From Candidatus Mcinerneyibacteriota bacterium (GTDB lineage Bacteria; Macinerneyibacteriota; Macinerneyibacteria; Macinerneyibacteriales; DSCS01), in assembly GCA_016937175.1 (NCBI GenBank), contig JAFGWL010000056.1:1-64000 (forward strand): a stretch of DNA of 64,000 nt, written 5' to 3'. Shown here piece by piece: positions 1-64,000 of the stretch. The notes beneath the pieces were generated by a model. That model saw only the letters and a program-made list of their open reading frames with translations, was not told where the DNA came from and did not search any database. Both the position numbers and the translations under genes were made by a program. Numbering within the stretch: the stretch's first letter is position 1; the number at the start of each line of letters is the position of its first letter.

Positions 1-51
1 ACGGGAGCAGAAGTCCTGAACCATTTCCCGAAAGAACTCTCTATCCTTTAA
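1..51 (+). CDS. C-terminal end of an unidentified protein (partial)
   Basis: Frame 1 of the + strand is open from the first base through sixteen codons, ending ...FPKELSIL, and stops at TAA (49-51). A good intrinsic terminator begins 27 bases later, which supports a real gene entering from the left. Too little is present to name the product. It converges on nrdJ, and its terminator overlaps the nrdJ stop codon. Confidence 0.5.
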   Translation, partial: TGAEVLNHFPKELSIL

Positions 52-78
52 ATCCAAAAGACATTGAATCCTTTCCGA

Positions 79-111
79 AGAGGCCGCAGCTTTCGCTACG
101 GCCTCTTTTTT
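79..111 (+). terminator. Intrinsic terminator of the leftward partial gene
   Basis: Arms AAGAGGCCG-C-AGC (79-91) and GCT-A-CGGCCTCTT (96-108) pair around a TTTC loop with one mismatch, and a T tract (104-111) follows on the + strand. The minus strand has no U tract after the hairpin, so it works chiefly for the + strand gene. It abuts the nrdJ TAA at 110-112. Confidence 0.8.
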
Positions 112-2497
112 ACCGGATAGGACACACCCCTGCTTCGCAGGTCTCGTCTCCGAGGTCAATCTCTGTCTCATTGAGTTCATATTTGGCGATAAGAGAAGGC
201 ACCAGGGGTTTCATCGACTTGCTGAGTCTCTCATACTCGTCTTTCGTGATTTTCTCGTAAGGGGCTTGCTGATAGAAATGGTCATCCAGGGAAATGAAGG
301 AGATAGCCACGACATCATCCCAGTTTTCCCATATCCACTCTTCCACCTCCGGCCATTCCTCTTCCCTCACATGGACTGTTATAGAAGCATTGTGATCCAC
401 AAAATTCTGCATGAACATCTTATAGAGCTCGAGTTGTTCCAAGGCGGACACATCATATTTGGTCCGTCCCTCCGGCGATTTAACGGGGAAAGCCAGAACA
501 TAATTGTTCGGGTTGTTGATATCATCTTCAATAGGATACCCCAACTCACGACAGACTTTGGCCAGGACATCGGTCTTACTGATACGGACACGGCGGAGAT
601 AGTAGGGAGAATGGGAATAGTGGAGCCCGCTGCTGACTGTGGGAAGCTGGGAAAGGGTCCCTTCAGGCTTTATCGTGGTCACAAGGAGAGGCGTGCGGCC
701 TCCGCATTCTGCCGCCACCTTTTCTGCAGCCTTATGGGCCGCCTTGCGTGAATCCTTCAGGAGCTTAGCCTGTTCCTCTTTTGACATCCCCGTAGCATTG
801 ACCATATCCTGCCACCCGGTGATACTGACTCCCAGGAGACGGTCACGCTGCTGATTATTGTCCCATTCGGGAAGTTCCAGAAAGACAGCACTCATCCGGT
901 ACCCCGCCCGCACACTCAACTCCAGGGCCCTGAGCCATCTCTCCTTGTTAAAGGTACTCGTCTTTTCCCCCTCTTTTCCCTTTTTCTCTTCCACAAAAGC
1001 CATGACATTGTTGGTGGTCAGATTGCACAATCCCTTGTCTGCCAGGAGGATCTCCGCACAGGGATTCACTCCCTGAAAATCAGGGCGGCGTTTCCGGGCG
1101 GCCTGGGCATTGACAAAACCGGGTTCTCCCGAATAGCGGATCTGTTCCATATGCCAGTGAAGTTTTTCCCGCGAGGGTTTCTCCTCATAAAAGATGGAAT
1201 TATTGCTCATCTGACGATGGAGTATCTCTTCATTGGCGATCCATTGCCCTGCATCGTTCTGGTAGTAGAGATCGTTTTTGGCGGTAATACATTTCTGATC
1301 GTGGGCATCGATCAGGCCTAGTTCCGCTGTCCGTCTGACTCCTCCCACAACGACACAGGCTCCCATGATGTTCATGATATCCATACAATCGATGGGTTCC
1401 AGGCGGGTGATATTGGTCAGGGCCCTGGCACCGGCCTTTTTGACCACCCCGTCGATCTTGCGGAACATATCCTGAAGAGCTTTGTATCCGCTTGCGGTAC
1501 CTCCGAATGTCTTCAGCCTTTCCCCTCTGGGACGTACAGAATTGTAGTCGATAAGCACAGTCTTACATCTCCTGTACTTATGGGCATACATCAATTCCAG
1601 AAGAAACTCCAGGGCAGAGACCCAGCCCTCCTTGGAATCCCCCACTTTGATCCGTGCAATCTCTCCGCTTTCCACGAAAGTAAGGGAAGTGGTCTCATGA
1701 CGTTTATCTTCCTCTTCGGGGAGAAACTGCTCATGGATGATCTCGAGATTCGTACGGACTCGGGGAAGCTTTTCGGCGTCGCTCTTCAGGACACGGAAGC
1801 CCACTCCGGATCCCACCATAAGGAGGTAGAAGGCTTCAGAGAAGGCTTGCATATTGTCTATGACCGTAAAGGCGCAGTTATAGTTGGCTGTGGGGAATTT
1901 TTTAGCGACATCGGTCCCTCCGACCCAAAATGTCCGCCCCGAAAGGAATTGCCTGAGATGAAAGATATTGTCAAAGAGTTCACGTGCCTCTTTTTGTGTG
2001 ACCCCCTTGACAAGGCTGCAGTTATACTCCACCGCCCGGGAAACAGTCTCCCACCATTCTTCCCGCCTTCCTACCTGATCCAGAAAGCGGCTGTAGGTCC
2101 GGTAATAGACAAAATTACCCAGGGGGCCCATGGGTGAAGGAGTATGTTTATAGCGGCTCAGAAACTCTTCGTCCAGGAGTCCGTAAACCTTTTCCTTTTT
2201 CGGGACCAGGTTTCTTTTCAACGCCCGGGCCCCGCGATAGAGGATATACTCTTTGGCCACATCTTTCCGGTCGCTCTCCATGAGAAAATTCTCGACGATA
2301 TCCTGGATCTGTTCAACGGTAATGGTAGTCTCATAATTCTTTTCGATAAAGTCCGTGACTTTTTTGACCACTCGTTCTGCCAGTTCCCGGCAGGCTCCGT
2401 TCAGGGATTTTGTCGAAGCCAGATAGATGGCGTTTTCGATCTTTTCCGGCTGAAAAGCCGCCTCTTCCCCACTTCTCTTCAATACACGGATGTTCAT
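110..2497 (-). CDS. nrdJ: Adenosylcobalamin-dependent ribonucleoside-triphosphate reductase (class II)
   Basis: This enzyme reduces ribonucleoside triphosphates to deoxynucleotides in the cytosol, using B12 to make a thiyl radical. The 795-residue protein has an N-terminal ATP-cone (about residues 1-95) followed by a monomeric catalytic domain like the Lactobacillus leichmannii enzyme. The cysteines fit that enzyme: C208, the thiyl Cys C480 in NPCAEI, its partner C491 eleven residues later, and a C-terminal redox pair C787/C792 (CEAGVC). An upstream in-frame ATG at 2566 exists. The start at 2497 is preferred because GGAGGGA precedes it and because the promoter lies inside the longer frame. 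It is probably monocistronic and NrdR-controlled. Confidence 0.95.
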   Translation of the reverse strand: MNIRVLKRSGEEAAFQPEKIENAIYLASTKSLNGACRELAERVVKKVTDFIEKNYETTITVEQIQDIVENFLMESDRKDVAKEYILYRGARALKRNLVPKKEKVYGLLDEEFLSRYKHTPSPMGPLGNFVYYRTYSRFLDQVGRREEWWETVSRAVEYNCSLVKGVTQKEARELFDNIFHLRQFLSGRTFWVGGTDVAKKFPTANYNCAFTVIDNMQAFSEAFYLLMVGSGVGFRVLKSDAEKLPRVRTNLEIIHEQFLPEEEDKRHETTSLTFVESGEIARIKVGDSKEGWVSALEFLLELMYAHKYRRCKTVLIDYNSVRPRGERLKTFGGTASGYKALQDMFRKIDGVVKKAGARALTNITRLEPIDCMDIMNIMGACVVVGGVRRTAELGLIDAHDQKCITAKNDLYYQNDAGQWIANEEILHRQMSNNSIFYEEKPSREKLHWHMEQIRYSGEPGFVNAQAARKRRPDFQGVNPCAEILLADKGLCNLTTNNVMAFVEEKKGKEGEKTSTFNKERWLRALELSVRAGYRMSAVFLELPEWDNNQQRDRLLGVSITGWQDMVNATGMSKEEQAKLLKDSRKAAHKAAEKVAAECGGRTPLLVTTIKPEGTLSQLPTVSSGLHYSHSPYYLRRVRISKTDVLAKVCRELGYPIEDDINNPNNYVLAFPVKSPEGRTKYDVSALEQLELYKMFMQNFVDHNASITVHVREEEWPEVEEWIWENWDDVVAISFISLDDHFYQQAPYEKITKDEYERLSKSMKPLVPSLIAKYELNETEIDLGDETCEAGVCPIR

Positions 2498-2511
2498 GGC
2501 ATCTCCCTCCT

Positions 2512-2576
2512 TTGATATATATTGTATATACCAGACTCCCTCCATACAATATATGGATATTTCCAATCGGTTTCAA
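2512..2576 (-). promoter_or_regulatory. nrdJ promoter with paired NrdR boxes
   Basis: On the minus strand TTGAAA (2571-2576) and TATATT (2548-2553) are separated by 17 bases. Two sites resembling the NrdR consensus acaCwAtATaTwGtgt lie at 2512-2527 and 2544-2559. Their centres are exactly 32 bp apart, the three-turn spacing known for NrdR. The distal box covers the -10 element, so binding would block RNA polymerase. Each box has one mismatch in its conserved core. Repression by NrdR at high dNTP/ATP is inferred from the family. Confidence 0.72.
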
Positions 2577-2625
2577 GTGAAATCTATACTTTTTTGGAAA
2601 AAAGGTTTTTTGAGAAGACTGAAAG

Positions 2626-5256
2626 CTAAGAGATGTTCTCTTTGATCAGGGAGAAGAGGTTTTTCAGGTCCACCGGTTTCTGGAGAAACCCTATGGCCCC
2701 CTTTTCCAGGGTACGGCTGATCCGCTCATCCTTTTTGAATCCGGATGCCAGCACGACTTTCACCTCAGGGTTCATCTTTTTCATCTTGAGGAAAGCTTCC
2801 TCTCCGGAAAGACGCGGCATGAGCATATCCATGATAACCAGGCTGATCCTGGCTCGTTCCTTCTGATAGATCCGGACAGCTTCCTCTCCGTCAGAGGCTG
2901 TGAAGACCCGGAAGCCGTGTATCTCAATGATCTCTTTGAGAGTCTCACGGATGATGGTCTCGTCATCCACCAGAAGGATACCTTCTCCATGTCCGGTGAC
3001 TTTTTCAGACTCTTCATCTTCAGACAAGTGTGCTGTCCGGACATCGGGGTGATCCAAAAGAAGAGGCAGATAGAGTGTAAAGCATGATCCCTTCCCCTTT
3101 TCGGATTCGACCCACAGGCTCCCATTATGCCGTTTGACAATGCTGTCTGCCATGGCCAGTCCCAGCCCGGTCCCCTGGTATCTCTGTTTGGTAGTGAAAA
3201 AGGGTTCGAATATACGGGCCTTGGTCTCCGGATCCATTCCGACCCCGGTGTCCGACACGGTGACCCGTGCCATGGGCTCTCCGGGCATCCGTCCCTGCCG
3301 GGCTGCCTCCTCCCGGGAAAGGTGGAGAGGCTCTGACGTCAAAGTCAGGGTCCCACCCTGTGTTTCATGGTTTCCCCGCATCAGCGTCATTGCATGGGAA
3401 GCATTGATACAGAGATTCAGCAGGACCTGTTCCAACTGTGTCTTGTCCCCTTCGATGATCACAGGGCCCGGATATAGGTCGGTTTTGAAGGTAATGCTTT
3501 TATCCAGGGTATTTTCAAAAATTCTCACAACATTATACAGGAGTTCGCTGAAATCGAGTTTCTCTTTGACAGGCTCTTTCTGCTGAGAGAGGGTCAGGAG
3601 TTCCTGGACGATGGAAGAGGCCCTTTCGATGGCATTTTCGATGGTCTGGACATACCTGCGGATCTCTTCATCCTCCATGGGAATATCCTTTTGCCGCTTG
3701 AGTTTCATGATGGAGAGGGTTCCGGCGATTCCTCCCAGGACATTGTTGAAATCATGGGCCAGCCCGCCGGCCAGTTCTCCCAGGATCTCGATCTTCTGTA
3801 TATTCTGTATCTGTTTGTCTTTTTCCTTCAGTTCGGTGATATCTGTTACAAAGCCTTCGATGAAGAGCGGACGGCCTCCTTTATAGATGCCCCGACCCTT
3901 TTCCCAGATCCACTTGAGGCCGTCCTCTTTATGGGTGATACGGTAGACCAGTTCGAATGTCTTATCCTCTTCCAGGGAATCCTGGATCTGCTTATAGACC
4001 ATGAGCCTGTCTTCTTCATGGATCAGGTCCCCCCAGGCTTTGACTTTATTGAGAAGAAGTTCTTCAGCCTCATAACCTGTTAGAGACTTCACTCCGTCAC
4101 TTAAAAAGACCATGGTCCAGTTTTCATCATTGACACAGCGATAGGCCATACCGGGAAGATTGGACAGAAGAGTGGAGAGCATCCGCTCATTTTCGATAAG
4201 CGCAGCTTCCCGGCTGAGAACAGCTTCCACCATGGTGGCAAAACTATCTCTCAACTCATCGATCTCGGTATAGGAATCGGCCACTTGTACCTGACGGTAT
4301 TCGCCTTTGGCGGCATTTTTTGCTGCCGAGCTCAGTTTCGTAATGGGTTGGACCGTCCGACTGACAAAAATATTTCCAAGGATAATGGCAAGAAGGGTGT
4401 AAACGACCAGCCCGATGAGAAAAGAGGGAAAAGCCCGGTATAGATCAGCAAAAGCTTCTTTTGTGTCCTGCATAAAAAAGATCGTCCACCCTCCCGGAGC
4501 CAGATAGGAGGCCGAAATGATCTTGTCTCCTTCTGCAGTCGAGACGATCCTTGTCCGTTGCTCTACGTTGAGTTCCGGTTGGGGGATCCCCAGGTCAACG
4601 ATATTGGTGCGCTCCTGGACCATCCGGTTGTCGGGATGGGCGATCAGCGTCCCCTTTCTGTCAATGATAAAGGCCATCCCTGTTTTGCCAATAGCCATCA
4701 TGTCTACGATCTCGTTCAGATAAGCCAGGTCGATATAGGCGATCATGGTCTTTTTCCCCATGGGAAGGAGGACTGCCACAGAGGGGTTTCCCGTCTTCCC
4801 CGAGATAAAAGTGTCTGACCATCGAAGCTGCCGGCTTGGGTCTCTTTTCAAAGTGACATAGGTGTGTCCTGACATGTCGTTTCCCAGCAGGTCCCTGTCA
4901 GGTGGATAGACCATCTCGACCCTGTACTTCTCATCCACAACGACGATCTGCTGAAGGATGGGATCCCGGGCCAGGGCCTTCTGCATAAATCTGGAAGCGA
5001 AATCCTCTTCCCCGCTGAATGAGGACTCTTCCTCCCAGAGGTCCCTGAGGATCTCCACAGGGGCCAGCATCTCATCCAGGTAACGCTGGGCTTCTCCCCG
5101 CGCCAGATTGACAATAAGGATGTTCTTTTCATAGACATCCCCGCGGATCTTAGTGACTATCCCCGAGTAGGTGACGATGACGATAAAAAGAATCGAGATG
5201 AGCCCCGCTATCATAAAGTAGCGGACCAGGACGTTTTTAAGGCTGTTTTCTTTCAC
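2626..5256 (-). CDS. Membrane hybrid sensor histidine kinase (Cache-HAMP-PAS-HisKA-HATPase-REC)
   Basis: This is an inner-membrane sensor of 876 residues. It has TM1 at about 12-32, a periplasmic double-Cache-like region at about 40-270, TM2 at about 276-298, HAMP at 299-350 and PAS at 355-475. HisKA carries phosphoacceptor H501 (GLAHDFNN), the ATPase domain has N618 and DTGVGM (669-674), and a C-terminal receiver has D764/D765, phospho-acceptor D810 and K860. The start is GTG. It overlaps the stop of the upstream binding-protein gene by 20 bases, so translation is probably coupled and the lipoprotein may be its ligand-binding partner. No separate response regulator is adjacent, so output may run through phosphotransfer elsewhere. 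It is a paralogue of the kinase at 48583-51063. Confidence 0.9.
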   Translation of the reverse strand: MKENSLKNVLVRYFMIAGLISILFIVIVTYSGIVTKIRGDVYEKNILIVNLARGEAQRYLDEMLAPVEILRDLWEEESSFSGEEDFASRFMQKALARDPILQQIVVVDEKYRVEMVYPPDRDLLGNDMSGHTYVTLKRDPSRQLRWSDTFISGKTGNPSVAVLLPMGKKTMIAYIDLAYLNEIVDMMAIGKTGMAFIIDRKGTLIAHPDNRMVQERTNIVDLGIPQPELNVEQRTRIVSTAEGDKIISASYLAPGGWTIFFMQDTKEAFADLYRAFPSFLIGLVVYTLLAIILGNIFVSRTVQPITKLSSAAKNAAKGEYRQVQVADSYTEIDELRDSFATMVEAVLSREAALIENERMLSTLLSNLPGMAYRCVNDENWTMVFLSDGVKSLTGYEAEELLLNKVKAWGDLIHEEDRLMVYKQIQDSLEEDKTFELVYRITHKEDGLKWIWEKGRGIYKGGRPLFIEGFVTDITELKEKDKQIQNIQKIEILGELAGGLAHDFNNVLGGIAGTLSIMKLKRQKDIPMEDEEIRRYVQTIENAIERASSIVQELLTLSQQKEPVKEKLDFSELLYNVVRIFENTLDKSITFKTDLYPGPVIIEGDKTQLEQVLLNLCINASHAMTLMRGNHETQGGTLTLTSEPLHLSREEAARQGRMPGEPMARVTVSDTGVGMDPETKARIFEPFFTTKQRYQGTGLGLAMADSIVKRHNGSLWVESEKGKGSCFTLYLPLLLDHPDVRTAHLSEDEESEKVTGHGEGILLVDDETIIRETLKEIIEIHGFRVFTASDGEEAVRIYQKERARISLVIMDMLMPRLSGEEAFLKMKKMNPEVKVVLASGFKKDERISRTLEKGAIGFLQKPVDLKNLFSLIKENIS

Positions 5257-6382
5257 TCTTCAAGGCTCCGATTGTGACAAAGGTACCATTTTTGACGATG
5301 ACCAGTTTCTTTTCGGGCGATGCATCATAAAGGGGGTCCCCCTGGGGTGAAAAAGAGATCGTCCCCTGGAGTCCCTGAAAAACTTTCTGACGCACTATAG
5401 TCTCACGAAGTCGCTTTTCATCCGGATCCAGAGAGAGGGCCTGGTGGATCACCATAAGAGCTTCAAAGGCGCTGTGAGCCGCATAATCCGGGTTGGAATG
5501 ATATCTTTCCCGGTAGAGCTCTTTGAATGTCAGATAAGAAGGTTCAGAATTATCTTCGTCATAGTGCTGGAAAAAGATCACACCCTCTCCTGATGTCCCT
5601 GCATGATAAATAAACTCCTTGGTCTTGGCCCAGATGCAGGAAATGACAGGAAGGTCCATCTTCATCTTTTCCATCTGCTGACAGATCAGAGCCGCATCCA
5701 GCCCGTTGACGATGAGGACAACACAATCGGGGTTCTCTATCTCCAGGCCTCTGACCATACTGAAATAAGAGACTTCGTCACGGCTGTCGAATTTCATGGG
5801 AATAAGGGTGACTTCTCGGAAAAAACTCATATCCTTTTTAAAGCTTTCATACCAGTTTAACGTATAGCTGCTGTTGGAGAGGTCGATAAAAGCGGCGATT
5901 TTTTTCGGTTTGATCTCCTCCATGATATAGGCTGCGATATTACGCGTCTCATAACTGTTCGGAGGCTGGATGCGGAAGAACCAATCATCTACCCCGGTAA
6001 GGGCATCGGTGGTGGCTGAAGGGCTCATGAGCAGGATCTTTCTCTTTTCAGCCTCTTGAACAGCAGCCATGGCGGCTGTACTTGTGAGAGGTCCGATGAT
6101 CGCTGCAACCCCTTGTGAACTCAGGGATTTCACCTCTTCGACTGTCTTATCGGGATCCATGGCGTTGTCACGGATAATCAATTCTATTTCCCGTCCGTTG
6201 ATCCCCTTACGGGCATTTAAATAGTCACGGGCCAGAAGAATTCCGTTTTTAGCGGAAAGCCCCAGGTCTGAGCCTTTCCCGGTGATGCAGCCGATAAATC
6301 CTATCTTCACAGGCTGCTTCTGACAAGCTGCTGCCAAAAGGAGAAGTGTGATAAACCAAAGACATTGAAATCTTTTTCCCAT
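5237..6382 (-). CDS. Leu/Ile/Val-type periplasmic binding lipoprotein
   Basis: A 381-residue exported binding protein of the Peripla_BP_6 / branched-chain amino-acid family. The signal peptide ends in a lipobox (LLAAAC), followed by the typical VKIGFIG first strand and an IIGP strand with a Ser/Thr pocket segment near residue 100. The start at 6382 is chosen because GGAGG lies 6 bases upstream, and the in-frame extension to 6427 has no signal-like start. No permease or ATPase gene is adjacent. Instead the gene overlaps a Cache-domain hybrid kinase, so I infer a sensory rather than transport role. The ligand is unknown, although amino acids or small amides are usual for the family. Confidence 0.88.
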   Translation of the reverse strand: MGKRFQCLWFITLLLLAAACQKQPVKIGFIGCITGKGSDLGLSAKNGILLARDYLNARKGINGREIELIIRDNAMDPDKTVEEVKSLSSQGVAAIIGPLTSTAAMAAVQEAEKRKILLMSPSATTDALTGVDDWFFRIQPPNSYETRNIAAYIMEEIKPKKIAAFIDLSNSSYTLNWYESFKKDMSFFREVTLIPMKFDSRDEVSYFSMVRGLEIENPDCVVLIVNGLDAALICQQMEKMKMDLPVISCIWAKTKEFIYHAGTSGEGVIFFQHYDEDNSEPSYLTFKELYRERYHSNPDYAAHSAFEALMVIHQALSLDPDEKRLRETIVRQKVFQGLQGTISFSPQGDPLYDASPEKKLVIVKNGTFVTIGALKSERKQP

Positions 6383-6433
6383 AGAAACCTCCAAGCTTAG
6401 TTTATCACGAGTTGTTTCTGATGACAAGGGGTA

Positions 6434-7534
6434 TCATCTGAAGAGCTCTTTCACCTCGGGAGGAACGTTGCACACGACCAAGGAACTCACTCCCTCAACC
6501 CCGTTTTCGGGCTGACGGTTGATATAAAAGACCAGGTAATCATCATCAATGCCCACCATGGAAAGAATAGAGATACGGTCAAAAAGGGGATGCGTCAGGA
6601 CGAGAGCCAGCTTTCCGTCATCAGCATCAATTACATAGAGCCTTCCTTGGAAATTTTCCAGTGAGAACCTGTTTCCCTTTTTCCGAATACGAAGAGAACA
6701 TTCGGGAGCGGCAAGCACACCTTTGTGCAGCGCCAGGCTGGAGATCACATGGTCACCGGCATTAGAAGTATAGCCTGGTCCGATGGCCCATTTCACCGGT
6801 GTATACTGCTCTCTGTTTTCAACCCTGAATTTTTTCATCGTCTGGAGCTTATCATTAAAAACCGTAATCCGGAATGGAGCACTGATATGGCCCGCATAGA
6901 GAAGCCCCTCTTTCTCTTTGACCAGCGAAACTCCTGAAAAAAGATCCCCGTCACTTGGGACATGATTAGTGCCTTTGAAGACCCTCTTCTCCACCATCGC
7001 CGAACTGACATTATATCTCCCCACTAAGGTCTCCGTCATACCGCAGTAATAGAGAGTATCTCCTTCAAATGCGAAATTAAGAATGGAATCGGGCCCTGAC
7101 TTACCATCCATCTGAAAACTGTCCATAAATGATCCGTCCAGGCTGAAAATGTTCAGGCGTTTCATGAAAAAGTCCGGAATCATTATTATTTCGTCCATAA
7201 TCCTGACCCCCATAGCCTGTTGAAGCTCTCCGGGGCCCTTCCCTTTGGGAAAGTTGACAGTATGGGTCCAATCTTTTTCTGGGTGGAAAAAGAAGAGCCT
7301 AAATGTATCCTCGAATTCTTGAAGATAAAATATTTCACCGTTATAAAGTCCCATACACATGATCAGGTTGCTACGGACGAAATCCGTGACCTCCTGACGA
7401 CAGATCTCCTTAAGAGCGACAATCTGAACGGAATCATCCACTTTCGAGACAACCGCCTTTTCTGAAATCTGTCCGCACCCTGAGAAGACAAAGAGAACCA
7501 TGGCCACAGCTCCTGCCAAAAATAGAAATTTCAT
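6434..7534 (-). CDS. Six-bladed beta-propeller lipoprotein (GKGPGE family)
   Basis: This 366-residue lipoprotein has signal peptide MKFLFLAGAV... ending in lipobox FSGC. The body is made of short beta repeats with the GKGPGE motif and an aspartate-rich strand typical of the six-bladed beta-propeller (DUF5128-like) family of unknown function. The start at 7534 follows GGAG. An upstream in-frame extension to 7774 would remove the signal peptide from the N-terminus and is rejected. It lies 49 bases after the metallophosphoesterase and 51 before the binding lipoprotein, a likely operon. Its closest relative in the window is 13863-14939, which shares the NI(F/Y)..G.(F/Y)(M/L)D.F segment. The ligand is unknown. 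Confidence 0.8.
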   Translation of the reverse strand: MKFLFLAGAVAMVLFVFSGCGQISEKAVVSKVDDSVQIVALKEICRQEVTDFVRSNLIMCMGLYNGEIFYLQEFEDTFRLFFFHPEKDWTHTVNFPKGKGPGELQQAMGVRIMDEIIMIPDFFMKRLNIFSLDGSFMDSFQMDGKSGPDSILNFAFEGDTLYYCGMTETLVGRYNVSSAMVEKRVFKGTNHVPSDGDLFSGVSLVKEKEGLLYAGHISAPFRITVFNDKLQTMKKFRVENREQYTPVKWAIGPGYTSNAGDHVISSLALHKGVLAAPECSLRIRKKGNRFSLENFQGRLYVIDADDGKLALVLTHPLFDRISILSMVGIDDDYLVFYINRQPENGVEGVSSLVVCNVPPEVKELFR

Positions 7535-7583
7535 AAGTCTCCTTTTATTTTTAAGACAGAGGCAAAAAGAATAAGTTTCAGAC

Positions 7584-8486
7584 TCAATAAAAATCCTTGA
7601 TTTTTTCAAGGAGAAGTGGCCCCCGGACAAGCCTCCTTTCAGTGTAGAGCCCTCCATCATCCCGTGTAGAGACCCTCCACAGGACAAGAGAGAGGGCACC
7701 TTTTTCAATTTCGATCCCGGTGATCCCTGCCCTGTGGACTCCATTGCCGGTATTAAAGTAGGCGGTCTTATCATGCTCAGGAGAAGAAAAACGTGTCCGA
7801 TGAGTGTGGCCCATGATTATGGCTTTTTGCCGGGTCTCGGCCCATCGGGTGATCTTGCGTTCGATGATCCGTCGTTTTTTATATTCCTGGGCAGGGCTGG
7901 AGGGGTTGTGAAACCCCATGGTCTGGAGGTGGACCCAGAAGTAGCGTACAAAAAAGCGCCCCACTTTCCAAAGTCTGTCATTGAGCCAATCCCCCTGGTG
8001 TCCGTGGACCAAAAAAAGTTCCGCTCCGCCCTTCTTATATTCCAGGCGCAAACCTTCATGGGCTATCAGCCCCTCAAACAGAGGGATATACCTCTCATTG
8101 TAACTATCATAAAACCGGTGCAGAAAACGTCGCCGGATCCTCTCATCCTTTCGTTCCATGTCATGGTTTCCGAAGATCAAAGAAAAACGCCCTTTTCCAT
8201 GCATCTTTCTCATGATCTCGAATATGGTCTCATGAGCTTTGTAGATATCCCAAAACCGCTTGTTTTCCCACAACTCATCCCCATCTCCCAGTTCTATGTA
8301 ATGAAAACGGTGTTTTAAGTAATATTTAAGGGCGTATTCGAAGAGATGTCTGTTTTGCGAAAAATCATCATTCTTATTATCCCTCCCCCGGTGTAAATCG
8401 GAAAAGAGGACGAACTTATCCCTGTCATTGAAAGTGATGAGAGGAGCTTTCTGATAGACCTGGTCTAAACGGCCGGCAATACTCAT
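7584..8486 (-). CDS. Calcineurin-like metallophosphoesterase (LpxH/YkuE-like)
   Basis: A cytosolic 300-residue phosphoesterase with every dimetal motif: FSDLH (D30, H32), GDGD (D68, D70), GNHD (106-109), a VHGH segment near residue 160 and GHTH (226-229). The family includes UDP-2,3-diacylglucosamine hydrolases and other phosphodiesterases, and the substrate cannot be told from sequence. There is no Shine-Dalgarno sequence before the ATG. A TTGTCT-N17-TATGAT promoter ends six bases upstream, so the mRNA is probably leaderless. It heads the run leading to the propeller, binding protein and hybrid kinase genes. Confidence 0.85.
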   Translation of the reverse strand: MSIAGRLDQVYQKAPLITFNDRDKFVLFSDLHRGRDNKNDDFSQNRHLFEYALKYYLKHRFHYIELGDGDELWENKRFWDIYKAHETIFEIMRKMHGKGRFSLIFGNHDMERKDERIRRRFLHRFYDSYNERYIPLFEGLIAHEGLRLEYKKGGAELFLVHGHQGDWLNDRLWKVGRFFVRYFWVHLQTMGFHNPSSPAQEYKKRRIIERKITRWAETRQKAIIMGHTHRTRFSSPEHDKTAYFNTGNGVHRAGITGIEIEKGALSLVLWRVSTRDDGGLYTERRLVRGPLLLEKIKDFY

Positions 8487-8521
8487 ATTTGTATCATAAA
8501 CCGGAAAAAGGGAAAAGACAA
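8484..8521 (-). promoter_or_regulatory. Promoter of the metallophosphoesterase gene (leaderless)
   Basis: TTGTCT (8516-8521) and TATGAT (8493-8498) are 17 bases apart on the minus strand, and the -10 ends six bases before the ATG (8484-8486). Transcription would begin at or within a base or two of the start codon. Confidence 0.6.
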
Positions 8522-8547
8522 GAGGGATCGGAATAAGTGAAATTTTC

Positions 8548-8583
8548 TTGTCTGGCCTTCAGGCCTGTGTTATGCTTTCCCTA
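8548..8583 (+). promoter_or_regulatory. Promoter of the small lipoprotein gene (leaderless)
   Basis: TTGTCT (8548-8553) and TATGCT (8571-8576) are 17 bases apart, and the -10 ends six bases before the ATG at 8583. No ribosome-binding site can fit. It is divergent from an almost identical promoter 26 bases away. Confidence 0.6.
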
Positions 8584-9023
8584 TGCGTCTATCATCCTTT
8601 GTTCTTCTGTCTTTGCTGCTTTCCTCCTGTCTGGGAGCGTCCGGGAAGACATCACATGATACTCTTCCGGAACGGCTCGCAGGTTCACGGCGGATCGTCT
8701 CGCCCCGTATCGGGAAAGGCCTTCGGACCCACCTCTGGGTCCCTTTCCAGCTGGATGATAAATATATCACTTTTAAATCGGCCCCTCAGTTAACAGTCCA
8801 GGTCGTGGGTTCCGGGAAAAAAGAGAACGGACAGCCCTTTCACTTTTCCGTCAAAGTCGAAAAAGTCCGTTGTGAAAATGATGGGTTCTCCGTTACACTT
8901 CTCTCTGCAGATTTTCCGGTCCGGGAAGTGGAATATGTTGATATCAACTACCTGGCCATGACAGACTGCCGGGGAGAGGCCTGCTCATCCCCGCCTCCGT
9001 GCGGATCCTGCTGTCTCCGTTAG
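8583..9023 (+). CDS. Small lipoprotein with cysteine-rich tail, function unknown
   Basis: I do not recognise this 146-residue protein. It begins with a clear lipoprotein signal peptide (lipobox LLSSC, Cys16) and has a beta-rich middle with alternating hydrophobic residues. It ends in a 20-residue tail with five cysteines (...DCRGEACSSPPPCGSCCLR), which could bind metal or form disulfides. Expression appears leaderless from its own promoter. It is divergent from the metallophosphoesterase gene and converges within 6 bases on the next propeller lipoprotein. Confidence 0.7.
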   Translation: MRLSSFVLLSLLLSSCLGASGKTSHDTLPERLAGSRRIVSPRIGKGLRTHLWVPFQLDDKYITFKSAPQLTVQVVGSGKKENGQPFHFSVKVEKVRCENDGFSVTLLSADFPVREVEYVDINYLAMTDCRGEACSSPPPCGSCCLR

Positions 9024-9029
9024 CTTTCT

Positions 9030-10166
9030 TCACAGGCCTGTCTTATAGACCGTGTTGGCTCCCTCCCGCATCCTGCCTTCTTTATCTGTCTGATAAGGAG
9101 CGTAAAAGTAGAGTCCGTCCTTCATAGCTAAGAGCGAGAAACTGAGGATCGTATCCAGGAAGGGATAGTAGCGCCTTTCCAGGAAAAACCCTTTTTCCCC
9201 GTCAAAGATATCCACGAATCCGCTGTCCAATCCAGGAACCGGATTACGCTGTCCCTTGATCGATTCTCCGTCCCACTCATATTCTGCCACTCCCCCTGTC
9301 CCTCGCAGGACATAGACTTTCCCGTCGACGGCACAGACACCTTCTGTGGTTCGGGCCCCCTGCATCTGAAACCGTCTGTTGGGAAAAACGACAGGGGAGC
9401 TGCTCAGGATCTCTGTCCATCCGTCTTCTATTCTATTGGCCCAGACCGGATTTAGATCATTGTCATATTTTTTGATCTCATACAGGCCTTTTCGCCCGTT
9501 GAAGACAAAATAGAGATTCCCTTCAGTATCTGTATCTTTTATAAGAAGGTTTTTAGCCATCGCTTCCTGTCCGTCTTTAGCGTCACTTTCAATCTTTGCA
9601 AGCAGGCGCCCGTCAGGTCCGAGTTTGACGACCAAAGGCATCCGGACAGGCCCGATAAAAAAGGCTCCGTCAGCGAAATCTACCGAGACTCCCCCGAAAG
9701 CGACTGAAAAGGAAAGATCTGAGAAGAGGATGGAATCTTCATATTCACACTCCCGGTCAAAGCATTCCATACCGTTTTTCTGAAAATCAAGGATATAGAC
9801 TCTTCCGTCCCCTATAGAAAGGCAGGCGGGCCACTGCACTTCTCCGGGGCCTTTCCCTGATATCAGGGGTTTTTCTCTGAAAACCCTCATCTCTTTATCA
9901 AAAAGGGAGATCATGGTCGTCTTTTTCTCTTTCTGTGTCAGAGCAGCCAAGTGCATTTCTTTATCCGCATCTGCATGCCATAATAAAATCCTCTTTTCCG
10001 GGTCGAATGGATAGACAGCGAGAAGTTCCCCCCGGCTTCCGCTCTCTTTATCGATCTTTGTAGTGATAAGGGTAACGCCTTCCTTCGTCACGACCTTCAC
10101 GGCCGGAGAGGAACAGGCTGCCAGGCATATGATGATGATACCGACAAAAACCACTCTCTTTTCCAT
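9030..10166 (-). CDS. Six-bladed beta-propeller lipoprotein (GKGPGE family)
   Basis: A 378-residue lipoprotein (lipobox CLAAC) carrying GKGPGEV, a YILDFQKNG strand and a C-terminal VPGLDSGFVDIFD segment. The same C-terminal pattern occurs in the propeller at 54824-55960, and the two are probably close paralogues. The start at 10166 follows GGAGG, and the longer frame to 10271 has no signal peptide at its start. It is divergent from the MATE exporter gene. Extracytoplasmic ligand binding or scaffolding is possible, but no activity can be inferred. Confidence 0.8.
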   Translation of the reverse strand: MEKRVVFVGIIIICLAACSSPAVKVVTKEGVTLITTKIDKESGSRGELLAVYPFDPEKRILLWHADADKEMHLAALTQKEKKTTMISLFDKEMRVFREKPLISGKGPGEVQWPACLSIGDGRVYILDFQKNGMECFDRECEYEDSILFSDLSFSVAFGGVSVDFADGAFFIGPVRMPLVVKLGPDGRLLAKIESDAKDGQEAMAKNLLIKDTDTEGNLYFVFNGRKGLYEIKKYDNDLNPVWANRIEDGWTEILSSSPVVFPNRRFQMQGARTTEGVCAVDGKVYVLRGTGGVAEYEWDGESIKGQRNPVPGLDSGFVDIFDGEKGFFLERRYYPFLDTILSFSLLAMKDGLYFYAPYQTDKEGRMREGANTVYKTGL

Positions 10167-10289
10167 AGAACCTCCTTTTGAAAAAAGACAGGAAAAAGAA
10201 ACTTTTTGTTTCATCGCGGTGTATAGTGTAGAGACCCTCTTGCCTTTTCTTTGAGGAGGAGCTATTTTCACATCAGCAAAGGAGCCGTC

Positions 10290-11648
10290 ATGACCAGAGA
10301 CCTGACCCGGGGCAATATACTTAAAAATCTTTTAATGATCTCCATTCCCACGATGATCGGCTTCAGCGCCCAGATGATCTATGATATCGTGGATATTTTC
10401 TGGCTTGGGCGGATATCGGGACAGGCCATTGCCGGGGTGACGATCTTTTCTACGATCTTCTGGATCGTCGAGTCCCTGAACGAAGTCATCGGTGTCAGCT
10501 CCATTTCCCTCATATCACAGTCTTTCGGCAAAAAAGATATTCCAGGGACGAACCGGGCCATCGAGCAGACGATTACTTTCAAATTCATCGTGGCTGCCCT
10601 GGCTGCCCTCTTTCTGGCTCTCTTTCTCAAACCCATCATGGGTTTCTTCTCTGACACCACCGTGACATCCATGGGTTTGGAATACGGGTATATCCGCCTC
10701 TTTTTCCTGCCTGTCATGTTCTCTTCCTATTCTGTCAATACAGCTCTTCGCTGTATCGGTGATGCCAAGACCCCCATGTTTATCATGCTGGGAACCAGCC
10801 TGCTCAACGTCATACTGGATCCTTTTCTCATCTTCGACACGGTCCCTTTTATAGGCTGCCCGGGAGCAGGGCTGGGGATCTTCGGCGCCGCTCTGGCCAC
10901 GGTGATCTCCCAGACACTCGCTTTTCTCACAGGATTTTTTCTTCTTTTTTCAGGAAAGAGGGGAATCAAACCCTCTTTGAAAAAACTCTTCCGGCTGGAT
11001 AAAGGACTGGACAAGAAACTTATTACCATCGGCCTTCCCAATGGGATCGAGATCTTTCTGCGGAACATCTCCATGGCGGCTATTTTGAAATATGTCTCGA
11101 TCTTCGGTACAGCCGCCATCGCCGCCTACGGGATAGGCGGCAGGCTCATCGGAATCGCTTTTATGCCTCTCGTGGGCCTTTCCATGGGAGGTTCAGCCAT
11201 TGTGGGCCAGTGTCTGGGTGCAGAAGATGTCTCCAGAGCAAAAAAGACCTGCCATGTCTCCGCCACACTCTCGGCTTCTGTCATGGCCTTCTTCACCCTT
11301 GTCTCTGTCATCTGGGGTAAATTTTTCATAGGGCTTTTTTCAGACCATCCCGAAGTGATCTCCATCGGAGCTGATTTTCTCCGCTATGCGACCTTTGCCC
11401 TTATCTTTATCGGCATCGGCTTCGGGCTCTCCATCGCTTTTTCAGGGTCAGGCTACAACCTTCCCTTTCTCGTCTCCAGCATCATCGGCCGTTGGGCTTT
11501 CCAGATCCCCTTTTTGATCATTGCCGTGACCCTTCTCAAGGCTCCCCTTCTCTTTGTCTGGTTTTCTTTCATCATCGGAGATGTCGCCGAACTTTCAGCG
11601 CTGCTCCTGTTTTACCGTCAGGGGAAATGGCAGACGAAAAGGGTATAA
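10290..11648 (+). CDS. MATE-family multidrug/cation antiporter
   Basis: A 452-residue inner-membrane exporter with twelve hydrophobic segments in two similar halves. The N-terminal LTRGNILKNLLMISIP and MIYDIVDIFWLG patterns are typical of MATE (DinF/NorM-like) proteins, which expel cationic compounds in exchange for Na+ or H+. The start at 10290 is chosen over 10251 because AAAGGAG lies 5 bases upstream. It is a single gene, divergent from a propeller lipoprotein and convergent with 11701-12651. The substrate is unknown. Confidence 0.9.
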   Translation: MTRDLTRGNILKNLLMISIPTMIGFSAQMIYDIVDIFWLGRISGQAIAGVTIFSTIFWIVESLNEVIGVSSISLISQSFGKKDIPGTNRAIEQTITFKFIVAALAALFLALFLKPIMGFFSDTTVTSMGLEYGYIRLFFLPVMFSSYSVNTALRCIGDAKTPMFIMLGTSLLNVILDPFLIFDTVPFIGCPGAGLGIFGAALATVISQTLAFLTGFFLLFSGKRGIKPSLKKLFRLDKGLDKKLITIGLPNGIEIFLRNISMAAILKYVSIFGTAAIAAYGIGGRLIGIAFMPLVGLSMGGSAIVGQCLGAEDVSRAKKTCHVSATLSASVMAFFTLVSVIWGKFFIGLFSDHPEVISIGADFLRYATFALIFIGIGFGLSIAFSGSGYNLPFLVSSIIGRWAFQIPFLIIAVTLLKAPLLFVWFSFIIGDVAELSALLLFYRQGKWQTKRV

Positions 11649-11681
11649 AAAAAAGGGCCGCTTCCTCAGGATGCGGCCCTT
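11646..11681 (-). terminator. Intrinsic terminator after the tandem-repeat secreted protein gene
   Basis: AAGGGCCGC (11653-11661) pairs with GCGGCCCTT (11673-11681). On the minus strand the hairpin is followed by a run of eight T. It lies about 20 bases after the stop of the 11701-12651 gene and just beyond the convergent MATE stop, so it may also impede + strand readthrough. Confidence 0.8.
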
Positions 11682-11700
11682 GTATTCCGGTCTTTCCCAG

Positions 11701-12651
11701 TCACCAAGTCACTTCAAGGGTCAGATAACCCAATTCCAAAGCGTCATCGACGTTGGAGTCGAAGAAACGCACTTCATAGGTCCCCGGCTTTGAGGGGGCT
11801 TCCATCTCGACGACCCCTTCTGTATCTTCCATCCCAACATAAGAAAAGGGATAGCCATATTCACTGTTGTTCTCTGAGCTGGCCACTTGATCGTTATGCG
11901 GGACATCGGGTGTAACAAACCCGAACCAGGTCCCGTTCCGAAGGAATACATTGGTCTTATAGGTCACATGAAACCTCTCCCCGACTTTCAAGACCTTTTT
12001 GGAAGCGGAAAGAGAGGTCACAGGCTCAAGAGGCATTACTTGAAAGACGATACGGGAGATCTCATATCCCGTTGGGTCCATGGACGTATAAGCGCGCAGA
12101 TGATAAGTTCCGGGTTTAGAGGGAGCATCAAACTCCAGGACATCTTCACGTTTCAGATCCATGATCCCTTCGACGATGAAATGATCCCTGACATCCTCCC
12201 CATTGAGTTTCGGGATATCAGCTGTAAACATCCCCACCCAGGAGCCTTCCTGAAACTCGGGATTCATCGTAGAAAAATAGACTTTCATGGGCTCATTGGG
12301 GGCATATTTCAATTTATCCGTCAGGATATAATGAACCGTGATGGACTTTTTCTCAAGGACAGCCCCGGGGCTGTCCGGAAGGACAAGAGCCACCTCATAG
12401 GATCCCTGTTTCTCGGGGGTCGTAAAGTTGACCTCTTCCCCGTTCACGACTACAGGGTATTGCTCTAAAATCTGAGACCCGTCTTTAAAGACAGCTATCA
12501 GGGTCTCGGTTACATCTTTCTGGGTAACCCTGACGCCTAAGCGGCTGTTGGGAAGGAATGCATCGCCGTTTGTCCTGAGTTTCAGCTCCCCGGCGGTCAA
12601 ACCCGACAAAGTAAAAACAAGCATGAGAATAAGAAGAACTCGTCCTTTCAT
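11701..12651 (-). CDS. Secreted protein of three tandem Ig-like beta repeats
   Basis: A 316-residue exported protein with signal peptide MKGRVLLILMLVFTLSGLTAG. Three repeats of about 100 residues follow, each ending alike: TTPEKQGSYEV, DAPSKPGTYHL and EAPSKPGTYEV, then a final V/L-rich strand. Domains ending AP..PG.YE(V/L)R also occur at the ends of VWA-domain proteins, so an Ig-like binding fold is likely. It could be a surface adhesin or carbohydrate/peptide binder. GGAG precedes the start. It lies 82 bases downstream of another secreted protein gene and is followed by a strong terminator. Confidence 0.72.
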   Translation of the reverse strand: MKGRVLLILMLVFTLSGLTAGELKLRTNGDAFLPNSRLGVRVTQKDVTETLIAVFKDGSQILEQYPVVVNGEEVNFTTPEKQGSYEVALVLPDSPGAVLEKKSITVHYILTDKLKYAPNEPMKVYFSTMNPEFQEGSWVGMFTADIPKLNGEDVRDHFIVEGIMDLKREDVLEFDAPSKPGTYHLRAYTSMDPTGYEISRIVFQVMPLEPVTSLSASKKVLKVGERFHVTYKTNVFLRNGTWFGFVTPDVPHNDQVASSENNSEYGYPFSYVGMEDTEGVVEMEAPSKPGTYEVRFFDSNVDDALELGYLTLEVTW

Positions 12652-12733
12652 ATCTCAGTCTCCTTTCGTTGATCTTAAAGTTATATCTTGTTTTTGGGAA
12701 AAATCAAGGAGAGAAAGAGTCCGAAGCTTATAT

Positions 12734-13765
12734 TTAAAAAGAAGTAACAGGCCCGCCTTCTACCTCCAGCTCCGTTCGGGATCCGTCATCCCACTCGAGA
12801 AACAGCCTTTCCTCTTCATGAGAAAATCCGGTGGGTATCCGCCCTTCTCTTTTCCTGGCCTCTGCCTCTTCACTATGCCAGGGGGCAGGATAGGGAAGAT
12901 GAAAGATGAGATAGGCTGTTTCACGCATCCTTTCCGGGTCGATGTATTGGCCGTAAGCGATGCACCATCTCCTGTCAGGGCTCGCTTCCAGAAGATCCAA
13001 AATCAGCCCCGGATCCCTGTAGAGAACCTTTTCGGGGCCTTCTTCAGGGCGGTAATAGAGCATCCCGTTACGGGCCTCGACAGAAGAGACAGAGACTTCA
13101 TCTTCCCGGAAAATACGTACTTCGCTGAGACAGGTGTCATTCCAACGTGATCCCGGATAGACAGCCTGGATCTCCATCCTGAGGAGATAATAACTTGTAT
13201 ATTCGCCGGGAACTCCCTTCATAAGAGAAAAGGCCTCAAATGCGCGGTCCATTATCTCTTTTTTCCTGTCGATCTCCTCCCAGAGAAGGGAGAGATCCAG
13301 GATCTGAAGCTGGCGGGTATCCTTTACTGTGACGGTGACAGGCACTGAGGCCGGGATAGTATACAGAAGCGGGCCCTGTTCGGTGACATGGCCTTCGGGA
13401 TAATACCCCCGTTCCACCGTAAGAGACAACTTTTTGATTCGGTTGTTTTTGAGATAGAGAGAGGAGGAGCGGGCAAATCCGTTCACAAGCGCTAAGGTGT
13501 CAGCACCCCGGGGAACCACCAGGATAAGGGACTCCCCAAGGCCTGCCCCCTCTTTGCCTTCCACCCAGGCTGAGCCGGCATACCCGTCAAAGAGATTCTG
13601 CATCCTGTAATCCTGCCCCTCCTCTTCGAGAGTCGACGAGGCCTGAAACATCTCGCCCAGATAATCAATGAGCTTACGGGACTTAAAAGCAAAGGGAACC
13701 TCATCTCCGTATCCTAAGAGTAAAACAGTCAATACCATCAATATCAGGGCCATGCTTCTTCTCAT
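12734..13765 (-). CDS. Secreted protein with NADase-type glycan-binding domain
   Basis: A 343-residue exported protein. After the signal peptide the segment NLFDGYAGSAWVEG...GLGESLIL...NGFARS...YLKNNRIKKLSL matches the discoidin-like NADase-type glycan-binding domain (about residues 35-235). Its closing segment is WNDTCLSEVRIF. A smaller C-terminal domain of about 100 residues is unrecognised. The catalytic NADase part is absent, so glycan binding at the cell surface is the inferred role. GGAG precedes the start. The gene is followed after 82 bases by the tandem-repeat secreted protein and the two may be co-transcribed. Confidence 0.75.
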   Translation of the reverse strand: MRRSMALILMVLTVLLLGYGDEVPFAFKSRKLIDYLGEMFQASSTLEEEGQDYRMQNLFDGYAGSAWVEGKEGAGLGESLILVVPRGADTLALVNGFARSSSLYLKNNRIKKLSLTVERGYYPEGHVTEQGPLLYTIPASVPVTVTVKDTRQLQILDLSLLWEEIDRKKEIMDRAFEAFSLMKGVPGEYTSYYLLRMEIQAVYPGSRWNDTCLSEVRIFREDEVSVSSVEARNGMLYYRPEEGPEKVLYRDPGLILDLLEASPDRRWCIAYGQYIDPERMRETAYLIFHLPYPAPWHSEEAEARKREGRIPTGFSHEEERLFLEWDDGSRTELEVEGGPVTSF

Positions 13766-13862
13766 TCAGGCTCCTTTCTTCTTATTCTGTCGATATTGAT
13801 AGTATAGCAGTCCTTTGCCCTCAGCAAAAGGAAAAGGCCGGGCCGATCCCTCCTTCAAAGCC

Positions 13863-14939
13863 TTATTCGATATCAAAAACGAAAAGAGTGCGGGAAGATC
13901 TCTTTTCTGTGTCAGGCCACATCGTCCTGGTGGCTGTGCCGTAATCAGTTACCAGAGAGAAGATCTTTCCCTGTTCGATATCCACAAGGACATTATCCCC
14001 CTGGATCTCTTCCGGCTTGGCCACTCTGATCTGGCTGACGTATTGGCCTGTCTTCATATCATAGACATCAAAAAAGTAATCCATAACACGATAGCTCCAC
14101 TCTTTGTCAAATTCCTGTCCGTTGGGATTAGCCACATAGAGGAAGCGCCCGTCATTGCGCATGGAAGAGATCAGGTAGCATCCCACAGTCCCGTCGGTGA
14201 CCTCGTTTCGGAAATACTCCGGAGAGGGATAATGTTCCAGGCCTTTCCGTGAAAAGGACAAGACCGGTTCCAGATCTTTATTATATTTTTCAATACGGTA
14301 GGGTTGCCCGTAATAACCCAGGAAGACATCTCCCGTTGCCTTATCCACTGACAGTGTCCCGCCGGGGAGGACCCCTCCCTCATAGACCTTGTCAAAGGGA
14401 AGCGAGCGCACCTCTCCTGTTCTCCTGTCTACCCGGGAAAGCTTGAAGCGGATAGTTCCGGCAAAATAGAAGGCCTCGTCGGTTACTTCAAAAGACCAGG
14501 GATTGCCGATCTCGTCGGTCAGTGAGAACTCGTCCAGATAGGCCCCCTGAAGGTCATAGATATTCACCCGCCTCATAATCAAGTCGCAAAAGTAAATCCG
14601 GCTGTCGTGGATACGGATACCCAGGTTATGCATGACTTCTCCCGGCCCCTTTCCTCTGTTCAGGATGATCCCCTCCTCTTTGCCGGTCTCGATCTCTTTC
14701 ACATGAATGATGTAACGGTCGGGGCGGCGTTCCAGATAATAGAGCCTGCCTTGGTAGACAGCGGCTGAGTAGAAGAGGTTATTCGTGGCGATTTCAGGAG
14801 TGTCCAGCATCTGTTTAAAAGCAGCTGTTCGGACTCCGTCCCGGGGTTTTTCATTCCTGACCACTCTCTTTTCTCCCCCGGCACAACCCCAGATGAGCGA
14901 AAGGGCTGTGAAAAAAACAATTGTCAAGATCCGTCTCAT
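13863..14939 (-). CDS. Six-bladed beta-propeller lipoprotein (GKGPGE family)
   Basis: A 358-residue lipoprotein with signal peptide MRRILTIVFF... and lipobox IWGC. The family motif GKGPGEV is followed by a strand with paired Arg residues (MRRVNIYDLQG) that matches the propeller at 6434-7534. The start at 14939 follows GGAGG at a 6-base gap, and the extension to 15089 is rejected because it buries the signal peptide. It is divergent from mscS, and no clear hexamer pair was found for either gene in the 138-base gap apart from a TATACT before mscS. Confidence 0.8.
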   Translation of the reverse strand: MRRILTIVFFTALSLIWGCAGGEKRVVRNEKPRDGVRTAAFKQMLDTPEIATNNLFYSAAVYQGRLYYLERRPDRYIIHVKEIETGKEEGIILNRGKGPGEVMHNLGIRIHDSRIYFCDLIMRRVNIYDLQGAYLDEFSLTDEIGNPWSFEVTDEAFYFAGTIRFKLSRVDRRTGEVRSLPFDKVYEGGVLPGGTLSVDKATGDVFLGYYGQPYRIEKYNKDLEPVLSFSRKGLEHYPSPEYFRNEVTDGTVGCYLISSMRNDGRFLYVANPNGQEFDKEWSYRVMDYFFDVYDMKTGQYVSQIRVAKPEEIQGDNVLVDIEQGKIFSLVTDYGTATRTMWPDTEKRSSRTLFVFDIE

Positions 14940-15077
14940 GGAAACCTCCGTTTTTTTAATAGGACACTTTTTTTCTCCTGAAGTTTCAGAGTACCCGGGA
15001 TACATCCCGGCAATTTTCATACAAGTCCTTTTTTTTTCTGCTATACTTTCCTTTACCGTCTTCAGAAAGGAGTAAAA

Positions 15078-15914
15078 ATGGAAAACCAAATCGCCGCCCT
15101 TGTGGATAACGGGGAAAAACTGACCGGGCTTGCCATGGCCTGGGCTCCGAACCTCGCCGGAGCTCTTCTGGTTCTGATCATCGGACTCTGGATCATAAAG
15201 CTCTTTACCCGCGGTCTGAAAAAGATGCTCTCCAGAAGAAATGTCGATCCCTCGCTTCTCTCTTTTGTAGCAAGTTTCTTAGGGACCCTTTTAAGGATTC
15301 TTCTGATCATCAGTGTCATGGGCATGGTGGGGATACAGATGACATCGTTCATTGCCCTTCTGGGAGCTGCGGGACTAGCCATCGGCATGGCTCTTTCGGG
15401 AACCTTGCAGAATTTCGCCGGTGGTGTGATCATCCTGATCTTCCGTCCTTTCAATGTGGGTGATTATATAGAGGCCCAGGGCCATGCAGGTATCGTCAGG
15501 GACATCACCATTTTCACCACCCATCTTACCACCGTGGACAACAAGGTCATCATCCTGCCCAACGGCCCCCTGGCCACCAATGACCTGGTCAATTACACCA
15601 AAGAGGAGACCCGCCGGATCGACTGGGCCTTCGGCATCGCTTATGGGGATAAAATTGAGGATTTTAAGAGGGCCATGACCGATTTCATCAAAGAAGATGA
15701 ACGCATCTTTTCTGACCCCGAACCCTTCATCGGCCTGTCAGAGCTGGCAGACAACTCTGTTAAATTTGCTGTCCGCGTTTGGGCCAGGACAAGCGACTAT
15801 TGGGGGATCTTCTTTGATATGAACGAGAAAGTCTACACGCGCTTTCCGGATTACAATCTCAATATTCCCTTTCCTCAGTTGGATATCCATCTTCATCAGA
15901 AAAGAGAAGAATAA
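15078..15914 (+). CDS. mscS: Small-conductance mechanosensitive channel MscS
   Basis: A 278-residue inner-membrane channel (E. coli MscS is 286) that opens under membrane tension to release solutes. Three N-terminal TM helices end in the glycine/alanine-rich pore helix GAAGLAIGMALSGTLQNFAGG. This is followed by the beta domain (RPFNVGDYI, NGPLATNDLVNY) and a C-terminal alpha/beta domain. AAAGGAG precedes the ATG. It is monocistronic, and a hairpin follows the stop. Confidence 0.95.
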   Translation: MENQIAALVDNGEKLTGLAMAWAPNLAGALLVLIIGLWIIKLFTRGLKKMLSRRNVDPSLLSFVASFLGTLLRILLIISVMGMVGIQMTSFIALLGAAGLAIGMALSGTLQNFAGGVIILIFRPFNVGDYIEAQGHAGIVRDITIFTTHLTTVDNKVIILPNGPLATNDLVNYTKEETRRIDWAFGIAYGDKIEDFKRAMTDFIKEDERIFSDPEPFIGLSELADNSVKFAVRVWARTSDYWGIFFDMNEKVYTRFPDYNLNIPFPQLDIHLHQKREE

Positions 15915-15923
15915 AAAACGAAG

Positions 15924-15950
15924 GGGAGCGCTTTTTTGCGCTCCCTCTTA
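15924..15950. terminator. Hairpin between convergent mscS and tricorn genes
   Basis: GGGAGCGC (15924-15931) pairs perfectly with GCGCTCCC (15938-15945) around six T. Short T-rich stretches lie on both sides (TCTTATCCTT on +, CGTTTTTTATTC on the minus strand), so it probably ends both converging transcripts. Confidence 0.7.
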
Positions 15951-15953
15951 TCC

Positions 15954-18900
15954 TTACTGATCGCTGTTTTCCAACTCTTTTAAAAGTTCTTTGACAGCGG
16001 TTTCCAGCTGCTGGTCACGGCCCCTGGAGATGACTTCATAATCAGTATCCACTCTGATATCGGGCTCCAGCTGCTGATTTTCCAGGTAGCTCCCGCTGAG
16101 ATCACGTCCCCCGATCTCCGGTATCCCGAAATTGATGGCCGGATCCTGAAGCCGTTCCCACCAGACAGAAGTCATGGTGCCGGGAACGGGCATCCCGACA
16201 AGTTTTCCGAGGCCCATGGTCTTGTAGGCGTAAGGAAAGCCATGCGCATCGGAATAGTTACCTTCGCTCATGATGACGATACTCTTTTTGAACCAGTAGC
16301 GCGAAGTATCATAGCCGTAATCCTGGCCCCGGGGTGTCCAGTGAATATATTTTTCTCCGTTGAGAAGCATCACCAACTCCTCGGTAAGATTCCCGCCGCC
16401 GTTGAACCGGGTATCCACGATGATACCCTCTGCGTCGGCATACCTTCCGAACATATCATGATAGACAAGGTTATAACTGGTTGAATTCATGGAGGGGACA
16501 TGGACATACCCCAATTTCCCTTCAGAAAGAGCTTCCACTGTCTGCCGGTTCTTTTCCACCCAGCGGTCGTAGAGGCTCCAGTAATCGGAGTTCTCTGCTT
16601 TGATGAAGATGTCTTCATCTCCGGAAAAGATCCCGGGCCTGTTGACTGTCACTTTGACAAAAGTCCCCTCTTTATGGTTCAGAGCGGCAAAATAATCTCT
16701 GAGAGAAGTGACCGGCCTGCCGTCGATTTTTTTAATCAGGGTCCCTTCGGGAATGTAGGCCCCTGTTTTGAAGAAAGCTCCGCCGGGGATCACCTCTTTG
16801 ATAACGACCCCCTCCCTGTTTTCATCATCAAAGCCGAAAAAGATCCCTAAAGCAGCAATGTTATCGCGCTCCTTTGAAGAGAGCCGGGCATAAGCCCCTG
16901 TATGTGAGGCATTAAGCTCCCCGAGCATCTCGCTGGCCAGTTCGGCAAAATCAAAATCATTATTGATGGAAGGGAGAAAGGGCTCATATTCCCTTCTGTA
17001 CATCTCCCAATCGACGCCGTGCATCCCCGGGTCATAGAACTTCTCCTTCACCTGACGCCATATATGTTCAAAGAGATAGGCTCTCTCTTGTTTAAGTTTC
17101 AGATACTGTTCCGCTTCAAAAGCGACCGACTGTTTTTCCCTGGTCATCACATTATAGGAGAGGATGGCTCCCTTGGTCAGAATCCAGATAGTATCTCTTT
17201 TTCTGTTGACTGCAGAGAGCCTGGTGTCTTCGGGGAATGTGGCGATCTGGGTGTATTCGTTCTGCCGCAGGCTCACTTTCCATAACTCGGTCTTGTCCGC
17301 ATGCCGCGAGAGATAATAGAGGCTGTCACCGTCTTCAGAGAGAAAAGTCCCTGCCAGCTGAGCCGGGAACCGTGTCAGCTTTATACTACGCTTTTCCAGA
17401 TTATTCCAGTCTATCTCGATCTTTCTGATCTTCTCTTTCTCTTTTTTCTCCTTATCCCCCTTCTCCTCCCCGGCTTTTTCTTCTTCTTTCCGGAGGCTGA
17501 TATATTCCTGGTATTCTTCGTTGTTAAGAGTCGCTTTGAGATAGGCGTCCCGGGTCATGTAAAGAGCATAGACATTATACTCTTCAAACCAACCCCCGAA
17601 GCGCTGTGTCCCGTATTTCCCCGTGTTGTATATGATGGCCTCTCCCTTCATCTCCCAGCTGGCGCCCCAATTGTAATACCCGCTCTCGGTGAGGTTGAAA
17701 ACGGGGCCCATTCCTTCCGCATCACGCATCCCTATGTCGTTAGTATTCTTTCCGTCGTTCAGCATGTCAAAAATGAGCCAGCGGCTGTCGGGAGACCAGC
17801 TGAAAAAGATGTCCCCGTCGATATAGGAGTAGTTTCTGTCCCCTTCCAGGATGGTCCTGGCCTTTTTTGAGTCAATGTCCATGACTTTCAAAATCTGCCG
17901 GTTCTCAAGATAAGCGACCTTTTCCCCGTCTGGGGAGAAGAGAGGCTGGAACTCTTCTTCAGGGCCGGTAGCCAGGGGGACCTCTTCCAGGGCTTTTGAA
18001 TAGGCAAAGGACTTCTCTTCTTTATCGGCCATCCGGGTCATGTAGATATCCCAGCTTCCGTTCCTTTCAGAGGCGTATACGACGGCACGTCCGTCGGGGC
18101 TGAACCCCACTGAACGCTCCTGTTCAGGGGTATCTGTGATCCGGATAGTCTTTTTGAATTTCACAGATGTCACAAAGACATCCCCCCGGACCACAAAGAC
18201 GATATCGGATTCATCAGGAGAGACATCAAACTCCGACACTCCCCCTGTATGGACGATCCGGTCTACAGCATAGTGTTTGGGCTCATTGATGATCTCCACA
18301 TCCACTTGATGGCTTTTTCCTCCCCGGTAGAGGTAGATCTCGCCGTGATATCCGTAACAGAGGGTGTTGTCTTCAGAAATAGTCAGGAATCGGACAGGAT
18401 GTTTCTTATGAAAAGTCAGCTGTGTGATTTTTGCAGGATCATCCAGAGGGAAGGAGGCCACATTGAAGTCCCCGAACTGCTCTGTCAGGTAGTAGACGGT
18501 CCTGTCGCTCTGGTCCAGGACAGGGTTCCGGTCTTCTCCTTTGAACTGCGTCAGCAGAGTATGGGTCTTTTTTTCAAAATCATAGAGCCTGATGTTCCGG
18601 GCCACAGAAGAGGTGTGATGTTTCCGCCAGGCATTCTCTCCCCCTTTGAGGTCCTGATAGAGAAGAAACGAGCCGTCTGCTGAAAAAGCGACTTCTTCAG
18701 CGGGGGTCGTCAGGATCCGGCGTATCCCGCGGTCATCCAGGGAGACACTGTAGAGCTCATCCAGATAGTACGCGGGATAGAGGCGGTTTTCGGGATCATC
18801 TTGGATATGGGCGCTGAAGAGGATCTCTTTTCCGTCGGGAGTATAGGCATAGGGGATCTCCGAGCCGGGGGCATTGGTCACACGTTCGGGCTCACCTCCC

Positions 18901-19184
18901 TGGAAGGGAACGGTAAAAATGTCAAAATGGCCGTATCGAAACGACGCAAAGGCCACGGCCTTTCCGTCTGGAGACCAGACCGGCCTGAAATCATAAGCTT
19001 CATTGACGGTCAGCTGCCGGGCCCTTCCCCCGCCGGATGAGACCACATAGATATCATCCTGGTAAGAAAAGGCGATCCATTCCCCGTCGGGGGAGATGGC
19101 CGGATAGCGTTTCCATTGGTATTCCTGAGCAAAAAGGAGGGTAACGGCAAACAGCAAAACAAGAGATAAAAAGATCTTTTTCAT
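15954..19184 (-). CDS. Exported tricorn-type protease (S41 family, PDZ)
   Basis: A 1076-residue homologue of tricorn protease, here with a Sec signal peptide (MKKIFLSLVLLFAVTLLFAQ) and so periplasmic. N-terminal WD40/TolB-like propeller blades repeat the SPDG(E/K) motif many times (SPDGEWIAFS, SPDGKAVAFA, TPDGKEILFS, SPDGRAVVYA). A helical linker rich in Lys and Glu follows, then a tricorn C1 helical domain, a PDZ domain (about 770-860) and the S41 catalytic domain. The GG(G/N) oxyanion segment is FNGGGN, and the likely nucleophile is S978 in NYSDAHGF. Tricorn degrades peptides released by larger proteases. GGAG precedes the ATG, and a CCGTATAAA promoter core lies 26 bases upstream. Confidence 0.92.
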   Translation of the reverse strand: MKKIFLSLVLLFAVTLLFAQEYQWKRYPAISPDGEWIAFSYQDDIYVVSSGGGRARQLTVNEAYDFRPVWSPDGKAVAFASFRYGHFDIFTVPFQGGEPERVTNAPGSEIPYAYTPDGKEILFSAHIQDDPENRLYPAYYLDELYSVSLDDRGIRRILTTPAEEVAFSADGSFLLYQDLKGGENAWRKHHTSSVARNIRLYDFEKKTHTLLTQFKGEDRNPVLDQSDRTVYYLTEQFGDFNVASFPLDDPAKITQLTFHKKHPVRFLTISEDNTLCYGYHGEIYLYRGGKSHQVDVEIINEPKHYAVDRIVHTGGVSEFDVSPDESDIVFVVRGDVFVTSVKFKKTIRITDTPEQERSVGFSPDGRAVVYASERNGSWDIYMTRMADKEEKSFAYSKALEEVPLATGPEEEFQPLFSPDGEKVAYLENRQILKVMDIDSKKARTILEGDRNYSYIDGDIFFSWSPDSRWLIFDMLNDGKNTNDIGMRDAEGMGPVFNLTESGYYNWGASWEMKGEAIIYNTGKYGTQRFGGWFEEYNVYALYMTRDAYLKATLNNEEYQEYISLRKEEEKAGEEKGDKEKKEKEKIRKIEIDWNNLEKRSIKLTRFPAQLAGTFLSEDGDSLYYLSRHADKTELWKVSLRQNEYTQIATFPEDTRLSAVNRKRDTIWILTKGAILSYNVMTREKQSVAFEAEQYLKLKQERAYLFEHIWRQVKEKFYDPGMHGVDWEMYRREYEPFLPSINNDFDFAELASEMLGELNASHTGAYARLSSKERDNIAALGIFFGFDDENREGVVIKEVIPGGAFFKTGAYIPEGTLIKKIDGRPVTSLRDYFAALNHKEGTFVKVTVNRPGIFSGDEDIFIKAENSDYWSLYDRWVEKNRQTVEALSEGKLGYVHVPSMNSTSYNLVYHDMFGRYADAEGIIVDTRFNGGGNLTEELVMLLNGEKYIHWTPRGQDYGYDTSRYWFKKSIVIMSEGNYSDAHGFPYAYKTMGLGKLVGMPVPGTMTSVWWERLQDPAINFGIPEIGGRDLSGSYLENQQLEPDIRVDTDYEVISRGRDQQLETAVKELLKELENSDQ

Positions 19185-19210
19185 GCGGGACTCCTCTGAT
19201 TCTTTTATTC

Positions 19211-19239
19211 TTTATACGGATATGATACCCATTTGTCGG
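19211..19239 (-). promoter_or_regulatory. Putative promoter of the tricorn gene
   Basis: TATAAA (19211-19216) is preceded by CCG, and CCGACA (19234-19239) lies 17 bases upstream. The -10 ends 26 bases before the ATG, with GGAG between. The same CCGTATAA core occurs before both M16 genes with a signal motif. Confidence 0.45.
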
Positions 19240-19272
19240 GTTATTTGAAGATATTTTTTCGGTTTCCTTAAC

Positions 19273-19376
19273 TTATCTGCCGGCACTCTCCTACCTCTTC
19301 AACTGATCCCTTTTCACAAGGAATGATCCGAATATCAGACTTCCGGGAAGAGGAAACCAAGTCGAGTGCCGGATAA
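19273..19376. other. Intergenic nested inverted repeat (possible structured RNA)
   Basis: Four arms pair in nested order: TTAT/ATAA and CCGGCACTC (19280-19288) with GAGTGCCGG (19364-19372); CCTCTTC (19294-19300) with GAAGAGG (19347-19353); CTGAT (19303-19307) with ATCAG (19334-19338); CCTT (19309-19312) with AAGG (19318-19321). No adjacent U tract is present on the minus strand, so it is not a plain terminator of the upstream fusion gene. It could be an untranslated RNA fold, a mobile-repeat remnant or chance. The strand is undetermined. Confidence 0.4.
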
Positions 19377-19387
19377 ACCTTTTCCTT

Positions 19388-21514
19388 TTATTCTTTCAGA
19401 ACTCTTTCGATCCTCCGGATCTCGGTTTTGAAGAGGTTTGATTCTCCCCAGTTGTCCGTCTGAGCCAGGAGGGTTCTGAGAGCTTCTCTTCTGAGTCGAA
19501 GTGCTCTTGTATTTCCGGCCTCATCTGCCAGGACCATATCTGTGATGGAGAGGGCCGCCCCGGCTTTCCCCTCTTTGAGCAGTGCTTCCCCCTTCTCAAG
19601 GAGAAGGACGGGAGGACAGATCTCCCTGATATCGCTGTAGAGGGTTCTAAGCGGGACGTCCAATAGAGAGGAGAGCTCTTCGTCATACCATCCGGCGTAA
19701 TTGTAGTAGAGAGCACGGACAGCCCAGGAGACCTTTCCGAAGAGTTCAGGAAGGCGCAGTTCTTCCGGAAGATTAATCTGAGCAATGAGGTCGTGAACAC
19801 TTTTTCCCTCATTCATCCCCGTGATAATCGCCTGATTGACAAAATCCAGGGCATCGCGGACCCGGGTGACCTTCTCCTGAATTTCATCAGGTTTTCGGAC
19901 AGGAGCCCCGTGTCCGGGGATCAGTAAGGCCGGGTGTAATGAGAGGATCCGGTTCAGGGCCGAAATATAGTCATCTGCAAAGCGTGGTGTGGATCCCCGG
20001 GGTGTTCCCAGCATGGGAAAAGCACCAGAAAAGCAATCCCCGGACAACAGGGTTCTCTTTTGGGGAAACCAGATGAGGGACGCATCCTCTGTCTCAGCCG
20101 GGGCATGGATAAGAACCGCTTCGACGCCGTCGATGACACCTTTCCACTCATCAATGAAGGTAATTGTAGGGAGTAGAGGAGTCTCTGCCTTTCGGGGCAT
20201 CCATCCTCCTCCTGTAAATTTCCGGTTTCTCCGGGTGTAAAAAGACTCAAAACGTAAAGGGTAATTATACGTCTTTTCCCACTCCCTCTGGATGATCACA
20301 GGGGTTCCGACAGCCGACGGCCAGAGGGAAAGCCCGTTTGTGTGATCCTGGTGAGCATGGGTAAACAGAACCGCCTGAAGCTCTCTCTGTTTGAATTTGA
20401 GTGTCAGCCATGATGTATCATGCCCTGTGGAAGAGGGATCGATGAGGATATATCCGTTATCTGTCTCTACGACTACTGTGTTGCAATCCCCCTCTTCCCG
20501 GTAGACCCCCGGGGCTTCCTGCAGAAGACTGCAGACTGAATCAATGATCCAGCGGCGGTGGGATTCTTGAAGCGGAAGAAAGTCCAGAATGCCTGGGTTT
20601 CCCGAATTTTGAAGGTCATACCCGACAAGGGCAGCCTCCTCCATGGTTCTGATCCTCTTTTCAATGGGCATCCTCTCGTGAAGATGGACTGGATAAAATG
20701 TTTTTGGAGGGATCCAGTCAATCTCTTCAGAAGAAAAACGGGCTGCGATAACGGCACTGAGAGCGGCCTGATGCAAAAAGATCATATGGAGCTGGTCCCC
20801 GGCGATTTTTTCCCGGTAACCTGTATCTTTCAGACGTTTGACGAAGACCTCCTTCCAGGCTCTAAACAGCCCCTCCCCGGGACGGACGGCCATGATCTCG
20901 CAGTTGATATAAAAGCGGGCTTCCTTTTCTTCTACAAAAGCTGTGATGACAGGGACATCTTCAGAAGAGACTCCCGCATCATCGTAGAGAGCCTGCCAGA
21001 ATCTGTCCGGAGGTGTATCAGGGGATTGCCCCACGGTATTCAGAAGCATCACCGGCTGAAGTCTGATCATTTTCCCTTCCCGGGGCAGAAACGGCTTCAA
21101 AGAGTGAAAGGCCAGCATCTCGGTATCCGCGTAGATCAGTATATCATATTCCTTCTCAAAAAGTGTCTCTGCGGTAGCGCAGGCATGGACCTTTCTGGAG
21201 AAAGGGAACGAACGGAGTTCAGGAGCAATTTCGATGGGATGAAAGGAGACCCCGGGCAAAGCCAGAGACCGTGTGTCCAGGCCGGCTGACTCATCCACCA
21301 TCACATGGATGGGGATCTCTTTCATCTCCTCTCCAAAAGACCGGATGCTTCGGATAAAGAGAGCGGCATTCTTTACCGTTATGGGATGGGTGACATAAAG
21401 AACCAGGGCTTTCATATCTTTTTCTTTCATAAGATTCTCCTTATGTGCATAGAGGGACGTCGACGTGACCGTGATAAGGACAGAGACAAAAAGGAGCATT
21501 AAATATTTTTTCAT
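19388..21514 (-). CDS. Exported fusion of a glycosyltransferase-like domain and an alkylsulfatase-type MBL hydrolase
   Basis: A 708-residue protein with a Sec signal peptide. Residues about 35-300 resemble a nucleotide-sugar transferase fold, with a DxE-like ILIYADTE at 126-132 and a long alpha/beta region. Residues about 335-560 form a metallo-beta-lactamase domain: THAHQDH (385-391), E475 in HAPAETED, D493 in SGD and H535 in PGHG. The C-terminus (about 600-708) resembles the alkylsulfatase dimerisation domain (VRALYYNYAGWYDEEL, then a TPR-like stretch). Alkylsulfatases cleave sulfate esters, and the fused domain's substrate is unknown. GGAGG precedes the chosen start. A Met at residue 34 could give an unexported form. 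Confidence 0.72.
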   Translation of the reverse strand: MKKYLMLLFVSVLITVTSTSLYAHKENLMKEKDMKALVLYVTHPITVKNAALFIRSIRSFGEEMKEIPIHVMVDESAGLDTRSLALPGVSFHPIEIAPELRSFPFSRKVHACATAETLFEKEYDILIYADTEMLAFHSLKPFLPREGKMIRLQPVMLLNTVGQSPDTPPDRFWQALYDDAGVSSEDVPVITAFVEEKEARFYINCEIMAVRPGEGLFRAWKEVFVKRLKDTGYREKIAGDQLHMIFLHQAALSAVIAARFSSEEIDWIPPKTFYPVHLHERMPIEKRIRTMEEAALVGYDLQNSGNPGILDFLPLQESHRRWIIDSVCSLLQEAPGVYREEGDCNTVVVETDNGYILIDPSSTGHDTSWLTLKFKQRELQAVLFTHAHQDHTNGLSLWPSAVGTPVIIQREWEKTYNYPLRFESFYTRRNRKFTGGGWMPRKAETPLLPTITFIDEWKGVIDGVEAVLIHAPAETEDASLIWFPQKRTLLSGDCFSGAFPMLGTPRGSTPRFADDYISALNRILSLHPALLIPGHGAPVRKPDEIQEKVTRVRDALDFVNQAIITGMNEGKSVHDLIAQINLPEELRLPELFGKVSWAVRALYYNYAGWYDEELSSLLDVPLRTLYSDIREICPPVLLLEKGEALLKEGKAGAALSITDMVLADEAGNTRALRLRREALRTLLAQTDNWGESNLFKTEIRRIERVLKE

Positions 21515-21659
21515 GGCGACCTCCATTTTAGAAAGTCTACCCCTTTTCTTTTGTAATTGCAAACTATATTTTACATATTCCTCATTTTTTGTTATTTGCT
21601 GCGGTGTTTGGATATTATAATGTCCTCTTTAAGATTTCTGCTCCCCTGGTTCCGGGTTT

Positions 21660-23345
21660 TTACGGTTCAATAACGACCACCCAGGAAGAGGAGAAGGACT
21701 CCACATCGAACTTCCCCCGGGATTCTTTCCGGGCCCCGCCTTTGAGAAGAGTCCGTCCGTTCCCCTCTTTGACAGAGACAGCTTCCTCATGAGAATCACT
21801 CCCGAAATCCTGGCTCACCTCAAAGGAATCCTCCTCTTCAAAGGAACGGCTGATCTCTGTGACCCGTTCTCCGCAGCTTTGTGTTCCTCTTGTGGAATGG
21901 GTGATATTCCCTTTGAGGATAAACTGAGGGAATGTGGCTGTGACGATCTCCCCTGTCTCAGGATCTACATCCATAACAAGCATGGAACCGCTCTTCTGCA
22001 TCTCCAGTTCGGAATAACTCCCCAGGGTCTCTGAAGCTGTGACCGTATGCACTCCCGATATATCTTCATCACTTGTCCCTTGTCCCGTCAATGAGGCCTG
22101 TCCAATCGTTACTTCTTTGACTTGGTAACGGTAACGTGTCACTTTGATCTTTCCTGTGGCGGGGTCGAAGGCGACGGATTCACGCGGCTTCTTATCAAGG
22201 ATCAAATGGATTTTTGCCTCCTTTTTTTCTGTCCATCTCTTGTCCACGCGGTGACGGGGGCCCTTATCTCTTCTTTCCGTTCTCTCTTTTTCATAAGTCA
22301 CAGAAAGTGTGGCATAGACACCGGGGAGTTTATACGGGACCTTCTCTTCGGCGATAACCCGGCGGGAGATCTCCGTTTTCTGCAAAGACCAACAGGACAC
22401 ATCCCGTATAGTGTGGCAATGGTAGACCCGGACCGTCTCCTCACCTTCAAGGGAAGTATCAGGAGCCCGGTAATCCACAGTGACCTCTCCGCTGCCCACC
22501 AGAAAAACCGCTGTCTTCCCCTGGGGCAACCCGGCAGGTGTAATCCCGTTGAGGATCTCTCCCTCTTTGACAGAAACAGCGACCCGGCAGAATTCCCTTG
22601 AAGGGCGTCCCAGTCCATCCCGGAAATCAGATACCGTAATCTTCATCTCTGTGTTATAGGACACCATCTCTTTTTCTCCTCTGATGCGACAGGTGCAAGG
22701 CATTTTTTCAAAATCATCGGTGATATCAGTAAGAGGGACATCTCTTCTCAGAAGTGCATCCCGGTTATCAAACATCTGTGAAGCCAGTGAGTCATAGTGG
22801 TGAAGAGAGGAGTGTCCTGTCCACTCTTTGACAAGCTCTTTTTCCCCGCCCTTATCATAGTAAAGACGCAGTTTCAGTGTCGAAGGATACTCTTCTGCCC
22901 CGGTGACAAGATCTGCATTTGGGATCCTGGCGCAATCATAGGCCCCTTCAAAAAAATAATCAGACTCACTCTCCTGGACAAAAGAGGCCCGGGAAGAGTG
23001 GAAAAGTGCAGCCAGCGAGGAGGTAAGGACAGACCGGAGCTCTTCGTCGCTATGTTGGTCGAACTGAAATCCCCAGTCGGGTTTCAGAGAGGCGCAATGT
23101 CTCAAAGCCTCCTCATAGCGCCCCCTGTTCTCATCATCCACAAACCACGTCTCGTCGGAGCCGAATCCCATAAAAGCATTGATACATTGAGAATAATCGT
23201 TCTGCCGTTTATCAAAGTCGTCAGGATAGGCTCTGTTTTCACAATCGCTCACGCGGAAGATGCGGCGGCACTGGGAACAATTTTCTCCCTGTACAGGAAA
23301 AAAAGCCATCAAGATAAGAGCCGTCAGAAAAAAGAACTTTTTCAT
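21660..23345 (-). CDS. Secreted protein of unknown function
   Basis: I do not recognise this 561-residue protein. A signal peptide (MKKFFFLTALILMAFFPVQG) is followed by a cysteine-containing N-terminal segment (CSQCRRIF, DCEN, CINAF) and an acidic helical region. From about residue 200 it is dominated by alternating polar/hydrophobic beta strands with many charged residues and isolated cysteines. No TM helix follows the signal peptide, so it is periplasmic or outer-surface. It has its own promoter and a very strong ribosome site (GGGAGGGAGGAG), implying good expression. It lies alone between two operons. Confidence 0.65.
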   Translation of the reverse strand: MKKFFFLTALILMAFFPVQGENCSQCRRIFRVSDCENRAYPDDFDKRQNDYSQCINAFMGFGSDETWFVDDENRGRYEEALRHCASLKPDWGFQFDQHSDEELRSVLTSSLAALFHSSRASFVQESESDYFFEGAYDCARIPNADLVTGAEEYPSTLKLRLYYDKGGEKELVKEWTGHSSLHHYDSLASQMFDNRDALLRRDVPLTDITDDFEKMPCTCRIRGEKEMVSYNTEMKITVSDFRDGLGRPSREFCRVAVSVKEGEILNGITPAGLPQGKTAVFLVGSGEVTVDYRAPDTSLEGEETVRVYHCHTIRDVSCWSLQKTEISRRVIAEEKVPYKLPGVYATLSVTYEKERTERRDKGPRHRVDKRWTEKKEAKIHLILDKKPRESVAFDPATGKIKVTRYRYQVKEVTIGQASLTGQGTSDEDISGVHTVTASETLGSYSELEMQKSGSMLVMDVDPETGEIVTATFPQFILKGNITHSTRGTQSCGERVTEISRSFEEEDSFEVSQDFGSDSHEEAVSVKEGNGRTLLKGGARKESRGKFDVESFSSSWVVVIEP

Positions 23346-23417
23346 CTCTCCTCCCTCCCTAAACCCCTGCAGAAAATTTTATCTTTTGAATAGAGTGTTA
23401 TTTCGGCTTTACTCATT

Positions 23418-23446
23418 AGTATAAAGTTCCAGCCCTATTTCTTCAA
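23418..23446 (-). promoter_or_regulatory. Promoter of the 21660-23345 gene
   Basis: On the minus strand TTGAAG (23441-23446) and TATACT (23418-23423) are 17 bases apart. The -10 ends about 72 bases before the ATG, leaving a leader of about 65 bases with a strong Shine-Dalgarno sequence. Confidence 0.5.
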
Positions 23447-23485
23447 GTAAGAAAGGAAAGAAAATGAAGAAGAAAGAGAGAAGGT

Positions 23486-24028
23486 CTAGTTCTTTGTAAG
23501 GGGAGGGATGAGGTAGTTTTCAAGCTCCAGAGTCCGTCCGTCCGGAGTCAGAGCAACCTCTTCGCTGATGATTTTTCCCCCCAGGGAGAGAGGGATCTTC
23601 CGGCTAGGCCCATTTCTCTTATCTACGGGATAGAGAAAAGCTTTAGGGTGCAGATTCTTGCATGCCCACTCATAGAGACCACGGACAGCTTCACGCCCCA
23701 ATCCAAGTCCGAAAGAGGACTCTCTGATCCATATCCCCAGTTCCGGGGTTCTTTTCTCAAGACTGTGGAGCCCGGCACATCCGATAAAAGCTCCGCTATT
23801 TTTGTCTCTGATGACAAGCTGGAGGTCTTTACCCTCTTCCATGGCTTTCATTGAATTTTCAATGAACCGGTCTGTGACACTGATATCACGGGAGGATACA
23901 GGGTACATAAACCTTGTGACACGCGGCGTAAAATCAGCAAAGATCTCTTCCCTGTCTATTAGGGTGACAGGCCTGAGGATAAGACGGTCTGTCTCGATGA
24001 TAGTCATCATCAGGTTCATTTTTTTCAT
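23486..24028 (-). CDS. GNAT-family N-acetyltransferase (RimJ/RimL-like)
   Basis: A cytosolic 180-residue acetyltransferase. It starts with the typical IIETDRLILRP strand, has FIGCAGLHS, and a degenerate acetyl-CoA-binding loop (SSFGLGLGREAV). Members acetylate protein N-termini, amines or antibiotics, and the acceptor is unknown. No clear Shine-Dalgarno sequence stands before any of four closely spaced Met codons (24028, 24019, 24010, 24007). The first is used here, though 24007 would match the family start best. It is the last gene of the six-gene operon, 49 bases after the nitroreductase. Confidence 0.82.
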   Translation of the reverse strand: MKKMNLMMTIIETDRLILRPVTLIDREEIFADFTPRVTRFMYPVSSRDISVTDRFIENSMKAMEEGKDLQLVIRDKNSGAFIGCAGLHSLEKRTPELGIWIRESSFGLGLGREAVRGLYEWACKNLHPKAFLYPVDKRNGPSRKIPLSLGGKIISEEVALTPDGRTLELENYLIPPLTKN

Positions 24029-24077
24029 TGGGGCCCTCTGATACTTTTCATATGACGCTTTTCCAGAAAGTGCAGAA

Positions 24078-24815
24078 TCAATTCTTCAGGAACTCCTCTA
24101 TATAAGCTGCTGCCGACCTGTTCATCTCGAGGGCAAAGCGGGACATATATTTCCTTTCACAAAAGGCACGGACATAGCTATCAAAATCGAAATCTTTTTG
24201 CCCGTTTCTCTTTTGAAACATCTCCCTTATCTCCTTTTCGTCAAGGCGCCGATACCGGTCCTTCAAGACGACATATTCCCGGCTGAACCGTGGCGGTTTT
24301 GGACGCTTTACCTGCCCTTCGTCGGGGTGTCCGTAGACCACCAGGGCGATGGGAAGAACAACCTCATCCAGATTCAGAAGTCTCACCACTTCTTCGCGGT
24401 TTTCCAGGATATCCCCGATGTAGCAGGAACCTATCCCAAGAGATTGAGCCGCTGTCACACTGTTCTGGGCGGCTACAAGAGCATCTTCGCAAGCCAGAAG
24501 AAGATCCCCGGCTGAAGGCTCCCGGTGAGGGGCCCCGGCGGCTTCATAAGCATCCATCCAACGGCGGCAATCGGCCAGGAAGACAAGGACAAGAGGAGCC
24601 CTGGCAATAAAGGGCTGATGATCACAAATCTCCGCCAGAGCTTCTTTTATTTTTTGATCCTGAATATCCAGGATCGTATAGAGCATCTGGTTCCCTGCTG
24701 TGGGAGCCTGCAAAGCCGACTCCAGGATAAGCTCTTTTTCTTCTTCGGTAATGGCTTCCTGAGTAAACGCGCGAACTGATTTTCGTTCAAAAAGAGCCCG
24801 GATGATAGCGTTCAT
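24078..24815 (-). CDS. Nitroreductase-family flavoprotein
   Basis: A 245-residue FMN-dependent oxidoreductase. The N-terminal FERKSVRAF phosphate-binding segment, SALQAPTAGNQ and the later GIGSCYIGDI helix match the nitroreductase/FMN reductase family, which reduces nitro compounds, quinones or flavins with NAD(P)H. The C-terminal extension (about residues 180-245) has several Arg and Tyr residues, as in NfsA-type enzymes. Its ATG overlaps the ankyrin stop by four bases (ATGA), with GAGGG upstream, so translation is coupled. Confidence 0.88.
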   Translation of the reverse strand: MNAIIRALFERKSVRAFTQEAITEEEKELILESALQAPTAGNQMLYTILDIQDQKIKEALAEICDHQPFIARAPLVLVFLADCRRWMDAYEAAGAPHREPSAGDLLLACEDALVAAQNSVTAAQSLGIGSCYIGDILENREEVVRLLNLDEVVLPIALVVYGHPDEGQVKRPKPPRFSREYVVLKDRYRRLDEKEIREMFQKRNGQKDFDFDSYVRAFCERKYMSRFALEMNRSAAAYIEEFLKN

Positions 24816-25375
24816 CGTCCCTCTCTTTCTCCCGAAATCTGCAATCTCCTGATCAAATAACTCTCCCTGAGGGCCTTGTTCTCCCGGATAAAATCCAGGG
24901 CCGTCTCTCCGTTTTTATCGGAGACTGAGGGATCAGCTCCGTAATCAAGGAGCTTATCAAGGACTTTGCCGTTTTGATTTTCCCAGGCCGCTAAGATCAG
25001 AGGGGTGGCACCCCATGAGTTTTTGGCATTCACATGGGCCCCCCCTTTGATCAGACGGGTAATCGTTTCGGGGTTGCTGTTGAAGCGAGCGGCCAGATGA
25101 AGGGGAGTATTTCCCTCCCTGTCTCTTGCTTCGACATCTGCCCGATAACGTAGAAGGAGAGTGGCCATATCAGGATCAGAATGGAATGCGGAAGCCAGGT
25201 GTAGAAGAGAAAGACTCCGCGAATCGGCTGCATTGACATCGCCCCCGTTTTTTAAAAGCTCTTCCATCTCCTGGACCGATCCTTCTGAGGCCAGTACATA
25301 GATATTCTTTGTCTGTCGGGTACAGGCTACAGCTAAATAGAATGTCAGAATGATGACAATAATCCTTTTTATCAT
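24812..25375 (-). CDS. Ankyrin-repeat lipoprotein
   Basis: A 187-residue lipoprotein (lipobox LAVAC) with about four ankyrin repeats from residue 28 on. They are recognised by GGDVNAAD...SLLHLASA, RADVEARDREGNTPLHLAA, GAHVNAKNSWGATPLILAA and GADPSVSDKNGETALDF. Ankyrin repeats bind proteins, so it may hold a partner at the membrane on the periplasmic side. AAGGGG precedes the start. It sits 15 bases after the thioredoxin-like lipoprotein gene and overlaps the nitroreductase by four bases. Confidence 0.88.
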   Translation of the reverse strand: MIKRIIVIILTFYLAVACTRQTKNIYVLASEGSVQEMEELLKNGGDVNAADSRSLSLLHLASAFHSDPDMATLLLRYRADVEARDREGNTPLHLAARFNSNPETITRLIKGGAHVNAKNSWGATPLILAAWENQNGKVLDKLLDYGADPSVSDKNGETALDFIRENKALRESYLIRRLQISGEREGR

Positions 25376-25390
25376 ATTACGACCCCTTCT

Positions 25391-26671
25391 TTATTGCACG
25401 AACTCCTTCAATTTAGGGAGAAGGCTGCCCATCCTCAAATTTCCTCCCTCGGCCAGCACTTTGCCGTCGGGCCCGATTAGCACGGGATAGGGAATCCCGC
25501 GGACGTGATAAAGCCCGGAGATGTCATTCTCATCGGTACTCAAAATCGTCGGCAGGGTGATTCCCTGCTCTTTCATAAAGGGCTTCATCTCTTCTTCTCT
25601 TGTTTTCGTAACGCCGAAAAAGACGATTTCCTTTCCTTTCATCTCTTTTCGCGCTTCATCGATATATGGGATCTCCTTGACACACCAGGGGCAGGCCCGG
25701 CTCCAGAAGACAAGATAGACATACTTTCCCCGATAATCCTCAAGACGGCGGGTCTCTTGTGAAAAGATCTCCTTCCCCTGGAAGGGAGGCGCTGTATACC
25801 CTACCTGGGCGGCGAGGAGAGGTTCACCGACAGGCTGTTTTTCCAGCATGACTGTCATAGCACCGGTATCGACCCCGTTAAAGCGGTAATGATCCCCCAG
25901 CGCAAAAAGAAGGTTTCCTTCAGTGAAATCCTCATAAGCTTCGGAATTTTCAAAATAACGGAATGTCGGGTAGTCAAAATCCAGGCCACCCCCGGGAAAG
26001 ATTATGAACTTTCTCCCGAGAAAAGTCCCTTCTCCTCTGAAGAAGGCTGTCCACCCCAGAGCCTCCCCATTCCAATCCATAAACCTGAAGGGTATGGTCA
26101 GGGTACGGACTTTCCCGTTAAGTTTTGCTTCCACACGGACGTCCACGCAAGCATCTCTTTTCTCTTTTTCAGAGAGTTTGTCCCACTCTTCGTGTGTCAA
26201 CAGTTTGACAGGAGCATTATTGGAAAAATCGTGGTCATTGTCAGAATCAATGAGATAACGGGTAACCCCGGCCTCATCCTTCCCTCTCATCACATAAAAA
26301 TAGCAGCGGATAAACTCCTCTGAAAGTCTTTGACTTAGCGCCTTGTCCGGCTCTCCTTTGAAATAAAAATCAAAATAGTCTTTGTCGATGATTCCTGCAT
26401 GATAACTTTGATACCTGAACTGGTCATAATTCATGACCACTTCTTTTACCATGACATCGGCCCAGTTTTCAGGGACCCCCTTCACCTCTTTTTTCATCTC
26501 TGTCCAGGGATACCCCTCATAATCGGGACGCCAACCAAGGCCCCCTGTCATCGTTTCCGCCTGAGCCTCGTGATACCCTGTCTTGAACTTGAACGTCACT
26601 TCTCCGTTTTGAACACCGCAGGATACAAGAAGCAACCCCGCGGCCAGCAGAATCCCAAACCCTCGTCTCAT
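25391..26671 (-). CDS. Lipoprotein with C-terminal thioredoxin-like (TlpA/ResA) domain
   Basis: A 426-residue lipoprotein (lipobox LLVSC). The first about 280 residues are an unrecognised, aromatic-rich beta domain. Residues about 285-426 form a TlpA-like thioredoxin fold with active-site CPWC (327-330) and a cis-Pro segment (GIPYPV). Such domains reduce or exchange disulfides of exported proteins or support cytochrome assembly. GGAGG precedes the ATG. It is followed by the ankyrin lipoprotein after 15 bases and preceded by a membrane protein gene after 12. Confidence 0.85.
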   Translation of the reverse strand: MRRGFGILLAAGLLLVSCGVQNGEVTFKFKTGYHEAQAETMTGGLGWRPDYEGYPWTEMKKEVKGVPENWADVMVKEVVMNYDQFRYQSYHAGIIDKDYFDFYFKGEPDKALSQRLSEEFIRCYFYVMRGKDEAGVTRYLIDSDNDHDFSNNAPVKLLTHEEWDKLSEKEKRDACVDVRVEAKLNGKVRTLTIPFRFMDWNGEALGWTAFFRGEGTFLGRKFIIFPGGGLDFDYPTFRYFENSEAYEDFTEGNLLFALGDHYRFNGVDTGAMTVMLEKQPVGEPLLAAQVGYTAPPFQGKEIFSQETRRLEDYRGKYVYLVFWSRACPWCVKEIPYIDEARKEMKGKEIVFFGVTKTREEEMKPFMKEQGITLPTILSTDENDISGLYHVRGIPYPVLIGPDGKVLAEGGNLRMGSLLPKLKEFVQ

Positions 26672-26683
26672 TCGAACCTCCTT

Positions 26684-27139
26684 CTACTCAGCAGACAACT
26701 TCATAAACTTCTTATCGGGGCCGGAAAGCGCCAATGAAACACCGATTCCTCCATCCTGTCTGCTTAAACGGAATTTATAGGCATGGTAATGCCAATTATT
26801 GAACTTATAATGGGTAAATCTTGCTATCTCCTTCGCCTCATAAAAAACATGAAAAGTATTGTTCCCGTAACGATACCGTTCCCGGCTCAGCCCTGCTCTG
26901 ATGATGCGGCCCTTGTCATACACCACACTTTCACCCCAGACGACTCTTACCTTTTGGCGGTCAAGCCCTTCAGCCAGAGACACTTTCACGCGGTTCATAT
27001 TGAAAAAATAACTCAGGGCGTGAGCGGCGGTCGTTCGGCAAAAAACTCCTCCCGGTTTGAAAAAGAGGAAAAGGAGAACTCCTGAAACCAGCACGGCCCC
27101 GCATATCGCTGTAATCCTCAAGGAATGAGTCATGGCCAT
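26684..27139 (-). CDS. Single-span membrane protein, function unknown
   Basis: I do not recognise this 151-residue protein. One TM helix (about residues 8-27, ITAICGAVLVSGVLLFLFF) is followed by a probable periplasmic beta domain rich in Tyr, His and Arg (ERYRYGNNTFHVFYEAK, FNNWHYHAYKFR). The start at 27139 is chosen because GGAGGG lies 5 bases upstream. An extension to 27190 would overlap the M55 gene. It sits in the operon between the D-aminopeptidase and the thioredoxin-like lipoprotein. Confidence 0.72.
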   Translation of the reverse strand: MAMTHSLRITAICGAVLVSGVLLFLFFKPGGVFCRTTAAHALSYFFNMNRVKVSLAEGLDRQKVRVVWGESVVYDKGRIIRAGLSRERYRYGNNTFHVFYEAKEIARFTHYKFNNWHYHAYKFRLSRQDGGIGVSLALSGPDKKFMKLSAE

Positions 27140-27149
27140 CTGATCCCTC

Positions 27150-27962
27150 CTACCGGATCTCTTTAGCACCTGAGCAGATATAGACGACACTCATCAGGTA
27201 GCGGTACATCTCTTGTGCATTTTGAAACTGCACCTTGATTTTTCGGGGATGAAGAAGCTCAGCTCCCGGGATAACGGAACACATATAACCCTGGAGGGCA
27301 TCCCGGAACTCGATCTCCATCCGTCCCGGTACTTTCAGCGAAAGAAGCGTACCCCGGTTCTCTTTTAACATCTCCCCTTCTCTTTCCAGTTTATTAAGAA
27401 GCTCCCGGTGAGGAAGCATCACGCCTGCAAATTTGGATATCGCCCTTTTAGAGACCAGAAACCGCGCTTCAGGGACTTTCGGGGAAAGGAAATCCCGTGT
27501 GACATCGTCTCCGTATACAAAAGAGACCGGGACTTTGAACTCTCCTGCCAGATAGGCATTGATGATCCCCTCGTCCACCGGTTCTCCGTTGACAGATATC
27601 CCGTAGACTGAAGACCCGGAATAGGTATGCTCCATCATCCCGCCGCCCCCTGCCGGGCTATGATATCCGAAGAGGACAAGATGGGTGAAGGTCGAATCTA
27701 TTCCCTCCATCATATAAAAATTACGGGGATATCCTTTAATAAGGGTCACATCTTCTTCCAGCCTGTCCCACAGGATGTTTCGCCCCAAAGCATGAGAGTC
27801 ACACAGGACGATCTCTGCATCAGGGACACTCCTGCGTATTCCGCGGCAGAAAGCATTGATCTCTTCAGTGGCAAGCCGGTCCTGTTCAGGAAGCCCGGAG
27901 GCCTCAGCCCAGGATGTCACTCCTCCGATGCCTTCGTAATCAAATGAGATAAAGACTTTCAT
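27150..27962 (-). CDS. dppA: M55-family D-aminopeptidase (DppA-like)
   Basis: A 270-residue zinc peptidase related to Bacillus DppA, which releases D-alanine from D-amino-acid peptides such as cell-wall fragments. Expected ligands are visible: D8 and E10 in SFDYEG, a His near 57 in CDSHALG, a His near 101 in GYHSPAG and acidic residues in NGEPVDE. The ATG at 27962 is used because GGAGG lies 4 bases upstream. A GTG one codon earlier is too close to it. It leads the six-gene operon and has its own good promoter. No dipeptide ABC transporter is adjacent. Confidence 0.9.
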   Translation of the reverse strand: MKVFISFDYEGIGGVTSWAEASGLPEQDRLATEEINAFCRGIRRSVPDAEIVLCDSHALGRNILWDRLEEDVTLIKGYPRNFYMMEGIDSTFTHLVLFGYHSPAGGGGMMEHTYSGSSVYGISVNGEPVDEGIINAYLAGEFKVPVSFVYGDDVTRDFLSPKVPEARFLVSKRAISKFAGVMLPHRELLNKLEREGEMLKENRGTLLSLKVPGRMEIEFRDALQGYMCSVIPGAELLHPRKIKVQFQNAQEMYRYLMSVVYICSGAKEIR

Positions 27963-27999
27963 CACTCCTCCTTTTCGGGCTTCTTGAAAAGATAGTAAA

Positions 28000-28027
28000 A
28001 TTATACGAAAACTTCATCATCTGTAAA
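28000..28027 (-). promoter_or_regulatory. Promoter of the dppA operon
   Basis: TTTACA (28022-28027) and TATAAT (28000-28005) are 16 bases apart on the minus strand, with CG directly before the -10. The leader is about 30 bases and carries GGAGG. Confidence 0.6.
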
Positions 28028-28120
28028 GGACTCTTTTTAACACCTTCTCCTTTATCTATCGGGAAACACCCGGGGAGGCCTTATACGGGCCCGTCCGAAA
28101 GCAAGCTCCCGTGAGAAGCC

Positions 28121-28149
28121 TTGACAGGAGGGCTAAGCACCCCTATAAT
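28121..28149 (+). promoter_or_regulatory. Consensus sigma-70-type promoter of the 28194 gene
   Basis: TTGACA (28121-28126), 17 bases, TATAAT (28144-28149): a perfect consensus. It is the strongest promoter seen in the window and serves a 106-residue unknown protein. It diverges from the dppA operon promoter. The 93 bases between the two -35 elements hold a 10-base palindrome (ACGGGCCCGT, 28085-28094) and a small hairpin (CGGG-5-CCCG, 28060-28072). Confidence 0.8.
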
Positions 28150-28193
28150 AGGAGAGCTAAATTATTTAATCAAAGGCTTTTCAGGGAGGTAGT

Positions 28194-28514
28194 ATGGAGA
28201 AAGGACTCTTGATCGTCAAACGTATTCATCAGCGTAAAAGCCGTTTTCGTCGGTTTTGGATCTACATCGACGGTGAAAGGAGACAACCCATCAAAGACGG
28301 GGAGGCTGTCTCCCTGGAACTTCCCATCGGGAAACATGATGTTCAGATACGTCAGGACATTTACCGCAGCCAGAAAACCCTTTTCGACCTCAAGGCCGGC
28401 GAAACCGTCTCTCTGGAATGCGGAAGCCCCATCCAGGGGATCAAACTGATCGCCACCTGGCTCTATGCCCTGATCCCGATCCCCGGACTCTATATCTATC
28501 TGAAAAAAAAGTAG
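28194..28514 (+). CDS. Small membrane-associated protein, function unknown
   Basis: A 106-residue protein I cannot name. A basic N-terminus (VKRIHQRKSRFRRFW) leads into a compact beta domain (about 20-78) reminiscent of PEGA-like modules (GERRQPIKDGEAVSLELPIGKHDVQI). One hydrophobic C-terminal helix (about 82-102) ends in KKK, so it is probably a tail-anchored membrane protein. GGGAGG lies ahead of the ATG. It is expressed from a perfect consensus promoter and converges on the flavoprotein gene, 13 bases away. Confidence 0.7.
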   Translation: MEKGLLIVKRIHQRKSRFRRFWIYIDGERRQPIKDGEAVSLELPIGKHDVQIRQDIYRSQKTLFDLKAGETVSLECGSPIQGIKLIATWLYALIPIPGLYIYLKKK

Positions 28515-28527
28515 GGTGATAGCGGCC

Positions 28528-29586
28528 TTATCTGATCTTCATAGAAAAGATGCCGGAGGCGAGGATGAGGCGCCGTAATACCCTGTTATACATAAAGGGA
28601 AGCTTTCTGTTCTTAAGCCAGATATTAAACTTCAGTGCGGCTGTCTTTTTTCGATAAACTTTCTGAAAACAGGGAAAATTTGTATTGATACTTTCAGCCA
28701 GCAAAAGACCGCTTTTGATCGCATAACTGATCCCTTCAGCTGAACTGGGGCTGATGAAGCCTGCCGCCTCACCTGTGAATGCGACTTCACCCCTATGTGT
28801 CCTTATACTTTTCATGTCCCGGGGCCTGTTGATGAAAGCACTCTCTTTTTTAACAGGCTCTCCGGTAATCAGCCCTTCTCCTTTGAGCCGGTCTAACAGC
28901 CCCTCAAATTTCTGTCTGGCCTCTTCCCCGGGTGGAAGAGCACTCCCCACAATCAGATGACCGTTTTTCTGAATTATCCATGAATAAAAATCAGTCACCG
29001 TGCGGTCAAATATCGAAGTATAAAAGGGGCTTTCCCGTTGAGTCATAAACCAGTATTGCAAGGCCAGATAAGAGGCCTTTCCGAAAGCGGGATCCGCCTG
29101 GCGCCTGACACGCGAAGCCGCTCCGTCAGCTCCCACCAGGATCTTCGTCCGGGCTTCCGAAATGACCCCCTTTTCACGGTACTTGATTACGAGCCCCTTT
29201 TCGTCTCTTTTGTAGGAGAGAAACAGAGTATTGAATTTTTTTTCTGCATGTTCGGGAAGAGACGAACAGAGCCAACGGTCGAACTTTTCCCGGTCGATAT
29301 TGATATAATAACGCTGATAATAGCGCTCCAGGCCGTGGTCTCTGTCAATGGTGCGTACGCTGAAGAGCTGAGGCCCTGTCAGAACCTCGCCGGGGATACC
29401 GAGCCCAAGACGTCCCAGGATATTCTGGGCATCAGGTGCCAAAAGCCCGCCGCAGCACTTGTTCACCAGAGGAGGCCATTCATCCAGATTCCTTTTATCT
29501 ATGAGCAGGACACGGTATTGCTTATCAAGGAAGCGAGCCAGAGAGGCCCCGGACGGCCCCGCACCGATTATGACCACATCATACAC
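28528..29586 (-). CDS. Geranylgeranyl-reductase-family FAD-dependent oxidoreductase
   Basis: A 352-residue flavoprotein. It has the FAD dinucleotide motif GAGPSGASLARFL (residues 8-20), the family segment NKCCGGLL near 43, the second FAD motif LVGADGAASRVRRQ and the C-terminal GEAAGFISPSSAEGI. Relatives reduce isoprenoid double bonds (GGR) or hydroxylate/cyclise lipids. The native substrate is uncertain, and membrane isoprenoids or quinones are plausible. The start is GTG, preceded by GGGGG. No isoprenoid genes are next to it. Confidence 0.85.
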   Translation of the reverse strand: MYDVVIIGAGPSGASLARFLDKQYRVLLIDKRNLDEWPPLVNKCCGGLLAPDAQNILGRLGLGIPGEVLTGPQLFSVRTIDRDHGLERYYQRYYINIDREKFDRWLCSSLPEHAEKKFNTLFLSYKRDEKGLVIKYREKGVISEARTKILVGADGAASRVRRQADPAFGKASYLALQYWFMTQRESPFYTSIFDRTVTDFYSWIIQKNGHLIVGSALPPGEEARQKFEGLLDRLKGEGLITGEPVKKESAFINRPRDMKSIRTHRGEVAFTGEAAGFISPSSAEGISYAIKSGLLLAESINTNFPCFQKVYRKKTAALKFNIWLKNRKLPFMYNRVLRRLILASGIFSMKIR

Positions 29587-29664
29587 CCTATTCCCCCTTT
29601 ACAACTCACTGGGAGCATTGTAGGGGAGATCCCGAAGGGTCTCAACCGATTTCTTCTTTTTTTT

Positions 29665-29862
29665 TCAGACAGTATCAGTTTTTCTCTGAAGATGATCTCC
29701 TGAAGCAGTATTCTGCCTCATATCCGGCCCCGCAAGAATCAGAAGCCATCCGAAAGGGCCCAGAAGAAAAGAAAAAAAAGCTCCTGCCCCGGCACGCCCT
29801 TTTCTATCACCTATGAGGGCCCCGATCAGGATAGTCACAACAGCGATAATATAATACTCCAT
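29665..29862 (-). CDS. Small two-helix membrane protein
   Basis: A 65-residue protein with two hydrophobic helices (about 3-18 and 27-45) separated by a short basic loop (GDRKGRAG). The LGPFGWLLIL pattern recurs in a widespread family of small membrane proteins of unknown role. The C-terminus is polar. GAGGG lies close before the ATG. No promoter was identified, and it may follow the 29939-30634 gene. Confidence 0.7.
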   Translation of the reverse strand: MEYYIIAVVTILIGALIGDRKGRAGAGAFFSFLLGPFGWLLILAGPDMRQNTASGDHLQRKTDTV

Positions 29863-29938
29863 TTCCCTCTCCGCTCAACTTTTCAAACGCTTTCAGATTA
29901 TTCAAATTCTTTTTTCACCAGGGCAGGGAAGCCGATGG

Positions 29939-30634
29939 TCATGGGGTCGGCTCACCGGCCTCCTCTTGCCTTCCATGCATGGGATGCATGGCTGTCAGGA
30001 TCCAGGCTTTACAAAGGAGGTGAACAGCCTTTTCGATCCTTGATACAGGGCTCTTTGACTTTTCAAGAATGATCTTCAATTCTTTATCTTTGAAGGCCTG
30101 CGGGTGAAGTTCGCAGATCTTCCTCATCCTTTGTCCGGATCTGCCGGTATACGAGACTTCCACCATGTATCGCCCGGCAGACTGATCAAGGGCGTAGAGA
30201 AGAGTCTCGGCGTCTTCAGGCCCTCGCAGAGGGAGGTCGACTGTTCTCTTTTCTGTGAGGGAGGACAGAGCAGCCTGGCTCACGATCTCAATATCTTCCA
30301 GGATATATTGAAAGACCACTTTTACATCCACCAGTCTGTCCATTTCCGGCGGCTGCAGCTCCAAACGCACAAAAGCCCCTATTTTTCCGGTCTCTTCTTC
30401 CCGTGTGAAAAAGACCTTTTCTCCGCTTAGCTTCAGGTCCCCGGGAATGACCAGATTTTTTGGATTACGGTCATGATATTGTCCCCTGACATATGACCAG
30501 GCGTAGTTGAGGGCTGTGGCCCAGAGGAGAATTTCCACAATAAGGGAAGACCAACGATCAGCCCCGTAATAGATATTGACAATTATCAATCCTGATAAAA
30601 GAGCCATCACTGTTATGACTTTAATTTTCTCCAT
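29939..30634 (-). CDS. Two-span membrane protein with cytosolic or periplasmic beta domain, unknown
   Basis: I do not recognise this 231-residue protein. Two TM helices near the N-terminus (about 5-23 and 27-47) are followed by a charged beta-rich domain (about 60-200) and an amphipathic C-terminal helix containing two Cys-free MHPMHG repeats. The start at 30634 is used because a G7 tract immediately upstream can act as a ribosome site, and the frame extending to 30751 has no plausible initiation signals. It is followed by the 65-residue membrane protein. Confidence 0.55.
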   Translation of the reverse strand: MEKIKVITVMALLSGLIIVNIYYGADRWSSLIVEILLWATALNYAWSYVRGQYHDRNPKNLVIPGDLKLSGEKVFFTREEETGKIGAFVRLELQPPEMDRLVDVKVVFQYILEDIEIVSQAALSSLTEKRTVDLPLRGPEDAETLLYALDQSAGRYMVEVSYTGRSGQRMRKICELHPQAFKDKELKIILEKSKSPVSRIEKAVHLLCKAWILTAMHPMHGRQEEAGEPTP

Positions 30635-30775
30635 ACCCCCCCTTTGGGCTTTCCTTTCAAATTTCTGACATTTCACCTCTTTATTGACATAATCGGATCC
30701 CCGATAAGGAACCGTAGTATTATCGTAACATACCGACCGGTCTTTTGCCACTATTTTTTTTCCTTCTTTTCTCCG

Positions 30776-30889
30776 TCAGTCCCATAACCTCTTTCTGTTA
30801 TTCCCATCCTTCTCCCTCTTTTCCGGCCTCTCTTCCAGGTTCACGATGACAGCCAGGATAATCATTATGGCCAGAATAAGTTTTTCCAT
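30776..30889 (-). CDS. Micro-membrane protein, 37 residues
   Basis: ATG at 30887-30889 opens a short frame ending in TGA at 30776-30778. Sixteen hydrophobic residues (LILAIMIILAVIVNL) follow MEK, then a highly charged tail (EERPEKREKDGNNRKRLWD): a classic single-span micropeptide. GGAGG stands 7 bases before the start, and a promoter (TTAACT-N17-TATAAT) lies upstream. The upstream region matches that of the 46-residue membrane protein at 51737-51877. The function is unknown. Confidence 0.6.
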   Translation of the reverse strand: MEKLILAIMIILAVIVNLEERPEKREKDGNNRKRLWD

Positions 30890-30939
30890 TACAGGGCCTC
30901 CTTAATTGCGACAAACCGTTCCGCGGCTCTCTCATGATT

Positions 30940-31061
30940 ATTATAAAAACAGGCAGAGGGTTAGTTAAGACAGCAAAATGAATTTGATTTGGTTCCCATT
31001 ACTATTTTAATCAATTATTATATTTGTAGTTAAATTAGATATACATGTATTCAGGTTCCCA
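30940..31061 (-). promoter_or_regulatory. Promoter and AT-rich upstream element of the 37-residue gene
   Basis: TATAAT (30940-30945) and TTAACT (30963-30968) are 17 bases apart on the minus strand. TGCTGTC abuts the -35. Farther up lie GTTCCC (30992-30997), CTATT (31002-31006), AGTTA (31028-31032), TGTATT (31046-31051), AGGTT (31053-31057) and CCA (31059-31061), all given as + strand text. The block is strongly AT-rich. The same elements, almost all at identical offsets from the -10, occur at 51895-52017. Confidence 0.5.
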
Positions 31062-31151
31062 ATCAAGGAACTGGTGATATTCTTTTAGGCCTGTATGTTG
31101 TAGGCTTTCAGCCGGCATCCCTAAAGTGAAGCGAGAAAAAGGGAGAATATA

Positions 31152-34100
31152 TTATTCTCTCTCCAATGGAATACGGCCGCTGATAAGGAACGAATGATAG
31201 ATTTTTTCAGCGATCATGGTTCCCAGAAGCTGGAAATAGGAGCTGTCAGAAGCTACCGAATAACGGTCGGAATCGATCCTTAGGTAGACGGAAGCTGTCG
31301 TCCTCTTGTTCAAATCCACTCTCCGTATCAGATCTCCTTTCTCTTCATCACCCGGGAGAGCCGGATCCGTGATCAGACGGCTGCTTTCTCCCTGCAATCC
31401 CAGACAATAAATATCTTCTGATACGTCCAAAACAATAAAAAATGAGCTGGCATGGAAGTAAGTGACCAGCAGGTCAAAGATCTGCCTGACCATGGCCTCC
31501 GGCCCGGTGATGGGTCGGATTTTTTGCGCCAGGTCAAAAACAGCATCGATCTTCTCACTTTCTCTCACAGGATCCCGGAGAGGTTTCGCTTCCTTCTCTT
31601 TTTCCCTGCGCTCAGGGACTCCCCGGATATAAACGGTTCTGTTTCTCCCGCTCTCTTTGGCATAGTAGAGGGCCTCATCTGCTTTGGCTACGAGCTCTTC
31701 CAGAGCCTTTCCGTCATCGGGGTAGAGGGCATAACCTATACTGCATGTCAATTTATAATTCTGGTTCAACACGGAATTTTCAGTGTTCTTCCGGACCCGG
31801 TCAATGATCTTTTCTCTGTCGGCATCTCGGGGTATGATCATGGAGACACAAAACTCTTCTCCTCCATACCGTCCCACAAAGTCACTCATGCGGACAGTCC
31901 CCTTGACAATACGCCCCATCTCTTTCAGGACCGAGTCCCCTCGTGAATGGCCGTAGGTATCGTTGATATTCTTGAAATGGTCCAGGTCCAGAATGGCGAT
32001 GAGAACCTGCTGTTCAGACTTATCGGCATAATCCAGCATATCCTGTGTAAGATTTATCCAATGCTCCCTCTTATAAAGGCCTGTGAGCCGGTCAAGAAGA
32101 GCTGTCCTCTTCAAATAATCATAGTATCCCGCTGCATTGATAAAGTCCCGGAAAGGGCCTAACCCTTCGGTGATTTCTTTGTCAGGATAGAGGAGAAGAC
32201 GAGTCGTATCCAGGTAGAGACACCCTCTAAGAGCAAAGTAGTGAAAACTTGATTGCCTGTTTTCCCGTGTTTTGCTTTTTCCCCGCCCCAGTTTTTCAAT
32301 ATCCAGTACGGGAATGATCAGGATCCCCGTCAGGTTCCGTCCCTGCCTCTTCTCTTCCCGGTGATAGAAGATATCCCTATGGGCCTTTTCAAAAAGGATC
32401 TCATTCAGAAGGTCCCGCCTCATGGGAACCGGAACATGATACCGTCCTTCTTTTTCGATCACAAGTTTCTCTGTCCAGCCCGAATAGAGGTCATATTCGA
32501 AAAAGCCCCCCCGTGTCATCCCTGTGATATCCATAAGGTCCACGAGGATCGACTTATAGAGCCCTGTCCCCTCATTGACCGGAGATAGCTGGTAATCCTC
32601 CAGAGCCTTTCTCTTGCTCTCTGCAATCATCTCACGGGCGAGATCACGGTGGGCCTCTCTGAAGAGATCGGGCCGGTCAACCACCGGGTCGATGCCATGC
32701 TTTTTCAGAAGGCTTGCATGAAAAGCCCATTCTTTGTTTTGTTCCATGAAGGAGGTTCTGTACTGTATGGGGACTGTATTAAGCCACTCTTTCATTTGGG
32801 TAAAGAGGTCCAGGAGGACATCATAGAAGAGAGCTGTCCCCTCTTCATGCTTCTCAACAAGAAGATGAAGTGTATAAAGCATCTGAGAAGATCTGTAAAA
32901 GGGTGCAGCATAAACCCTTTCCAGTGCCTCTTCACTTCCGAGAAAAGCTCTGAGGAGGTCGGAGCGGTTCTTCTCCTCTCTCTCCTCGATTTCAAAACCT
33001 TTTCTCTCAAGAGTATCCAGAAAGCGGACAGCCAGGTCTTTATCTCCCGAAAGCCAGGCCTTCTCCGCTCCATGAAGAAGGAGTGTGCTATAATGCTTTT
33101 TATCTTCTTCTGCAGAGTACCGGCGCAAAATAGCATCCATCTCCTTTTCCATGGCTTTCAGCCCCGCTTCCTCTGCCCGGGCTGTGAGAGAGACGACCAG
33201 GTATTCCACGCATTCTCGAAGAGAGGGACGGTCTTCAAAAAAGGCCCCTGCTTCTTTCAAAGCGGCCCGGGCCCGCTCATGGTCTCCCAGTTCAAACAGA
33301 AGGTCTGCCAGCAGGAAATTCATCTTAGCCCCCTCGCGGACCCCTTTTTCGTCTCCCAAATAATCAAATCCTTTGCTGATGACATCATAGGCTTTGTCAT
33401 AGTAATGGAGTGTCTTGTAGGCTTGGGCTAAATTCATTGTATTGATGGTAGCTGCATGAAAGAAATGGATCCGTTCTGCTGCCCTGACAGCACGGATCCA
33501 GGAAGAAATGGCCTCTTCAATTTCGCCCCGGTCGATGTTGACGATCCCTGTGTTGGTGGAAACGATGGCGATAAGCCTCTGATCGTCCAGGCGCTGGGCT
33601 ATCTCCAGGGCTTTTTTGAAATATTCATGGGCACGGTCGACCTCTCTGGCCCTTCGGTAGGCGATGGCTCTTGCGTTATAAGCATTGAACTCTGCATCTA
33701 AAGAGATGTGTTCCCGATTTTTTTCGACGATTGAAAGCATCTGCTGGGCTGTCTCTTCCATTTTTTTATTGTTCTGATTATCCATATAACTTATCATAAG
33801 CTCATTAAGGAAGAGCGATTTCCGGTTTTCGTCAAGTCCGTCGATCATCTCCCTGAAGCCGCAGACCATCTCTTCGACTCTATCATATTCACTTTTTGTG
33901 ACATAAAAGACCAGAAGGTTGTAAAAAACAGTCCCCCATTCTTCCGGGTGATCTGCCGGCCCTTTCTCGATAAATCCCATGAGTTCCTTTATATCCTCTT
34001 TATCCCCGTTGGACAGGATGACAAGCCGATAACTCTTGTAAAGGGTCTTTAACAAAGGAGTATCCGCAAAAGCCTCCATCTGGGAGAGGACGACATCTTT

Positions 34101-35927
34101 GCCGATGAAACGCTGAAAATCATGCCGATATAATACCTCATAGAGTTTGAAGAGATTGACTCCCGTCAGGTTTTGAGCAGAATTATGGATCTGGGAAAAC
34201 AGGTTATAGAAAAAGCGGTGATGGACCGACTGTTCCCTGACACCCATCATCAGATAATGGCTCATGGCCTTGTGATAAGCCTCGGCGCCGAATCCCGTGT
34301 TCAGTGCCAGATAGACGAAGGTTTCAAGATAGGAAAGCTCCCGGAACCCGTTCTCTTCAAAATAATCCAGGACAAGACGGGCCAGAGCGGGGTCGACTTT
34401 TTTCTCCCCGGTCTCTATCAGGGAGGAGAGACGGAATACATAGAAGAGTTCATCCCGATAGGCCACATCCTGCTCCTCCAGAACCGCCAGGGCTTTTTGC
34501 AGAGAGACGGGAGCCTTTTCAACAAAATCCTGAGGGATCTTTCCACCCATAGCCCGTCCCAGAGCCAGAGCCTCTTTCGTATCCTCCTCTGTTTTCCCCT
34601 TAAAAGCTGCGATACTGATTCCGGTGCAAAAACACCCCTGCGTCCGTGGAAAAGATCCCCGGGCTTCGATAAGCTTAAAACATTCCTTATCAGCTGCCTT
34701 ACACAGGCTTTTCCTGACCAGGGAAGGCTCTCCCCCGCTCTGGTCCAGAAGCTCCTTAACGGCTTCTTGCATGTCATCAACGAAATAATAGTAGTAATGA
34801 AGCACACGTGCGGTTTCTTTTTCATCCAGTTTCGCCATGGTCAAAGGGAACATTCCGGGAAGGGGCCTTCGGTTCCAGGCTACGACACGGAGGTCTTTCG
34901 GTTGAAAACGCCTGGAAAGATAAGTCAAAAACCGCATATCTTCTTCAGACAGCTCCTCTCCTCTGCCCAGGCCTAAAAGGGCCGGGCCCGAGGCGACTTT
35001 ATTTTCCAAAAAACGGATTGCTTTGGCACGCATCTCTTCAGGGGTCCTCGCCACAGACTCCCGGCCCTCTTCTTCAGACCGGCCCAGGTATTTTATGATC
35101 CCTTCTGCGAGGGAAGCCTTCTCCTCTTCCAGCCCGAAATACTCATACCCTTTAGCCTGGATCAGGGGGATAAGGCCCTGATACCAGAGACGGGCATTTT
35201 CTTCAGAAGCATAATCATAAACGGTTGTGAGAGACTCCGTGGTTTCCAATAGGGAGATCTCTCTCTCTGACAGGATCAAGGCTCCCGGGAAAGGGGTCGA
35301 GCAGGCATGGCCCTGAATAAAGTCCCTCTGAAGGCTATCAGAGATCACTTCGCGATGAGGAAAATAGAGCCGGAGGTCTGGTACATCTTCGTCAGAGAGT
35401 TTGTATCCTGCTTCATTCATCAAACGGGTAAAGGCCATCAGGTCCGCTCGGCGGCCCATATCGATATCGACATAAAGCGGGCTCATATCAAAAAAGACAG
35501 GGTTCCTTTTTGTATCCCTCAAGGCATTGCTTTCACGGAGATCCCCGTGGTAAGTCCCGTTAGCATGAAGAAAAGAGATGAGAGAAAAAAGGCTGTTGAT
35601 CAACATCTCTTTGTTCTCCGGGTTCATTCGAAAAAGCCCCGGCATCTTATCAGCGATATAAAAAGAGCGGGAACTGTCTGTGTAACGGCCGTCTATACTC
35701 GCCAGGGTGTGAAAAGAGCGGATAGGCCGCAGAAGTGGATGCCTGTAAAGAGAGGTAACCATATATTCTTTTGTCAGAAGGTCCTTTTGGAATTTTTCTT
35801 CAGAAACTGTTATTTTGAGGATAAGCTCTCTTTTTGGGAAAAAAAGGTCGCCTGCTTCATAGACGATAAAATTATTGTTTTTATTAAGAAGTTTTTTAAT
35901 CGTAAAGCGTCCGTTGACCAGTTTCAT
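31152..35927 (-). CDS. Giant kinase-like/TPR/GAF/GGDEF diguanylate cyclase
   Basis: A 1591-residue cytosolic signalling protein with no signal peptide or TM helix. Residues 1-200 are a Ser/Thr-kinase-like domain with Lys38, HGDLRESN (D129, N134) and DFG changed to DMS (D147). Residues about 215-430 resemble an AAA/STAND unit without a P-loop, and about 430-1050 are TPR helices. A GAF-like domain (about 1080-1250) precedes GGDEF (1278-1435), which has GGEEF at 1355-1359 and an intact inhibitory RxxD (RMSD, 1346-1349). A C-terminal GAF-like domain ends the protein. It should make c-di-GMP. It is the last gene of the four-gene operon, 18 bases after the M19 gene, and a paralogue of 37826-42565. 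Confidence 0.9.
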   Translation of the reverse strand: MKLVNGRFTIKKLLNKNNNFIVYEAGDLFFPKRELILKITVSEEKFQKDLLTKEYMVTSLYRHPLLRPIRSFHTLASIDGRYTDSSRSFYIADKMPGLFRMNPENKEMLINSLFSLISFLHANGTYHGDLRESNALRDTKRNPVFFDMSPLYVDIDMGRRADLMAFTRLMNEAGYKLSDEDVPDLRLYFPHREVISDSLQRDFIQGHACSTPFPGALILSEREISLLETTESLTTVYDYASEENARLWYQGLIPLIQAKGYEYFGLEEEKASLAEGIIKYLGRSEEEGRESVARTPEEMRAKAIRFLENKVASGPALLGLGRGEELSEEDMRFLTYLSRRFQPKDLRVVAWNRRPLPGMFPLTMAKLDEKETARVLHYYYYFVDDMQEAVKELLDQSGGEPSLVRKSLCKAADKECFKLIEARGSFPRTQGCFCTGISIAAFKGKTEEDTKEALALGRAMGGKIPQDFVEKAPVSLQKALAVLEEQDVAYRDELFYVFRLSSLIETGEKKVDPALARLVLDYFEENGFRELSYLETFVYLALNTGFGAEAYHKAMSHYLMMGVREQSVHHRFFYNLFSQIHNSAQNLTGVNLFKLYEVLYRHDFQRFIGKDVVLSQMEAFADTPLLKTLYKSYRLVILSNGDKEDIKELMGFIEKGPADHPEEWGTVFYNLLVFYVTKSEYDRVEEMVCGFREMIDGLDENRKSLFLNELMISYMDNQNNKKMEETAQQMLSIVEKNREHISLDAEFNAYNARAIAYRRAREVDRAHEYFKKALEIAQRLDDQRLIAIVSTNTGIVNIDRGEIEEAISSWIRAVRAAERIHFFHAATINTMNLAQAYKTLHYYDKAYDVISKGFDYLGDEKGVREGAKMNFLLADLLFELGDHERARAALKEAGAFFEDRPSLRECVEYLVVSLTARAEEAGLKAMEKEMDAILRRYSAEEDKKHYSTLLLHGAEKAWLSGDKDLAVRFLDTLERKGFEIEEREEKNRSDLLRAFLGSEEALERVYAAPFYRSSQMLYTLHLLVEKHEEGTALFYDVLLDLFTQMKEWLNTVPIQYRTSFMEQNKEWAFHASLLKKHGIDPVVDRPDLFREAHRDLAREMIAESKRKALEDYQLSPVNEGTGLYKSILVDLMDITGMTRGGFFEYDLYSGWTEKLVIEKEGRYHVPVPMRRDLLNEILFEKAHRDIFYHREEKRQGRNLTGILIIPVLDIEKLGRGKSKTRENRQSSFHYFALRGCLYLDTTRLLLYPDKEITEGLGPFRDFINAAGYYDYLKRTALLDRLTGLYKREHWINLTQDMLDYADKSEQQVLIAILDLDHFKNINDTYGHSRGDSVLKEMGRIVKGTVRMSDFVGRYGGEEFCVSMIIPRDADREKIIDRVRKNTENSVLNQNYKLTCSIGYALYPDDGKALEELVAKADEALYYAKESGRNRTVYIRGVPERREKEKEAKPLRDPVRESEKIDAVFDLAQKIRPITGPEAMVRQIFDLLVTYFHASSFFIVLDVSEDIYCLGLQGESSRLITDPALPGDEEKGDLIRRVDLNKRTTASVYLRIDSDRYSVASDSSYFQLLGTMIAEKIYHSFLISGRIPLERE

Positions 35928-35945
35928 CTCATCTCCTGCCTCTTT

Positions 35946-36926
35946 TTATTGCTCCGTTTTTTTGGACTCGTCCGGCCGTCCCATGGGCTCCATGAGACGC
36001 CAGGCGTTTCGATAAGCGATTTTTTCACACTCCCCTATGGTAAATCCCGCTTTTCTAAAGGCCTCAAACAACCTGGGTATCCCTGAATAATCCTCCAATT
36101 CCAGAGGACAGAATATTCCGTCGAAATCACTTCCCAAAGCGCAGGCCTCTATTCCCCCGCATCTTTTTAGATGTCTCATATGAGCGACAATTCCTTCAAT
36201 GGTGCCGGTTTCTCCCGTGCCGAGAAAAGCAGAAGAAAAATTGACCCCGATGACTCCCCCACGTCCGGCTACATCACGGATCATCTCATCTGTGAGATTC
36301 CTTGGATGCGGGGTTATGGCCCTGCAGCAGGAGTGGCTGGCCAGGAAAGGCCCTTCCATGATCGCTGCCACGTCTTTGAACCCCCTGTCTGACAGGTGAG
36401 AGACATCCACGAGGATCCCCTTTTGTTCCATGGCTTTAACAGCATCTTTTCCCAAGTCCGTAAGCCCCTTTTCCGTGTGGACCCAATCTTTATTGGGATA
36501 CCCGAGCGAATTGGGGAAATTCCAGGTAAGTGTGATCAGCCGCACGCCTTTGCTGAAGAGAAGGTCGATGTCTTCCGGGGAAGTTATGATCCCTCCCTCT
36601 TCCAGCGTCAGTATGGCACTGATCTTATTTGAAGCTTTGTTTTTTTCAACATCCTCCAGAACGCGTGCCGATTCCAGTCCCGGAAGGGCTTCAATTTCTT
36701 CATAAAAACGGCTGATCATGGAAAAGGCATAATCCCTGTATTCTTCGATGGCCTTCGCCGGATCGCCCATATAGATGAAAGCAGCAAAGAACTGAGCTAA
36801 AGCTCCCCCTTTTCTCAGCTTCTCCATATCAATATGATACCCGTTTTTTTTGAAATCTCCTCCGTAAGTAAAGGTGCGCCACAGAGTATCGCAATGGAGG
36901 TCGATGACCGGAAAGGGAGCCTGCAT
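35946..36926 (-). CDS. M19-family membrane-dipeptidase-like zinc peptidase
   Basis: A 326-residue dipeptidase of the renal dipeptidase family. Zinc-site residues are visible as H11xD13 (DLHCD), the bridging Glu in LEEGG, His in VDVSHLS and SHSCCRA, and the GSDFDG segment near the C-terminus. Relatives hydrolyse dipeptides, often with a D-residue at the C-terminal side. There is no signal peptide, so it is probably cytosolic. The start at 36926 is four bases after the TAG of the upstream lipoprotein gene (TAGAGTGATG) and lacks a clear Shine-Dalgarno sequence, which suggests reinitiation. It lies between two c-di-GMP synthase genes. Confidence 0.9.
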   Translation of the reverse strand: MQAPFPVIDLHCDTLWRTFTYGGDFKKNGYHIDMEKLRKGGALAQFFAAFIYMGDPAKAIEEYRDYAFSMISRFYEEIEALPGLESARVLEDVEKNKASNKISAILTLEEGGIITSPEDIDLLFSKGVRLITLTWNFPNSLGYPNKDWVHTEKGLTDLGKDAVKAMEQKGILVDVSHLSDRGFKDVAAIMEGPFLASHSCCRAITPHPRNLTDEMIRDVAGRGGVIGVNFSSAFLGTGETGTIEGIVAHMRHLKRCGGIEACALGSDFDGIFCPLELEDYSGIPRLFEAFRKAGFTIGECEKIAYRNAWRLMEPMGRPDESKKTEQ

Positions 36927-36930
36927 CACT

Positions 36931-37809
36931 CTAGAGTCCGTTCCACCCTGCCAGCCGAGACCAGAGCCACCAGGCAGCATATGCCTTGAGATTTCCGTTC
37001 AGCGCCTGGGTATGGGCCGGATAACAGAGGTACCAATCTGTCCCCGAAGTATGAGCATCCTGCCATTGGATGGCCCAATTGGCATCGCGGATCTGATCCC
37101 CGTCTGAATCGTAATCACAATTATCATTGGCCAGCAAGGACAGATATTCCTCCCCGTCGGGATCATAACTCTCGATGTCGGCAAAATCGTAGAGGATCTT
37201 CTCATACTGCCTGCAGTAGGAGCGGATCTGTTCATTCCTCTGATGCAGGTTCCCGGCCAGGCCCGTTCCGTCCAGATGTCCGGTCATATAGACAAAAGCA
37301 ACCCCGGGATAATCGATCTCCAGCTGATTCATAAGATTCAGATAGGTCAGGATATCCTCTTCCGAGGCATCAGAGACCTGTCCGCACCAGGACCATATCA
37401 CCACATTACATTCAGGATGAGTGTCCAGATAGTCCCTGGTCGATTGGGCCCAGGAGACCCGGTCAGGGTTCCCCAGGTCGCTTGCTCCGCTGAAAGGGGT
37501 GTCCTGAAGATCCAAAGCTCCTCCGCTCCCGCCTTCATTCCAGGTATAGAGCCCCTCCCCCCCCATAAAGGCATCCAGGGCGTTCATCCCGGTAATGATC
37601 TGGCTTCCATGGGAAGTATGGCCGTAAGCGATATGGAGGTTCGTTTTAGCCGCCTCTATGGCCGATTCAGGGATCGCGTTGATGTCAGTACAAAGATGAT
37701 CCACAATAAACCCGTCGCTTAAGACAGGGTCCAGGATCTTCGACTCCGTTTTGGCACATCCCCACAGAAAAATCAAAAGAATGATAAGGAAAAAGAGCAT
37801 TTTTCTCAT
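36931..37809 (-). CDS. Secreted lipoprotein with SGNH-hydrolase-like features
   Basis: A 292-residue lipoprotein (lipobox LWGC). An early YGHTSHGSQI segment, CNVVIWSWCGQ, YMTGHLDG and a C-terminal D.NWAIQWQDAH suggest a hydrolase-like alpha/beta fold with conserved Ser and His residues. I cannot assign it to a named family with certainty. An acidic stretch (NDNCDYDSDGDQIRD) resembles a calcium-binding loop. GGAGG precedes the ATG. It follows the 1579-residue cyclase gene by 16 bases and precedes the M19 dipeptidase by 4. Cell-wall or polysaccharide hydrolysis is a guess. Confidence 0.65.
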   Translation of the reverse strand: MRKMLFFLIILLIFLWGCAKTESKILDPVLSDGFIVDHLCTDINAIPESAIEAAKTNLHIAYGHTSHGSQIITGMNALDAFMGGEGLYTWNEGGSGGALDLQDTPFSGASDLGNPDRVSWAQSTRDYLDTHPECNVVIWSWCGQVSDASEEDILTYLNLMNQLEIDYPGVAFVYMTGHLDGTGLAGNLHQRNEQIRSYCRQYEKILYDFADIESYDPDGEEYLSLLANDNCDYDSDGDQIRDANWAIQWQDAHTSGTDWYLCYPAHTQALNGNLKAYAAWWLWSRLAGWNGL

Positions 37810-37825
37810 ATGACCTCCTCCGTCT

Positions 37826-40800
37826 TCAAGTATCCTCTTCTTTTTGAATGGTATGAAAGGATGCTAAAAAGACCTTTTCACTGATAATATTCCCCAGCAT
37901 CGTAAAAAAACGTTCATCCTGCTGAAAAGAATAGCGGTCCGATCCCATCTCCAGATAGACCGAAACACTGTAATGTTCATGGATGGAATAGGTATTCAGC
38001 CTGGCTCCGCCTAACCCCCTGTCAGACTCCATCTCTCTTTTGCCCACCCCCTGGGCAGAGGCTTTTTTTTCGTAATAAATAAAGTGACTGTTCCCGCCCA
38101 TGAGAATTCCCAGACGTGTAGCTTGGAAAAGGGCTACGAGGATATCATAAATATCCGAAACGACCTCTTCAACAGGCATAAAGGGGTCGATCTTCTCTTC
38201 AATGCCCAGCAAGGCATCCAGCTTCTCTTTCTCCCGGACAGGGTCATCGATAGCCTTTTTATTGTTTTTCTTTTCTCCCGCTGCACTCGCCGGCATGGTC
38301 TCATAGGCGATGGTCACATTTCGTCCGCTCGATTTTGCATAATAGAGAGCTTCATCGGCCTGTCCCAGCAGAGAGTCTAAAATCTCTGCATCCCGGGGAT
38401 AGAGGGCATACCCTATGCTGACGGTCAGGTTGAACTTTTTGTTCAGGGCCGAACTCTGTACATTCGCCCGGATCCGGTCCGTGATACCGGAATAGGAAGC
38501 TTTCGGGGGAACCATCATGGCCAGGACGATCTCCTCGCCTCCATAGCGTCCGACGATATCTGAGGCTCTGACTGTCTCTTTGATAATAGCACTCACTTCT
38601 TTTAAAACAGCATCTCCCCTGGCATGGCCGTATCTGTCGTTAATATTCTTAAAATGGTCGATATCAAGGATGGCTATGATCACCTGCTGGTCATTGTTCA
38701 AAGCATATTCCATGAGTTTTTTGGTCAGATTGATCCAGTGTTCCCTTTTATAAAGGCCCGTAAGCTTGTCCATGAGAGCCGTCTGTTTCAGGTAATCGTA
38801 ATAGCCTGCGGCATTGATGTAATCTCTCAGGGGGCCCAGCCCCTCTGTGACCTCCGCGTCAGGCACCAGCAGCATCCTGTCGCTGTCCAGATAGATACAT
38901 CCCCTCAAGGCAAAGTAGTGGTAGCTTGACTGGCGCTTATTGTCTCCCCTGTATTTATTGTGTCCCAGTTTTTCTATGTCAAGCACCGGGATCACCATGA
39001 CAGCACTGGCAGAAGAACCTTTTCTGGCCGGTTCACGGCTGAAATAGACATCCCGATGGGATGATTCAAAAAGGACCTCGTTGATCGCCTCTTTATAGAC
39101 AGGAAGAGGTGGATGATATCCGGTCCCCAGGTCCAGAACCACTTTATGCTGCCACCCTTCATACATGTCATACTCATAATAGGCTGCCCGGGTCATGCCG
39201 GTGATCCGGATCAGGTCTTTCAGAATGGACCTGTAGAGATTCTCACCTTCACTCATGGGAGACAACCTGTAGTTTTTCAATGCCCGTTTTTTCTCTTCCC
39301 GGATAAAACGCCGTGCTGTCTGCTCATATTCCTGACGAAATGAGTCCAGATGAAATTTTTCGGACTCATACCCCTGTTCCCGGAGGAGCTTACTGTGGAA
39401 GCGCCATTCAGGATTCTTCTTTTTAAAGGAATCCCTGTATTGATAAGGGATATGCGCCAGCCAGCGGCTCATGATAGAAAGAAGCTGGGCACAATATTCC
39501 AGATGCAGTGCATTCTTCGTCTTCTCTTTTCGGATAAGAGCGTTAAGGACAAACATGGACCTGGAATACCCTGTAAACTCCCCCATCCCCTCTTCATCAA
39601 ACTCCCTCTTCTCTCCGCTGAGAAAGAGGATGACATCCATCATCTTCCTGTCCCCCGGCTCCAGGGTCTCCAGGGAGCCGGAGTCGATTTTTTTTACATA
39701 GTCAGCTGCATCCTGATAGTGGCCTGCACATAGGAGCTGAAGGGCAGCGGTCAGAAGGACGATACTGTAATAGGCCTGGTCTTCAGCGGAAGAAAAACGT
39801 GAAAAGAGGCCTTCGATAAACTCGTCCATGGACTTCTTCCCTTCTGCCTGGAAGAGAAGAGCGATTCTGACGTCGAAATACTCATAACTTACTTTTAAAG
39901 CGCTCCGTTCTTCATAAAAGGGGGCCGCTTCCTTCAAATGGGCTTTAGCCTGTTGATAATCCCCCAGTTCCATAAGCATATCCGCATAGAGAAGATGAAG
40001 CTTTGAATTTTCCCGGAGTGTAGGAGCTTCAGCCAGGTAAAGCTCTATTTTTTTAAAGGTCGACAGGGCTTGCTCATACTGATGGAGAAGTTTGTAGACT
40101 AAAGATAGGTTGATCGAGTTTGTAACCATTGAAAAATAGATCTTTGCCTGCTCAGCAGCTTTCACTGCGCTTGTCCATGAGGCCGTACAAGCTTCATAAT
40201 CTCCTGAATAGTAGTGTATGACACCGATATTAGTTGCCACAATAGCTTCGTAACGATAGTTCTCCAGGATCCGTGCGATCTCAAGTGCTTTGTTATAGTG
40301 GACCAAAGCCTCCGGAAGACGTCCCTGTCTGCGGAGAACGATGGCCAGATTGTTATGGCTGCTGAAGTGGGCATCCAGCCCTGTTTTCTCTCCTTTTTTT
40401 CCAACGATCTCAATCATGGACCGGGCTGTCTCCTGCATCTTTTCAAGATCCATCTTATCCATATAACAGGAAAACATCTCATTCATGACCATGACCCGGT
40501 TTTCATCGTTCAACGATTCGATGGGCTTTTTATATTTCTCCATGAGCTGTTCCATCTCTTCATAGCGGCCGAGGAATTTCAACTTCAGCAGGACATGCCG
40601 GAGAACGAGGGCCCAGGTATCCTTCTCCTTCCGGTCATAAGCATCCAGAAAAGGGTACATCGCCCTTACATCATCCAGAGTCGCTTTATCATCCAGAGTC
40701 AGCTTAAAAGCCTTTGTGACCTGCTTCTCTCGTTCCGTCCGCCCCTCTTTCTCCAATTTTTCCAACAGGAGGGAATTGTCATAGACATGATTGTGATCCA

Positions 40801-42565
40801 GCTTCAATAAGTTCAGATAGAGGTCAAAGGAGTTTCCCCCTTTCATCTCCCCGATATTTTTTTCAAAGGCCCGGAAGAGGCGAAAAAAGAGGACACGGTT
40901 CAGAGAACGCTCCCTTTCGCTCAACCGGTTGTAAAAAGAGAGGATCTTTTCGTAAGCTTCTTCCCCCTGCCCGGTGTTTAGCGAATAAAAGACATAGCTT
41001 TCAAGATAAGCCTTCTCCTGAAATGCAAGTCTTTCCAGCTCATCATACAAAGGACGTTGATCCGTCGTCGTAAATTTTTGTCGGACAAGATCGCCGGGGA
41101 TCCTGTTCAACCGCAGGATGAAGAAAAGTTTGTCCCGGTAAAAAGCTTTCTCTTCCATGAGGTAGATAAGGGCCTTTTTTTCTTCAGAAGAGAAGAAATC
41201 GAAAAAAGAGGAAGGTATCTTTCCTCCCATGGATCGGGCCAGAACCACCACATCCTCTACGGCTTTTCGCTCAGAGCCGGGAATCTCCTTTAAGGAAATG
41301 GAAAAATCGAAACTCTCTTTCCCCTTATCCAGCGAGACAGTCCCGTTTTTGAATATAAGAGACTCTCCTGCAGCCATTTGACGGATAAGCCTAAGAAGGA
41401 GGGATGGCTCTCCTTCCGACTGACGCCACAGGGTCTTCGCGGCCTCTTCATCTTCGTTCAGATAAGGAATATAATACCGGAGGACGCGACAGGATTCTTC
41501 TTCTGTCAGAAGCGGGCAGGAGAGGTTTTCAAACTCTTCAGCAGGCTCGCGCTGCCAGATGAAAAAAGAGATACGATTGTTTTCAAAATGGTTCGCAATC
41601 TTTCTGAGCAGGCTAAGGTCATCACGGCTCATGGATTCTGCCGCTCCCAGCCCAATGGCCACAGGCCCATACCCGGCTGCATCTTCAAGAAAGCTCAGGA
41701 GCCCCTCTTCTCCGTCTGCGCCATTGACTGCCGCTGTAAGCCTCTGAGAAAGGGGTTCCGGGCCTTCTGCCCTGTAAAGCTCGATCCCCTCAGCCTGGAT
41801 AAGAGACAAGACCGCCTCATACCAGATACGGGCATTATCAGCACCACGATAATCATAGATCACCGTCACCGGCTGTATAAAAGTGAGCCCGTCCGGGGTT
41901 CTTGACTGTATAAGTCGTTCAGCTGGGAAGGGAGTGGCCCTGATATGCTCCAGTGCCACAGCTTTAACGTAATCATCCGAGATAAGAGAACGGAAACCGG
42001 GCAGCGAGAAGAGCTCCGTTGCATCCTCTTCCCTGAAGGGAAACCCGAGAGACCTCAGTAACTCAGCAACGGCTTTCATATCATTTTTCTGTCCCAGGGC
42101 ATTATTCACATAGAGAGGGCTCATATCAAAAAAAAGAGGAAGCCCCTGGCCGTCAGCCAGGATATTGCTTTCCCTGAGATCTCCGTGATAAGCTTCATTT
42201 CTGTGTAGAAACCCTAAAAAGACATAAAGGGCACTGATTAGGGTTCCGGCCTTCTGCTTGTCGGCCTGGAAAAGCGAGGGATATTTGTCGGCTATATAAA
42301 AGCAACGGGTTGTATCAGTGAATCGACCGTCGATGGTCCGCAAAGGGTGAAAGGAATCCAGGGGCCGAAGCAGCGGATGTCGGTTCAACAGGCCGGCAAG
42401 ATATTCCTTTCTCAGAAGATCAGTCTGAAAACGTTCTTCCGAAGCCGTGACCTTCAATATCTTCTCTTCGCCCGGAAAGAGGCGGTCGACCGCTTCATAG
42501 ACGATGAAATTGCTGTTCTCATTCAAAAGGGTTTTGATTTCAAAGCGGCCGTTGAATAGTTTCAT
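37826..42565 (-). CDS. Giant kinase-like/TPR/GAF/GGDEF protein (paralogue of 31152-35927)
   Basis: A 1579-residue cytosolic protein colinear with the 1591-residue paralogue. Its kinase-like N-terminus has the same key positions (Lys38, HGDLRESN at 127-134, DMS at 147), then a STAND-like region without a P-loop, TPR helices, a GAF-like domain, GGDEF and a C-terminal GAF-like domain. The cyclase signature is GGEEI (1342-1346), ending in Ile instead of Phe, with RxxD (RASD, 1333-1336) intact. Activity is likely but less certain than for its twin. It is the first gene of the operon. There is no Shine-Dalgarno sequence, and the -10 ends 6 bases before the ATG. Confidence 0.9.
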   Translation of the reverse strand: MKLFNGRFEIKTLLNENSNFIVYEAVDRLFPGEEKILKVTASEERFQTDLLRKEYLAGLLNRHPLLRPLDSFHPLRTIDGRFTDTTRCFYIADKYPSLFQADKQKAGTLISALYVFLGFLHRNEAYHGDLRESNILADGQGLPLFFDMSPLYVNNALGQKNDMKAVAELLRSLGFPFREEDATELFSLPGFRSLISDDYVKAVALEHIRATPFPAERLIQSRTPDGLTFIQPVTVIYDYRGADNARIWYEAVLSLIQAEGIELYRAEGPEPLSQRLTAAVNGADGEEGLLSFLEDAAGYGPVAIGLGAAESMSRDDLSLLRKIANHFENNRISFFIWQREPAEEFENLSCPLLTEEESCRVLRYYIPYLNEDEEAAKTLWRQSEGEPSLLLRLIRQMAAGESLIFKNGTVSLDKGKESFDFSISLKEIPGSERKAVEDVVVLARSMGGKIPSSFFDFFSSEEKKALIYLMEEKAFYRDKLFFILRLNRIPGDLVRQKFTTTDQRPLYDELERLAFQEKAYLESYVFYSLNTGQGEEAYEKILSFYNRLSERERSLNRVLFFRLFRAFEKNIGEMKGGNSFDLYLNLLKLDHNHVYDNSLLLEKLEKEGRTEREKQVTKAFKLTLDDKATLDDVRAMYPFLDAYDRKEKDTWALVLRHVLLKLKFLGRYEEMEQLMEKYKKPIESLNDENRVMVMNEMFSCYMDKMDLEKMQETARSMIEIVGKKGEKTGLDAHFSSHNNLAIVLRRQGRLPEALVHYNKALEIARILENYRYEAIVATNIGVIHYYSGDYEACTASWTSAVKAAEQAKIYFSMVTNSINLSLVYKLLHQYEQALSTFKKIELYLAEAPTLRENSKLHLLYADMLMELGDYQQAKAHLKEAAPFYEERSALKVSYEYFDVRIALLFQAEGKKSMDEFIEGLFSRFSSAEDQAYYSIVLLTAALQLLCAGHYQDAADYVKKIDSGSLETLEPGDRKMMDVILFLSGEKREFDEEGMGEFTGYSRSMFVLNALIRKEKTKNALHLEYCAQLLSIMSRWLAHIPYQYRDSFKKKNPEWRFHSKLLREQGYESEKFHLDSFRQEYEQTARRFIREEKKRALKNYRLSPMSEGENLYRSILKDLIRITGMTRAAYYEYDMYEGWQHKVVLDLGTGYHPPLPVYKEAINEVLFESSHRDVYFSREPARKGSSASAVMVIPVLDIEKLGHNKYRGDNKRQSSYHYFALRGCIYLDSDRMLLVPDAEVTEGLGPLRDYINAAGYYDYLKQTALMDKLTGLYKREHWINLTKKLMEYALNNDQQVIIAILDIDHFKNINDRYGHARGDAVLKEVSAIIKETVRASDIVGRYGGEEIVLAMMVPPKASYSGITDRIRANVQSSALNKKFNLTVSIGYALYPRDAEILDSLLGQADEALYYAKSSGRNVTIAYETMPASAAGEKKNNKKAIDDPVREKEKLDALLGIEEKIDPFMPVEEVVSDIYDILVALFQATRLGILMGGNSHFIYYEKKASAQGVGKREMESDRGLGGARLNTYSIHEHYSVSVYLEMGSDRYSFQQDERFFTMLGNIISEKVFLASFHTIQKEEDT

Positions 42566-42571
42566 TTTTCT

Positions 42572-42599
42572 ATCTTATCATCTTCCCGTAACTATTCAA
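42572..42599 (-). promoter_or_regulatory. Promoter of the twin-cyclase operon (leaderless)
   Basis: TTGAAT (42594-42599), 16 bases, TAAGAT (42572-42577). The -10 ends six bases before the ATG of the 37826-42565 gene, leaving no room for a leader. It is divergent from another leaderless promoter about 40 bases away. Confidence 0.5.
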
Positions 42600-42640
42600 T
42601 CTCTTTTCCTTACCCATTTACCCTTTTTATCACTCAACCC

Positions 42641-42669
42641 TTGCCCATCACCATTCTCCCTGATATAAT
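42641..42669 (+). promoter_or_regulatory. Promoter of the zinc-ribbon membrane protein gene (leaderless)
   Basis: TTGCCC (42641-42646), 17 bases, perfect TATAAT (42664-42669), then seven bases to the ATG at 42677. No Shine-Dalgarno sequence is possible if transcription starts at the usual distance. Confidence 0.65.
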
Positions 42670-42676
42670 TTCATTA

Positions 42677-43444
42677 ATGAAACGGGAATCATCTTTGTAT
42701 CACTGTCCGGAATGCAGTGAATTCGTAACAATGTCCCAATCCTACTGTCCTGCTTGCGGGACACGCCTTTCCCCTTCCCGGCTCAGGCCAGCCGCAGAAG
42801 AGGATAAGGTGACCCGGAAACACAGACGCTCTTTTGTCCCCCTCATCCTCGTTTTCATCCTCCTTATCACCGCTGTCATTTTCCTCAGCCCTCTCAACCG
42901 GGCTCTTCGCCCTCTTCTTCCCGGAATGCCGGTTTTTCAGGAGCCCCCCGGGACCTTCGAATGGGACGGAGAATACCTTACGTCACATGCGGGGAATTTT
43001 TATATCCGTCTTCCTTCTCCCCCGTCTTTTGAGATCTCACAGATCAAAGCTGAAGGGGCTTCTTTCGACGAATATATTTTTACAGCACAGGATGAAGAAA
43101 GCCAGTGTCGTATTCTTTTTACTCTTCTTGATGACAGGACTTGCGGGACTCTTGATTTCAGCCAGCCCCTGAAAGCTTTGGAAACCCTCAGCAGGATGAA
43201 CATCATCGAGGGGAACCCCGTATCGGCATCTCCCCTGCTCTTTTATGATTTCTGGCCGGGAATCGAATTTCAGGTAGAGGTCATTCCCCGGCAGGGGTCT
43301 GCATTACTGGGAGTGGGACGAGCTTTTTTAAAAGAAAAGACCCTCTATATCATGGAAGTTGTCAGGCCCTCAGCCCCGGGGCTTCCCCAAAAGAGCTCTT
43401 CCATCCCCTGGGTCGACTCCTTCGGGTTGATCGATATCAACTGA
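42677..43444 (+). CDS. Zinc-ribbon membrane protein, function unknown
   Basis: A 255-residue protein. An N-terminal zinc ribbon with two CxxC knuckles (CPEC, CPAC; residues about 10-28) and a basic linker lead to one TM helix (about 50-70). A probable periplasmic beta domain of about 185 residues follows, without recognised motifs. The layout, a cytosolic metal-binding knuckle plus an external domain, is common in small regulatory membrane proteins. The start at 42677 is fixed by the promoter, since an earlier in-frame ATG (42641) lies in the -35. It diverges from the twin-cyclase operon and converges on trkH. Confidence 0.7.
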   Translation: MKRESSLYHCPECSEFVTMSQSYCPACGTRLSPSRLRPAAEEDKVTRKHRRSFVPLILVFILLITAVIFLSPLNRALRPLLPGMPVFQEPPGTFEWDGEYLTSHAGNFYIRLPSPPSFEISQIKAEGASFDEYIFTAQDEESQCRILFTLLDDRTCGTLDFSQPLKALETLSRMNIIEGNPVSASPLLFYDFWPGIEFQVEVIPRQGSALLGVGRAFLKEKTLYIMEVVRPSAPGLPQKSSSIPWVDSFGLIDIN

Positions 43445-43446
43445 TT

Positions 43447-44931
43447 CTATCTCTGATTATAATATCGGTACAGCTTGATGTCTGTGATCACCTTGCCCAG
43501 GCCCACAAAAATAACAAATATCTCAAGACGTCCCAGGAACATCCCGGCAATCTCAGTCCAAAGAATATAAGGCGGGGCTGTTGCTGAAGTCACTCCCACA
43601 GAAAGACCGACTGTCCCGAGAGAAGAGGCAAACTCAAAAAATGAATCTGTGAATGAGTATCCGGCTGTCATAAGGATAAGAGTTCCCGCGAAAAGAATCA
43701 GAAGATAGGTAAAGACAAAGGCAAAGATCTTGTGCACCATCTCTGTTGTGATCCATTGCATACCGCCGCCGTAATAGACTCCTTTACTTTGGATGGTATT
43801 CTTCGGTAAAAGCTGGCGTCTGATATGAAACCATAGTTCCTTAAGGATGACGATGACACGGATCTGCTTGACCCCCCCTGATGTCGAATAGGCTCCTCCT
43901 CCTGTGATCATTAAAATGGAGATAACTACAAGGGCGATCTCGCTGAATTTGGAATAGGGATGGATATTGAATCCGGTCGTTGTCAATCCCGATATAGACT
44001 CAAAAACAGCTGCTTTTATGCGATAAGCTAGCGGAGCTGCTTCACCTGAAGAAACAGAAAAAAAAAGGAACAGTGAACTTGCCAGGGCCATGACAGCGAA
44101 AAGCCTGACTTCAGTGTTCTTAAAAAGTTTTTTAATATTTCCGTGGAAGACCTCATAGGCTGTAATAAAATTCAGATTCCCCACAAACATAAGAATGAGA
44201 ATGATAAAATAAACAGGCCATGAACTCCAATAACCGATACTTTGAGGGTGCGTTGCAAAACCTCCGGTCGAGATCGCTGCAAATGTATGATTGACAGCAT
44301 CAAAAAAAGACATTCCGGCCCACTTTAAAAGAAGAACCCCCGTAATCGCATAAGCACCATAGATGCGCATGACGACTTTTGCCGAGCTGACCACGTTGGG
44401 GATCATTTTATCAGAGCGTCCCTCTGCTTCCATGATGGAACTACCGAAGCCGGCCTGTATTCCGAACACAGAAAGCATGATGATGGCCAGCCCTGCTCCT
44501 CCGGCGAATTGCATAATACTTCTCCATAACAGAAAGGGAGATGTAATGGAGGTCACATCAAGCACAGAAAGGCCCGTCGTCGTCCATCCGCTCATGGATT
44601 CGAAAAAAGCAAGATGAAAGGGGATGTTCAGCCCGATCCAGAAAGGAAACGATGAGACTACAATGATCCAGAGCCAACCGAAAACAGTCAGGACAGCACC
44701 GTAATAGAGATTCATCTCTTCATTTTTATAACGAATAAAGAGAATTCGTAGAACAAGCCCGGTGGCAAGGAGAACGAGAGAGGGAAACCAAAAAGAAAAG
44801 ATCTCCCTGTTTCCTCCCCCCGAAGTCAAAAGAGCCATAAGGAGAGACGGAAGAAAGAGAAAACTTCCGATAATAGACATATAGCCTGTATAGTAGAGGA
44901 TTCCAGCATATTTTCTCATTATCTCATTCAT
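43447..44931 (-). CDS. trkH: TrkH-type potassium-uptake channel subunit
   Basis: A 494-residue inner-membrane K+ translocating subunit. Four selectivity-filter loops are visible, each around a Gly: GWTTTGLSVL, AISTGGFATH, GLTTTGFNIH and GTVGLSVGV. About ten TM helices flank them. The chosen start (44931) has AAGGGG about 9 bases upstream and lies 4 bases after the trkA2 stop. A Met four codons in is an alternative. It ends the Trk operon and nearly meets the convergent zinc-ribbon gene. Confidence 0.93.
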   Translation of the reverse strand: MNEIMRKYAGILYYTGYMSIIGSFLFLPSLLMALLTSGGGNREIFSFWFPSLVLLATGLVLRILFIRYKNEEMNLYYGAVLTVFGWLWIIVVSSFPFWIGLNIPFHLAFFESMSGWTTTGLSVLDVTSITSPFLLWRSIMQFAGGAGLAIIMLSVFGIQAGFGSSIMEAEGRSDKMIPNVVSSAKVVMRIYGAYAITGVLLLKWAGMSFFDAVNHTFAAISTGGFATHPQSIGYWSSWPVYFIILILMFVGNLNFITAYEVFHGNIKKLFKNTEVRLFAVMALASSLFLFFSVSSGEAAPLAYRIKAAVFESISGLTTTGFNIHPYSKFSEIALVVISILMITGGGAYSTSGGVKQIRVIVILKELWFHIRRQLLPKNTIQSKGVYYGGGMQWITTEMVHKIFAFVFTYLLILFAGTLILMTAGYSFTDSFFEFASSLGTVGLSVGVTSATAPPYILWTEIAGMFLGRLEIFVIFVGLGKVITDIKLYRYYNQR

Positions 44932-44935
44932 GTTG

Positions 44936-45592
44936 TCAGTCCCCTTCGATGATTTTTGCAATTTTTCCGATATTTTCAGGGTCAGAGATGACAAGGATCT
45001 TCTGCCCCGACCTCAGGGGAGTCTCTCCCCCGGGAATAGTGATCCCGTTCTCATCAAAGATGACACTGACCAGGGACATTTTGGGGAAATGGGCATCTTT
45101 GATAGCGACCCCGTTGACGGGCGAATCCTCGCTGATCTCGTATTGTGTCATAACTACTTTTCCTTCTGCGAAACTCATGAGATAAGAAAACCCTTCAAAG
45201 ATGGTATTCTGACTGATCAGGTCGGCGATCATCTTTGTATTGGACAATCCTTTGATCCCGAAATCCCTAAAGACCTCTTCAAGCTCAAAATTGTTCACAA
45301 GAGCCAGGACATGAGGGACTTTGAAGATGGTCCTGGCTACTTGTCCAATAATGAAATTATCCTGATCCTTTTCCCGTAAAGTAATCAGAACATCACAAAA
45401 ATCAGTTTCCGCTTCTTTCAGGCTTTTCAGGCCCGTTCCGCTTCCCAGGATAACCCTGGCTTTTAATTCCTTCGACAAAAATTCGCATTCGCTTGGTTCA
45501 CTGTTCAGAATTGTCAACTGATGCCCTTTTGAAAGTAGCATCTTACCTAGAAAAAATATAATACGTCCTGTGCCGATGATGGTTATTTTCAC
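44936..45592 (-). CDS. trkA: TrkA-type NAD-binding gating protein (N and C domains)
   Basis: A 218-residue cytosolic regulator of TrkH. The RCK N-domain has a GTGRII nucleotide loop, and a TrkA_C domain occupies about residues 135-215. The start is GTG at 45592, overlapping the TGA of the preceding gene (GTGA) with GGGAGG four bases upstream. The longer frame to 45688 lies inside that gene and is rejected. With the shorter TrkA-like protein next to it, it replaces the single two-lobed TrkA of enterobacteria. Its loop lacks the third Gly, so nucleotide preference may differ from its partner. Confidence 0.9.
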   Translation of the reverse strand: MKITIIGTGRIIFFLGKMLLSKGHQLTILNSEPSECEFLSKELKARVILGSGTGLKSLKEAETDFCDVLITLREKDQDNFIIGQVARTIFKVPHVLALVNNFELEEVFRDFGIKGLSNTKMIADLISQNTIFEGFSYLMSFAEGKVVMTQYEISEDSPVNGVAIKDAHFPKMSLVSVIFDENGITIPGGETPLRSGQKILVISDPENIGKIAKIIEGD

Positions 45593-46014
45593 ATATCCTC
45601 CCTGAACATCCCCGTGATAAAGAGGTCTGACACCGTGGACACTGTGCTGAGGACTTCTATCCCAAAGTGATGGTAGAGCTCCTCCCATTTGGGATCGAAG
45701 ACATGGGCAATGACCCTGGGGACTTCATAATATTTCCTCGCCATCTGGGCCACCATAAGATTGGCATTGTCATCATCACTCGTACAAAGGAGATAATCGG
45801 CATCCTTTAATTTGGCTTGCTTCAGGATATTTGGATCAACTCCATCACCCAGGATCGTGAAGCCTCCGAAATTCTCATCCAATCTGGAGAAGGACTTCTT
45901 GTCTGTATCAATGACAGTGACACTGTGTCCGAGTCGGCTCAATTTATTAGCCAGATAGGATCCGATCTTCCCCGAACCTATGATGACAATATACTTGATG
46001 TTTTTCATTATCAT
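45589..46014 (-). CDS. Short TrkA-N domain protein
   Basis: A 141-residue protein made only of a RCK/TrkA N-domain: IIGSGKIGSYL (GxGxxG) and the acidic VID at the end of strand 2, typical for NAD(H) binding. It has no TrkA_C domain. It probably pairs with the 218-residue TrkA to form the gating ring of TrkH. The start overlaps the REC-TPR stop (ATGA). A Met two codons later has slightly better spacing from GGTGG. Confidence 0.87.
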   Translation of the reverse strand: MIMKNIKYIVIIGSGKIGSYLANKLSRLGHSVTVIDTDKKSFSRLDENFGGFTILGDGVDPNILKQAKLKDADYLLCTSDDDNANLMVAQMARKYYEVPRVIAHVFDPKWEELYHHFGIEVLSTVSTVSDLFITGMFREDM

Positions 46015-46679
46015 CCACCAAGACTCACGGGTTTATCAGGATGCATACTCGTCGCCCGGTCAATATTCTCGATAGCGGGTTTAAAGGCCGGGTCTATGGC
46101 TGTTGCTGCCCTGTAATACTTCAAAGCGTTATTTCTCTCTCCAGTCTTCTCATAGTAGACCCCCATCAGATTGTAGCCTTCCGGCTGATTGGGATCAAGG
46201 GCTATAGCCCTCTTGATCAGCCCCAAAGCTGTGGATGTCTTCTTCCCTTTGATCAAACCGATGATCTTTTCAATAAGGTCGCCATAACTCTCTTTTCCAG
46301 GAACACTCTCATCCCTCTCAAACTCGATATTCATTTCGACAATCTGTCGGATCTCTTTAGGAGTAAATGGTTTTTGGATAAAATCCATCGCCCCTGCTTT
46401 CATAGCTTCCACGGCCGAATCAACTGTTCCGTGAGCTGTAATGATGATGACACAGGGTTTGATTTCAGAATTTTTCATAATTTCCTTAAGTGTATCGATA
46501 CCGCTCATCCCCGGCATCTTCAGATCCAGAAGAATGATATCAAACCTGCTGGCTTTGTGCAATCTGACAGCTTCTTCACCGTTGACAGCTGTTTCAATGA
46601 GACAATCCGGTTTCTCCAGCGCCATTTTTATTGTCGTTCTGATATTTTTTTCATCGTCTACGATAAGTATTTTTTTCAT
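46011..46679 (-). CDS. Response regulator with REC and TPR domains, no DNA-binding domain
   Basis: A 222-residue cytosolic protein. The receiver domain (residues 1-118) has D8/D9, phospho-acceptor D52 (LLDLKMPG) and a conserved Lys near 102 (IQKPF). The C-terminal half holds two TPR-like repeats (about 143-210; PEGYNLMGVYYEKTGERNNALKYYRAATAIDP). A DNA-binding or enzymatic output is missing, so phosphorylation should act through protein contacts, plausibly on Trk proteins. The ATG overlaps the kinase TGA by one base (TGATG) behind GGAGGG. Confidence 0.9.
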   Translation of the reverse strand: MKKILIVDDEKNIRTTIKMALEKPDCLIETAVNGEEAVRLHKASRFDIILLDLKMPGMSGIDTLKEIMKNSEIKPCVIIITAHGTVDSAVEAMKAGAMDFIQKPFTPKEIRQIVEMNIEFERDESVPGKESYGDLIEKIIGLIKGKKTSTALGLIKRAIALDPNQPEGYNLMGVYYEKTGERNNALKYYRAATAIDPAFKPAIENIDRATSMHPDKPVSLGG

Positions 46680-48538
46680 CAACCCTCCTCTTCTATCGTT
46701 CTCATAGGTAATGTGAAAGTAAAAGCCGCTCCATTGCCCTTCTCTGATTCGACCCAGATGGTTCCCTTATGAGCATGGATGATCTCCCTTGATATCGAAA
46801 GTCCCAATCCCGATGCCCCCTGCTTCTCCTTATCACCCGTTTGGAAAAAGCGGTCGAAGACACGGGAAAGATCCTCCGGGGAGATTCCAGGACCGAAATC
46901 ACGGACAGTGACATAGAGATTGTCCCGGATTATCCGGGTTTTAACTGCGACCTCTCCTTTTTCTTCGGTATACCGTAGGGCATTTCCTATAAGATTGACT
47001 AAGACCCAGACGATTTTTTCAGTATCATGGTAAAAAGGCGGACTCTCTTTACTGTCCACTTCTACTTTGATCCCCTTCTCTCTGACCTGGTTTTCCAGGA
47101 CACTTAATGCTTTATCGAGCGTCTCTGAAAAAGGACAAAGCTCAAAATTCAATGGAAGCTGGCCTGATTCCATTTTCGAAAGGTTCAAAAGATCACTGAC
47201 CAGGTTGCTTAACCGGCTGATCTCTTCACCGATCATATCCACAAGTTCCGTCACCTCTTTGCCCTTAATTTTTTCTTTCAGCAGATCGACACTCATCTGC
47301 ATACCGGTCAATGGAGTCTTCAATTCATGGGATGCAGCCATAACAAAATCGCTTTTCATCTTATCCAGAATCCTAAACTTTGTGATATCTGTAATCAGAA
47401 CGACAGCCCCGAAGACCGATTCTTTTTTCATAAAGAGGGGGGTGATTGTATATTGATAATACTTTATACCTTTTTCTCCCTGGATCTCGATCAGGTTTTC
47501 CCCTTCTTTTTTTTCAAGCCGGCCTGTTCCCATGATGCTTTTGATATTTTTAAACAGAGTCTCCTCTTTTATGACTTCAAGAAAATGGCGGTCCAGAGAT
47601 TCAGACTGGCTCATATGAAAGATATCGGCGGCTTTTGTGTTGATGTTGGTTATCTTCATTTCTTCATTGACGACAATGACGCCGTCATCGATCTTATTGA
47701 TGATAGCTTCATTTTTCTTGGTCTCCGTAAGGATCTGCTTGATATTGAGATTCTGATAAAACTGAAGCTTCTGGCTCATCCTGTTGAATTCCGCAGCCAA
47801 TTGCCCGAATTCGTCTTTTGATTTTGTTCCAAGTTTGATATTATAATTTCCCCGGCTGATTTCATCAATGGCTGGAAGAATCTCTTGCATCGGACGCGTG
47901 AGGAGGTGAGAAAAGAGAAGGCTCAGAAGAAAACCGGCCAAAAGAGTTCCGCTGCCGACAATAATCAAGGAGAGACGGCTTTTTGCTGCGATCTCTCTTG
48001 TCCGTTCACTGGTTAAAAACATGGTATGCTGGTTCAGGTTTCTTAAAGCGATACAGGCCTTCCTGACCTGATGAAATTTTACCATCAGGTCGTTCAGGTA
48101 AAACTTTCTTCTTCCTTCATTCCCAGTACGCTGGTATTCCTTGACCATGAACTGATAGAACGAATTAAGGTAAGAATTGTAATGTTTTTCCAAATCCTCA
48201 ATCAAAGCCCCCTCTCCCTGGATGGTCTCGTTCTCGGCAGCAGCCTTTAGCCATGAAAGAAAATCCTGCTCGTTCTTTTTAAAATCTTCCAGAAGAGATG
48301 CACTGTAGTCTGAGAAGAGGATCAGCGTTATGCTGTCTTGCCGTTCAATCGAATCCACCATATTTTCAGCAGCGATAATACTGTTATAATTCTCCTTGAG
48401 GATCTCCTGACTTGCATCTCCCAGCTCGCTGAGTTTTGAGAGCGCCCATAGAAAGATCACTGCAATCAATACAAGAAAGACAGCATAAGCGATGAGGATT
48501 CGCCACTTTAAAACCGGCTGATACTTTTTGTTATCCAT
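46679..48538 (-). CDS. Membrane sensor histidine kinase of the Trk operon
   Basis: A 619-residue sensor with TM1 (about 13-32), a helical periplasmic domain (about 35-185), TM2 (190-212), HAMP (213-262), PAS (about 275-385), HisKA with H404 (SHELKTPLTG) and HATPase (NALRY, DFGPGIS, GASGLGLSI). It resembles KinB/NtrY-like kinases and has no KdpD-type domains. It heads the five-gene Trk operon. There is no Shine-Dalgarno sequence, and a near-consensus promoter ends eight bases before the ATG, so the transcript is nearly leaderless. The signal is unknown, and membrane state or cation level would suit the operon. Confidence 0.92.
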   Translation of the reverse strand: MDNKKYQPVLKWRILIAYAVFLVLIAVIFLWALSKLSELGDASQEILKENYNSIIAAENMVDSIERQDSITLILFSDYSASLLEDFKKNEQDFLSWLKAAAENETIQGEGALIEDLEKHYNSYLNSFYQFMVKEYQRTGNEGRRKFYLNDLMVKFHQVRKACIALRNLNQHTMFLTSERTREIAAKSRLSLIIVGSGTLLAGFLLSLLFSHLLTRPMQEILPAIDEISRGNYNIKLGTKSKDEFGQLAAEFNRMSQKLQFYQNLNIKQILTETKKNEAIINKIDDGVIVVNEEMKITNINTKAADIFHMSQSESLDRHFLEVIKEETLFKNIKSIMGTGRLEKKEGENLIEIQGEKGIKYYQYTITPLFMKKESVFGAVVLITDITKFRILDKMKSDFVMAASHELKTPLTGMQMSVDLLKEKIKGKEVTELVDMIGEEISRLSNLVSDLLNLSKMESGQLPLNFELCPFSETLDKALSVLENQVREKGIKVEVDSKESPPFYHDTEKIVWVLVNLIGNALRYTEEKGEVAVKTRIIRDNLYVTVRDFGPGISPEDLSRVFDRFFQTGDKEKQGASGLGLSISREIIHAHKGTIWVESEKGNGAAFTFTLPMRTIEEEG

Positions 48539-48546
48539 ATTGGGCT

Positions 48547-48575
48547 ATTTTAGTCTGCCGGAGGTGTCTTGTCAA
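48547..48575 (-). promoter_or_regulatory. Promoter of the kinase-trk operon (near-leaderless)
   Basis: TTGACA (48570-48575), 17 bases, TAAAAT (48547-48552). The -10 ends eight bases before the ATG at 48538, leaving a leader of about 0-2 bases. Confidence 0.7.
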
Positions 48576-48582
48576 TTTTCTT

Positions 48583-51063
48583 TTAACCCAACCGTTGCAA
48601 CACCCTGGACAGTTCGGCAATAGAAAACGGCTTCTGTAAAAAGCCCACGGCTCCTTCCCTGGTCATAGCCCGGATCCTCTTGTCGCCAGTAAAACCGGAA
48701 ATCAGGATAACGGAGACCCTGCTGTCTATTTTTTTCAGCTCCCGGAAGGTCTCGTACCCGTCCATCCCCGGCATGGAGAGGTCCAGCAGGACTCCTTTGA
48801 ATTCACGGCCCTGTTCCCGATACAGAGCGATTCCCTCGGGCCCGCCGGAAACACAGATAGCTTCATATCCGCAAAGCTGAAGCATCTCACTGGTAAAATC
48901 TCTGACCAGGCTTTCATCATCGATGATAAGGACCCTCCCTTCTCCCCTGATGATCTCATCCGTCACGGCCGGACATTGCGGAGCAGCTTTTTCCCCCTGG
49001 TAAGCGGGAAGAGTAATGGTAAAGAGAGTCCCTTTTCCCTCTGAGGAATCAACGGTGACTGTTCCCCCGTGCCTGTTCACGGCATTGGAGACCATGATGA
49101 GTCCGAGTCCACTTCCGGCAGCTTTCTCTTTTGTGGTGAAAAAGGGGTCGAAGATCTGCCTGCGCACCCGTTCACTCATCCCCACTCCTGTATCCCGGAC
49201 AGTGATCACCCATGAAGCCCCCCCCTCTGCGGAGGGATGGAGAGCGACTGTCAGGGTCCCCCCCTTTTTCTCTTTTTCCGGGCGCATGATGGTCATGGCA
49301 TGTTCGGCATTGACACAGAGGTTCAGGAGCATATGTTCGATCTGATAATAATCTCCGCTGATCAGGGCTTTTTGATCAAAAAAGTGAAAATCGAGGACCA
49401 CCGATTTGTCCAGAGTATTCTTACAGATCTCAAAGATCTCTTCGAGGGCATCATTCAAGTCAAAGAGGGTCTCCTCCCCGCTGTTCATTTTGGATAAGCT
49501 GAGGAGCCTGTCGATCACCGATGAAGCTCGGCGTGAAGCTTTAGACAAGTTAGAAAGATAACCCAGGAGTTTCTCTTTATCGAGTTGTCCGCTCCTGTTG
49601 ATATAGTATTCAGCCAGAGAGACCGTCCCTTCTATTCCCCCGAGGACATTGTTGAAATCGTGAGCCAGCCCTCCTGCCAGTGTTCCCACGACTTCCATCT
49701 TCTGAGCTTGAAGAAGCTGTCGGTTCATGAGATGGGATTCTGTCACGTCATCCACCCGGACTACCCCTTCCCTGCTGTTTTCTGTAAAGGGGAAAAAGGT
49801 GACATTTAGATAATATTCGGATTCTCCCGATTCATAGGGAAGCCCGAGGATGGTTTTTTCCCTGCCTTTTTTTGCAGCTTCCCGGATCTCAGACTCCACC
49901 GAGGCGAAGAAGGGGGAGACTTGCCCCAGTGAGAAATAACGTCCTTTCAGATGCTGAATGCCAAAGACACGCTCAGCAGCTTTGTTCCAGCCGGTCACGG
50001 TAAGGCCCCTGTCAATGGTGATCAGGACTGAAGGGGAAGAATCGATGATTCCCTGAAAATAGTTCTTGGACTCGGTGAGAGCCTTTTCCATCCGCCGGAT
50101 CTCTTCCATCTCCTTTTTTGCCCGGGTGTTTTTCAGGCTCAGATAGATAAAGCCGGCGACCAGAGCCATAAGGACGAAAATGGTGAGAAAAAGACGCCAC
50201 CGGTAACCCAGCAAAACCTCGACCTCACTGCTGTGAGGAGTCGAGACAGCGACTGACCAGAAGGTATCCCCCATCCTGATAGGATAGAAGGAGGCGTATA
50301 TGGTGATATTTTTCTCAGAATCCTCCGGTTTAAGGAAATAGGTGCCTTTTCCCTTCAATCCCTTGAGCATGTTGGTGATGATACTCTCGAACCCGGGAGC
50401 TTCCTGGTGAAGGGCTCTTATCTTTTGTCCGATAAGCTCTTTAACAGGGTGGTAGATGATATACCCACCCTCTGAGATGACCCAGGGATACCCTTCCCCT
50501 GAGGTCCCGACGGGTTCGAAAAAACGACGGGCGATGGAATCAAAGGGGATCAGAACGGTAATACACCCTTTGAACGCTTCTCCTGCGAAAACGGGATAGG
50601 CATAGGCTACAGCCTGATATCCCTGAACAGTTTCAAAGACATCGCTGACCACAGGCTTGTGATCCTTTAAGATGCGTTCATTATGTGGTTGCGAACTAAC
50701 ATCCATCCCGAGGACATCTTCCCGGACAGGATAGGTCCCTCTGATCCGTCCCGATTCATCGATCCGGGTCACAGCGATGATGCTCCCTTCATTGGCACGA
50801 TAATAACGCTCCAGGAGCATCCCCATATCAAAGGTGTTGTAGATCACCCGGTTATGGGCCGACAGAAAATTCAGGTCTTTCTCGTAATGGCTGAAATATT
50901 CCCTGAGGGCTACCGAAGTCTGTTCGACGATGAGTTCGCGCTGCCGTTCGTGATGCCGGATGATCTCCTGAGAGATCTTATTATAATTGACCAGGAGAAA
51001 CAGCAGCCCTACACAGGTGAGACACCCTCCGATAAGAATCGATTTTGTAATTTTACCGTCCAT
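48583..51063 (-). CDS. Membrane hybrid sensor histidine kinase (Cache-PAS-HisKA-HATPase-REC)
   Basis: An 826-residue sensor with TM1 (about 8-26), a periplasmic double-Cache-like domain (about 35-280), TM2 (290-310) and PAS (about 325-445). The kinase core carries H468 in GLAHDFNN, followed by HATPase (DTGVGM, GSGLGLIMV) and a C-terminal REC with phospho-acceptor D761 (LLDLSMPG) and IDD near the start. The kinase core and REC match the paralogue at 2626-5256, but HAMP is not evident. It is transcribed alone from a promoter with a perfect -35. The output partner is not nearby. Confidence 0.92.
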   Translation of the reverse strand: MDGKITKSILIGGCLTCVGLLFLLVNYNKISQEIIRHHERQRELIVEQTSVALREYFSHYEKDLNFLSAHNRVIYNTFDMGMLLERYYRANEGSIIAVTRIDESGRIRGTYPVREDVLGMDVSSQPHNERILKDHKPVVSDVFETVQGYQAVAYAYPVFAGEAFKGCITVLIPFDSIARRFFEPVGTSGEGYPWVISEGGYIIYHPVKELIGQKIRALHQEAPGFESIITNMLKGLKGKGTYFLKPEDSEKNITIYASFYPIRMGDTFWSVAVSTPHSSEVEVLLGYRWRLFLTIFVLMALVAGFIYLSLKNTRAKKEMEEIRRMEKALTESKNYFQGIIDSSPSVLITIDRGLTVTGWNKAAERVFGIQHLKGRYFSLGQVSPFFASVESEIREAAKKGREKTILGLPYESGESEYYLNVTFFPFTENSREGVVRVDDVTESHLMNRQLLQAQKMEVVGTLAGGLAHDFNNVLGGIEGTVSLAEYYINRSGQLDKEKLLGYLSNLSKASRRASSVIDRLLSLSKMNSGEETLFDLNDALEEIFEICKNTLDKSVVLDFHFFDQKALISGDYYQIEHMLLNLCVNAEHAMTIMRPEKEKKGGTLTVALHPSAEGGASWVITVRDTGVGMSERVRRQIFDPFFTTKEKAAGSGLGLIMVSNAVNRHGGTVTVDSSEGKGTLFTITLPAYQGEKAAPQCPAVTDEIIRGEGRVLIIDDESLVRDFTSEMLQLCGYEAICVSGGPEGIALYREQGREFKGVLLDLSMPGMDGYETFRELKKIDSRVSVILISGFTGDKRIRAMTREGAVGFLQKPFSIAELSRVLQRLG

Positions 51064-51081
51064 TTACATATCCTACCGTTG

Positions 51082-51110
51082 AGTATGACCTGAAGAAGGC
51101 TTCCTGTCAA
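51082..51110 (-). promoter_or_regulatory. Promoter of the 48583-51063 kinase gene
   Basis: TTGACA (51105-51110), 17 bases, CATACT (51082-51087) on the minus strand. A short leader with AGGA follows before the ATG at 51063. Confidence 0.55.
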
Positions 51111-51153
51111 TAACTGTCATGTTTTTGCTTCGTTTCTCTCCAGGCTAAGACTT

Positions 51154-51234
51154 CAGGCCCCGGCCCGGAGCCGCCTCCAGGGCCTGCAGGATTTAGAGGA
51201 TTCGGTGGAAAGGAACGAAGGAAAGGCGGCTCCG
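51154..51234. other. Interlocking inverted repeats (possible pseudoknot or alternative RNA folds)
   Basis: CAGGCCC (51154-51160) can pair with GGGCCTG (51180-51186). CGGAGCCGCCT (51166-51176) can pair with AGGCGGCTCCG (51224-51234), 11 perfect base pairs. The arms interleave, so both stems together make a pseudoknot, or they exclude each other. No U tract follows on either strand. It lies between the 51240-51740 stop and the kinase promoter. Strand and function are unknown. Confidence 0.42.
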
Positions 51235-51239
51235 ATATC

Positions 51240-51740
51240 TCAAGCTGAAAGTGAAAAGGCCTTCTTGTCCCTTTGAGGGGAGAAGGGGCTTCTCTCTTTC
51301 AAGTGGACAGCCAGTGACGGGGTCTCCAAAAGAAGCTTGGCAAAGGAGATATTGAAAGACTCTTCACGGCTTGTCAGAAAGACTTCACGGAGACCGGCCA
51401 CAGTTTCTGCAAATAAAAAGATATTGTCAAGCCTGAACGTCCGTCCGATAAGACGCAGATCAGCATAATCACTCTTTAACCGGGGCAAAAAACGCCTGGC
51501 ATAATCTGTCACCCGGGGATTCTTTTCAAGATGAAGGAGGATCATTAAATAGGCCTCCCTCCCCGGTTCTTCCCCGGCTGATATCCACTTCCATGTCCTC
51601 TCAGAATCCCGGTAAAACCACATGGGACAGGGATCTTCCTTAAAAAAGAGAGAAGCGCCCCCCCACTCGCCGGTAAGGGCAAAATCCCAAAGAGCGGTCC
51701 TGCTGATATCTCCTCTTGTATCAAGAAGCGCTTCTTTCAT
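51240..51740 (-). CDS. Hypothetical 166-residue protein
   Basis: Unrecognised. It is mostly helical, with no signal peptide or TM helix and several Trp and Arg residues (WKWISAGEEPG, DYARRFLPRLKSDYADLRLIG). The same frame runs upstream to 51911, but that part overlaps a better gene in another frame. AAGGAG lies 6 bases before the ATG at 51740, and that ATG overlaps the stop of the 46-residue membrane protein (ATGA). The two genes are therefore translationally coupled and probably function together. Confidence 0.62.
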   Translation of the reverse strand: MKEALLDTRGDISRTALWDFALTGEWGGASLFFKEDPCPMWFYRDSERTWKWISAGEEPGREAYLMILLHLEKNPRVTDYARRFLPRLKSDYADLRLIGRTFRLDNIFLFAETVAGLREVFLTSREESFNISFAKLLLETPSLAVHLKERSPFSPQRDKKAFSLSA

Positions 51741-51877
51741 ATTGCGCTCCTTTTCCCTCTGGAAAAGGATTGCCTCTGCCCGCTGCTCCGGCGGATCATA
51801 TAAACGACCTCCCTTGTGATCAACCCCCAGAGAAGAGCGGCTGTCCCCAATAAAATAAAAGCTAAAAGCATCATCAT
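51737..51877 (-). CDS. Micro-membrane protein, 46 residues
   Basis: A short frame beginning with three consecutive ATG codons (51877, 51874, 51871) behind AAAGGAG encodes one TM helix (MLLAFILLGTAALLWGLI) and a basic tail (REVVYMIRRSSGQRQSF). It stops at TGA overlapping the next gene's ATG. The second or third ATG has the best spacing from the ribosome site. Its promoter region is a match to that of the 37-residue protein at 30776-30889. The function is unknown. Confidence 0.6.
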   Translation of the reverse strand: MMMLLAFILLGTAALLWGLITREVVYMIRRSSGQRQSFSRGKRSAI

Positions 51878-51894
51878 TTCTCCTTTCTGTATTA

Positions 51895-52017
51895 ATCATA
51901 AGGCCGCTCATTGATTCTTTGAAGATAGCAGTTTATTTATTTTAGAGTTCCCCTATTCTATTATATATTATTGTTATTCTAATAGTTACTTACTTTTATA
52001 TTGTATTTAGGTTGCCA
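51895..52017 (-). promoter_or_regulatory. Promoter and AT-rich upstream element of the 46-residue gene
   Basis: TATGAT (51895-51900) and TTCAAA (51918-51923) are 17 bases apart on the minus strand, with TGCTATC abutting the -35. Upstream in + strand text are GTTCCC (51947-51952), CTATT (51958-51962), AGTTA (51984-51988), TGTATT (52002-52007), AGGTT (52009-52013) and CCA (52015-52017). The spacings repeat those at 30940-31061. Confidence 0.48.
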
Positions 52018-52035
52018 TTTGCTGAACTTCTGAAA

Positions 52036-52060
52036 CGGGCGGAGAAGAAGCCTCCGCCCG
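52036..52060 (-). terminator. GC-rich hairpin after tldE
   Basis: CGGGCGGAG (52036-52044) pairs perfectly with CTCCGCCCG (52052-52060), 12 bases beyond the tldE stop codon. The following T stretch is short (GTTTC), so termination strength is uncertain. Confidence 0.55.
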
Positions 52061-52072
52061 CAGGGAAAGTGT

Positions 52073-53377
52073 CTACTTCCCCGAGATAGTGATCTGGTCT
52101 GTCAGGGCCCAGGGAAGGCGGCTATGGCCTGAATCGCTGACTTCTGCAGAAACAGCTTTGATATTTCGGAAAAGCTCTTTGACATTCCCGCTTATCATGG
52201 TTTCACTGAGTCCGTTTTTGATCTCTCCGTTTTCAATGAGGAAACTGTTTTTGGCCACTCCCGAGAAGTCACCGTTTTCCCCGGGATTCCCTCCGGAAAA
52301 GCGGGTGAGAAGGAGCCCCTTTTTAACACTTCTGATCATGGACTCAAGGGAATCCCGCCCAGGTTCAAGGAGATAGAAACGGCCATTGTTGGCAGCCCGT
52401 TCCCGTTTGCATTTGGCTGCTCCATATTGGCTTAAAAGATAACTTTTCAGGACACCCTTTTCGATGAGTGTGAGGTTTTCTGCCGGGAATCCGTCCTGAG
52501 TTATCGCATACCCGCCCGCCATTGAGGGGTCCAGAGGAAGAGACTTCAAAGTGACCAGCGGAGAAGCCACCTCTTCGCCCAAAGCATCTTTCAGAAAAGA
52601 GGTTCCGGTGATCATGGCCCTGTCACTCAGATGAGAAGAAAGAAACATGATAAAATCCAGAAGACATTCGGGGGTCATAACGATCTCCCCGATGCATTTA
52701 CCGGGGAAAGGCCTTGTGTCAATGAGGCGCGGAGCTTCTCCTATGAGCCTCTTTACCCCCCCGGCCTCAAGGAGATGATGTGAAAGGTCATTCATAGTGA
52801 CATCGGCAAAATTGAAAGAAGAGCTCTTTTCTCCTTTTTTGGCTGAAAACATTACAGTGAATTGGTAGAATCCCCGCTCATGGTATAGATCAGCCTCATT
52901 ACTGTTTTTGTAATGACGGGTAAGGACCTTATAGTCCAAAATGGCCTGTTCCAGGATCACTGAGGGATAAGTCGCCTTGACATCGGTAACAAATTCTTTC
53001 AGACGCTCGTACATCCGGTCAGCGTCGGGCCCGTCTCCTGCCGCTTCTCTTCTCAGGGTATTCTTTTCGGAAATGTCGTATGCAGGATCCTTTTCCGATG
53101 AGAGGGCGATATCGTATGTCTCACGGACCGTCTCGTTGACAGCATCCTCATCGGTCCTGTTCGTGGTCATTGTCCCTTTTTTAGCATCTTTAATAACTGT
53201 GAGAGTAAGTTCCGTATCAAAAATAGTTCTGAGAAGACTGATCTCTCCCCCATCCACATTCAGCTCATGGGTCATGGAATGAGTAAGGTCACAGGCCGTC
53301 TTCTCAGCCCCGGTCGCTTTCAGAGATTCACAGCTTTTGTTAAGGATATCAGTGCTTTTTTCATAGGACATCTTCAT
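52073..53377 (-). CDS. pmbA: TldE/PmbA-type subunit of the TldD/TldE peptidase
   Basis: A 434-residue member of the TldD/PmbA family. It lacks the HExxxH zinc motif, as expected for the TldE partner. Conserved segments include NVDGGEISLLRT near the N-terminus and the C-terminal SGGNPGENGDFSGVAKNSFLIENGEI. Together with TldD it forms a protease that unfolds and cuts small peptides (microcin maturation, CcdA degradation in E. coli). The start at 53377 follows GGAGGG, and the frame to 53485 lies inside tldD. One base separates it from the tldD stop. Confidence 0.92.
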   Translation of the reverse strand: MKMSYEKSTDILNKSCESLKATGAEKTACDLTHSMTHELNVDGGEISLLRTIFDTELTLTVIKDAKKGTMTTNRTDEDAVNETVRETYDIALSSEKDPAYDISEKNTLRREAAGDGPDADRMYERLKEFVTDVKATYPSVILEQAILDYKVLTRHYKNSNEADLYHERGFYQFTVMFSAKKGEKSSSFNFADVTMNDLSHHLLEAGGVKRLIGEAPRLIDTRPFPGKCIGEIVMTPECLLDFIMFLSSHLSDRAMITGTSFLKDALGEEVASPLVTLKSLPLDPSMAGGYAITQDGFPAENLTLIEKGVLKSYLLSQYGAAKCKRERAANNGRFYLLEPGRDSLESMIRSVKKGLLLTRFSGGNPGENGDFSGVAKNSFLIENGEIKNGLSETMISGNVKELFRNIKAVSAEVSDSGHSRLPWALTDQITISGK

Positions 53378-53378
53378 A

Positions 53379-54758
53379 CTACTTCCCTCCAATATTGATC
53401 CGGCATTTGACAGCAGGGCCGCCCATACCCACGGGGATGGCCTGCTTTTTTCCGCACATCCCGGCACAACTCCAGGACATCTCATCTGATACCATGGTCA
53501 CAGTCTTCAGCATATCGAAGGCTATCCCGGAGATTGTTGTGTTCTTTAGAGCTTTCCCCAGCTTTCCATTTTTGATCTCGTACCCCATGACGACTCCAAA
53601 CATGAACTCACTGGTGGTATCCGCCTGTCCGTTACTGGCCTTGGCCAGATAATATCCATGATCAATGGAGGCGACCATATCTTCAAGTCTGTCCTTTCCG
53701 GGAAGGATCGCCGTATTTCTCATACGGATCAGTGGTTCGTCGCTGTATTCCGAGGCACGGGCGTTCCCTGTTGGAGCAAATCCAAAGTGAAGGGCTGTTT
53801 CTTTATTGAATAAGTAACTTTTCAGGATACCCTGTTCTATGATAGGGACATCTTTCGCCTCTGTCCCTTCATCATCTACAAAGACAGGGACCGGGCACTG
53901 TACTCCAAGAGCTGTATGGGCAAAATCGGTGAGGGAGATCAGAGGGCTGGCCACCTCCTTATCCAGGTAATCTCCTGCTACAGAACCTCCCAGGACGATG
54001 TCGGCTTCTGTAGTATGGCCTATAGCTTCGTGAGCCAGGATCCCTGCCAGATCGGCATCCATAATGACATCATGCTCTCCTGCTTCAGGATAGATCCCTT
54101 CAGCTTTTTCTTTCAGTTTCCCGTATAACCTGTCCAGACGCTCGAAAAAGTCTTCGGGAATTCCGAAATTATCTTCATACTGTCCGAAGCCGCCGTAGAC
54201 ATCATAGAGGTCCACAGGCCCTTCCCCCTTATCCAGAGTGAGAGAGACGATAAGAAGCGCCCGGGGGATCATGGAATAGGCCCGTGACCCTTCAGAGTTC
54301 AGAAGGGCTTTTTCCATATCCAGGTTTGCCATTGTCACACCGCGGGCACTGACATCGGGATAACTTTTTTTCAAGTAATTGTCGATCTCCCTTAAAAACG
54401 CGGTCATCTCTTTTGGTGTCGCCCTCTGCTGAATCGTTGAAAAATCGTGATACCCCTGTGCGCTGCCATAGGCCAAAGGCATGGCATTCCGGTTTTCTCT
54501 GCTGTCGAGAAATTGAGCGTTTCTTGTAGCAGCCCGTATCACTGACTTTACATCCGCCTCTGAGGTTTCAGGACTGGCTGAAAATCCCCAGACACCTCCG
54601 GCGTAGACACGGGCGGAGATACCGCTGCTATGGTTCCTCGTGTTGGCTACGACATCCCCGTTCAAAAGGGTAATCCGCAGATTCCTGTTTTTTTGGTATC
54701 GAAGTTCAGTATATTCACTGAAATCATCACGAAACTTATCAAGATATTCCAGGTTCAA
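53379..54758 (-). CDS. tldD: TldD metallopeptidase subunit
   Basis: A 459-residue catalytic subunit with the HEAIGH zinc motif (H243-H248) and the family C-terminus (MVSDEMSWSCAGMCGKKQAIPVGMGGPA). I place the start at a TTG (54758). GGAGGG sits five bases upstream, and the promoter -10 (54784-54789) lies downstream of or on top of the earlier in-frame ATGs. The protein is cytosolic. It forms a two-gene unit with pmbA. Confidence 0.93.
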   Translation of the reverse strand: MNLEYLDKFRDDFSEYTELRYQKNRNLRITLLNGDVVANTRNHSSGISARVYAGGVWGFSASPETSEADVKSVIRAATRNAQFLDSRENRNAMPLAYGSAQGYHDFSTIQQRATPKEMTAFLREIDNYLKKSYPDVSARGVTMANLDMEKALLNSEGSRAYSMIPRALLIVSLTLDKGEGPVDLYDVYGGFGQYEDNFGIPEDFFERLDRLYGKLKEKAEGIYPEAGEHDVIMDADLAGILAHEAIGHTTEADIVLGGSVAGDYLDKEVASPLISLTDFAHTALGVQCPVPVFVDDEGTEAKDVPIIEQGILKSYLFNKETALHFGFAPTGNARASEYSDEPLIRMRNTAILPGKDRLEDMVASIDHGYYLAKASNGQADTTSEFMFGVVMGYEIKNGKLGKALKNTTISGIAFDMLKTVTMVSDEMSWSCAGMCGKKQAIPVGMGGPAVKCRINIGGK

Positions 54759-54783
54759 AATGCCCTCCTTTTTTTTCACCCTC

Positions 54784-54812
54784 ATTATAATCACGGGACT
54801 TTCACCTGTAAA
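54784..54812 (-). promoter_or_regulatory. Promoter of tldD-pmbA
   Basis: TTTACA (54807-54812), 17 bases, TATAAT (54784-54789). The predicted leader is about 19 bases and contains GGAGGG before the TTG start. Confidence 0.6.
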
Positions 54813-54823
54813 GTGCCAAACTT

Positions 54824-55960
54824 TTATCTGTCCTCCAGGGTCGTTGTGTAGATGTAATCGCTTGTCGGCTTCTCTTTTCCCGTCTCTTTGTCAATCTCTG
54901 ATATTGCCACAAAGACAAAGCGGTCATCGAAAGGGTAGAGACGGTAATCCTGATGAGGTTCGAGAAACTCGGCGTCCACTCTTTTGATATGCTTCAAAGT
55001 CTCCGTGTCGAAAATATCCACAAACCCCTTTTCCAACCCTGGGATAGGCAGGCCGTAATAGGCCTTTCTTCCATTTTCCCACTTGACTTCGTTTATCCCG
55101 GCGACACCTCTCAAAACATAGAGTTTCTCTCCTTTTACACACAAAGATGTCGCAGACGCCCCGCCGTTCGCTTCAAAAGAACCGTCGGGGAAACGGGAGA
55201 TCTCCAGCGAGAGGAGCTCATTCAGGCCATCGTCATTATAAGCTGTCTTGACCAGTTTCAACTCGGGGCTATATTTTCTGATCTCATAAGCCCCCTTCAA
55301 GCCGAGCATGACAACATAGATGTTTCCTTTTCCATCTGTTGTATAACGGACAAGGTTTTCGAACATCTTCTCCACATCCAAGTCCGTTTCAGGGCTGATA
55401 CGGCCCAGGGCATTGAATTGGCTGTCCGTCTTCACCACGGATCCGGGATAAGTCATCCCGATATAGTAATTGTCTCCATGCCTTGTCATCACACAGTTTC
55501 CAAAGGAGAGGCTGTAGGAGGCATCCTGGATGGGAATGGAATCCTCAAACTCTCCTTGGGGAGAGAACATCTCAATGGAATTTTTCTGACGGTCGATAAA
55601 ATAGATCATCTCTCCATCCATCCCCATACCCGGAATCCAACTCCCCAGCTCTCCGGGCCCCTTCCCTGTATGAAGCTGGAAAGATCCGATGTGCTCCAGC
55701 TCCTTATTGAAAAGAGCGACCTGGCGCATATCACTCTCATCGTGGATCACCACAGCCAGACGGTCTTTCCCATCTGATGAATGGAGATAAAAATCGATAT
55801 TCCCCTCTTCAACCTTTAGTTTCTTTAACAGCGCTAATCTTCCGTCGGGTTTGAGAGCGATCCTATTATGAATGACTTTATCATCGTTTCGGGATGCACA
55901 GCCGCAGAGAAAGAGGAGAAGCAGAGCAAAGAAAAAGAGAATAACATCTTTTTTGAACAT
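54824..55960 (-). CDS. Six-bladed beta-propeller lipoprotein (GKGPGE family)
   Basis: A 378-residue lipoprotein (lipobox LCGC) with GKGPGEL near residue 98, a MIYFIDRQKNS strand and a C-terminal PIPGLEKGFVDIFD segment shared with the 9030-10166 protein. Blade-like beta repeats make up the rest, and its function is unknown. GGAG precedes the ATG. It ends 65 bases before the tldD start, beyond the tldD promoter. Confidence 0.8.
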   Translation of the reverse strand: MFKKDVILFFFALLLLFLCGCASRNDDKVIHNRIALKPDGRLALLKKLKVEEGNIDFYLHSSDGKDRLAVVIHDESDMRQVALFNKELEHIGSFQLHTGKGPGELGSWIPGMGMDGEMIYFIDRQKNSIEMFSPQGEFEDSIPIQDASYSLSFGNCVMTRHGDNYYIGMTYPGSVVKTDSQFNALGRISPETDLDVEKMFENLVRYTTDGKGNIYVVMLGLKGAYEIRKYSPELKLVKTAYNDDGLNELLSLEISRFPDGSFEANGGASATSLCVKGEKLYVLRGVAGINEVKWENGRKAYYGLPIPGLEKGFVDIFDTETLKHIKRVDAEFLEPHQDYRLYPFDDRFVFVAISEIDKETGKEKPTSDYIYTTTLEDR

Positions 55961-56066
55961 GGATAGTCTCCTTTCATAGTACCATAATCATTACATTTCC
56001 ATCGTAATCCGTAATAATTAGACAATAAAAAGAGACAGGTTGTTTCACCAAGTGAGCCGGAACAGG

Positions 56067-56996
56067 CTATTTGGCATACATGGTAAAGAAACGCATGACA
56101 TCCTGAACAAAATCATATTTCTTCTCAACAAAGGGAAAATGTCCGGCATCATTATAGATGATAAAAATCGAATTGGGGATCAAGTCGTGAAGGGCCATGG
56201 CGCTCTCTTCTCCCACGGGATCTTTCTCTCCGTGAATGATGAGAACCGGCGGCCGGAGAGACTCCAGGCCGGGTGTCATGTCATAAGAATCCATAAAGGG
56301 CTGTAAAGCCGTCATGACATTGAACATCTTGGCTGTCCGATCTCTGTCCAGGCCCAAATCGATGTCTGAGACTTCTTCGCCCTGAGCCATGGTCATTTTA
56401 AACAGGCATGAAAAGATAAACGAAACAGCTTCAGGGTCTCCTTCTTTAAAGGAACCGTTTTTTGAGATCTCCTGATAACGGTTCTGCTCCTCATAAGAAA
56501 GGCGGGAAAAATCGTTTTTTTTCGGAAGATAGGCCGATTTCATGGGAGCAGCCCCGGCCAGAACAAGGGAACCGCAACGTTCAGGGTAGCGTTTAGCATA
56601 CTCCAGGGCCAGTAGGGCCCCGAAAGAGTGTCCCAGAAGGTTGACTCGCTCCAGTTTCAGTTCATTTCTCAGCATCTCAATATCATCCACAAGCCGGTCA
56701 AAGGTGATCCGGCCTGGTTCCTCCTCGGAAGAGCGGCCGCATCCTCTCTGGTCAAAATAAATAAGTTTAAATTTCTGAGTCAGAAAAGAGAGATAGGGTT
56801 CAAGGTAATGAAACCCGAATCCCGGCCCTCCGTGGAGGACTATAACAGGGACCCCTTCTCCGGAACTCTTATAAAAGAGAGAGGCCTCTCCGTCTTCAAC
56901 GTATCCTTCCTCATGCTGCCTTGACAGACACGAGAGAAAGAGGCAAAGAGCAACCAACCCGGCGATGATGAGACTGATCAGAACCCAAAGCTTCAT
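56067..56996 (-). CDS. Alpha/beta hydrolase, proline-iminopeptidase-like, probable lipoprotein
   Basis: A 309-residue hydrolase. HGGPGFGFHY is the oxyanion region, DQRGCGRS the following strand, GHSFGALLALEY the nucleophile elbow, and HGEKDPV plus a late DAGHFPF carry the Asp and His of the triad. HGGPG with DQRGCGRS is characteristic of proline iminopeptidases and related aminopeptidases. The N-terminus (VALCLFLSC) looks like a signal peptide with a lipobox, so it would act outside the inner membrane. GGAGG precedes the chosen start. Confidence 0.87.
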   Translation of the reverse strand: MKLWVLISLIIAGLVALCLFLSCLSRQHEEGYVEDGEASLFYKSSGEGVPVIVLHGGPGFGFHYLEPYLSFLTQKFKLIYFDQRGCGRSSEEEPGRITFDRLVDDIEMLRNELKLERVNLLGHSFGALLALEYAKRYPERCGSLVLAGAAPMKSAYLPKKNDFSRLSYEEQNRYQEISKNGSFKEGDPEAVSFIFSCLFKMTMAQGEEVSDIDLGLDRDRTAKMFNVMTALQPFMDSYDMTPGLESLRPPVLIIHGEKDPVGEESAMALHDLIPNSIFIIYNDAGHFPFVEKKYDFVQDVMRFFTMYAK

Positions 56997-57021
56997 CGGG
57001 ACCTCCTGTAATGCTCTTTTG

Positions 57022-57049
57022 AATATACAGAAGGAAAGATAAATATCAA
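57022..57049 (-). promoter_or_regulatory. Promoter of the alpha/beta hydrolase gene
   Basis: TTGATA (57044-57049), 16 bases, TATATT (57022-57027), located directly after the terminator of the preceding gene. It gives a leader of about 20 bases with GGAGG. Confidence 0.5.
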
Positions 57050-57052
57050 GAT

Positions 57053-57086
57053 AAAAAAAAAGGGAGAGAGGAAAACCTCTCTCCCT
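57053..57086 (-). terminator. Strong intrinsic terminator
   Basis: AGGGAGAGAGG (57061-57071) pairs perfectly with CCTCTCTCCCT (57076-57086) around a 4-base loop, followed by eight or more T on the minus strand. It ends the transcript of the charged secreted protein gene 20 bases after its stop. Confidence 0.92.
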
Positions 57087-57105
57087 CACCTGAAATAAGG
57101 CCTCT

Positions 57106-57648
57106 TTACTCTTCGTCGTCTTTTTTCTGCTCTTTCAGCATCTCTTTTTTCTTCTCCTGCAGCTTTTTTTGCTCTTTCAACTGATCTTCCTCTGAGACAC
57201 CGTCCTTTTTCTGTTCTTTGTTTTGAAGCTTTTTGGCCTCTTCCGACACACCCGGTTCATTGTCATTATTTTTGTTCTGAGCTTTATTGGCTTCCTTGTT
57301 CTTCAGCTGGGTCTCTTCACCCTTATTCTGATTAGCCTCTTTGTTCAGCTCTTTTTCCATTTCCCCATCTCCGGACTGATCCTTTGTCTGAGCCGCGTCT
57401 CCGTTGACCTCTTTTTCCTGCTCTTTATTCTGGGTCTCACCTTTGTTTTTATTCTCGTTGATCTCTTTCTCTTTTTCCAGCAGCTCTTTCTTCTCCTGGA
57501 TTATGGTTTTGACCTTCTTCTTCTCAACGGTCCCTTTACCGGCTCCGGCCGATCCGGTTGTGCCCTGGGCTCCTCCGGAGCCCCCTTTCGCCAGAATCAA
57601 TCCGAAAGCAGCCAGCACACATAAAAGTAACAGAACAGATCTTTTCAT
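57106..57648 (-). CDS. Secreted Lys/Glu/Asn/Gln-rich low-complexity protein
   Basis: A 180-residue exported protein. A signal peptide (MKRSVLLLLCVLAAFGLILA) is followed by a short Gly/Ser/Ala stretch and then about 140 residues that are almost wholly K, E, N, Q and D. Irregular NKE, NKG and KEQKK repeats occur, with no aromatic residues or cysteines. It should be disordered or form a charged coiled helix. I do not recognise a family. GGAGGG precedes the ATG and a strong terminator follows, so the gene looks real and independently expressed or read through from the M16C gene 52 bases upstream. Confidence 0.75.
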   Translation of the reverse strand: MKRSVLLLLCVLAAFGLILAKGGSGGAQGTTGSAGAGKGTVEKKKVKTIIQEKKELLEKEKEINENKNKGETQNKEQEKEVNGDAAQTKDQSGDGEMEKELNKEANQNKGEETQLKNKEANKAQNKNNDNEPGVSEEAKKLQNKEQKKDGVSEEDQLKEQKKLQEKKKEMLKEQKKDDEE

Positions 57649-57700
57649 AGTGATCCCTCCTTTACTTTTAAATACGCTGTCGTCTCCGTTCCGGTTACAG

Positions 57701-60700
57701 TCAGTTCACTATGATGACTTTTGCCAGGGCCTCTCCCTCCGCATCTTTGACCTGTTTTTCATTCCCGTAGACGCTGTATATCCCCTGCTGTATCATCCTC
57801 CGGAAAAGAGGCGCATAGGAGCGGATCTCCTCAGGAGTCGTGGAAAGGACCTCTTTACGTATTCTGTTGATTTCCTGAAGATCCCCGCCAGTGAGGACTT
57901 TAGTAAAATAGTATCGGCCACGGCTTAACGGAGCATCAGGAAGATCCAGATTAGCTATCGTCCCGATAAGGTAGAGTTCCATCTCTTTTATTGAAGGCTG
58001 AAAACGGGCCAGGTAATCTTCTGTCTCTTCAAATACTTTCAAAGTCTCGGCGATGTGAGGGTCACGGAAAGAATACATCAGCATCGTCCCGTTTTCATAG
58101 ACTGACATTCCCCCTCCGTAAGCCCCTCCCCTGACGCGTAAAGACTGCCAGAGGTATGTATTTCTGACAATGGTCGCTGTTGCCAGAAGAGAGCCGTTAT
58201 AATCCTGCCCCTCTTTTTTAAAATCAGCTACCTGGGCGACAAAATTGACCCGTGAGGGAGATGCAAACCCCTCATGAGGTCTGTATTCAACCAGTTGGAG
58301 CACTTTGAAGGGAGGGGTTTCCCTCCGGTTTGAGTGAGATAGGTTACTGATGATTTTTTTGGTCTGTTTCAATCCTTCATTCATGAGTTCTTTTTCTGTA
58401 ATCAAGCCTGCCACGGCTCTTTCGGAGATAAAAATACGATCATAGGTCTGTTTCAACTTTGCCTGCACCTGAGCCGGATCATTTCGAAACGCTTCTTCTG
58501 TCTCCTTGACAAAAAGATAATAGTCGTATCCCGATGTGATCTCATCAAAAAGATGAGCACCTCCTAACCCTGCCCGGGCCCGGGCTATTGCCAACCCCAA
58601 TCCATCGTTGAGGAGGGAGCGCTCCATTTGCGCCTTCTCATTTTCCAGGAGGGTCTTTAAACGTTTCTCATCTGAGAAATCAGTTTCGGTCAAGATTGTA
58701 GAGAGGAGCCCCACCGCCGTATCGGCTTCTCTTGCCAGGACACGCAAAGAGGTCACAGCATACGCTTTCCAGAGAGCCGGCTCCCGGGCATCAGCCAATT
58801 GAGAGATACCAAAATCCAGCCCACCCAGGTGTGTGCTGGTTTTAGTCGACAGCGTCTCATAATCGTCTCCCCCTGCTCCGAGTCTTCCCAAAAGGCGGGA
58901 AAGAAGGACGGCACTTTGAAGGCTCTTTTTGTCCAGGTCCGATATGTCAAAATAGAGTTCCCAGTAATGGATTCCATTGGTGTGATCTTCATAAGTAAGG
59001 ACGGAGCGGCCTTGAAGAGTCTTTTTCTTGCCGGCCGGAACAGCGACAACGGGTTCGATATCCGAAAGACTCAAAAGAGGGACCTTGCTCAACGCTTCTT
59101 CGCTGTCAGGAGTTTCCTGATAGGCCTTTAAAGCTTCATTTTTCTGAATAATCGCCTGAAGATCATCCTCTGTGAGAGAAGCCTGAACCTCAGCCAGACG
59201 CTCCTTTTCTACAGCCGCAAGCTGTTGATTCATCCCGGGGTCGGGGATCATGGTAAGAGAGAGGACATGATTGTTCTGAATAAAATGTTTTTTGATCAGA
59301 TCCTTCCAAATCGACCTGTCATTTCTGAGCCTTGCGATCACCTTTTCATATTTTAAGCATTCAAAAGGCTCTCCGGTGTTGATCCATGACCTGTTGATCT
59401 GAAACATATAACCCAAACCCTTTGAAAACCTGGCAGAAGGCTCCCTTAAACGGAATTCCAGCCGGTTGATGAGAGATGTGAGGAGAGATTCCTCCAATCC
59501 CTGTTCAGCTAGTTCTTTCAGTGTGTCGTCGATCAAAGCCGTAAATTCCCCTTCATTGTCCCTCTCTCCGCCCACGGCCACAAAGCTCATAACGGGATAA
59601 GCTGATGGATAAAACGAACTGTAAAAAAGAGTTCCCAGCCCTTTTGCTTCCATCTTCTTTTTCAAAGGTGATGCGGGTATACCCATGAGATATTCTTCAA
59701 GTAGACTTAAGGCCGTCATCTCCACATTATCTTCGATCTCCTTCATCAGAAAATGATAGGAGAGATAATCCTGACCCTCTTTCCCGTCAGTCCCTCCGGG
59801 ATAGGGGCGTGTCACTCGTCTTCTTTCAGCAAACCGTATCTGCTGAGGATTGTTGAAATGATTCTCACGTTTTTCGAACTCATTCAGATATTCCTCGCTG
59901 ATATATTTCAGCTGTTCACATACATCGATATCGCCGTAAAGATAGATATAAGCATTGGAAGGGTGATAAAAGGTCTTATGGAAATCGACAAACATCTCCT
60001 GTGTCAGAGAGGGTATCGACAGAGGATCTCCCCCAGAATTATTGGCATAGATCGTATCTGGGAGCAACTCTTGAGAAACAGCATACCGCAAAGCCGACTC
60101 CGGGGAGGACATGGCTCCTTTCATTTCGTTATATACAACGCCGTTATAACGCAGCTTCTCAAGGAGAGGATCCCACTCATAACGCCATCCTTCCTGCATA
60201 AGAATGCGCTCGTCTTTCAGCAAAACCGGATGAAAGACGCTATCCAGATAGACTGTCATCAAGTTATAAAAATCCTTTTTGTTTTTACTGGCGATGGGAT
60301 ACATAGTCATGTCATTGGATGTCATGGCATTTAAAAAGGTCCTTAAAGATCCCTTACGCATGATGTCAAAGGGGCTTTTGACAGGGAACCGCTCTGACCC
60401 GCATAGGACAGAATGCTCCATTATATGAGCCACGCCGGTATCATCCTGGGGAAGTGTCCGGAATGTGATGCCGAAAACATTATTGGTGTCATTATTTTCC
60501 AGTTTGACAAGACGGGCTCCGCTTTTCTCATGATGAAAAAGATAAGCTTGAGCTTCTATTTCAGGGATATACTCCTGTTTTATCAGTTTAAACCCTGAAT
60601 AAAACTCTCCGTTGTTCAAACCCCTCTTCTCTTGCAGGCCGGAAGCCACAGAAATAAGTATTAATACAGCTATAACAGAACTAAACACCTTTTTTTGTGC

Positions 60701-60703
60701 CAT
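57701..60703 (-). CDS. Exported M16C-family zinc peptidase (PreP-like)
   Basis: A 1000-residue presequence-protease-type peptidase that digests unfolded peptides inside a closed chamber. The inverted zinc motif HIMEH (H93, E96, H97) is followed by the distal Glu in YNEMKGAMSSP. The second half carries the degenerate M16C repeats. A signal-like N-terminus (VIAVLILISVASG) suggests export. GGAGG precedes the ATG, and a CCCGTATAAG core lies 19 bases upstream. It follows the two-gene M16 unit, separated by a terminator. Confidence 0.92.
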   Translation of the reverse strand: MAQKKVFSSVIAVLILISVASGLQEKRGLNNGEFYSGFKLIKQEYIPEIEAQAYLFHHEKSGARLVKLENNDTNNVFGITFRTLPQDDTGVAHIMEHSVLCGSERFPVKSPFDIMRKGSLRTFLNAMTSNDMTMYPIASKNKKDFYNLMTVYLDSVFHPVLLKDERILMQEGWRYEWDPLLEKLRYNGVVYNEMKGAMSSPESALRYAVSQELLPDTIYANNSGGDPLSIPSLTQEMFVDFHKTFYHPSNAYIYLYGDIDVCEQLKYISEEYLNEFEKRENHFNNPQQIRFAERRRVTRPYPGGTDGKEGQDYLSYHFLMKEIEDNVEMTALSLLEEYLMGIPASPLKKKMEAKGLGTLFYSSFYPSAYPVMSFVAVGGERDNEGEFTALIDDTLKELAEQGLEESLLTSLINRLEFRLREPSARFSKGLGYMFQINRSWINTGEPFECLKYEKVIARLRNDRSIWKDLIKKHFIQNNHVLSLTMIPDPGMNQQLAAVEKERLAEVQASLTEDDLQAIIQKNEALKAYQETPDSEEALSKVPLLSLSDIEPVVAVPAGKKKTLQGRSVLTYEDHTNGIHYWELYFDISDLDKKSLQSAVLLSRLLGRLGAGGDDYETLSTKTSTHLGGLDFGISQLADAREPALWKAYAVTSLRVLAREADTAVGLLSTILTETDFSDEKRLKTLLENEKAQMERSLLNDGLGLAIARARAGLGGAHLFDEITSGYDYYLFVKETEEAFRNDPAQVQAKLKQTYDRIFISERAVAGLITEKELMNEGLKQTKKIISNLSHSNRRETPPFKVLQLVEYRPHEGFASPSRVNFVAQVADFKKEGQDYNGSLLATATIVRNTYLWQSLRVRGGAYGGGMSVYENGTMLMYSFRDPHIAETLKVFEETEDYLARFQPSIKEMELYLIGTIANLDLPDAPLSRGRYYFTKVLTGGDLQEINRIRKEVLSTTPEEIRSYAPLFRRMIQQGIYSVYGNEKQVKDAEGEALAKVIIVN

Positions 60704-60722
60704 AGGGGACCTCCGTTTTTTT

Positions 60723-60731
60723 CTTATACGG
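60723..60731 (-). promoter_or_regulatory. -10 element of the M16C gene (CCGTATAAG)
   Basis: TATAAG preceded by CCG on the minus strand, ending 19 bases before the ATG. No good -35 is visible. Its likeness to the tricorn and 62269-63618 promoters is the main support. Confidence 0.35.
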
Positions 60732-60768
60732 GTTACGAAATTTTTTGTTTCGTTTACAGGAATTTTTT

Positions 60769-60805
60769 ATTGAAAAAAAGAAAAAGCGGCCCCGAAAGGC
60801 CGCTT
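60769..60805 (-). terminator. Intrinsic terminator after the inactive M16 gene
   Basis: AAGCGGCC (60784-60791) pairs with GGCCGCTT (60798-60805). A T-rich stretch follows on the minus strand. It lies six bases beyond the stop of 60811-62256. Confidence 0.88.
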
Positions 60806-60810
60806 AAGAA

Positions 60811-62256
60811 TTACATCTCAATGACTTCGACAGGGATCCCGGCTTCTTCAAACTGAGGGACCAGCTTCTCTTTCTGTCCCAGGATGACCGTGAGAAAACG
60901 GTCGGGATCCAGGTTCTTCTCAAAGATCCGCTGTGCTGTCTCTGCTGTCATATTGTTATAGCGTTTGATATTCTCGTTGACTTTATTGGCGCTTTCCCCC
61001 CATATCTCAACACTGAGGACTACCGACTCGATGACGTCGATCTTCTCTACGTAGAATTTGGGAAGGAGGGCGTTGAAAAAGTTCACTGTCTTAAAGAGTT
61101 CATCCTTTGTGATAGGTTCGGCCCTGTCAAGGATCTTGTCCATCTCCCCGATGATCGTCTGATAGGTATCGAGGGCACTCTCGGGCTTCACTTCCGTTGT
61201 CACGACATACTCTCCGCCCAGCTTATTGGCATTATAGGTGGACCTGGCATCGTACGCATAGCCCTTCTGCACACGCAACGTATCCATAAGGCGGCACTCA
61301 AAGGAGCCACTCCCATATACCATATTTGCGACCCTGAATTCAGTATCCTCGGGGTAATCGTGGGTAAAGAGGTCGAAACCCATCTTGAACTTGGCCTGGG
61401 TAGCATCGGGTTTATTGATGATATAGACCTTCCCGTATTCATCCCGGGGAGCCATGCTCTTCTGATGAGGAAGAGTCACCGGGGCCTTTTCCCAGGTTCC
61501 GAAGGCCTTTTCTATCTCTTTTTTCATCGCTTTAGCCGAGAAGTCTCCGGCAAAGGCCATAATGGTCATATTAGGGGCTACTGCTTCTTTATAATACTTC
61601 ATCAGGCGGGCCGGGGTGTAGTTCTGAGCCGCAGCGGTGATGAGATCGATATCGGCATCAAAACTGTAGGGATGGTCTCCGTACAGATGGCGATAGAAGA
61701 TCATATCCACCAAGGCCGGGTCTTGAGTCCGGGCCATGCTCAATCCCTGGTAAAGCTCCATGAGTTTTCGTTGATAATAGGGAGCATCGAACTTAGGATT
61801 CATAAGGACATCGGCCATGAGTTCCAGGAGATGTCCCTTATCCTGAATAAGGGCGCTCCCTCTCAGGGTAAAGTAATCCCTTTTGACCCCCATGGAAAAA
61901 GAGAGGCCGTAGAGCTCTTTATACTTATCCAGGGCTTCTTCTGACCGGTTCTGTGTTCCCGTGGTCATCATATCGGTAAGGAAGGAGCTTATTCCGGCGA
62001 CATCCTTGGTCTCATGGGCTCTCCCCCCTTTGATAAAACCCGTGACTTCGATAAGGGGCAGAGAGTGATCCTCCACCAGGTAGACGACGAGCCCGTTATC
62101 CAGGACAAATCGCTCATAAGCGGGGATCTCGATCTCGGGGACTTTATTGACGCTCCGGGCCAACTCTTCAAACAGCTGGGGAGAAAATTCCACTCCTGCC
62201 AGGGCTGAAGGAATGAAGAGAGCCAGGGCCAACCATAGCATTATTAATCTTTTCAT
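60811..62256 (-). CDS. M16-family protein lacking the zinc site (non-catalytic subunit)
   Basis: A 481-residue exported M16 homologue (signal peptide MKRLIMLWLALALFIPSALA). The start of domain 1 is clear (VLDNGLVVYLVEDHSLPLIEV). Where HxxEH should be, the sequence reads SSFLTDMMTTG, so zinc cannot bind. Non-catalytic M16 partners pair with an active subunit, here surely the upstream neighbour 12 bases away. The conserved substrate-binding R/Y segment (RVQKGYAYDARS) is kept. GGAGG precedes the ATG. Confidence 0.92.
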   Translation of the reverse strand: MKRLIMLWLALALFIPSALAGVEFSPQLFEELARSVNKVPEIEIPAYERFVLDNGLVVYLVEDHSLPLIEVTGFIKGGRAHETKDVAGISSFLTDMMTTGTQNRSEEALDKYKELYGLSFSMGVKRDYFTLRGSALIQDKGHLLELMADVLMNPKFDAPYYQRKLMELYQGLSMARTQDPALVDMIFYRHLYGDHPYSFDADIDLITAAAQNYTPARLMKYYKEAVAPNMTIMAFAGDFSAKAMKKEIEKAFGTWEKAPVTLPHQKSMAPRDEYGKVYIINKPDATQAKFKMGFDLFTHDYPEDTEFRVANMVYGSGSFECRLMDTLRVQKGYAYDARSTYNANKLGGEYVVTTEVKPESALDTYQTIIGEMDKILDRAEPITKDELFKTVNFFNALLPKFYVEKIDVIESVVLSVEIWGESANKVNENIKRYNNMTAETAQRIFEKNLDPDRFLTVILGQKEKLVPQFEEAGIPVEVIEM

Positions 62257-62268
62257 GGATATCCTCCG

Positions 62269-63618
62269 TTATTTTCCCTTGGGGACGACATATCCCACAG
62301 TTCTTTTTTGAGGCACGAGATATTTTCGGGCCGCTTCTCTGATATCCTCTCCGGTCAGGGCTTCAAGCTGCTGATACGACCTTTTATATAGGTCAGGATC
62401 ATTGAAACGCAAGGTGTTGATAGCCAGCTGAGAAGCAAAGCCTCCTTTGTTCTTCAGGCTGAAGACCTTGGATTTGAGCGCGGCTTTTTTCACCGCTGCC
62501 AGCTCCTCTTCAGTAATACCTTCATCAATGAGCCTCTGTATCTCTGCGTCAAATGCCTCTTTGACATTATCCATGCTTTTGACCGACATAGGGATAAGAT
62601 AGACAAAGAGATAGGAGGGGTCTCTCAGTTCAAAACTGAAGCTTCCCGCTTGCATGATCAGATGCTTCTCGTTTTTCAAGACACTGTTGACCCGTGATGT
62701 GGCATTATTGACAAGGATGGCATTGAGGGCATTGAGGGCCACTATATCGGGGTGATTGCCCGCAGGGATCTTGTACATCATGCCGATGAGAGGGACCTGA
62801 GTCACTTTTTCAATCTTGATAAAGCGTTCCTCGGTCTGCTCGGGTTCAGTGATTCCCAGCCGAGTGACTTTTCGGGATTCATAGTCTCCGAAATATTTTT
62901 CAGCTAGTTTGAATACCTCCTGAGGATCCACATCGCCCGAAACGGCCATCACGGCATTGTTCGGGGCATAATACTGGGTGTAGTAGTCTCTCATATCTTC
63001 GACAGTATAAGCTAAGATAGAGTCCATCCAGCCGATGATGGTATGATGAAGGGGGTGCTTGATGAAGGCTTTGGACTGGATCTCTTCCATGGAGGACATG
63101 AAGAAGTTGTTTTCTGTCCTCTGGCGCCTTTCCTGAGCGACCACCTGCTGTTCACGGGCAAACTCCTCCGGATCGATCTTAAGGTTTCTCATCCGGTCGG
63201 CTTCGATAGCCATGGCCAGCTCCAGCTTGGCTGAAGGCAGCTCTTCTTCATACATGGTAAAATCATAATATGTGCCGGCGTTGGCCCATCCGCCGACCTG
63301 CTTAGTCAGGTGATGGACTTTATCCTTCCCCAGGCTTTCCGTTCCCAGAAACATCGTATGCTCCAGCATATGGGATATCCCGGAGATGCGTTCTGTCTCA
63401 TCGATGGCTCCCACATTGTACCAGATCTCGAATTTTACCAGGGGGACGGCGTGGTCTTCCACCACATAGATCTTCAGCCCGTTATCCAGCTGCATGGTCT
63501 CATAGCGGATCTCGGGGATTTCAGTTGCTGCGGAAGTGTCTTTGGTCTGGGCCATGGAACATCCGACGGCCAACACAAGGACTCCCAGGGCAAACAGGGT
63601 CATTATGCTTCTTTTCAT
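62269..63618 (-). CDS. Catalytic M16-family zinc peptidase lipoprotein
   Basis: A 449-residue active M16 subunit. It has a lipoprotein signal peptide (lipobox LAVGC), the inverted zinc motif HMLEH (H83, E86, H87) and the distal Glu in MAIEADRM about 75 residues on. It is membrane-anchored on the periplasmic side and probably degrades oligopeptides with the non-catalytic partner encoded 12 bases downstream. GGAGG precedes the ATG, and a CCGTATAAA core lies 27 bases upstream. Confidence 0.93.
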   Translation of the reverse strand: MKRSIMTLFALGVLVLAVGCSMAQTKDTSAATEIPEIRYETMQLDNGLKIYVVEDHAVPLVKFEIWYNVGAIDETERISGISHMLEHTMFLGTESLGKDKVHHLTKQVGGWANAGTYYDFTMYEEELPSAKLELAMAIEADRMRNLKIDPEEFAREQQVVAQERRQRTENNFFMSSMEEIQSKAFIKHPLHHTIIGWMDSILAYTVEDMRDYYTQYYAPNNAVMAVSGDVDPQEVFKLAEKYFGDYESRKVTRLGITEPEQTEERFIKIEKVTQVPLIGMMYKIPAGNHPDIVALNALNAILVNNATSRVNSVLKNEKHLIMQAGSFSFELRDPSYLFVYLIPMSVKSMDNVKEAFDAEIQRLIDEGITEEELAAVKKAALKSKVFSLKNKGGFASQLAINTLRFNDPDLYKRSYQQLEALTGEDIREAARKYLVPQKRTVGYVVPKGK

Positions 63619-63645
63619 AGAGCCTCCTTAAATTGGTTCTACTTC

Positions 63646-63654
63646 TTTATACGG
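63646..63654 (-). promoter_or_regulatory. -10 element of the M16 pair (CCGTATAAA)
   Basis: TATAAA with preceding CCG, ending 27 bases before the ATG at 63618. The -35 region (TGCAAC) is weak. Confidence 0.38.
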
Positions 63655-63689
63655 ATTCAGCTCTTTTTGTTGCACAGAATCCTTACCAA

Positions 63690-64000
63690 TTATGAACACT
63701 TCTCCTTTTTATATTGTTCCAGGATGCTGAGGACAGCTTCGATATCAGCTTCCGTATGATCTCCGTTCACCTGAAAACGGATCTCTTCATCTCCTTTGGG
63801 AACCACAGGGTAGTTCAACCCTGTGGCCAGGACACCGTTCCGGGTAAGATACTCCACCAGGTCTGCTGTCTTCTTCGTATCCCTGACCAGGAGGGGGACG
63901 ACGGGATGCTCCCCGGGAAGTGTCTCATACCCCAGGGATATAAGCCCTTCTTTGAATTTCGAAGTCATGGCACGTAAATGCTCCAGCCTTTTCTTCCCTT
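63690..64000 (-). CDS. C-terminal part of a Kbl/AONS-family PLP enzyme (partial)
   Basis: The frame is open from the right edge (GKKRLEHLRAMTSKFKEGL...) to a stop at 63690. The C-terminal domain matches 2-amino-3-ketobutyrate CoA ligase / 8-amino-7-oxononanoate synthase enzymes: GEHPVVPLLVRDT, LTRNGVLATGLNYPVVPKG, EEIRFQVNGDHTEADI. These join an amino acid to an acyl-CoA using pyridoxal phosphate. The N-terminal about three quarters, including the PLP lysine, lies beyond the window, so the exact member cannot be told. Confidence 0.88.
   Translation of the reverse strand, partial: GKKRLEHLRAMTSKFKEGLISLGYETLPGEHPVVPLLVRDTKKTADLVEYLTRNGVLATGLNYPVVPKGDEEIRFQVNGDHTEADIEAVLSILEQYKKEKCS

Follow-up and report, generated by a model that had tools for sequence, protein, structure and literature searches.

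Two giant proteins, A and B, encoded at the two ends of a cluster of four genes, are in our reading diguanylate cyclases regulated through TPR and GAF domains and built on a scaffold which does not switch. We give this reading a probability of about 60%. A and B would then be large cytoplasmic enzymes of a lineage-specific family, derived from a PknK-like kinase-STAND-TPR protein fused to a GAF-GGDEF part. The STAND-derived domain would be a scaffold linking the kinase-like domain to the TPR superhelix, input would reach the superhelix from a partner, either a protein or a peptide, and the GAF domain from a small ligand, and it would control the dimerisation of the GGDEF domains. The RxxD I-site would give feedback by the product, and HD-GYP phosphodiesterases would clear the c-di-GMP. 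The two genes in between, for a lipoprotein and an M19 dipeptidase, would provide envelope or peptide enzymes, probably co-transcribed and perhaps functionally linked with the sensors.

The four-gene cluster and its conservation

The cluster (see Table 1) lies in a window of 64,000 nucleotides, by which we mean the whole stretch of DNA analysed. An earlier note, made from the sequence of the window, had described four open reading frames, and all of them are present with the positions and lengths which it gave. A and B are colinear paralogues placed on either side of the lipoprotein and M19 genes. The intergenic gaps from A to B are 16, 4 and 18 bases, the gap of 4 bases depending on the start of the M19 gene being taken at the internal ATG at 36926. 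From this spacing we infer a single transcript, and a scan of the cluster found no decisive promoter or terminator inside it.

Table 1. Genes of the cluster (window positions) and parts of giant A (residues), the latter delimited from profiles, alignments and the structural model.
Feature	Position	Strand	Description
Giant A	37826..42565	(-)	1579 aa; GGEEI
Giant A parts	1-~215		kinase-like
Giant A parts	~227-~535		STAND-derived (including winged helix)
Giant A parts	~540-1100		helical/TPR
Giant A parts	~1101-1250		GAF
Giant A parts	1263-1416		GGDEF, followed by the C-terminal domain
Lipoprotein	36931..37809	(-)	292 aa; predicted SGNH-fold hydrolase/acyltransferase; YGHTSHGSQ; invariant Ser66 and His266
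M19 dipeptidase (renal/membrane dipeptidase family)	35946..36926	(-)	326 aa from ATG 36926
Giant B	31152..35927	(-)	1591 aa; GGEEF; domain order as in A

In a sister species, the four genes are found in identical order (L046:4338-15563), with protein identities of 59% for A, 74% for the lipoprotein and 64% for the M19 dipeptidase. The flanking genes also correspond on either side, those at 42.7-51.1 kb of the window to contig C34 and those at 24.1-30.6 kb to contig C1. The sister species has two extra giants here: X, which would follow directly on B if these two contigs abut, ahead of the next gene, and D, further on. Giants are thus gained and lost at this locus. The order-level relative G002 has a lipoprotein gene and an M19 gene on different contigs, the one with the lipoprotein gene carrying no giant, and in nine other sampled regions containing homologues of the lipoprotein both M19 genes and giants are absent nearby. 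The search for the same gene order in relatives, which the earlier note had proposed as a check, was thus positive in the sister species and negative outside the genus: as one sister species shares the order, it is known at the level of the genus only, from two species.

It could be argued that the two enzyme genes were caught as passengers when giants duplicated in tandem around them, and that nothing in their function ties them to the giants. The turnover of giants at the locus, where X and D occupy the same neighbourhood in the sister species, agrees with this, as does the wide and patchy distribution of lipoprotein homologues, which occur in 24 of 290 genomes. We nevertheless hold it to be somewhat unlikely, since the sister species, whose proteins are 59-74% identical, preserves both the order and the tight spacing despite that turnover nearby.

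The window is rich in peptidase genes. An M55 D-aminopeptidase is encoded some 3 kb downstream of B (27150-27965), and one can also notice a tricorn-like S41 peptidase (15954-19184) and an M16/PreP-type peptidase (57701-60703). Two related hybrid kinases of the dCache-PAS-HisKA-HATPase-receiver type are encoded at 2626-5256 and 48583-51063; a 58% identical counterpart of the latter adjoins the cluster in the sister species.

Domains of the giant proteins

The earlier note did not recognise as a system the P-loop-free version ending in GGDEF and duplicated around two enzymes. The combination of kinase, TPR and GGDEF, with or without a STAND part, is in fact known: Clostridium thermocellum ATCC 27405 encodes an 1826-aa protein with a kinase, six TPR and a GGDEF domain (Krupa and Srinivasan 2005, PMC1262709), which shares with A and B the giant size, the N-terminal kinase, the TPR and the C-terminal GGDEF domain, but was reported as a single protein. 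A second example, L128 (G107:C187), comes from an unrelated genome and runs off the end of its contig. It has the domain order of A and B (Pkinase 1.2e-47, AAA_16 2.7e-27, TPR, GAF 2.3e-19, GGDEF 6.3e-32) with a full kinase including APE and an intact P-loop, GAAGIGKS. Hence the architecture was already known, and A and B are an eroded and expanded variant of it. The kinase-ATPase-TPR-GGDEF design is known but rare in bacteria, and it is the degree of erosion and expansion which is unusual in A and B.

In both A and B, Pfam detects TPR and a GGDEF domain of full length, while kinase, AAA and GAF models have no match at threshold. The kinase-like domain is nevertheless recognisable by other means. 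A family profile of the region matches StkP (1.7e-19). In the AlphaFold model of residues 1-692 of A (mean pLDDT 87.8), the kinase-like part aligns to PknB with a Z score of 14.0 over 187 residues (rmsd 3.1), and the Foldseek and VIA matches listed for these residues are kinases. The motifs cited in the earlier note are there in A and B: K38, HGDLRESN (127-134), DMS (147), and an RxxD five residues before GGEE. Aligned with intact relatives, both proteins retain K38, E54, H127xD129, N134 and D147. The glycine loop is absent, NENSNF standing where GxGxxG is expected, and DFG has become DMS. The distance between the Asp of the DFG and the alpha-F Asp is 15 residues. In intact relatives this stretch measures about 34-46 residues and includes APE, so that A and B have lost most of the activation segment, APE included, and with it the platform on which a kinase receives its substrate. 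The shortened activation segment is common to the family, even to the paralogue C10, the front half of which is a canonical kinase (Pfam 1.8e-24, only up to model position 153). Catalytic residues kept while glycine loop and activation segment are lost: this makes a nucleotide-binding regulatory domain most likely, that is, a domain which would bind nucleotide as a regulator without ordinary protein phosphorylation.

The retention of these residues at about 20% identity could equally fit a working atypical kinase, lacking an activation loop as do APH, RIO and ABC1, which would set the activity of the cyclase by acting on its own GAF/GGDEF part, on the partner giant or on a small molecule. The six catalytic residues (Lys, Glu, His, Asp, Asn, Asp) are all present in 15 of the 19 members without P-loop, and the paralogue C20 matches models of ABC1, RIO, Kdo and APH kinases as well. 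The missing glycine loop, the DMS and the deleted activation segment of A and B speak against it; so does the related clade of C48, C3 and L138, where most or all of the catalytic kinase residues have been lost and the architecture retained. We therefore consider a working kinase to be unlikely and keep the nucleotide-binding regulatory domain as the preferred reading.

Next to this domain comes a region which hhalign aligns, with a probability of 98.7 (E 4.6e-16, 220 columns), to AAA_16 regions that bear a P-loop and belong to giant kinases of other genomes; a PDB sequence search with it returned no relevant match. Together with the kinase fold, this homology to a NOD bears out the PknK-like ancestry proposed in the earlier note. 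The absence of a P-loop, also proposed there, holds as well: a motif search for G....GK[ST] was negative everywhere in A and B, and at the place of the P-loop the model of A shows residues 233-237 as a strand, which a short loop connects to the helix 242-258. Where Walker B would be, A and B have GLGAAESMS and GLGRGEELS, without the Walker B acid. Relics of the motifs are visible in paralogues, GESGSLKET at the P-loop place of C48 and IILEDTSRLD at the Walker B place of C46. The GLHASGKT of C20 was ruled out as a P-loop, the alignment putting it immediately ahead of the Walker B column. In the MalT/PknK group, STAND proteins operate through an ADP/ATP switch of the NOD (PMC4381067). A and B resemble them in having a NOD derived from a P-loop NTPase, a winged helix and a helical-repeat sensor, and resemble PknK also in the N-terminal kinase; they differ in the loss of Walker A and B, which would make such a switch impossible, and in their GGDEF output.

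Of the two GAF-like domains described in the earlier note, the one before the GGDEF domain stands, with an hhalign probability of 76.7 (E 2.1e-5); we call this support moderate because there is no Pfam match at threshold. The C-terminal one found no support in profile comparisons, hhalign giving probabilities of 0.6 and 1.0 against GAF, although in L128 a weak GAF_3 match (8.8e-8) occupies the corresponding position after the GGDEF domain. Other known proteins share part of this arrangement. The HstK-type dual kinases of cyanobacteria have, as A and B do, an N-terminal Ser/Thr kinase, a GAF domain and a C-terminal signalling output (PMC2176072), this output being a histidine kinase instead of a GGDEF domain. 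In RcbB of Vibrio vulnificus, the TPR domain represses the attached GGDEF domain (PMC12282931); RcbB pairs TPR with GGDEF like A and B, but without a kinase or STAND part.

The GGDEF domains match the Pfam model with 1.1e-37 and 7.3e-39 over positions 1-161 and 1-160 of 161. Their catalytic and I-site motifs are complete (DxDHFK..ND..GH..GD, RxxD, AK..GRN), and the best reading of these intact motifs is that A and B are diguanylate cyclases, a prediction from sequence. A cGAMP (Hypr-type) output was set aside, as the GD of GHARGD is kept; we take this residue to tell Hypr-type from c-di-GMP output. In GGDEF enzymes, the fifth residue of the motif is not known to be a metal or substrate ligand. 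The earlier note had suggested, from the GGEEI of A, that this protein is a possibly altered cyclase. We find this unsupported, since GGEEI persists from one species to the other and A is otherwise intact in its catalytic motifs. A broader version of the idea has A as a weakened cyclase or as an I-site receptor of c-di-GMP, forming a heterodimer with an active B. The genes are indeed co-directional and tightly spaced, and in the sister species the orthologues retain their respective motifs, GGEEI for A and GGEEF for B. However, the fifth residue is not a known ligand, DxDHFK, ND, GD and AK..GRN are intact in A, of which GGDEF is the best-conserved part, and the paralogue X likewise has GGEEI. 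Such a heterodimer is in our opinion distinctly improbable, and we retain two predicted cyclases. Literature searches on PknK with GGDEF and on GGEEI found nothing.

The giant family and the c-di-GMP network

The earlier note had presented A and B as a duplication around two enzymes. The colinear pair is real, but it is not isolated: the genome (1.88 Mb, 71 contigs) encodes six giants, namely A, B, C46 (1609 aa), C10 (1704), C48 (1680) and C20 (1471). With a combined length of 28.9 kb they take up about 1.5% of the genome, and of its 14 GGDEF domains six are theirs. Fragments included, at least eight giants are found in the sister species (G001) and at least five in the order-level relative (G002). 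In a tree, A, B and the extra X of the sister species form one clade beside C46/C95, while C10, C48 and C20 fall in other clades. Between the A orthologues of the two species, GGDEF is the best conserved domain (82% identity), followed by GAF (74%), kinase (59%) and STAND, the least conserved (43%).

A scan of genome contigs with a single protein gave no match to the giants, and an alignment-based scan matched only the sister MAG SpSt-1200, which is G001 and was deposited as 'Bacillota bacterium'. The full-length query retrieved essentially GGDEF domains only from 57 broader genomes. With a kinase-STAND profile, P-loop-free giants of the C20 type were found in G032 and G179, which belong to another family. 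These kinase-TPR-GGDEF proteins of about 1475 aa (L120:4618-9045 and L121:3763-8184) group with C20.

Other clades show different states. In the clade of C48 (L050:4672-9714, L056:5226-10283 and L138:125-5179), the kinase, the STAND domain and probably the cyclase are degenerate, the GGDEF domains of C48 and C3 carrying MGEEF and KSND, and the clade has been kept between genera. These giants may be purely structural or receptor proteins. The giant with a canonical kinase front (L049:3895-9009 on contig C10, L054:1825-6978 and L053:5240-10447) adjoins parA/parB-like and murI/priA-like genes in three genomes out of three, as judged by eye from the starts of translations. Giants other than A and B adjoin unrelated genes.

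In whole genomes G000, G001 and G002, we counted 14-15 GGDEF domains per genome and several HD-GYP proteins in each (five HD-GYP proteins were found), while a search for EAL and PilZ in the same three genomes gave no match.

The lipoprotein, the dipeptidase and their possible role

The M19 gene is a normal member of its family by sequence (Pfam Peptidase_M19 9.7e-81; alignment with solved dipeptidases 5.9e-32). In the alignment with 3id7, the His-x-Asp, Glu, His, His and Asp positions, which we take to be the ligands known in the family, are kept. No signal peptide is visible.

For the lipoprotein, an SGNH fold is predicted from its model (pLDDT 83.9). Foldseek matches it to PatB (E 2e-4), and the structural alignment has a Z score of 11.3 over 186-188 residues; the best 50 structural matches listed are mostly SGNH-type enzymes, PatB and acetylesterases being the nearest. 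This resemblance lends support to the secreted hydrolase-like lipoprotein of the earlier note. With PatB and the SGNH acetylesterases it would share the fold, at about 12% identity, and it belongs to a family with its own GHTSHG motif: the Y-x-HTSHG motif, its Ser66 (in GHTSHG) and the His266 (in AHTQ) are invariant in 12 homologues. None of the Pfam models reaches this family, and a PDB sequence search returned no relevant match. We rejected a haemophore (MHB) identity, the Pfam match being below the cut-off and in conflict with the SGNH model. Homologues (L061-L089) with up to 67% identity occur in genomes related only at the domain level, which, with the patchy spread of the family, suggests horizontal transfer.

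A link between the giants and the turnover of peptides or of the cell wall is possible. One can imagine a circuit in which the lipoprotein would alter the acetylation of peptidoglycan or of some other glycan, incoming dipeptides would be consumed by the dipeptidase, and the TPR arms would sense the fragments and set the level of c-di-GMP. The conserved order of the four genes, the likeness of the lipoprotein model to PatB and acetylesterases, the M19 family and the neighbouring M55 gene are all consistent with it. We give it only a slight chance, because the other giants adjoin unrelated genes and the lipoprotein homologues of ten sampled regions lie near neither M19 genes nor giants. The main reading of A and B as regulated cyclases on a non-switching scaffold is the one we prefer. 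To go further and see in the chassis without P-loop and activation segment a non-switching sensor arm for cyclases, multiplied to between six and eight copies within a genome of 1.9 Mb, together with a dedicated circuit of A, lipoprotein, M19 dipeptidase and B which reads envelope peptides into c-di-GMP, seems to us improbable.

What the family means for this lineage can be put in two points. A small genome devotes some 1.5% of its DNA to six giant c-di-GMP enzymes, and does so without recognisable EAL or PilZ domains. Moreover, a single lineage offers a graded series which goes from a canonical kinase front to proteins with no catalytic residues left. With this series, and with an intact kinase-STAND-TPR-GAF-GGDEF protein available elsewhere, it can be asked which parts of STAND/kinase giants serve sensing and which serve catalysis.
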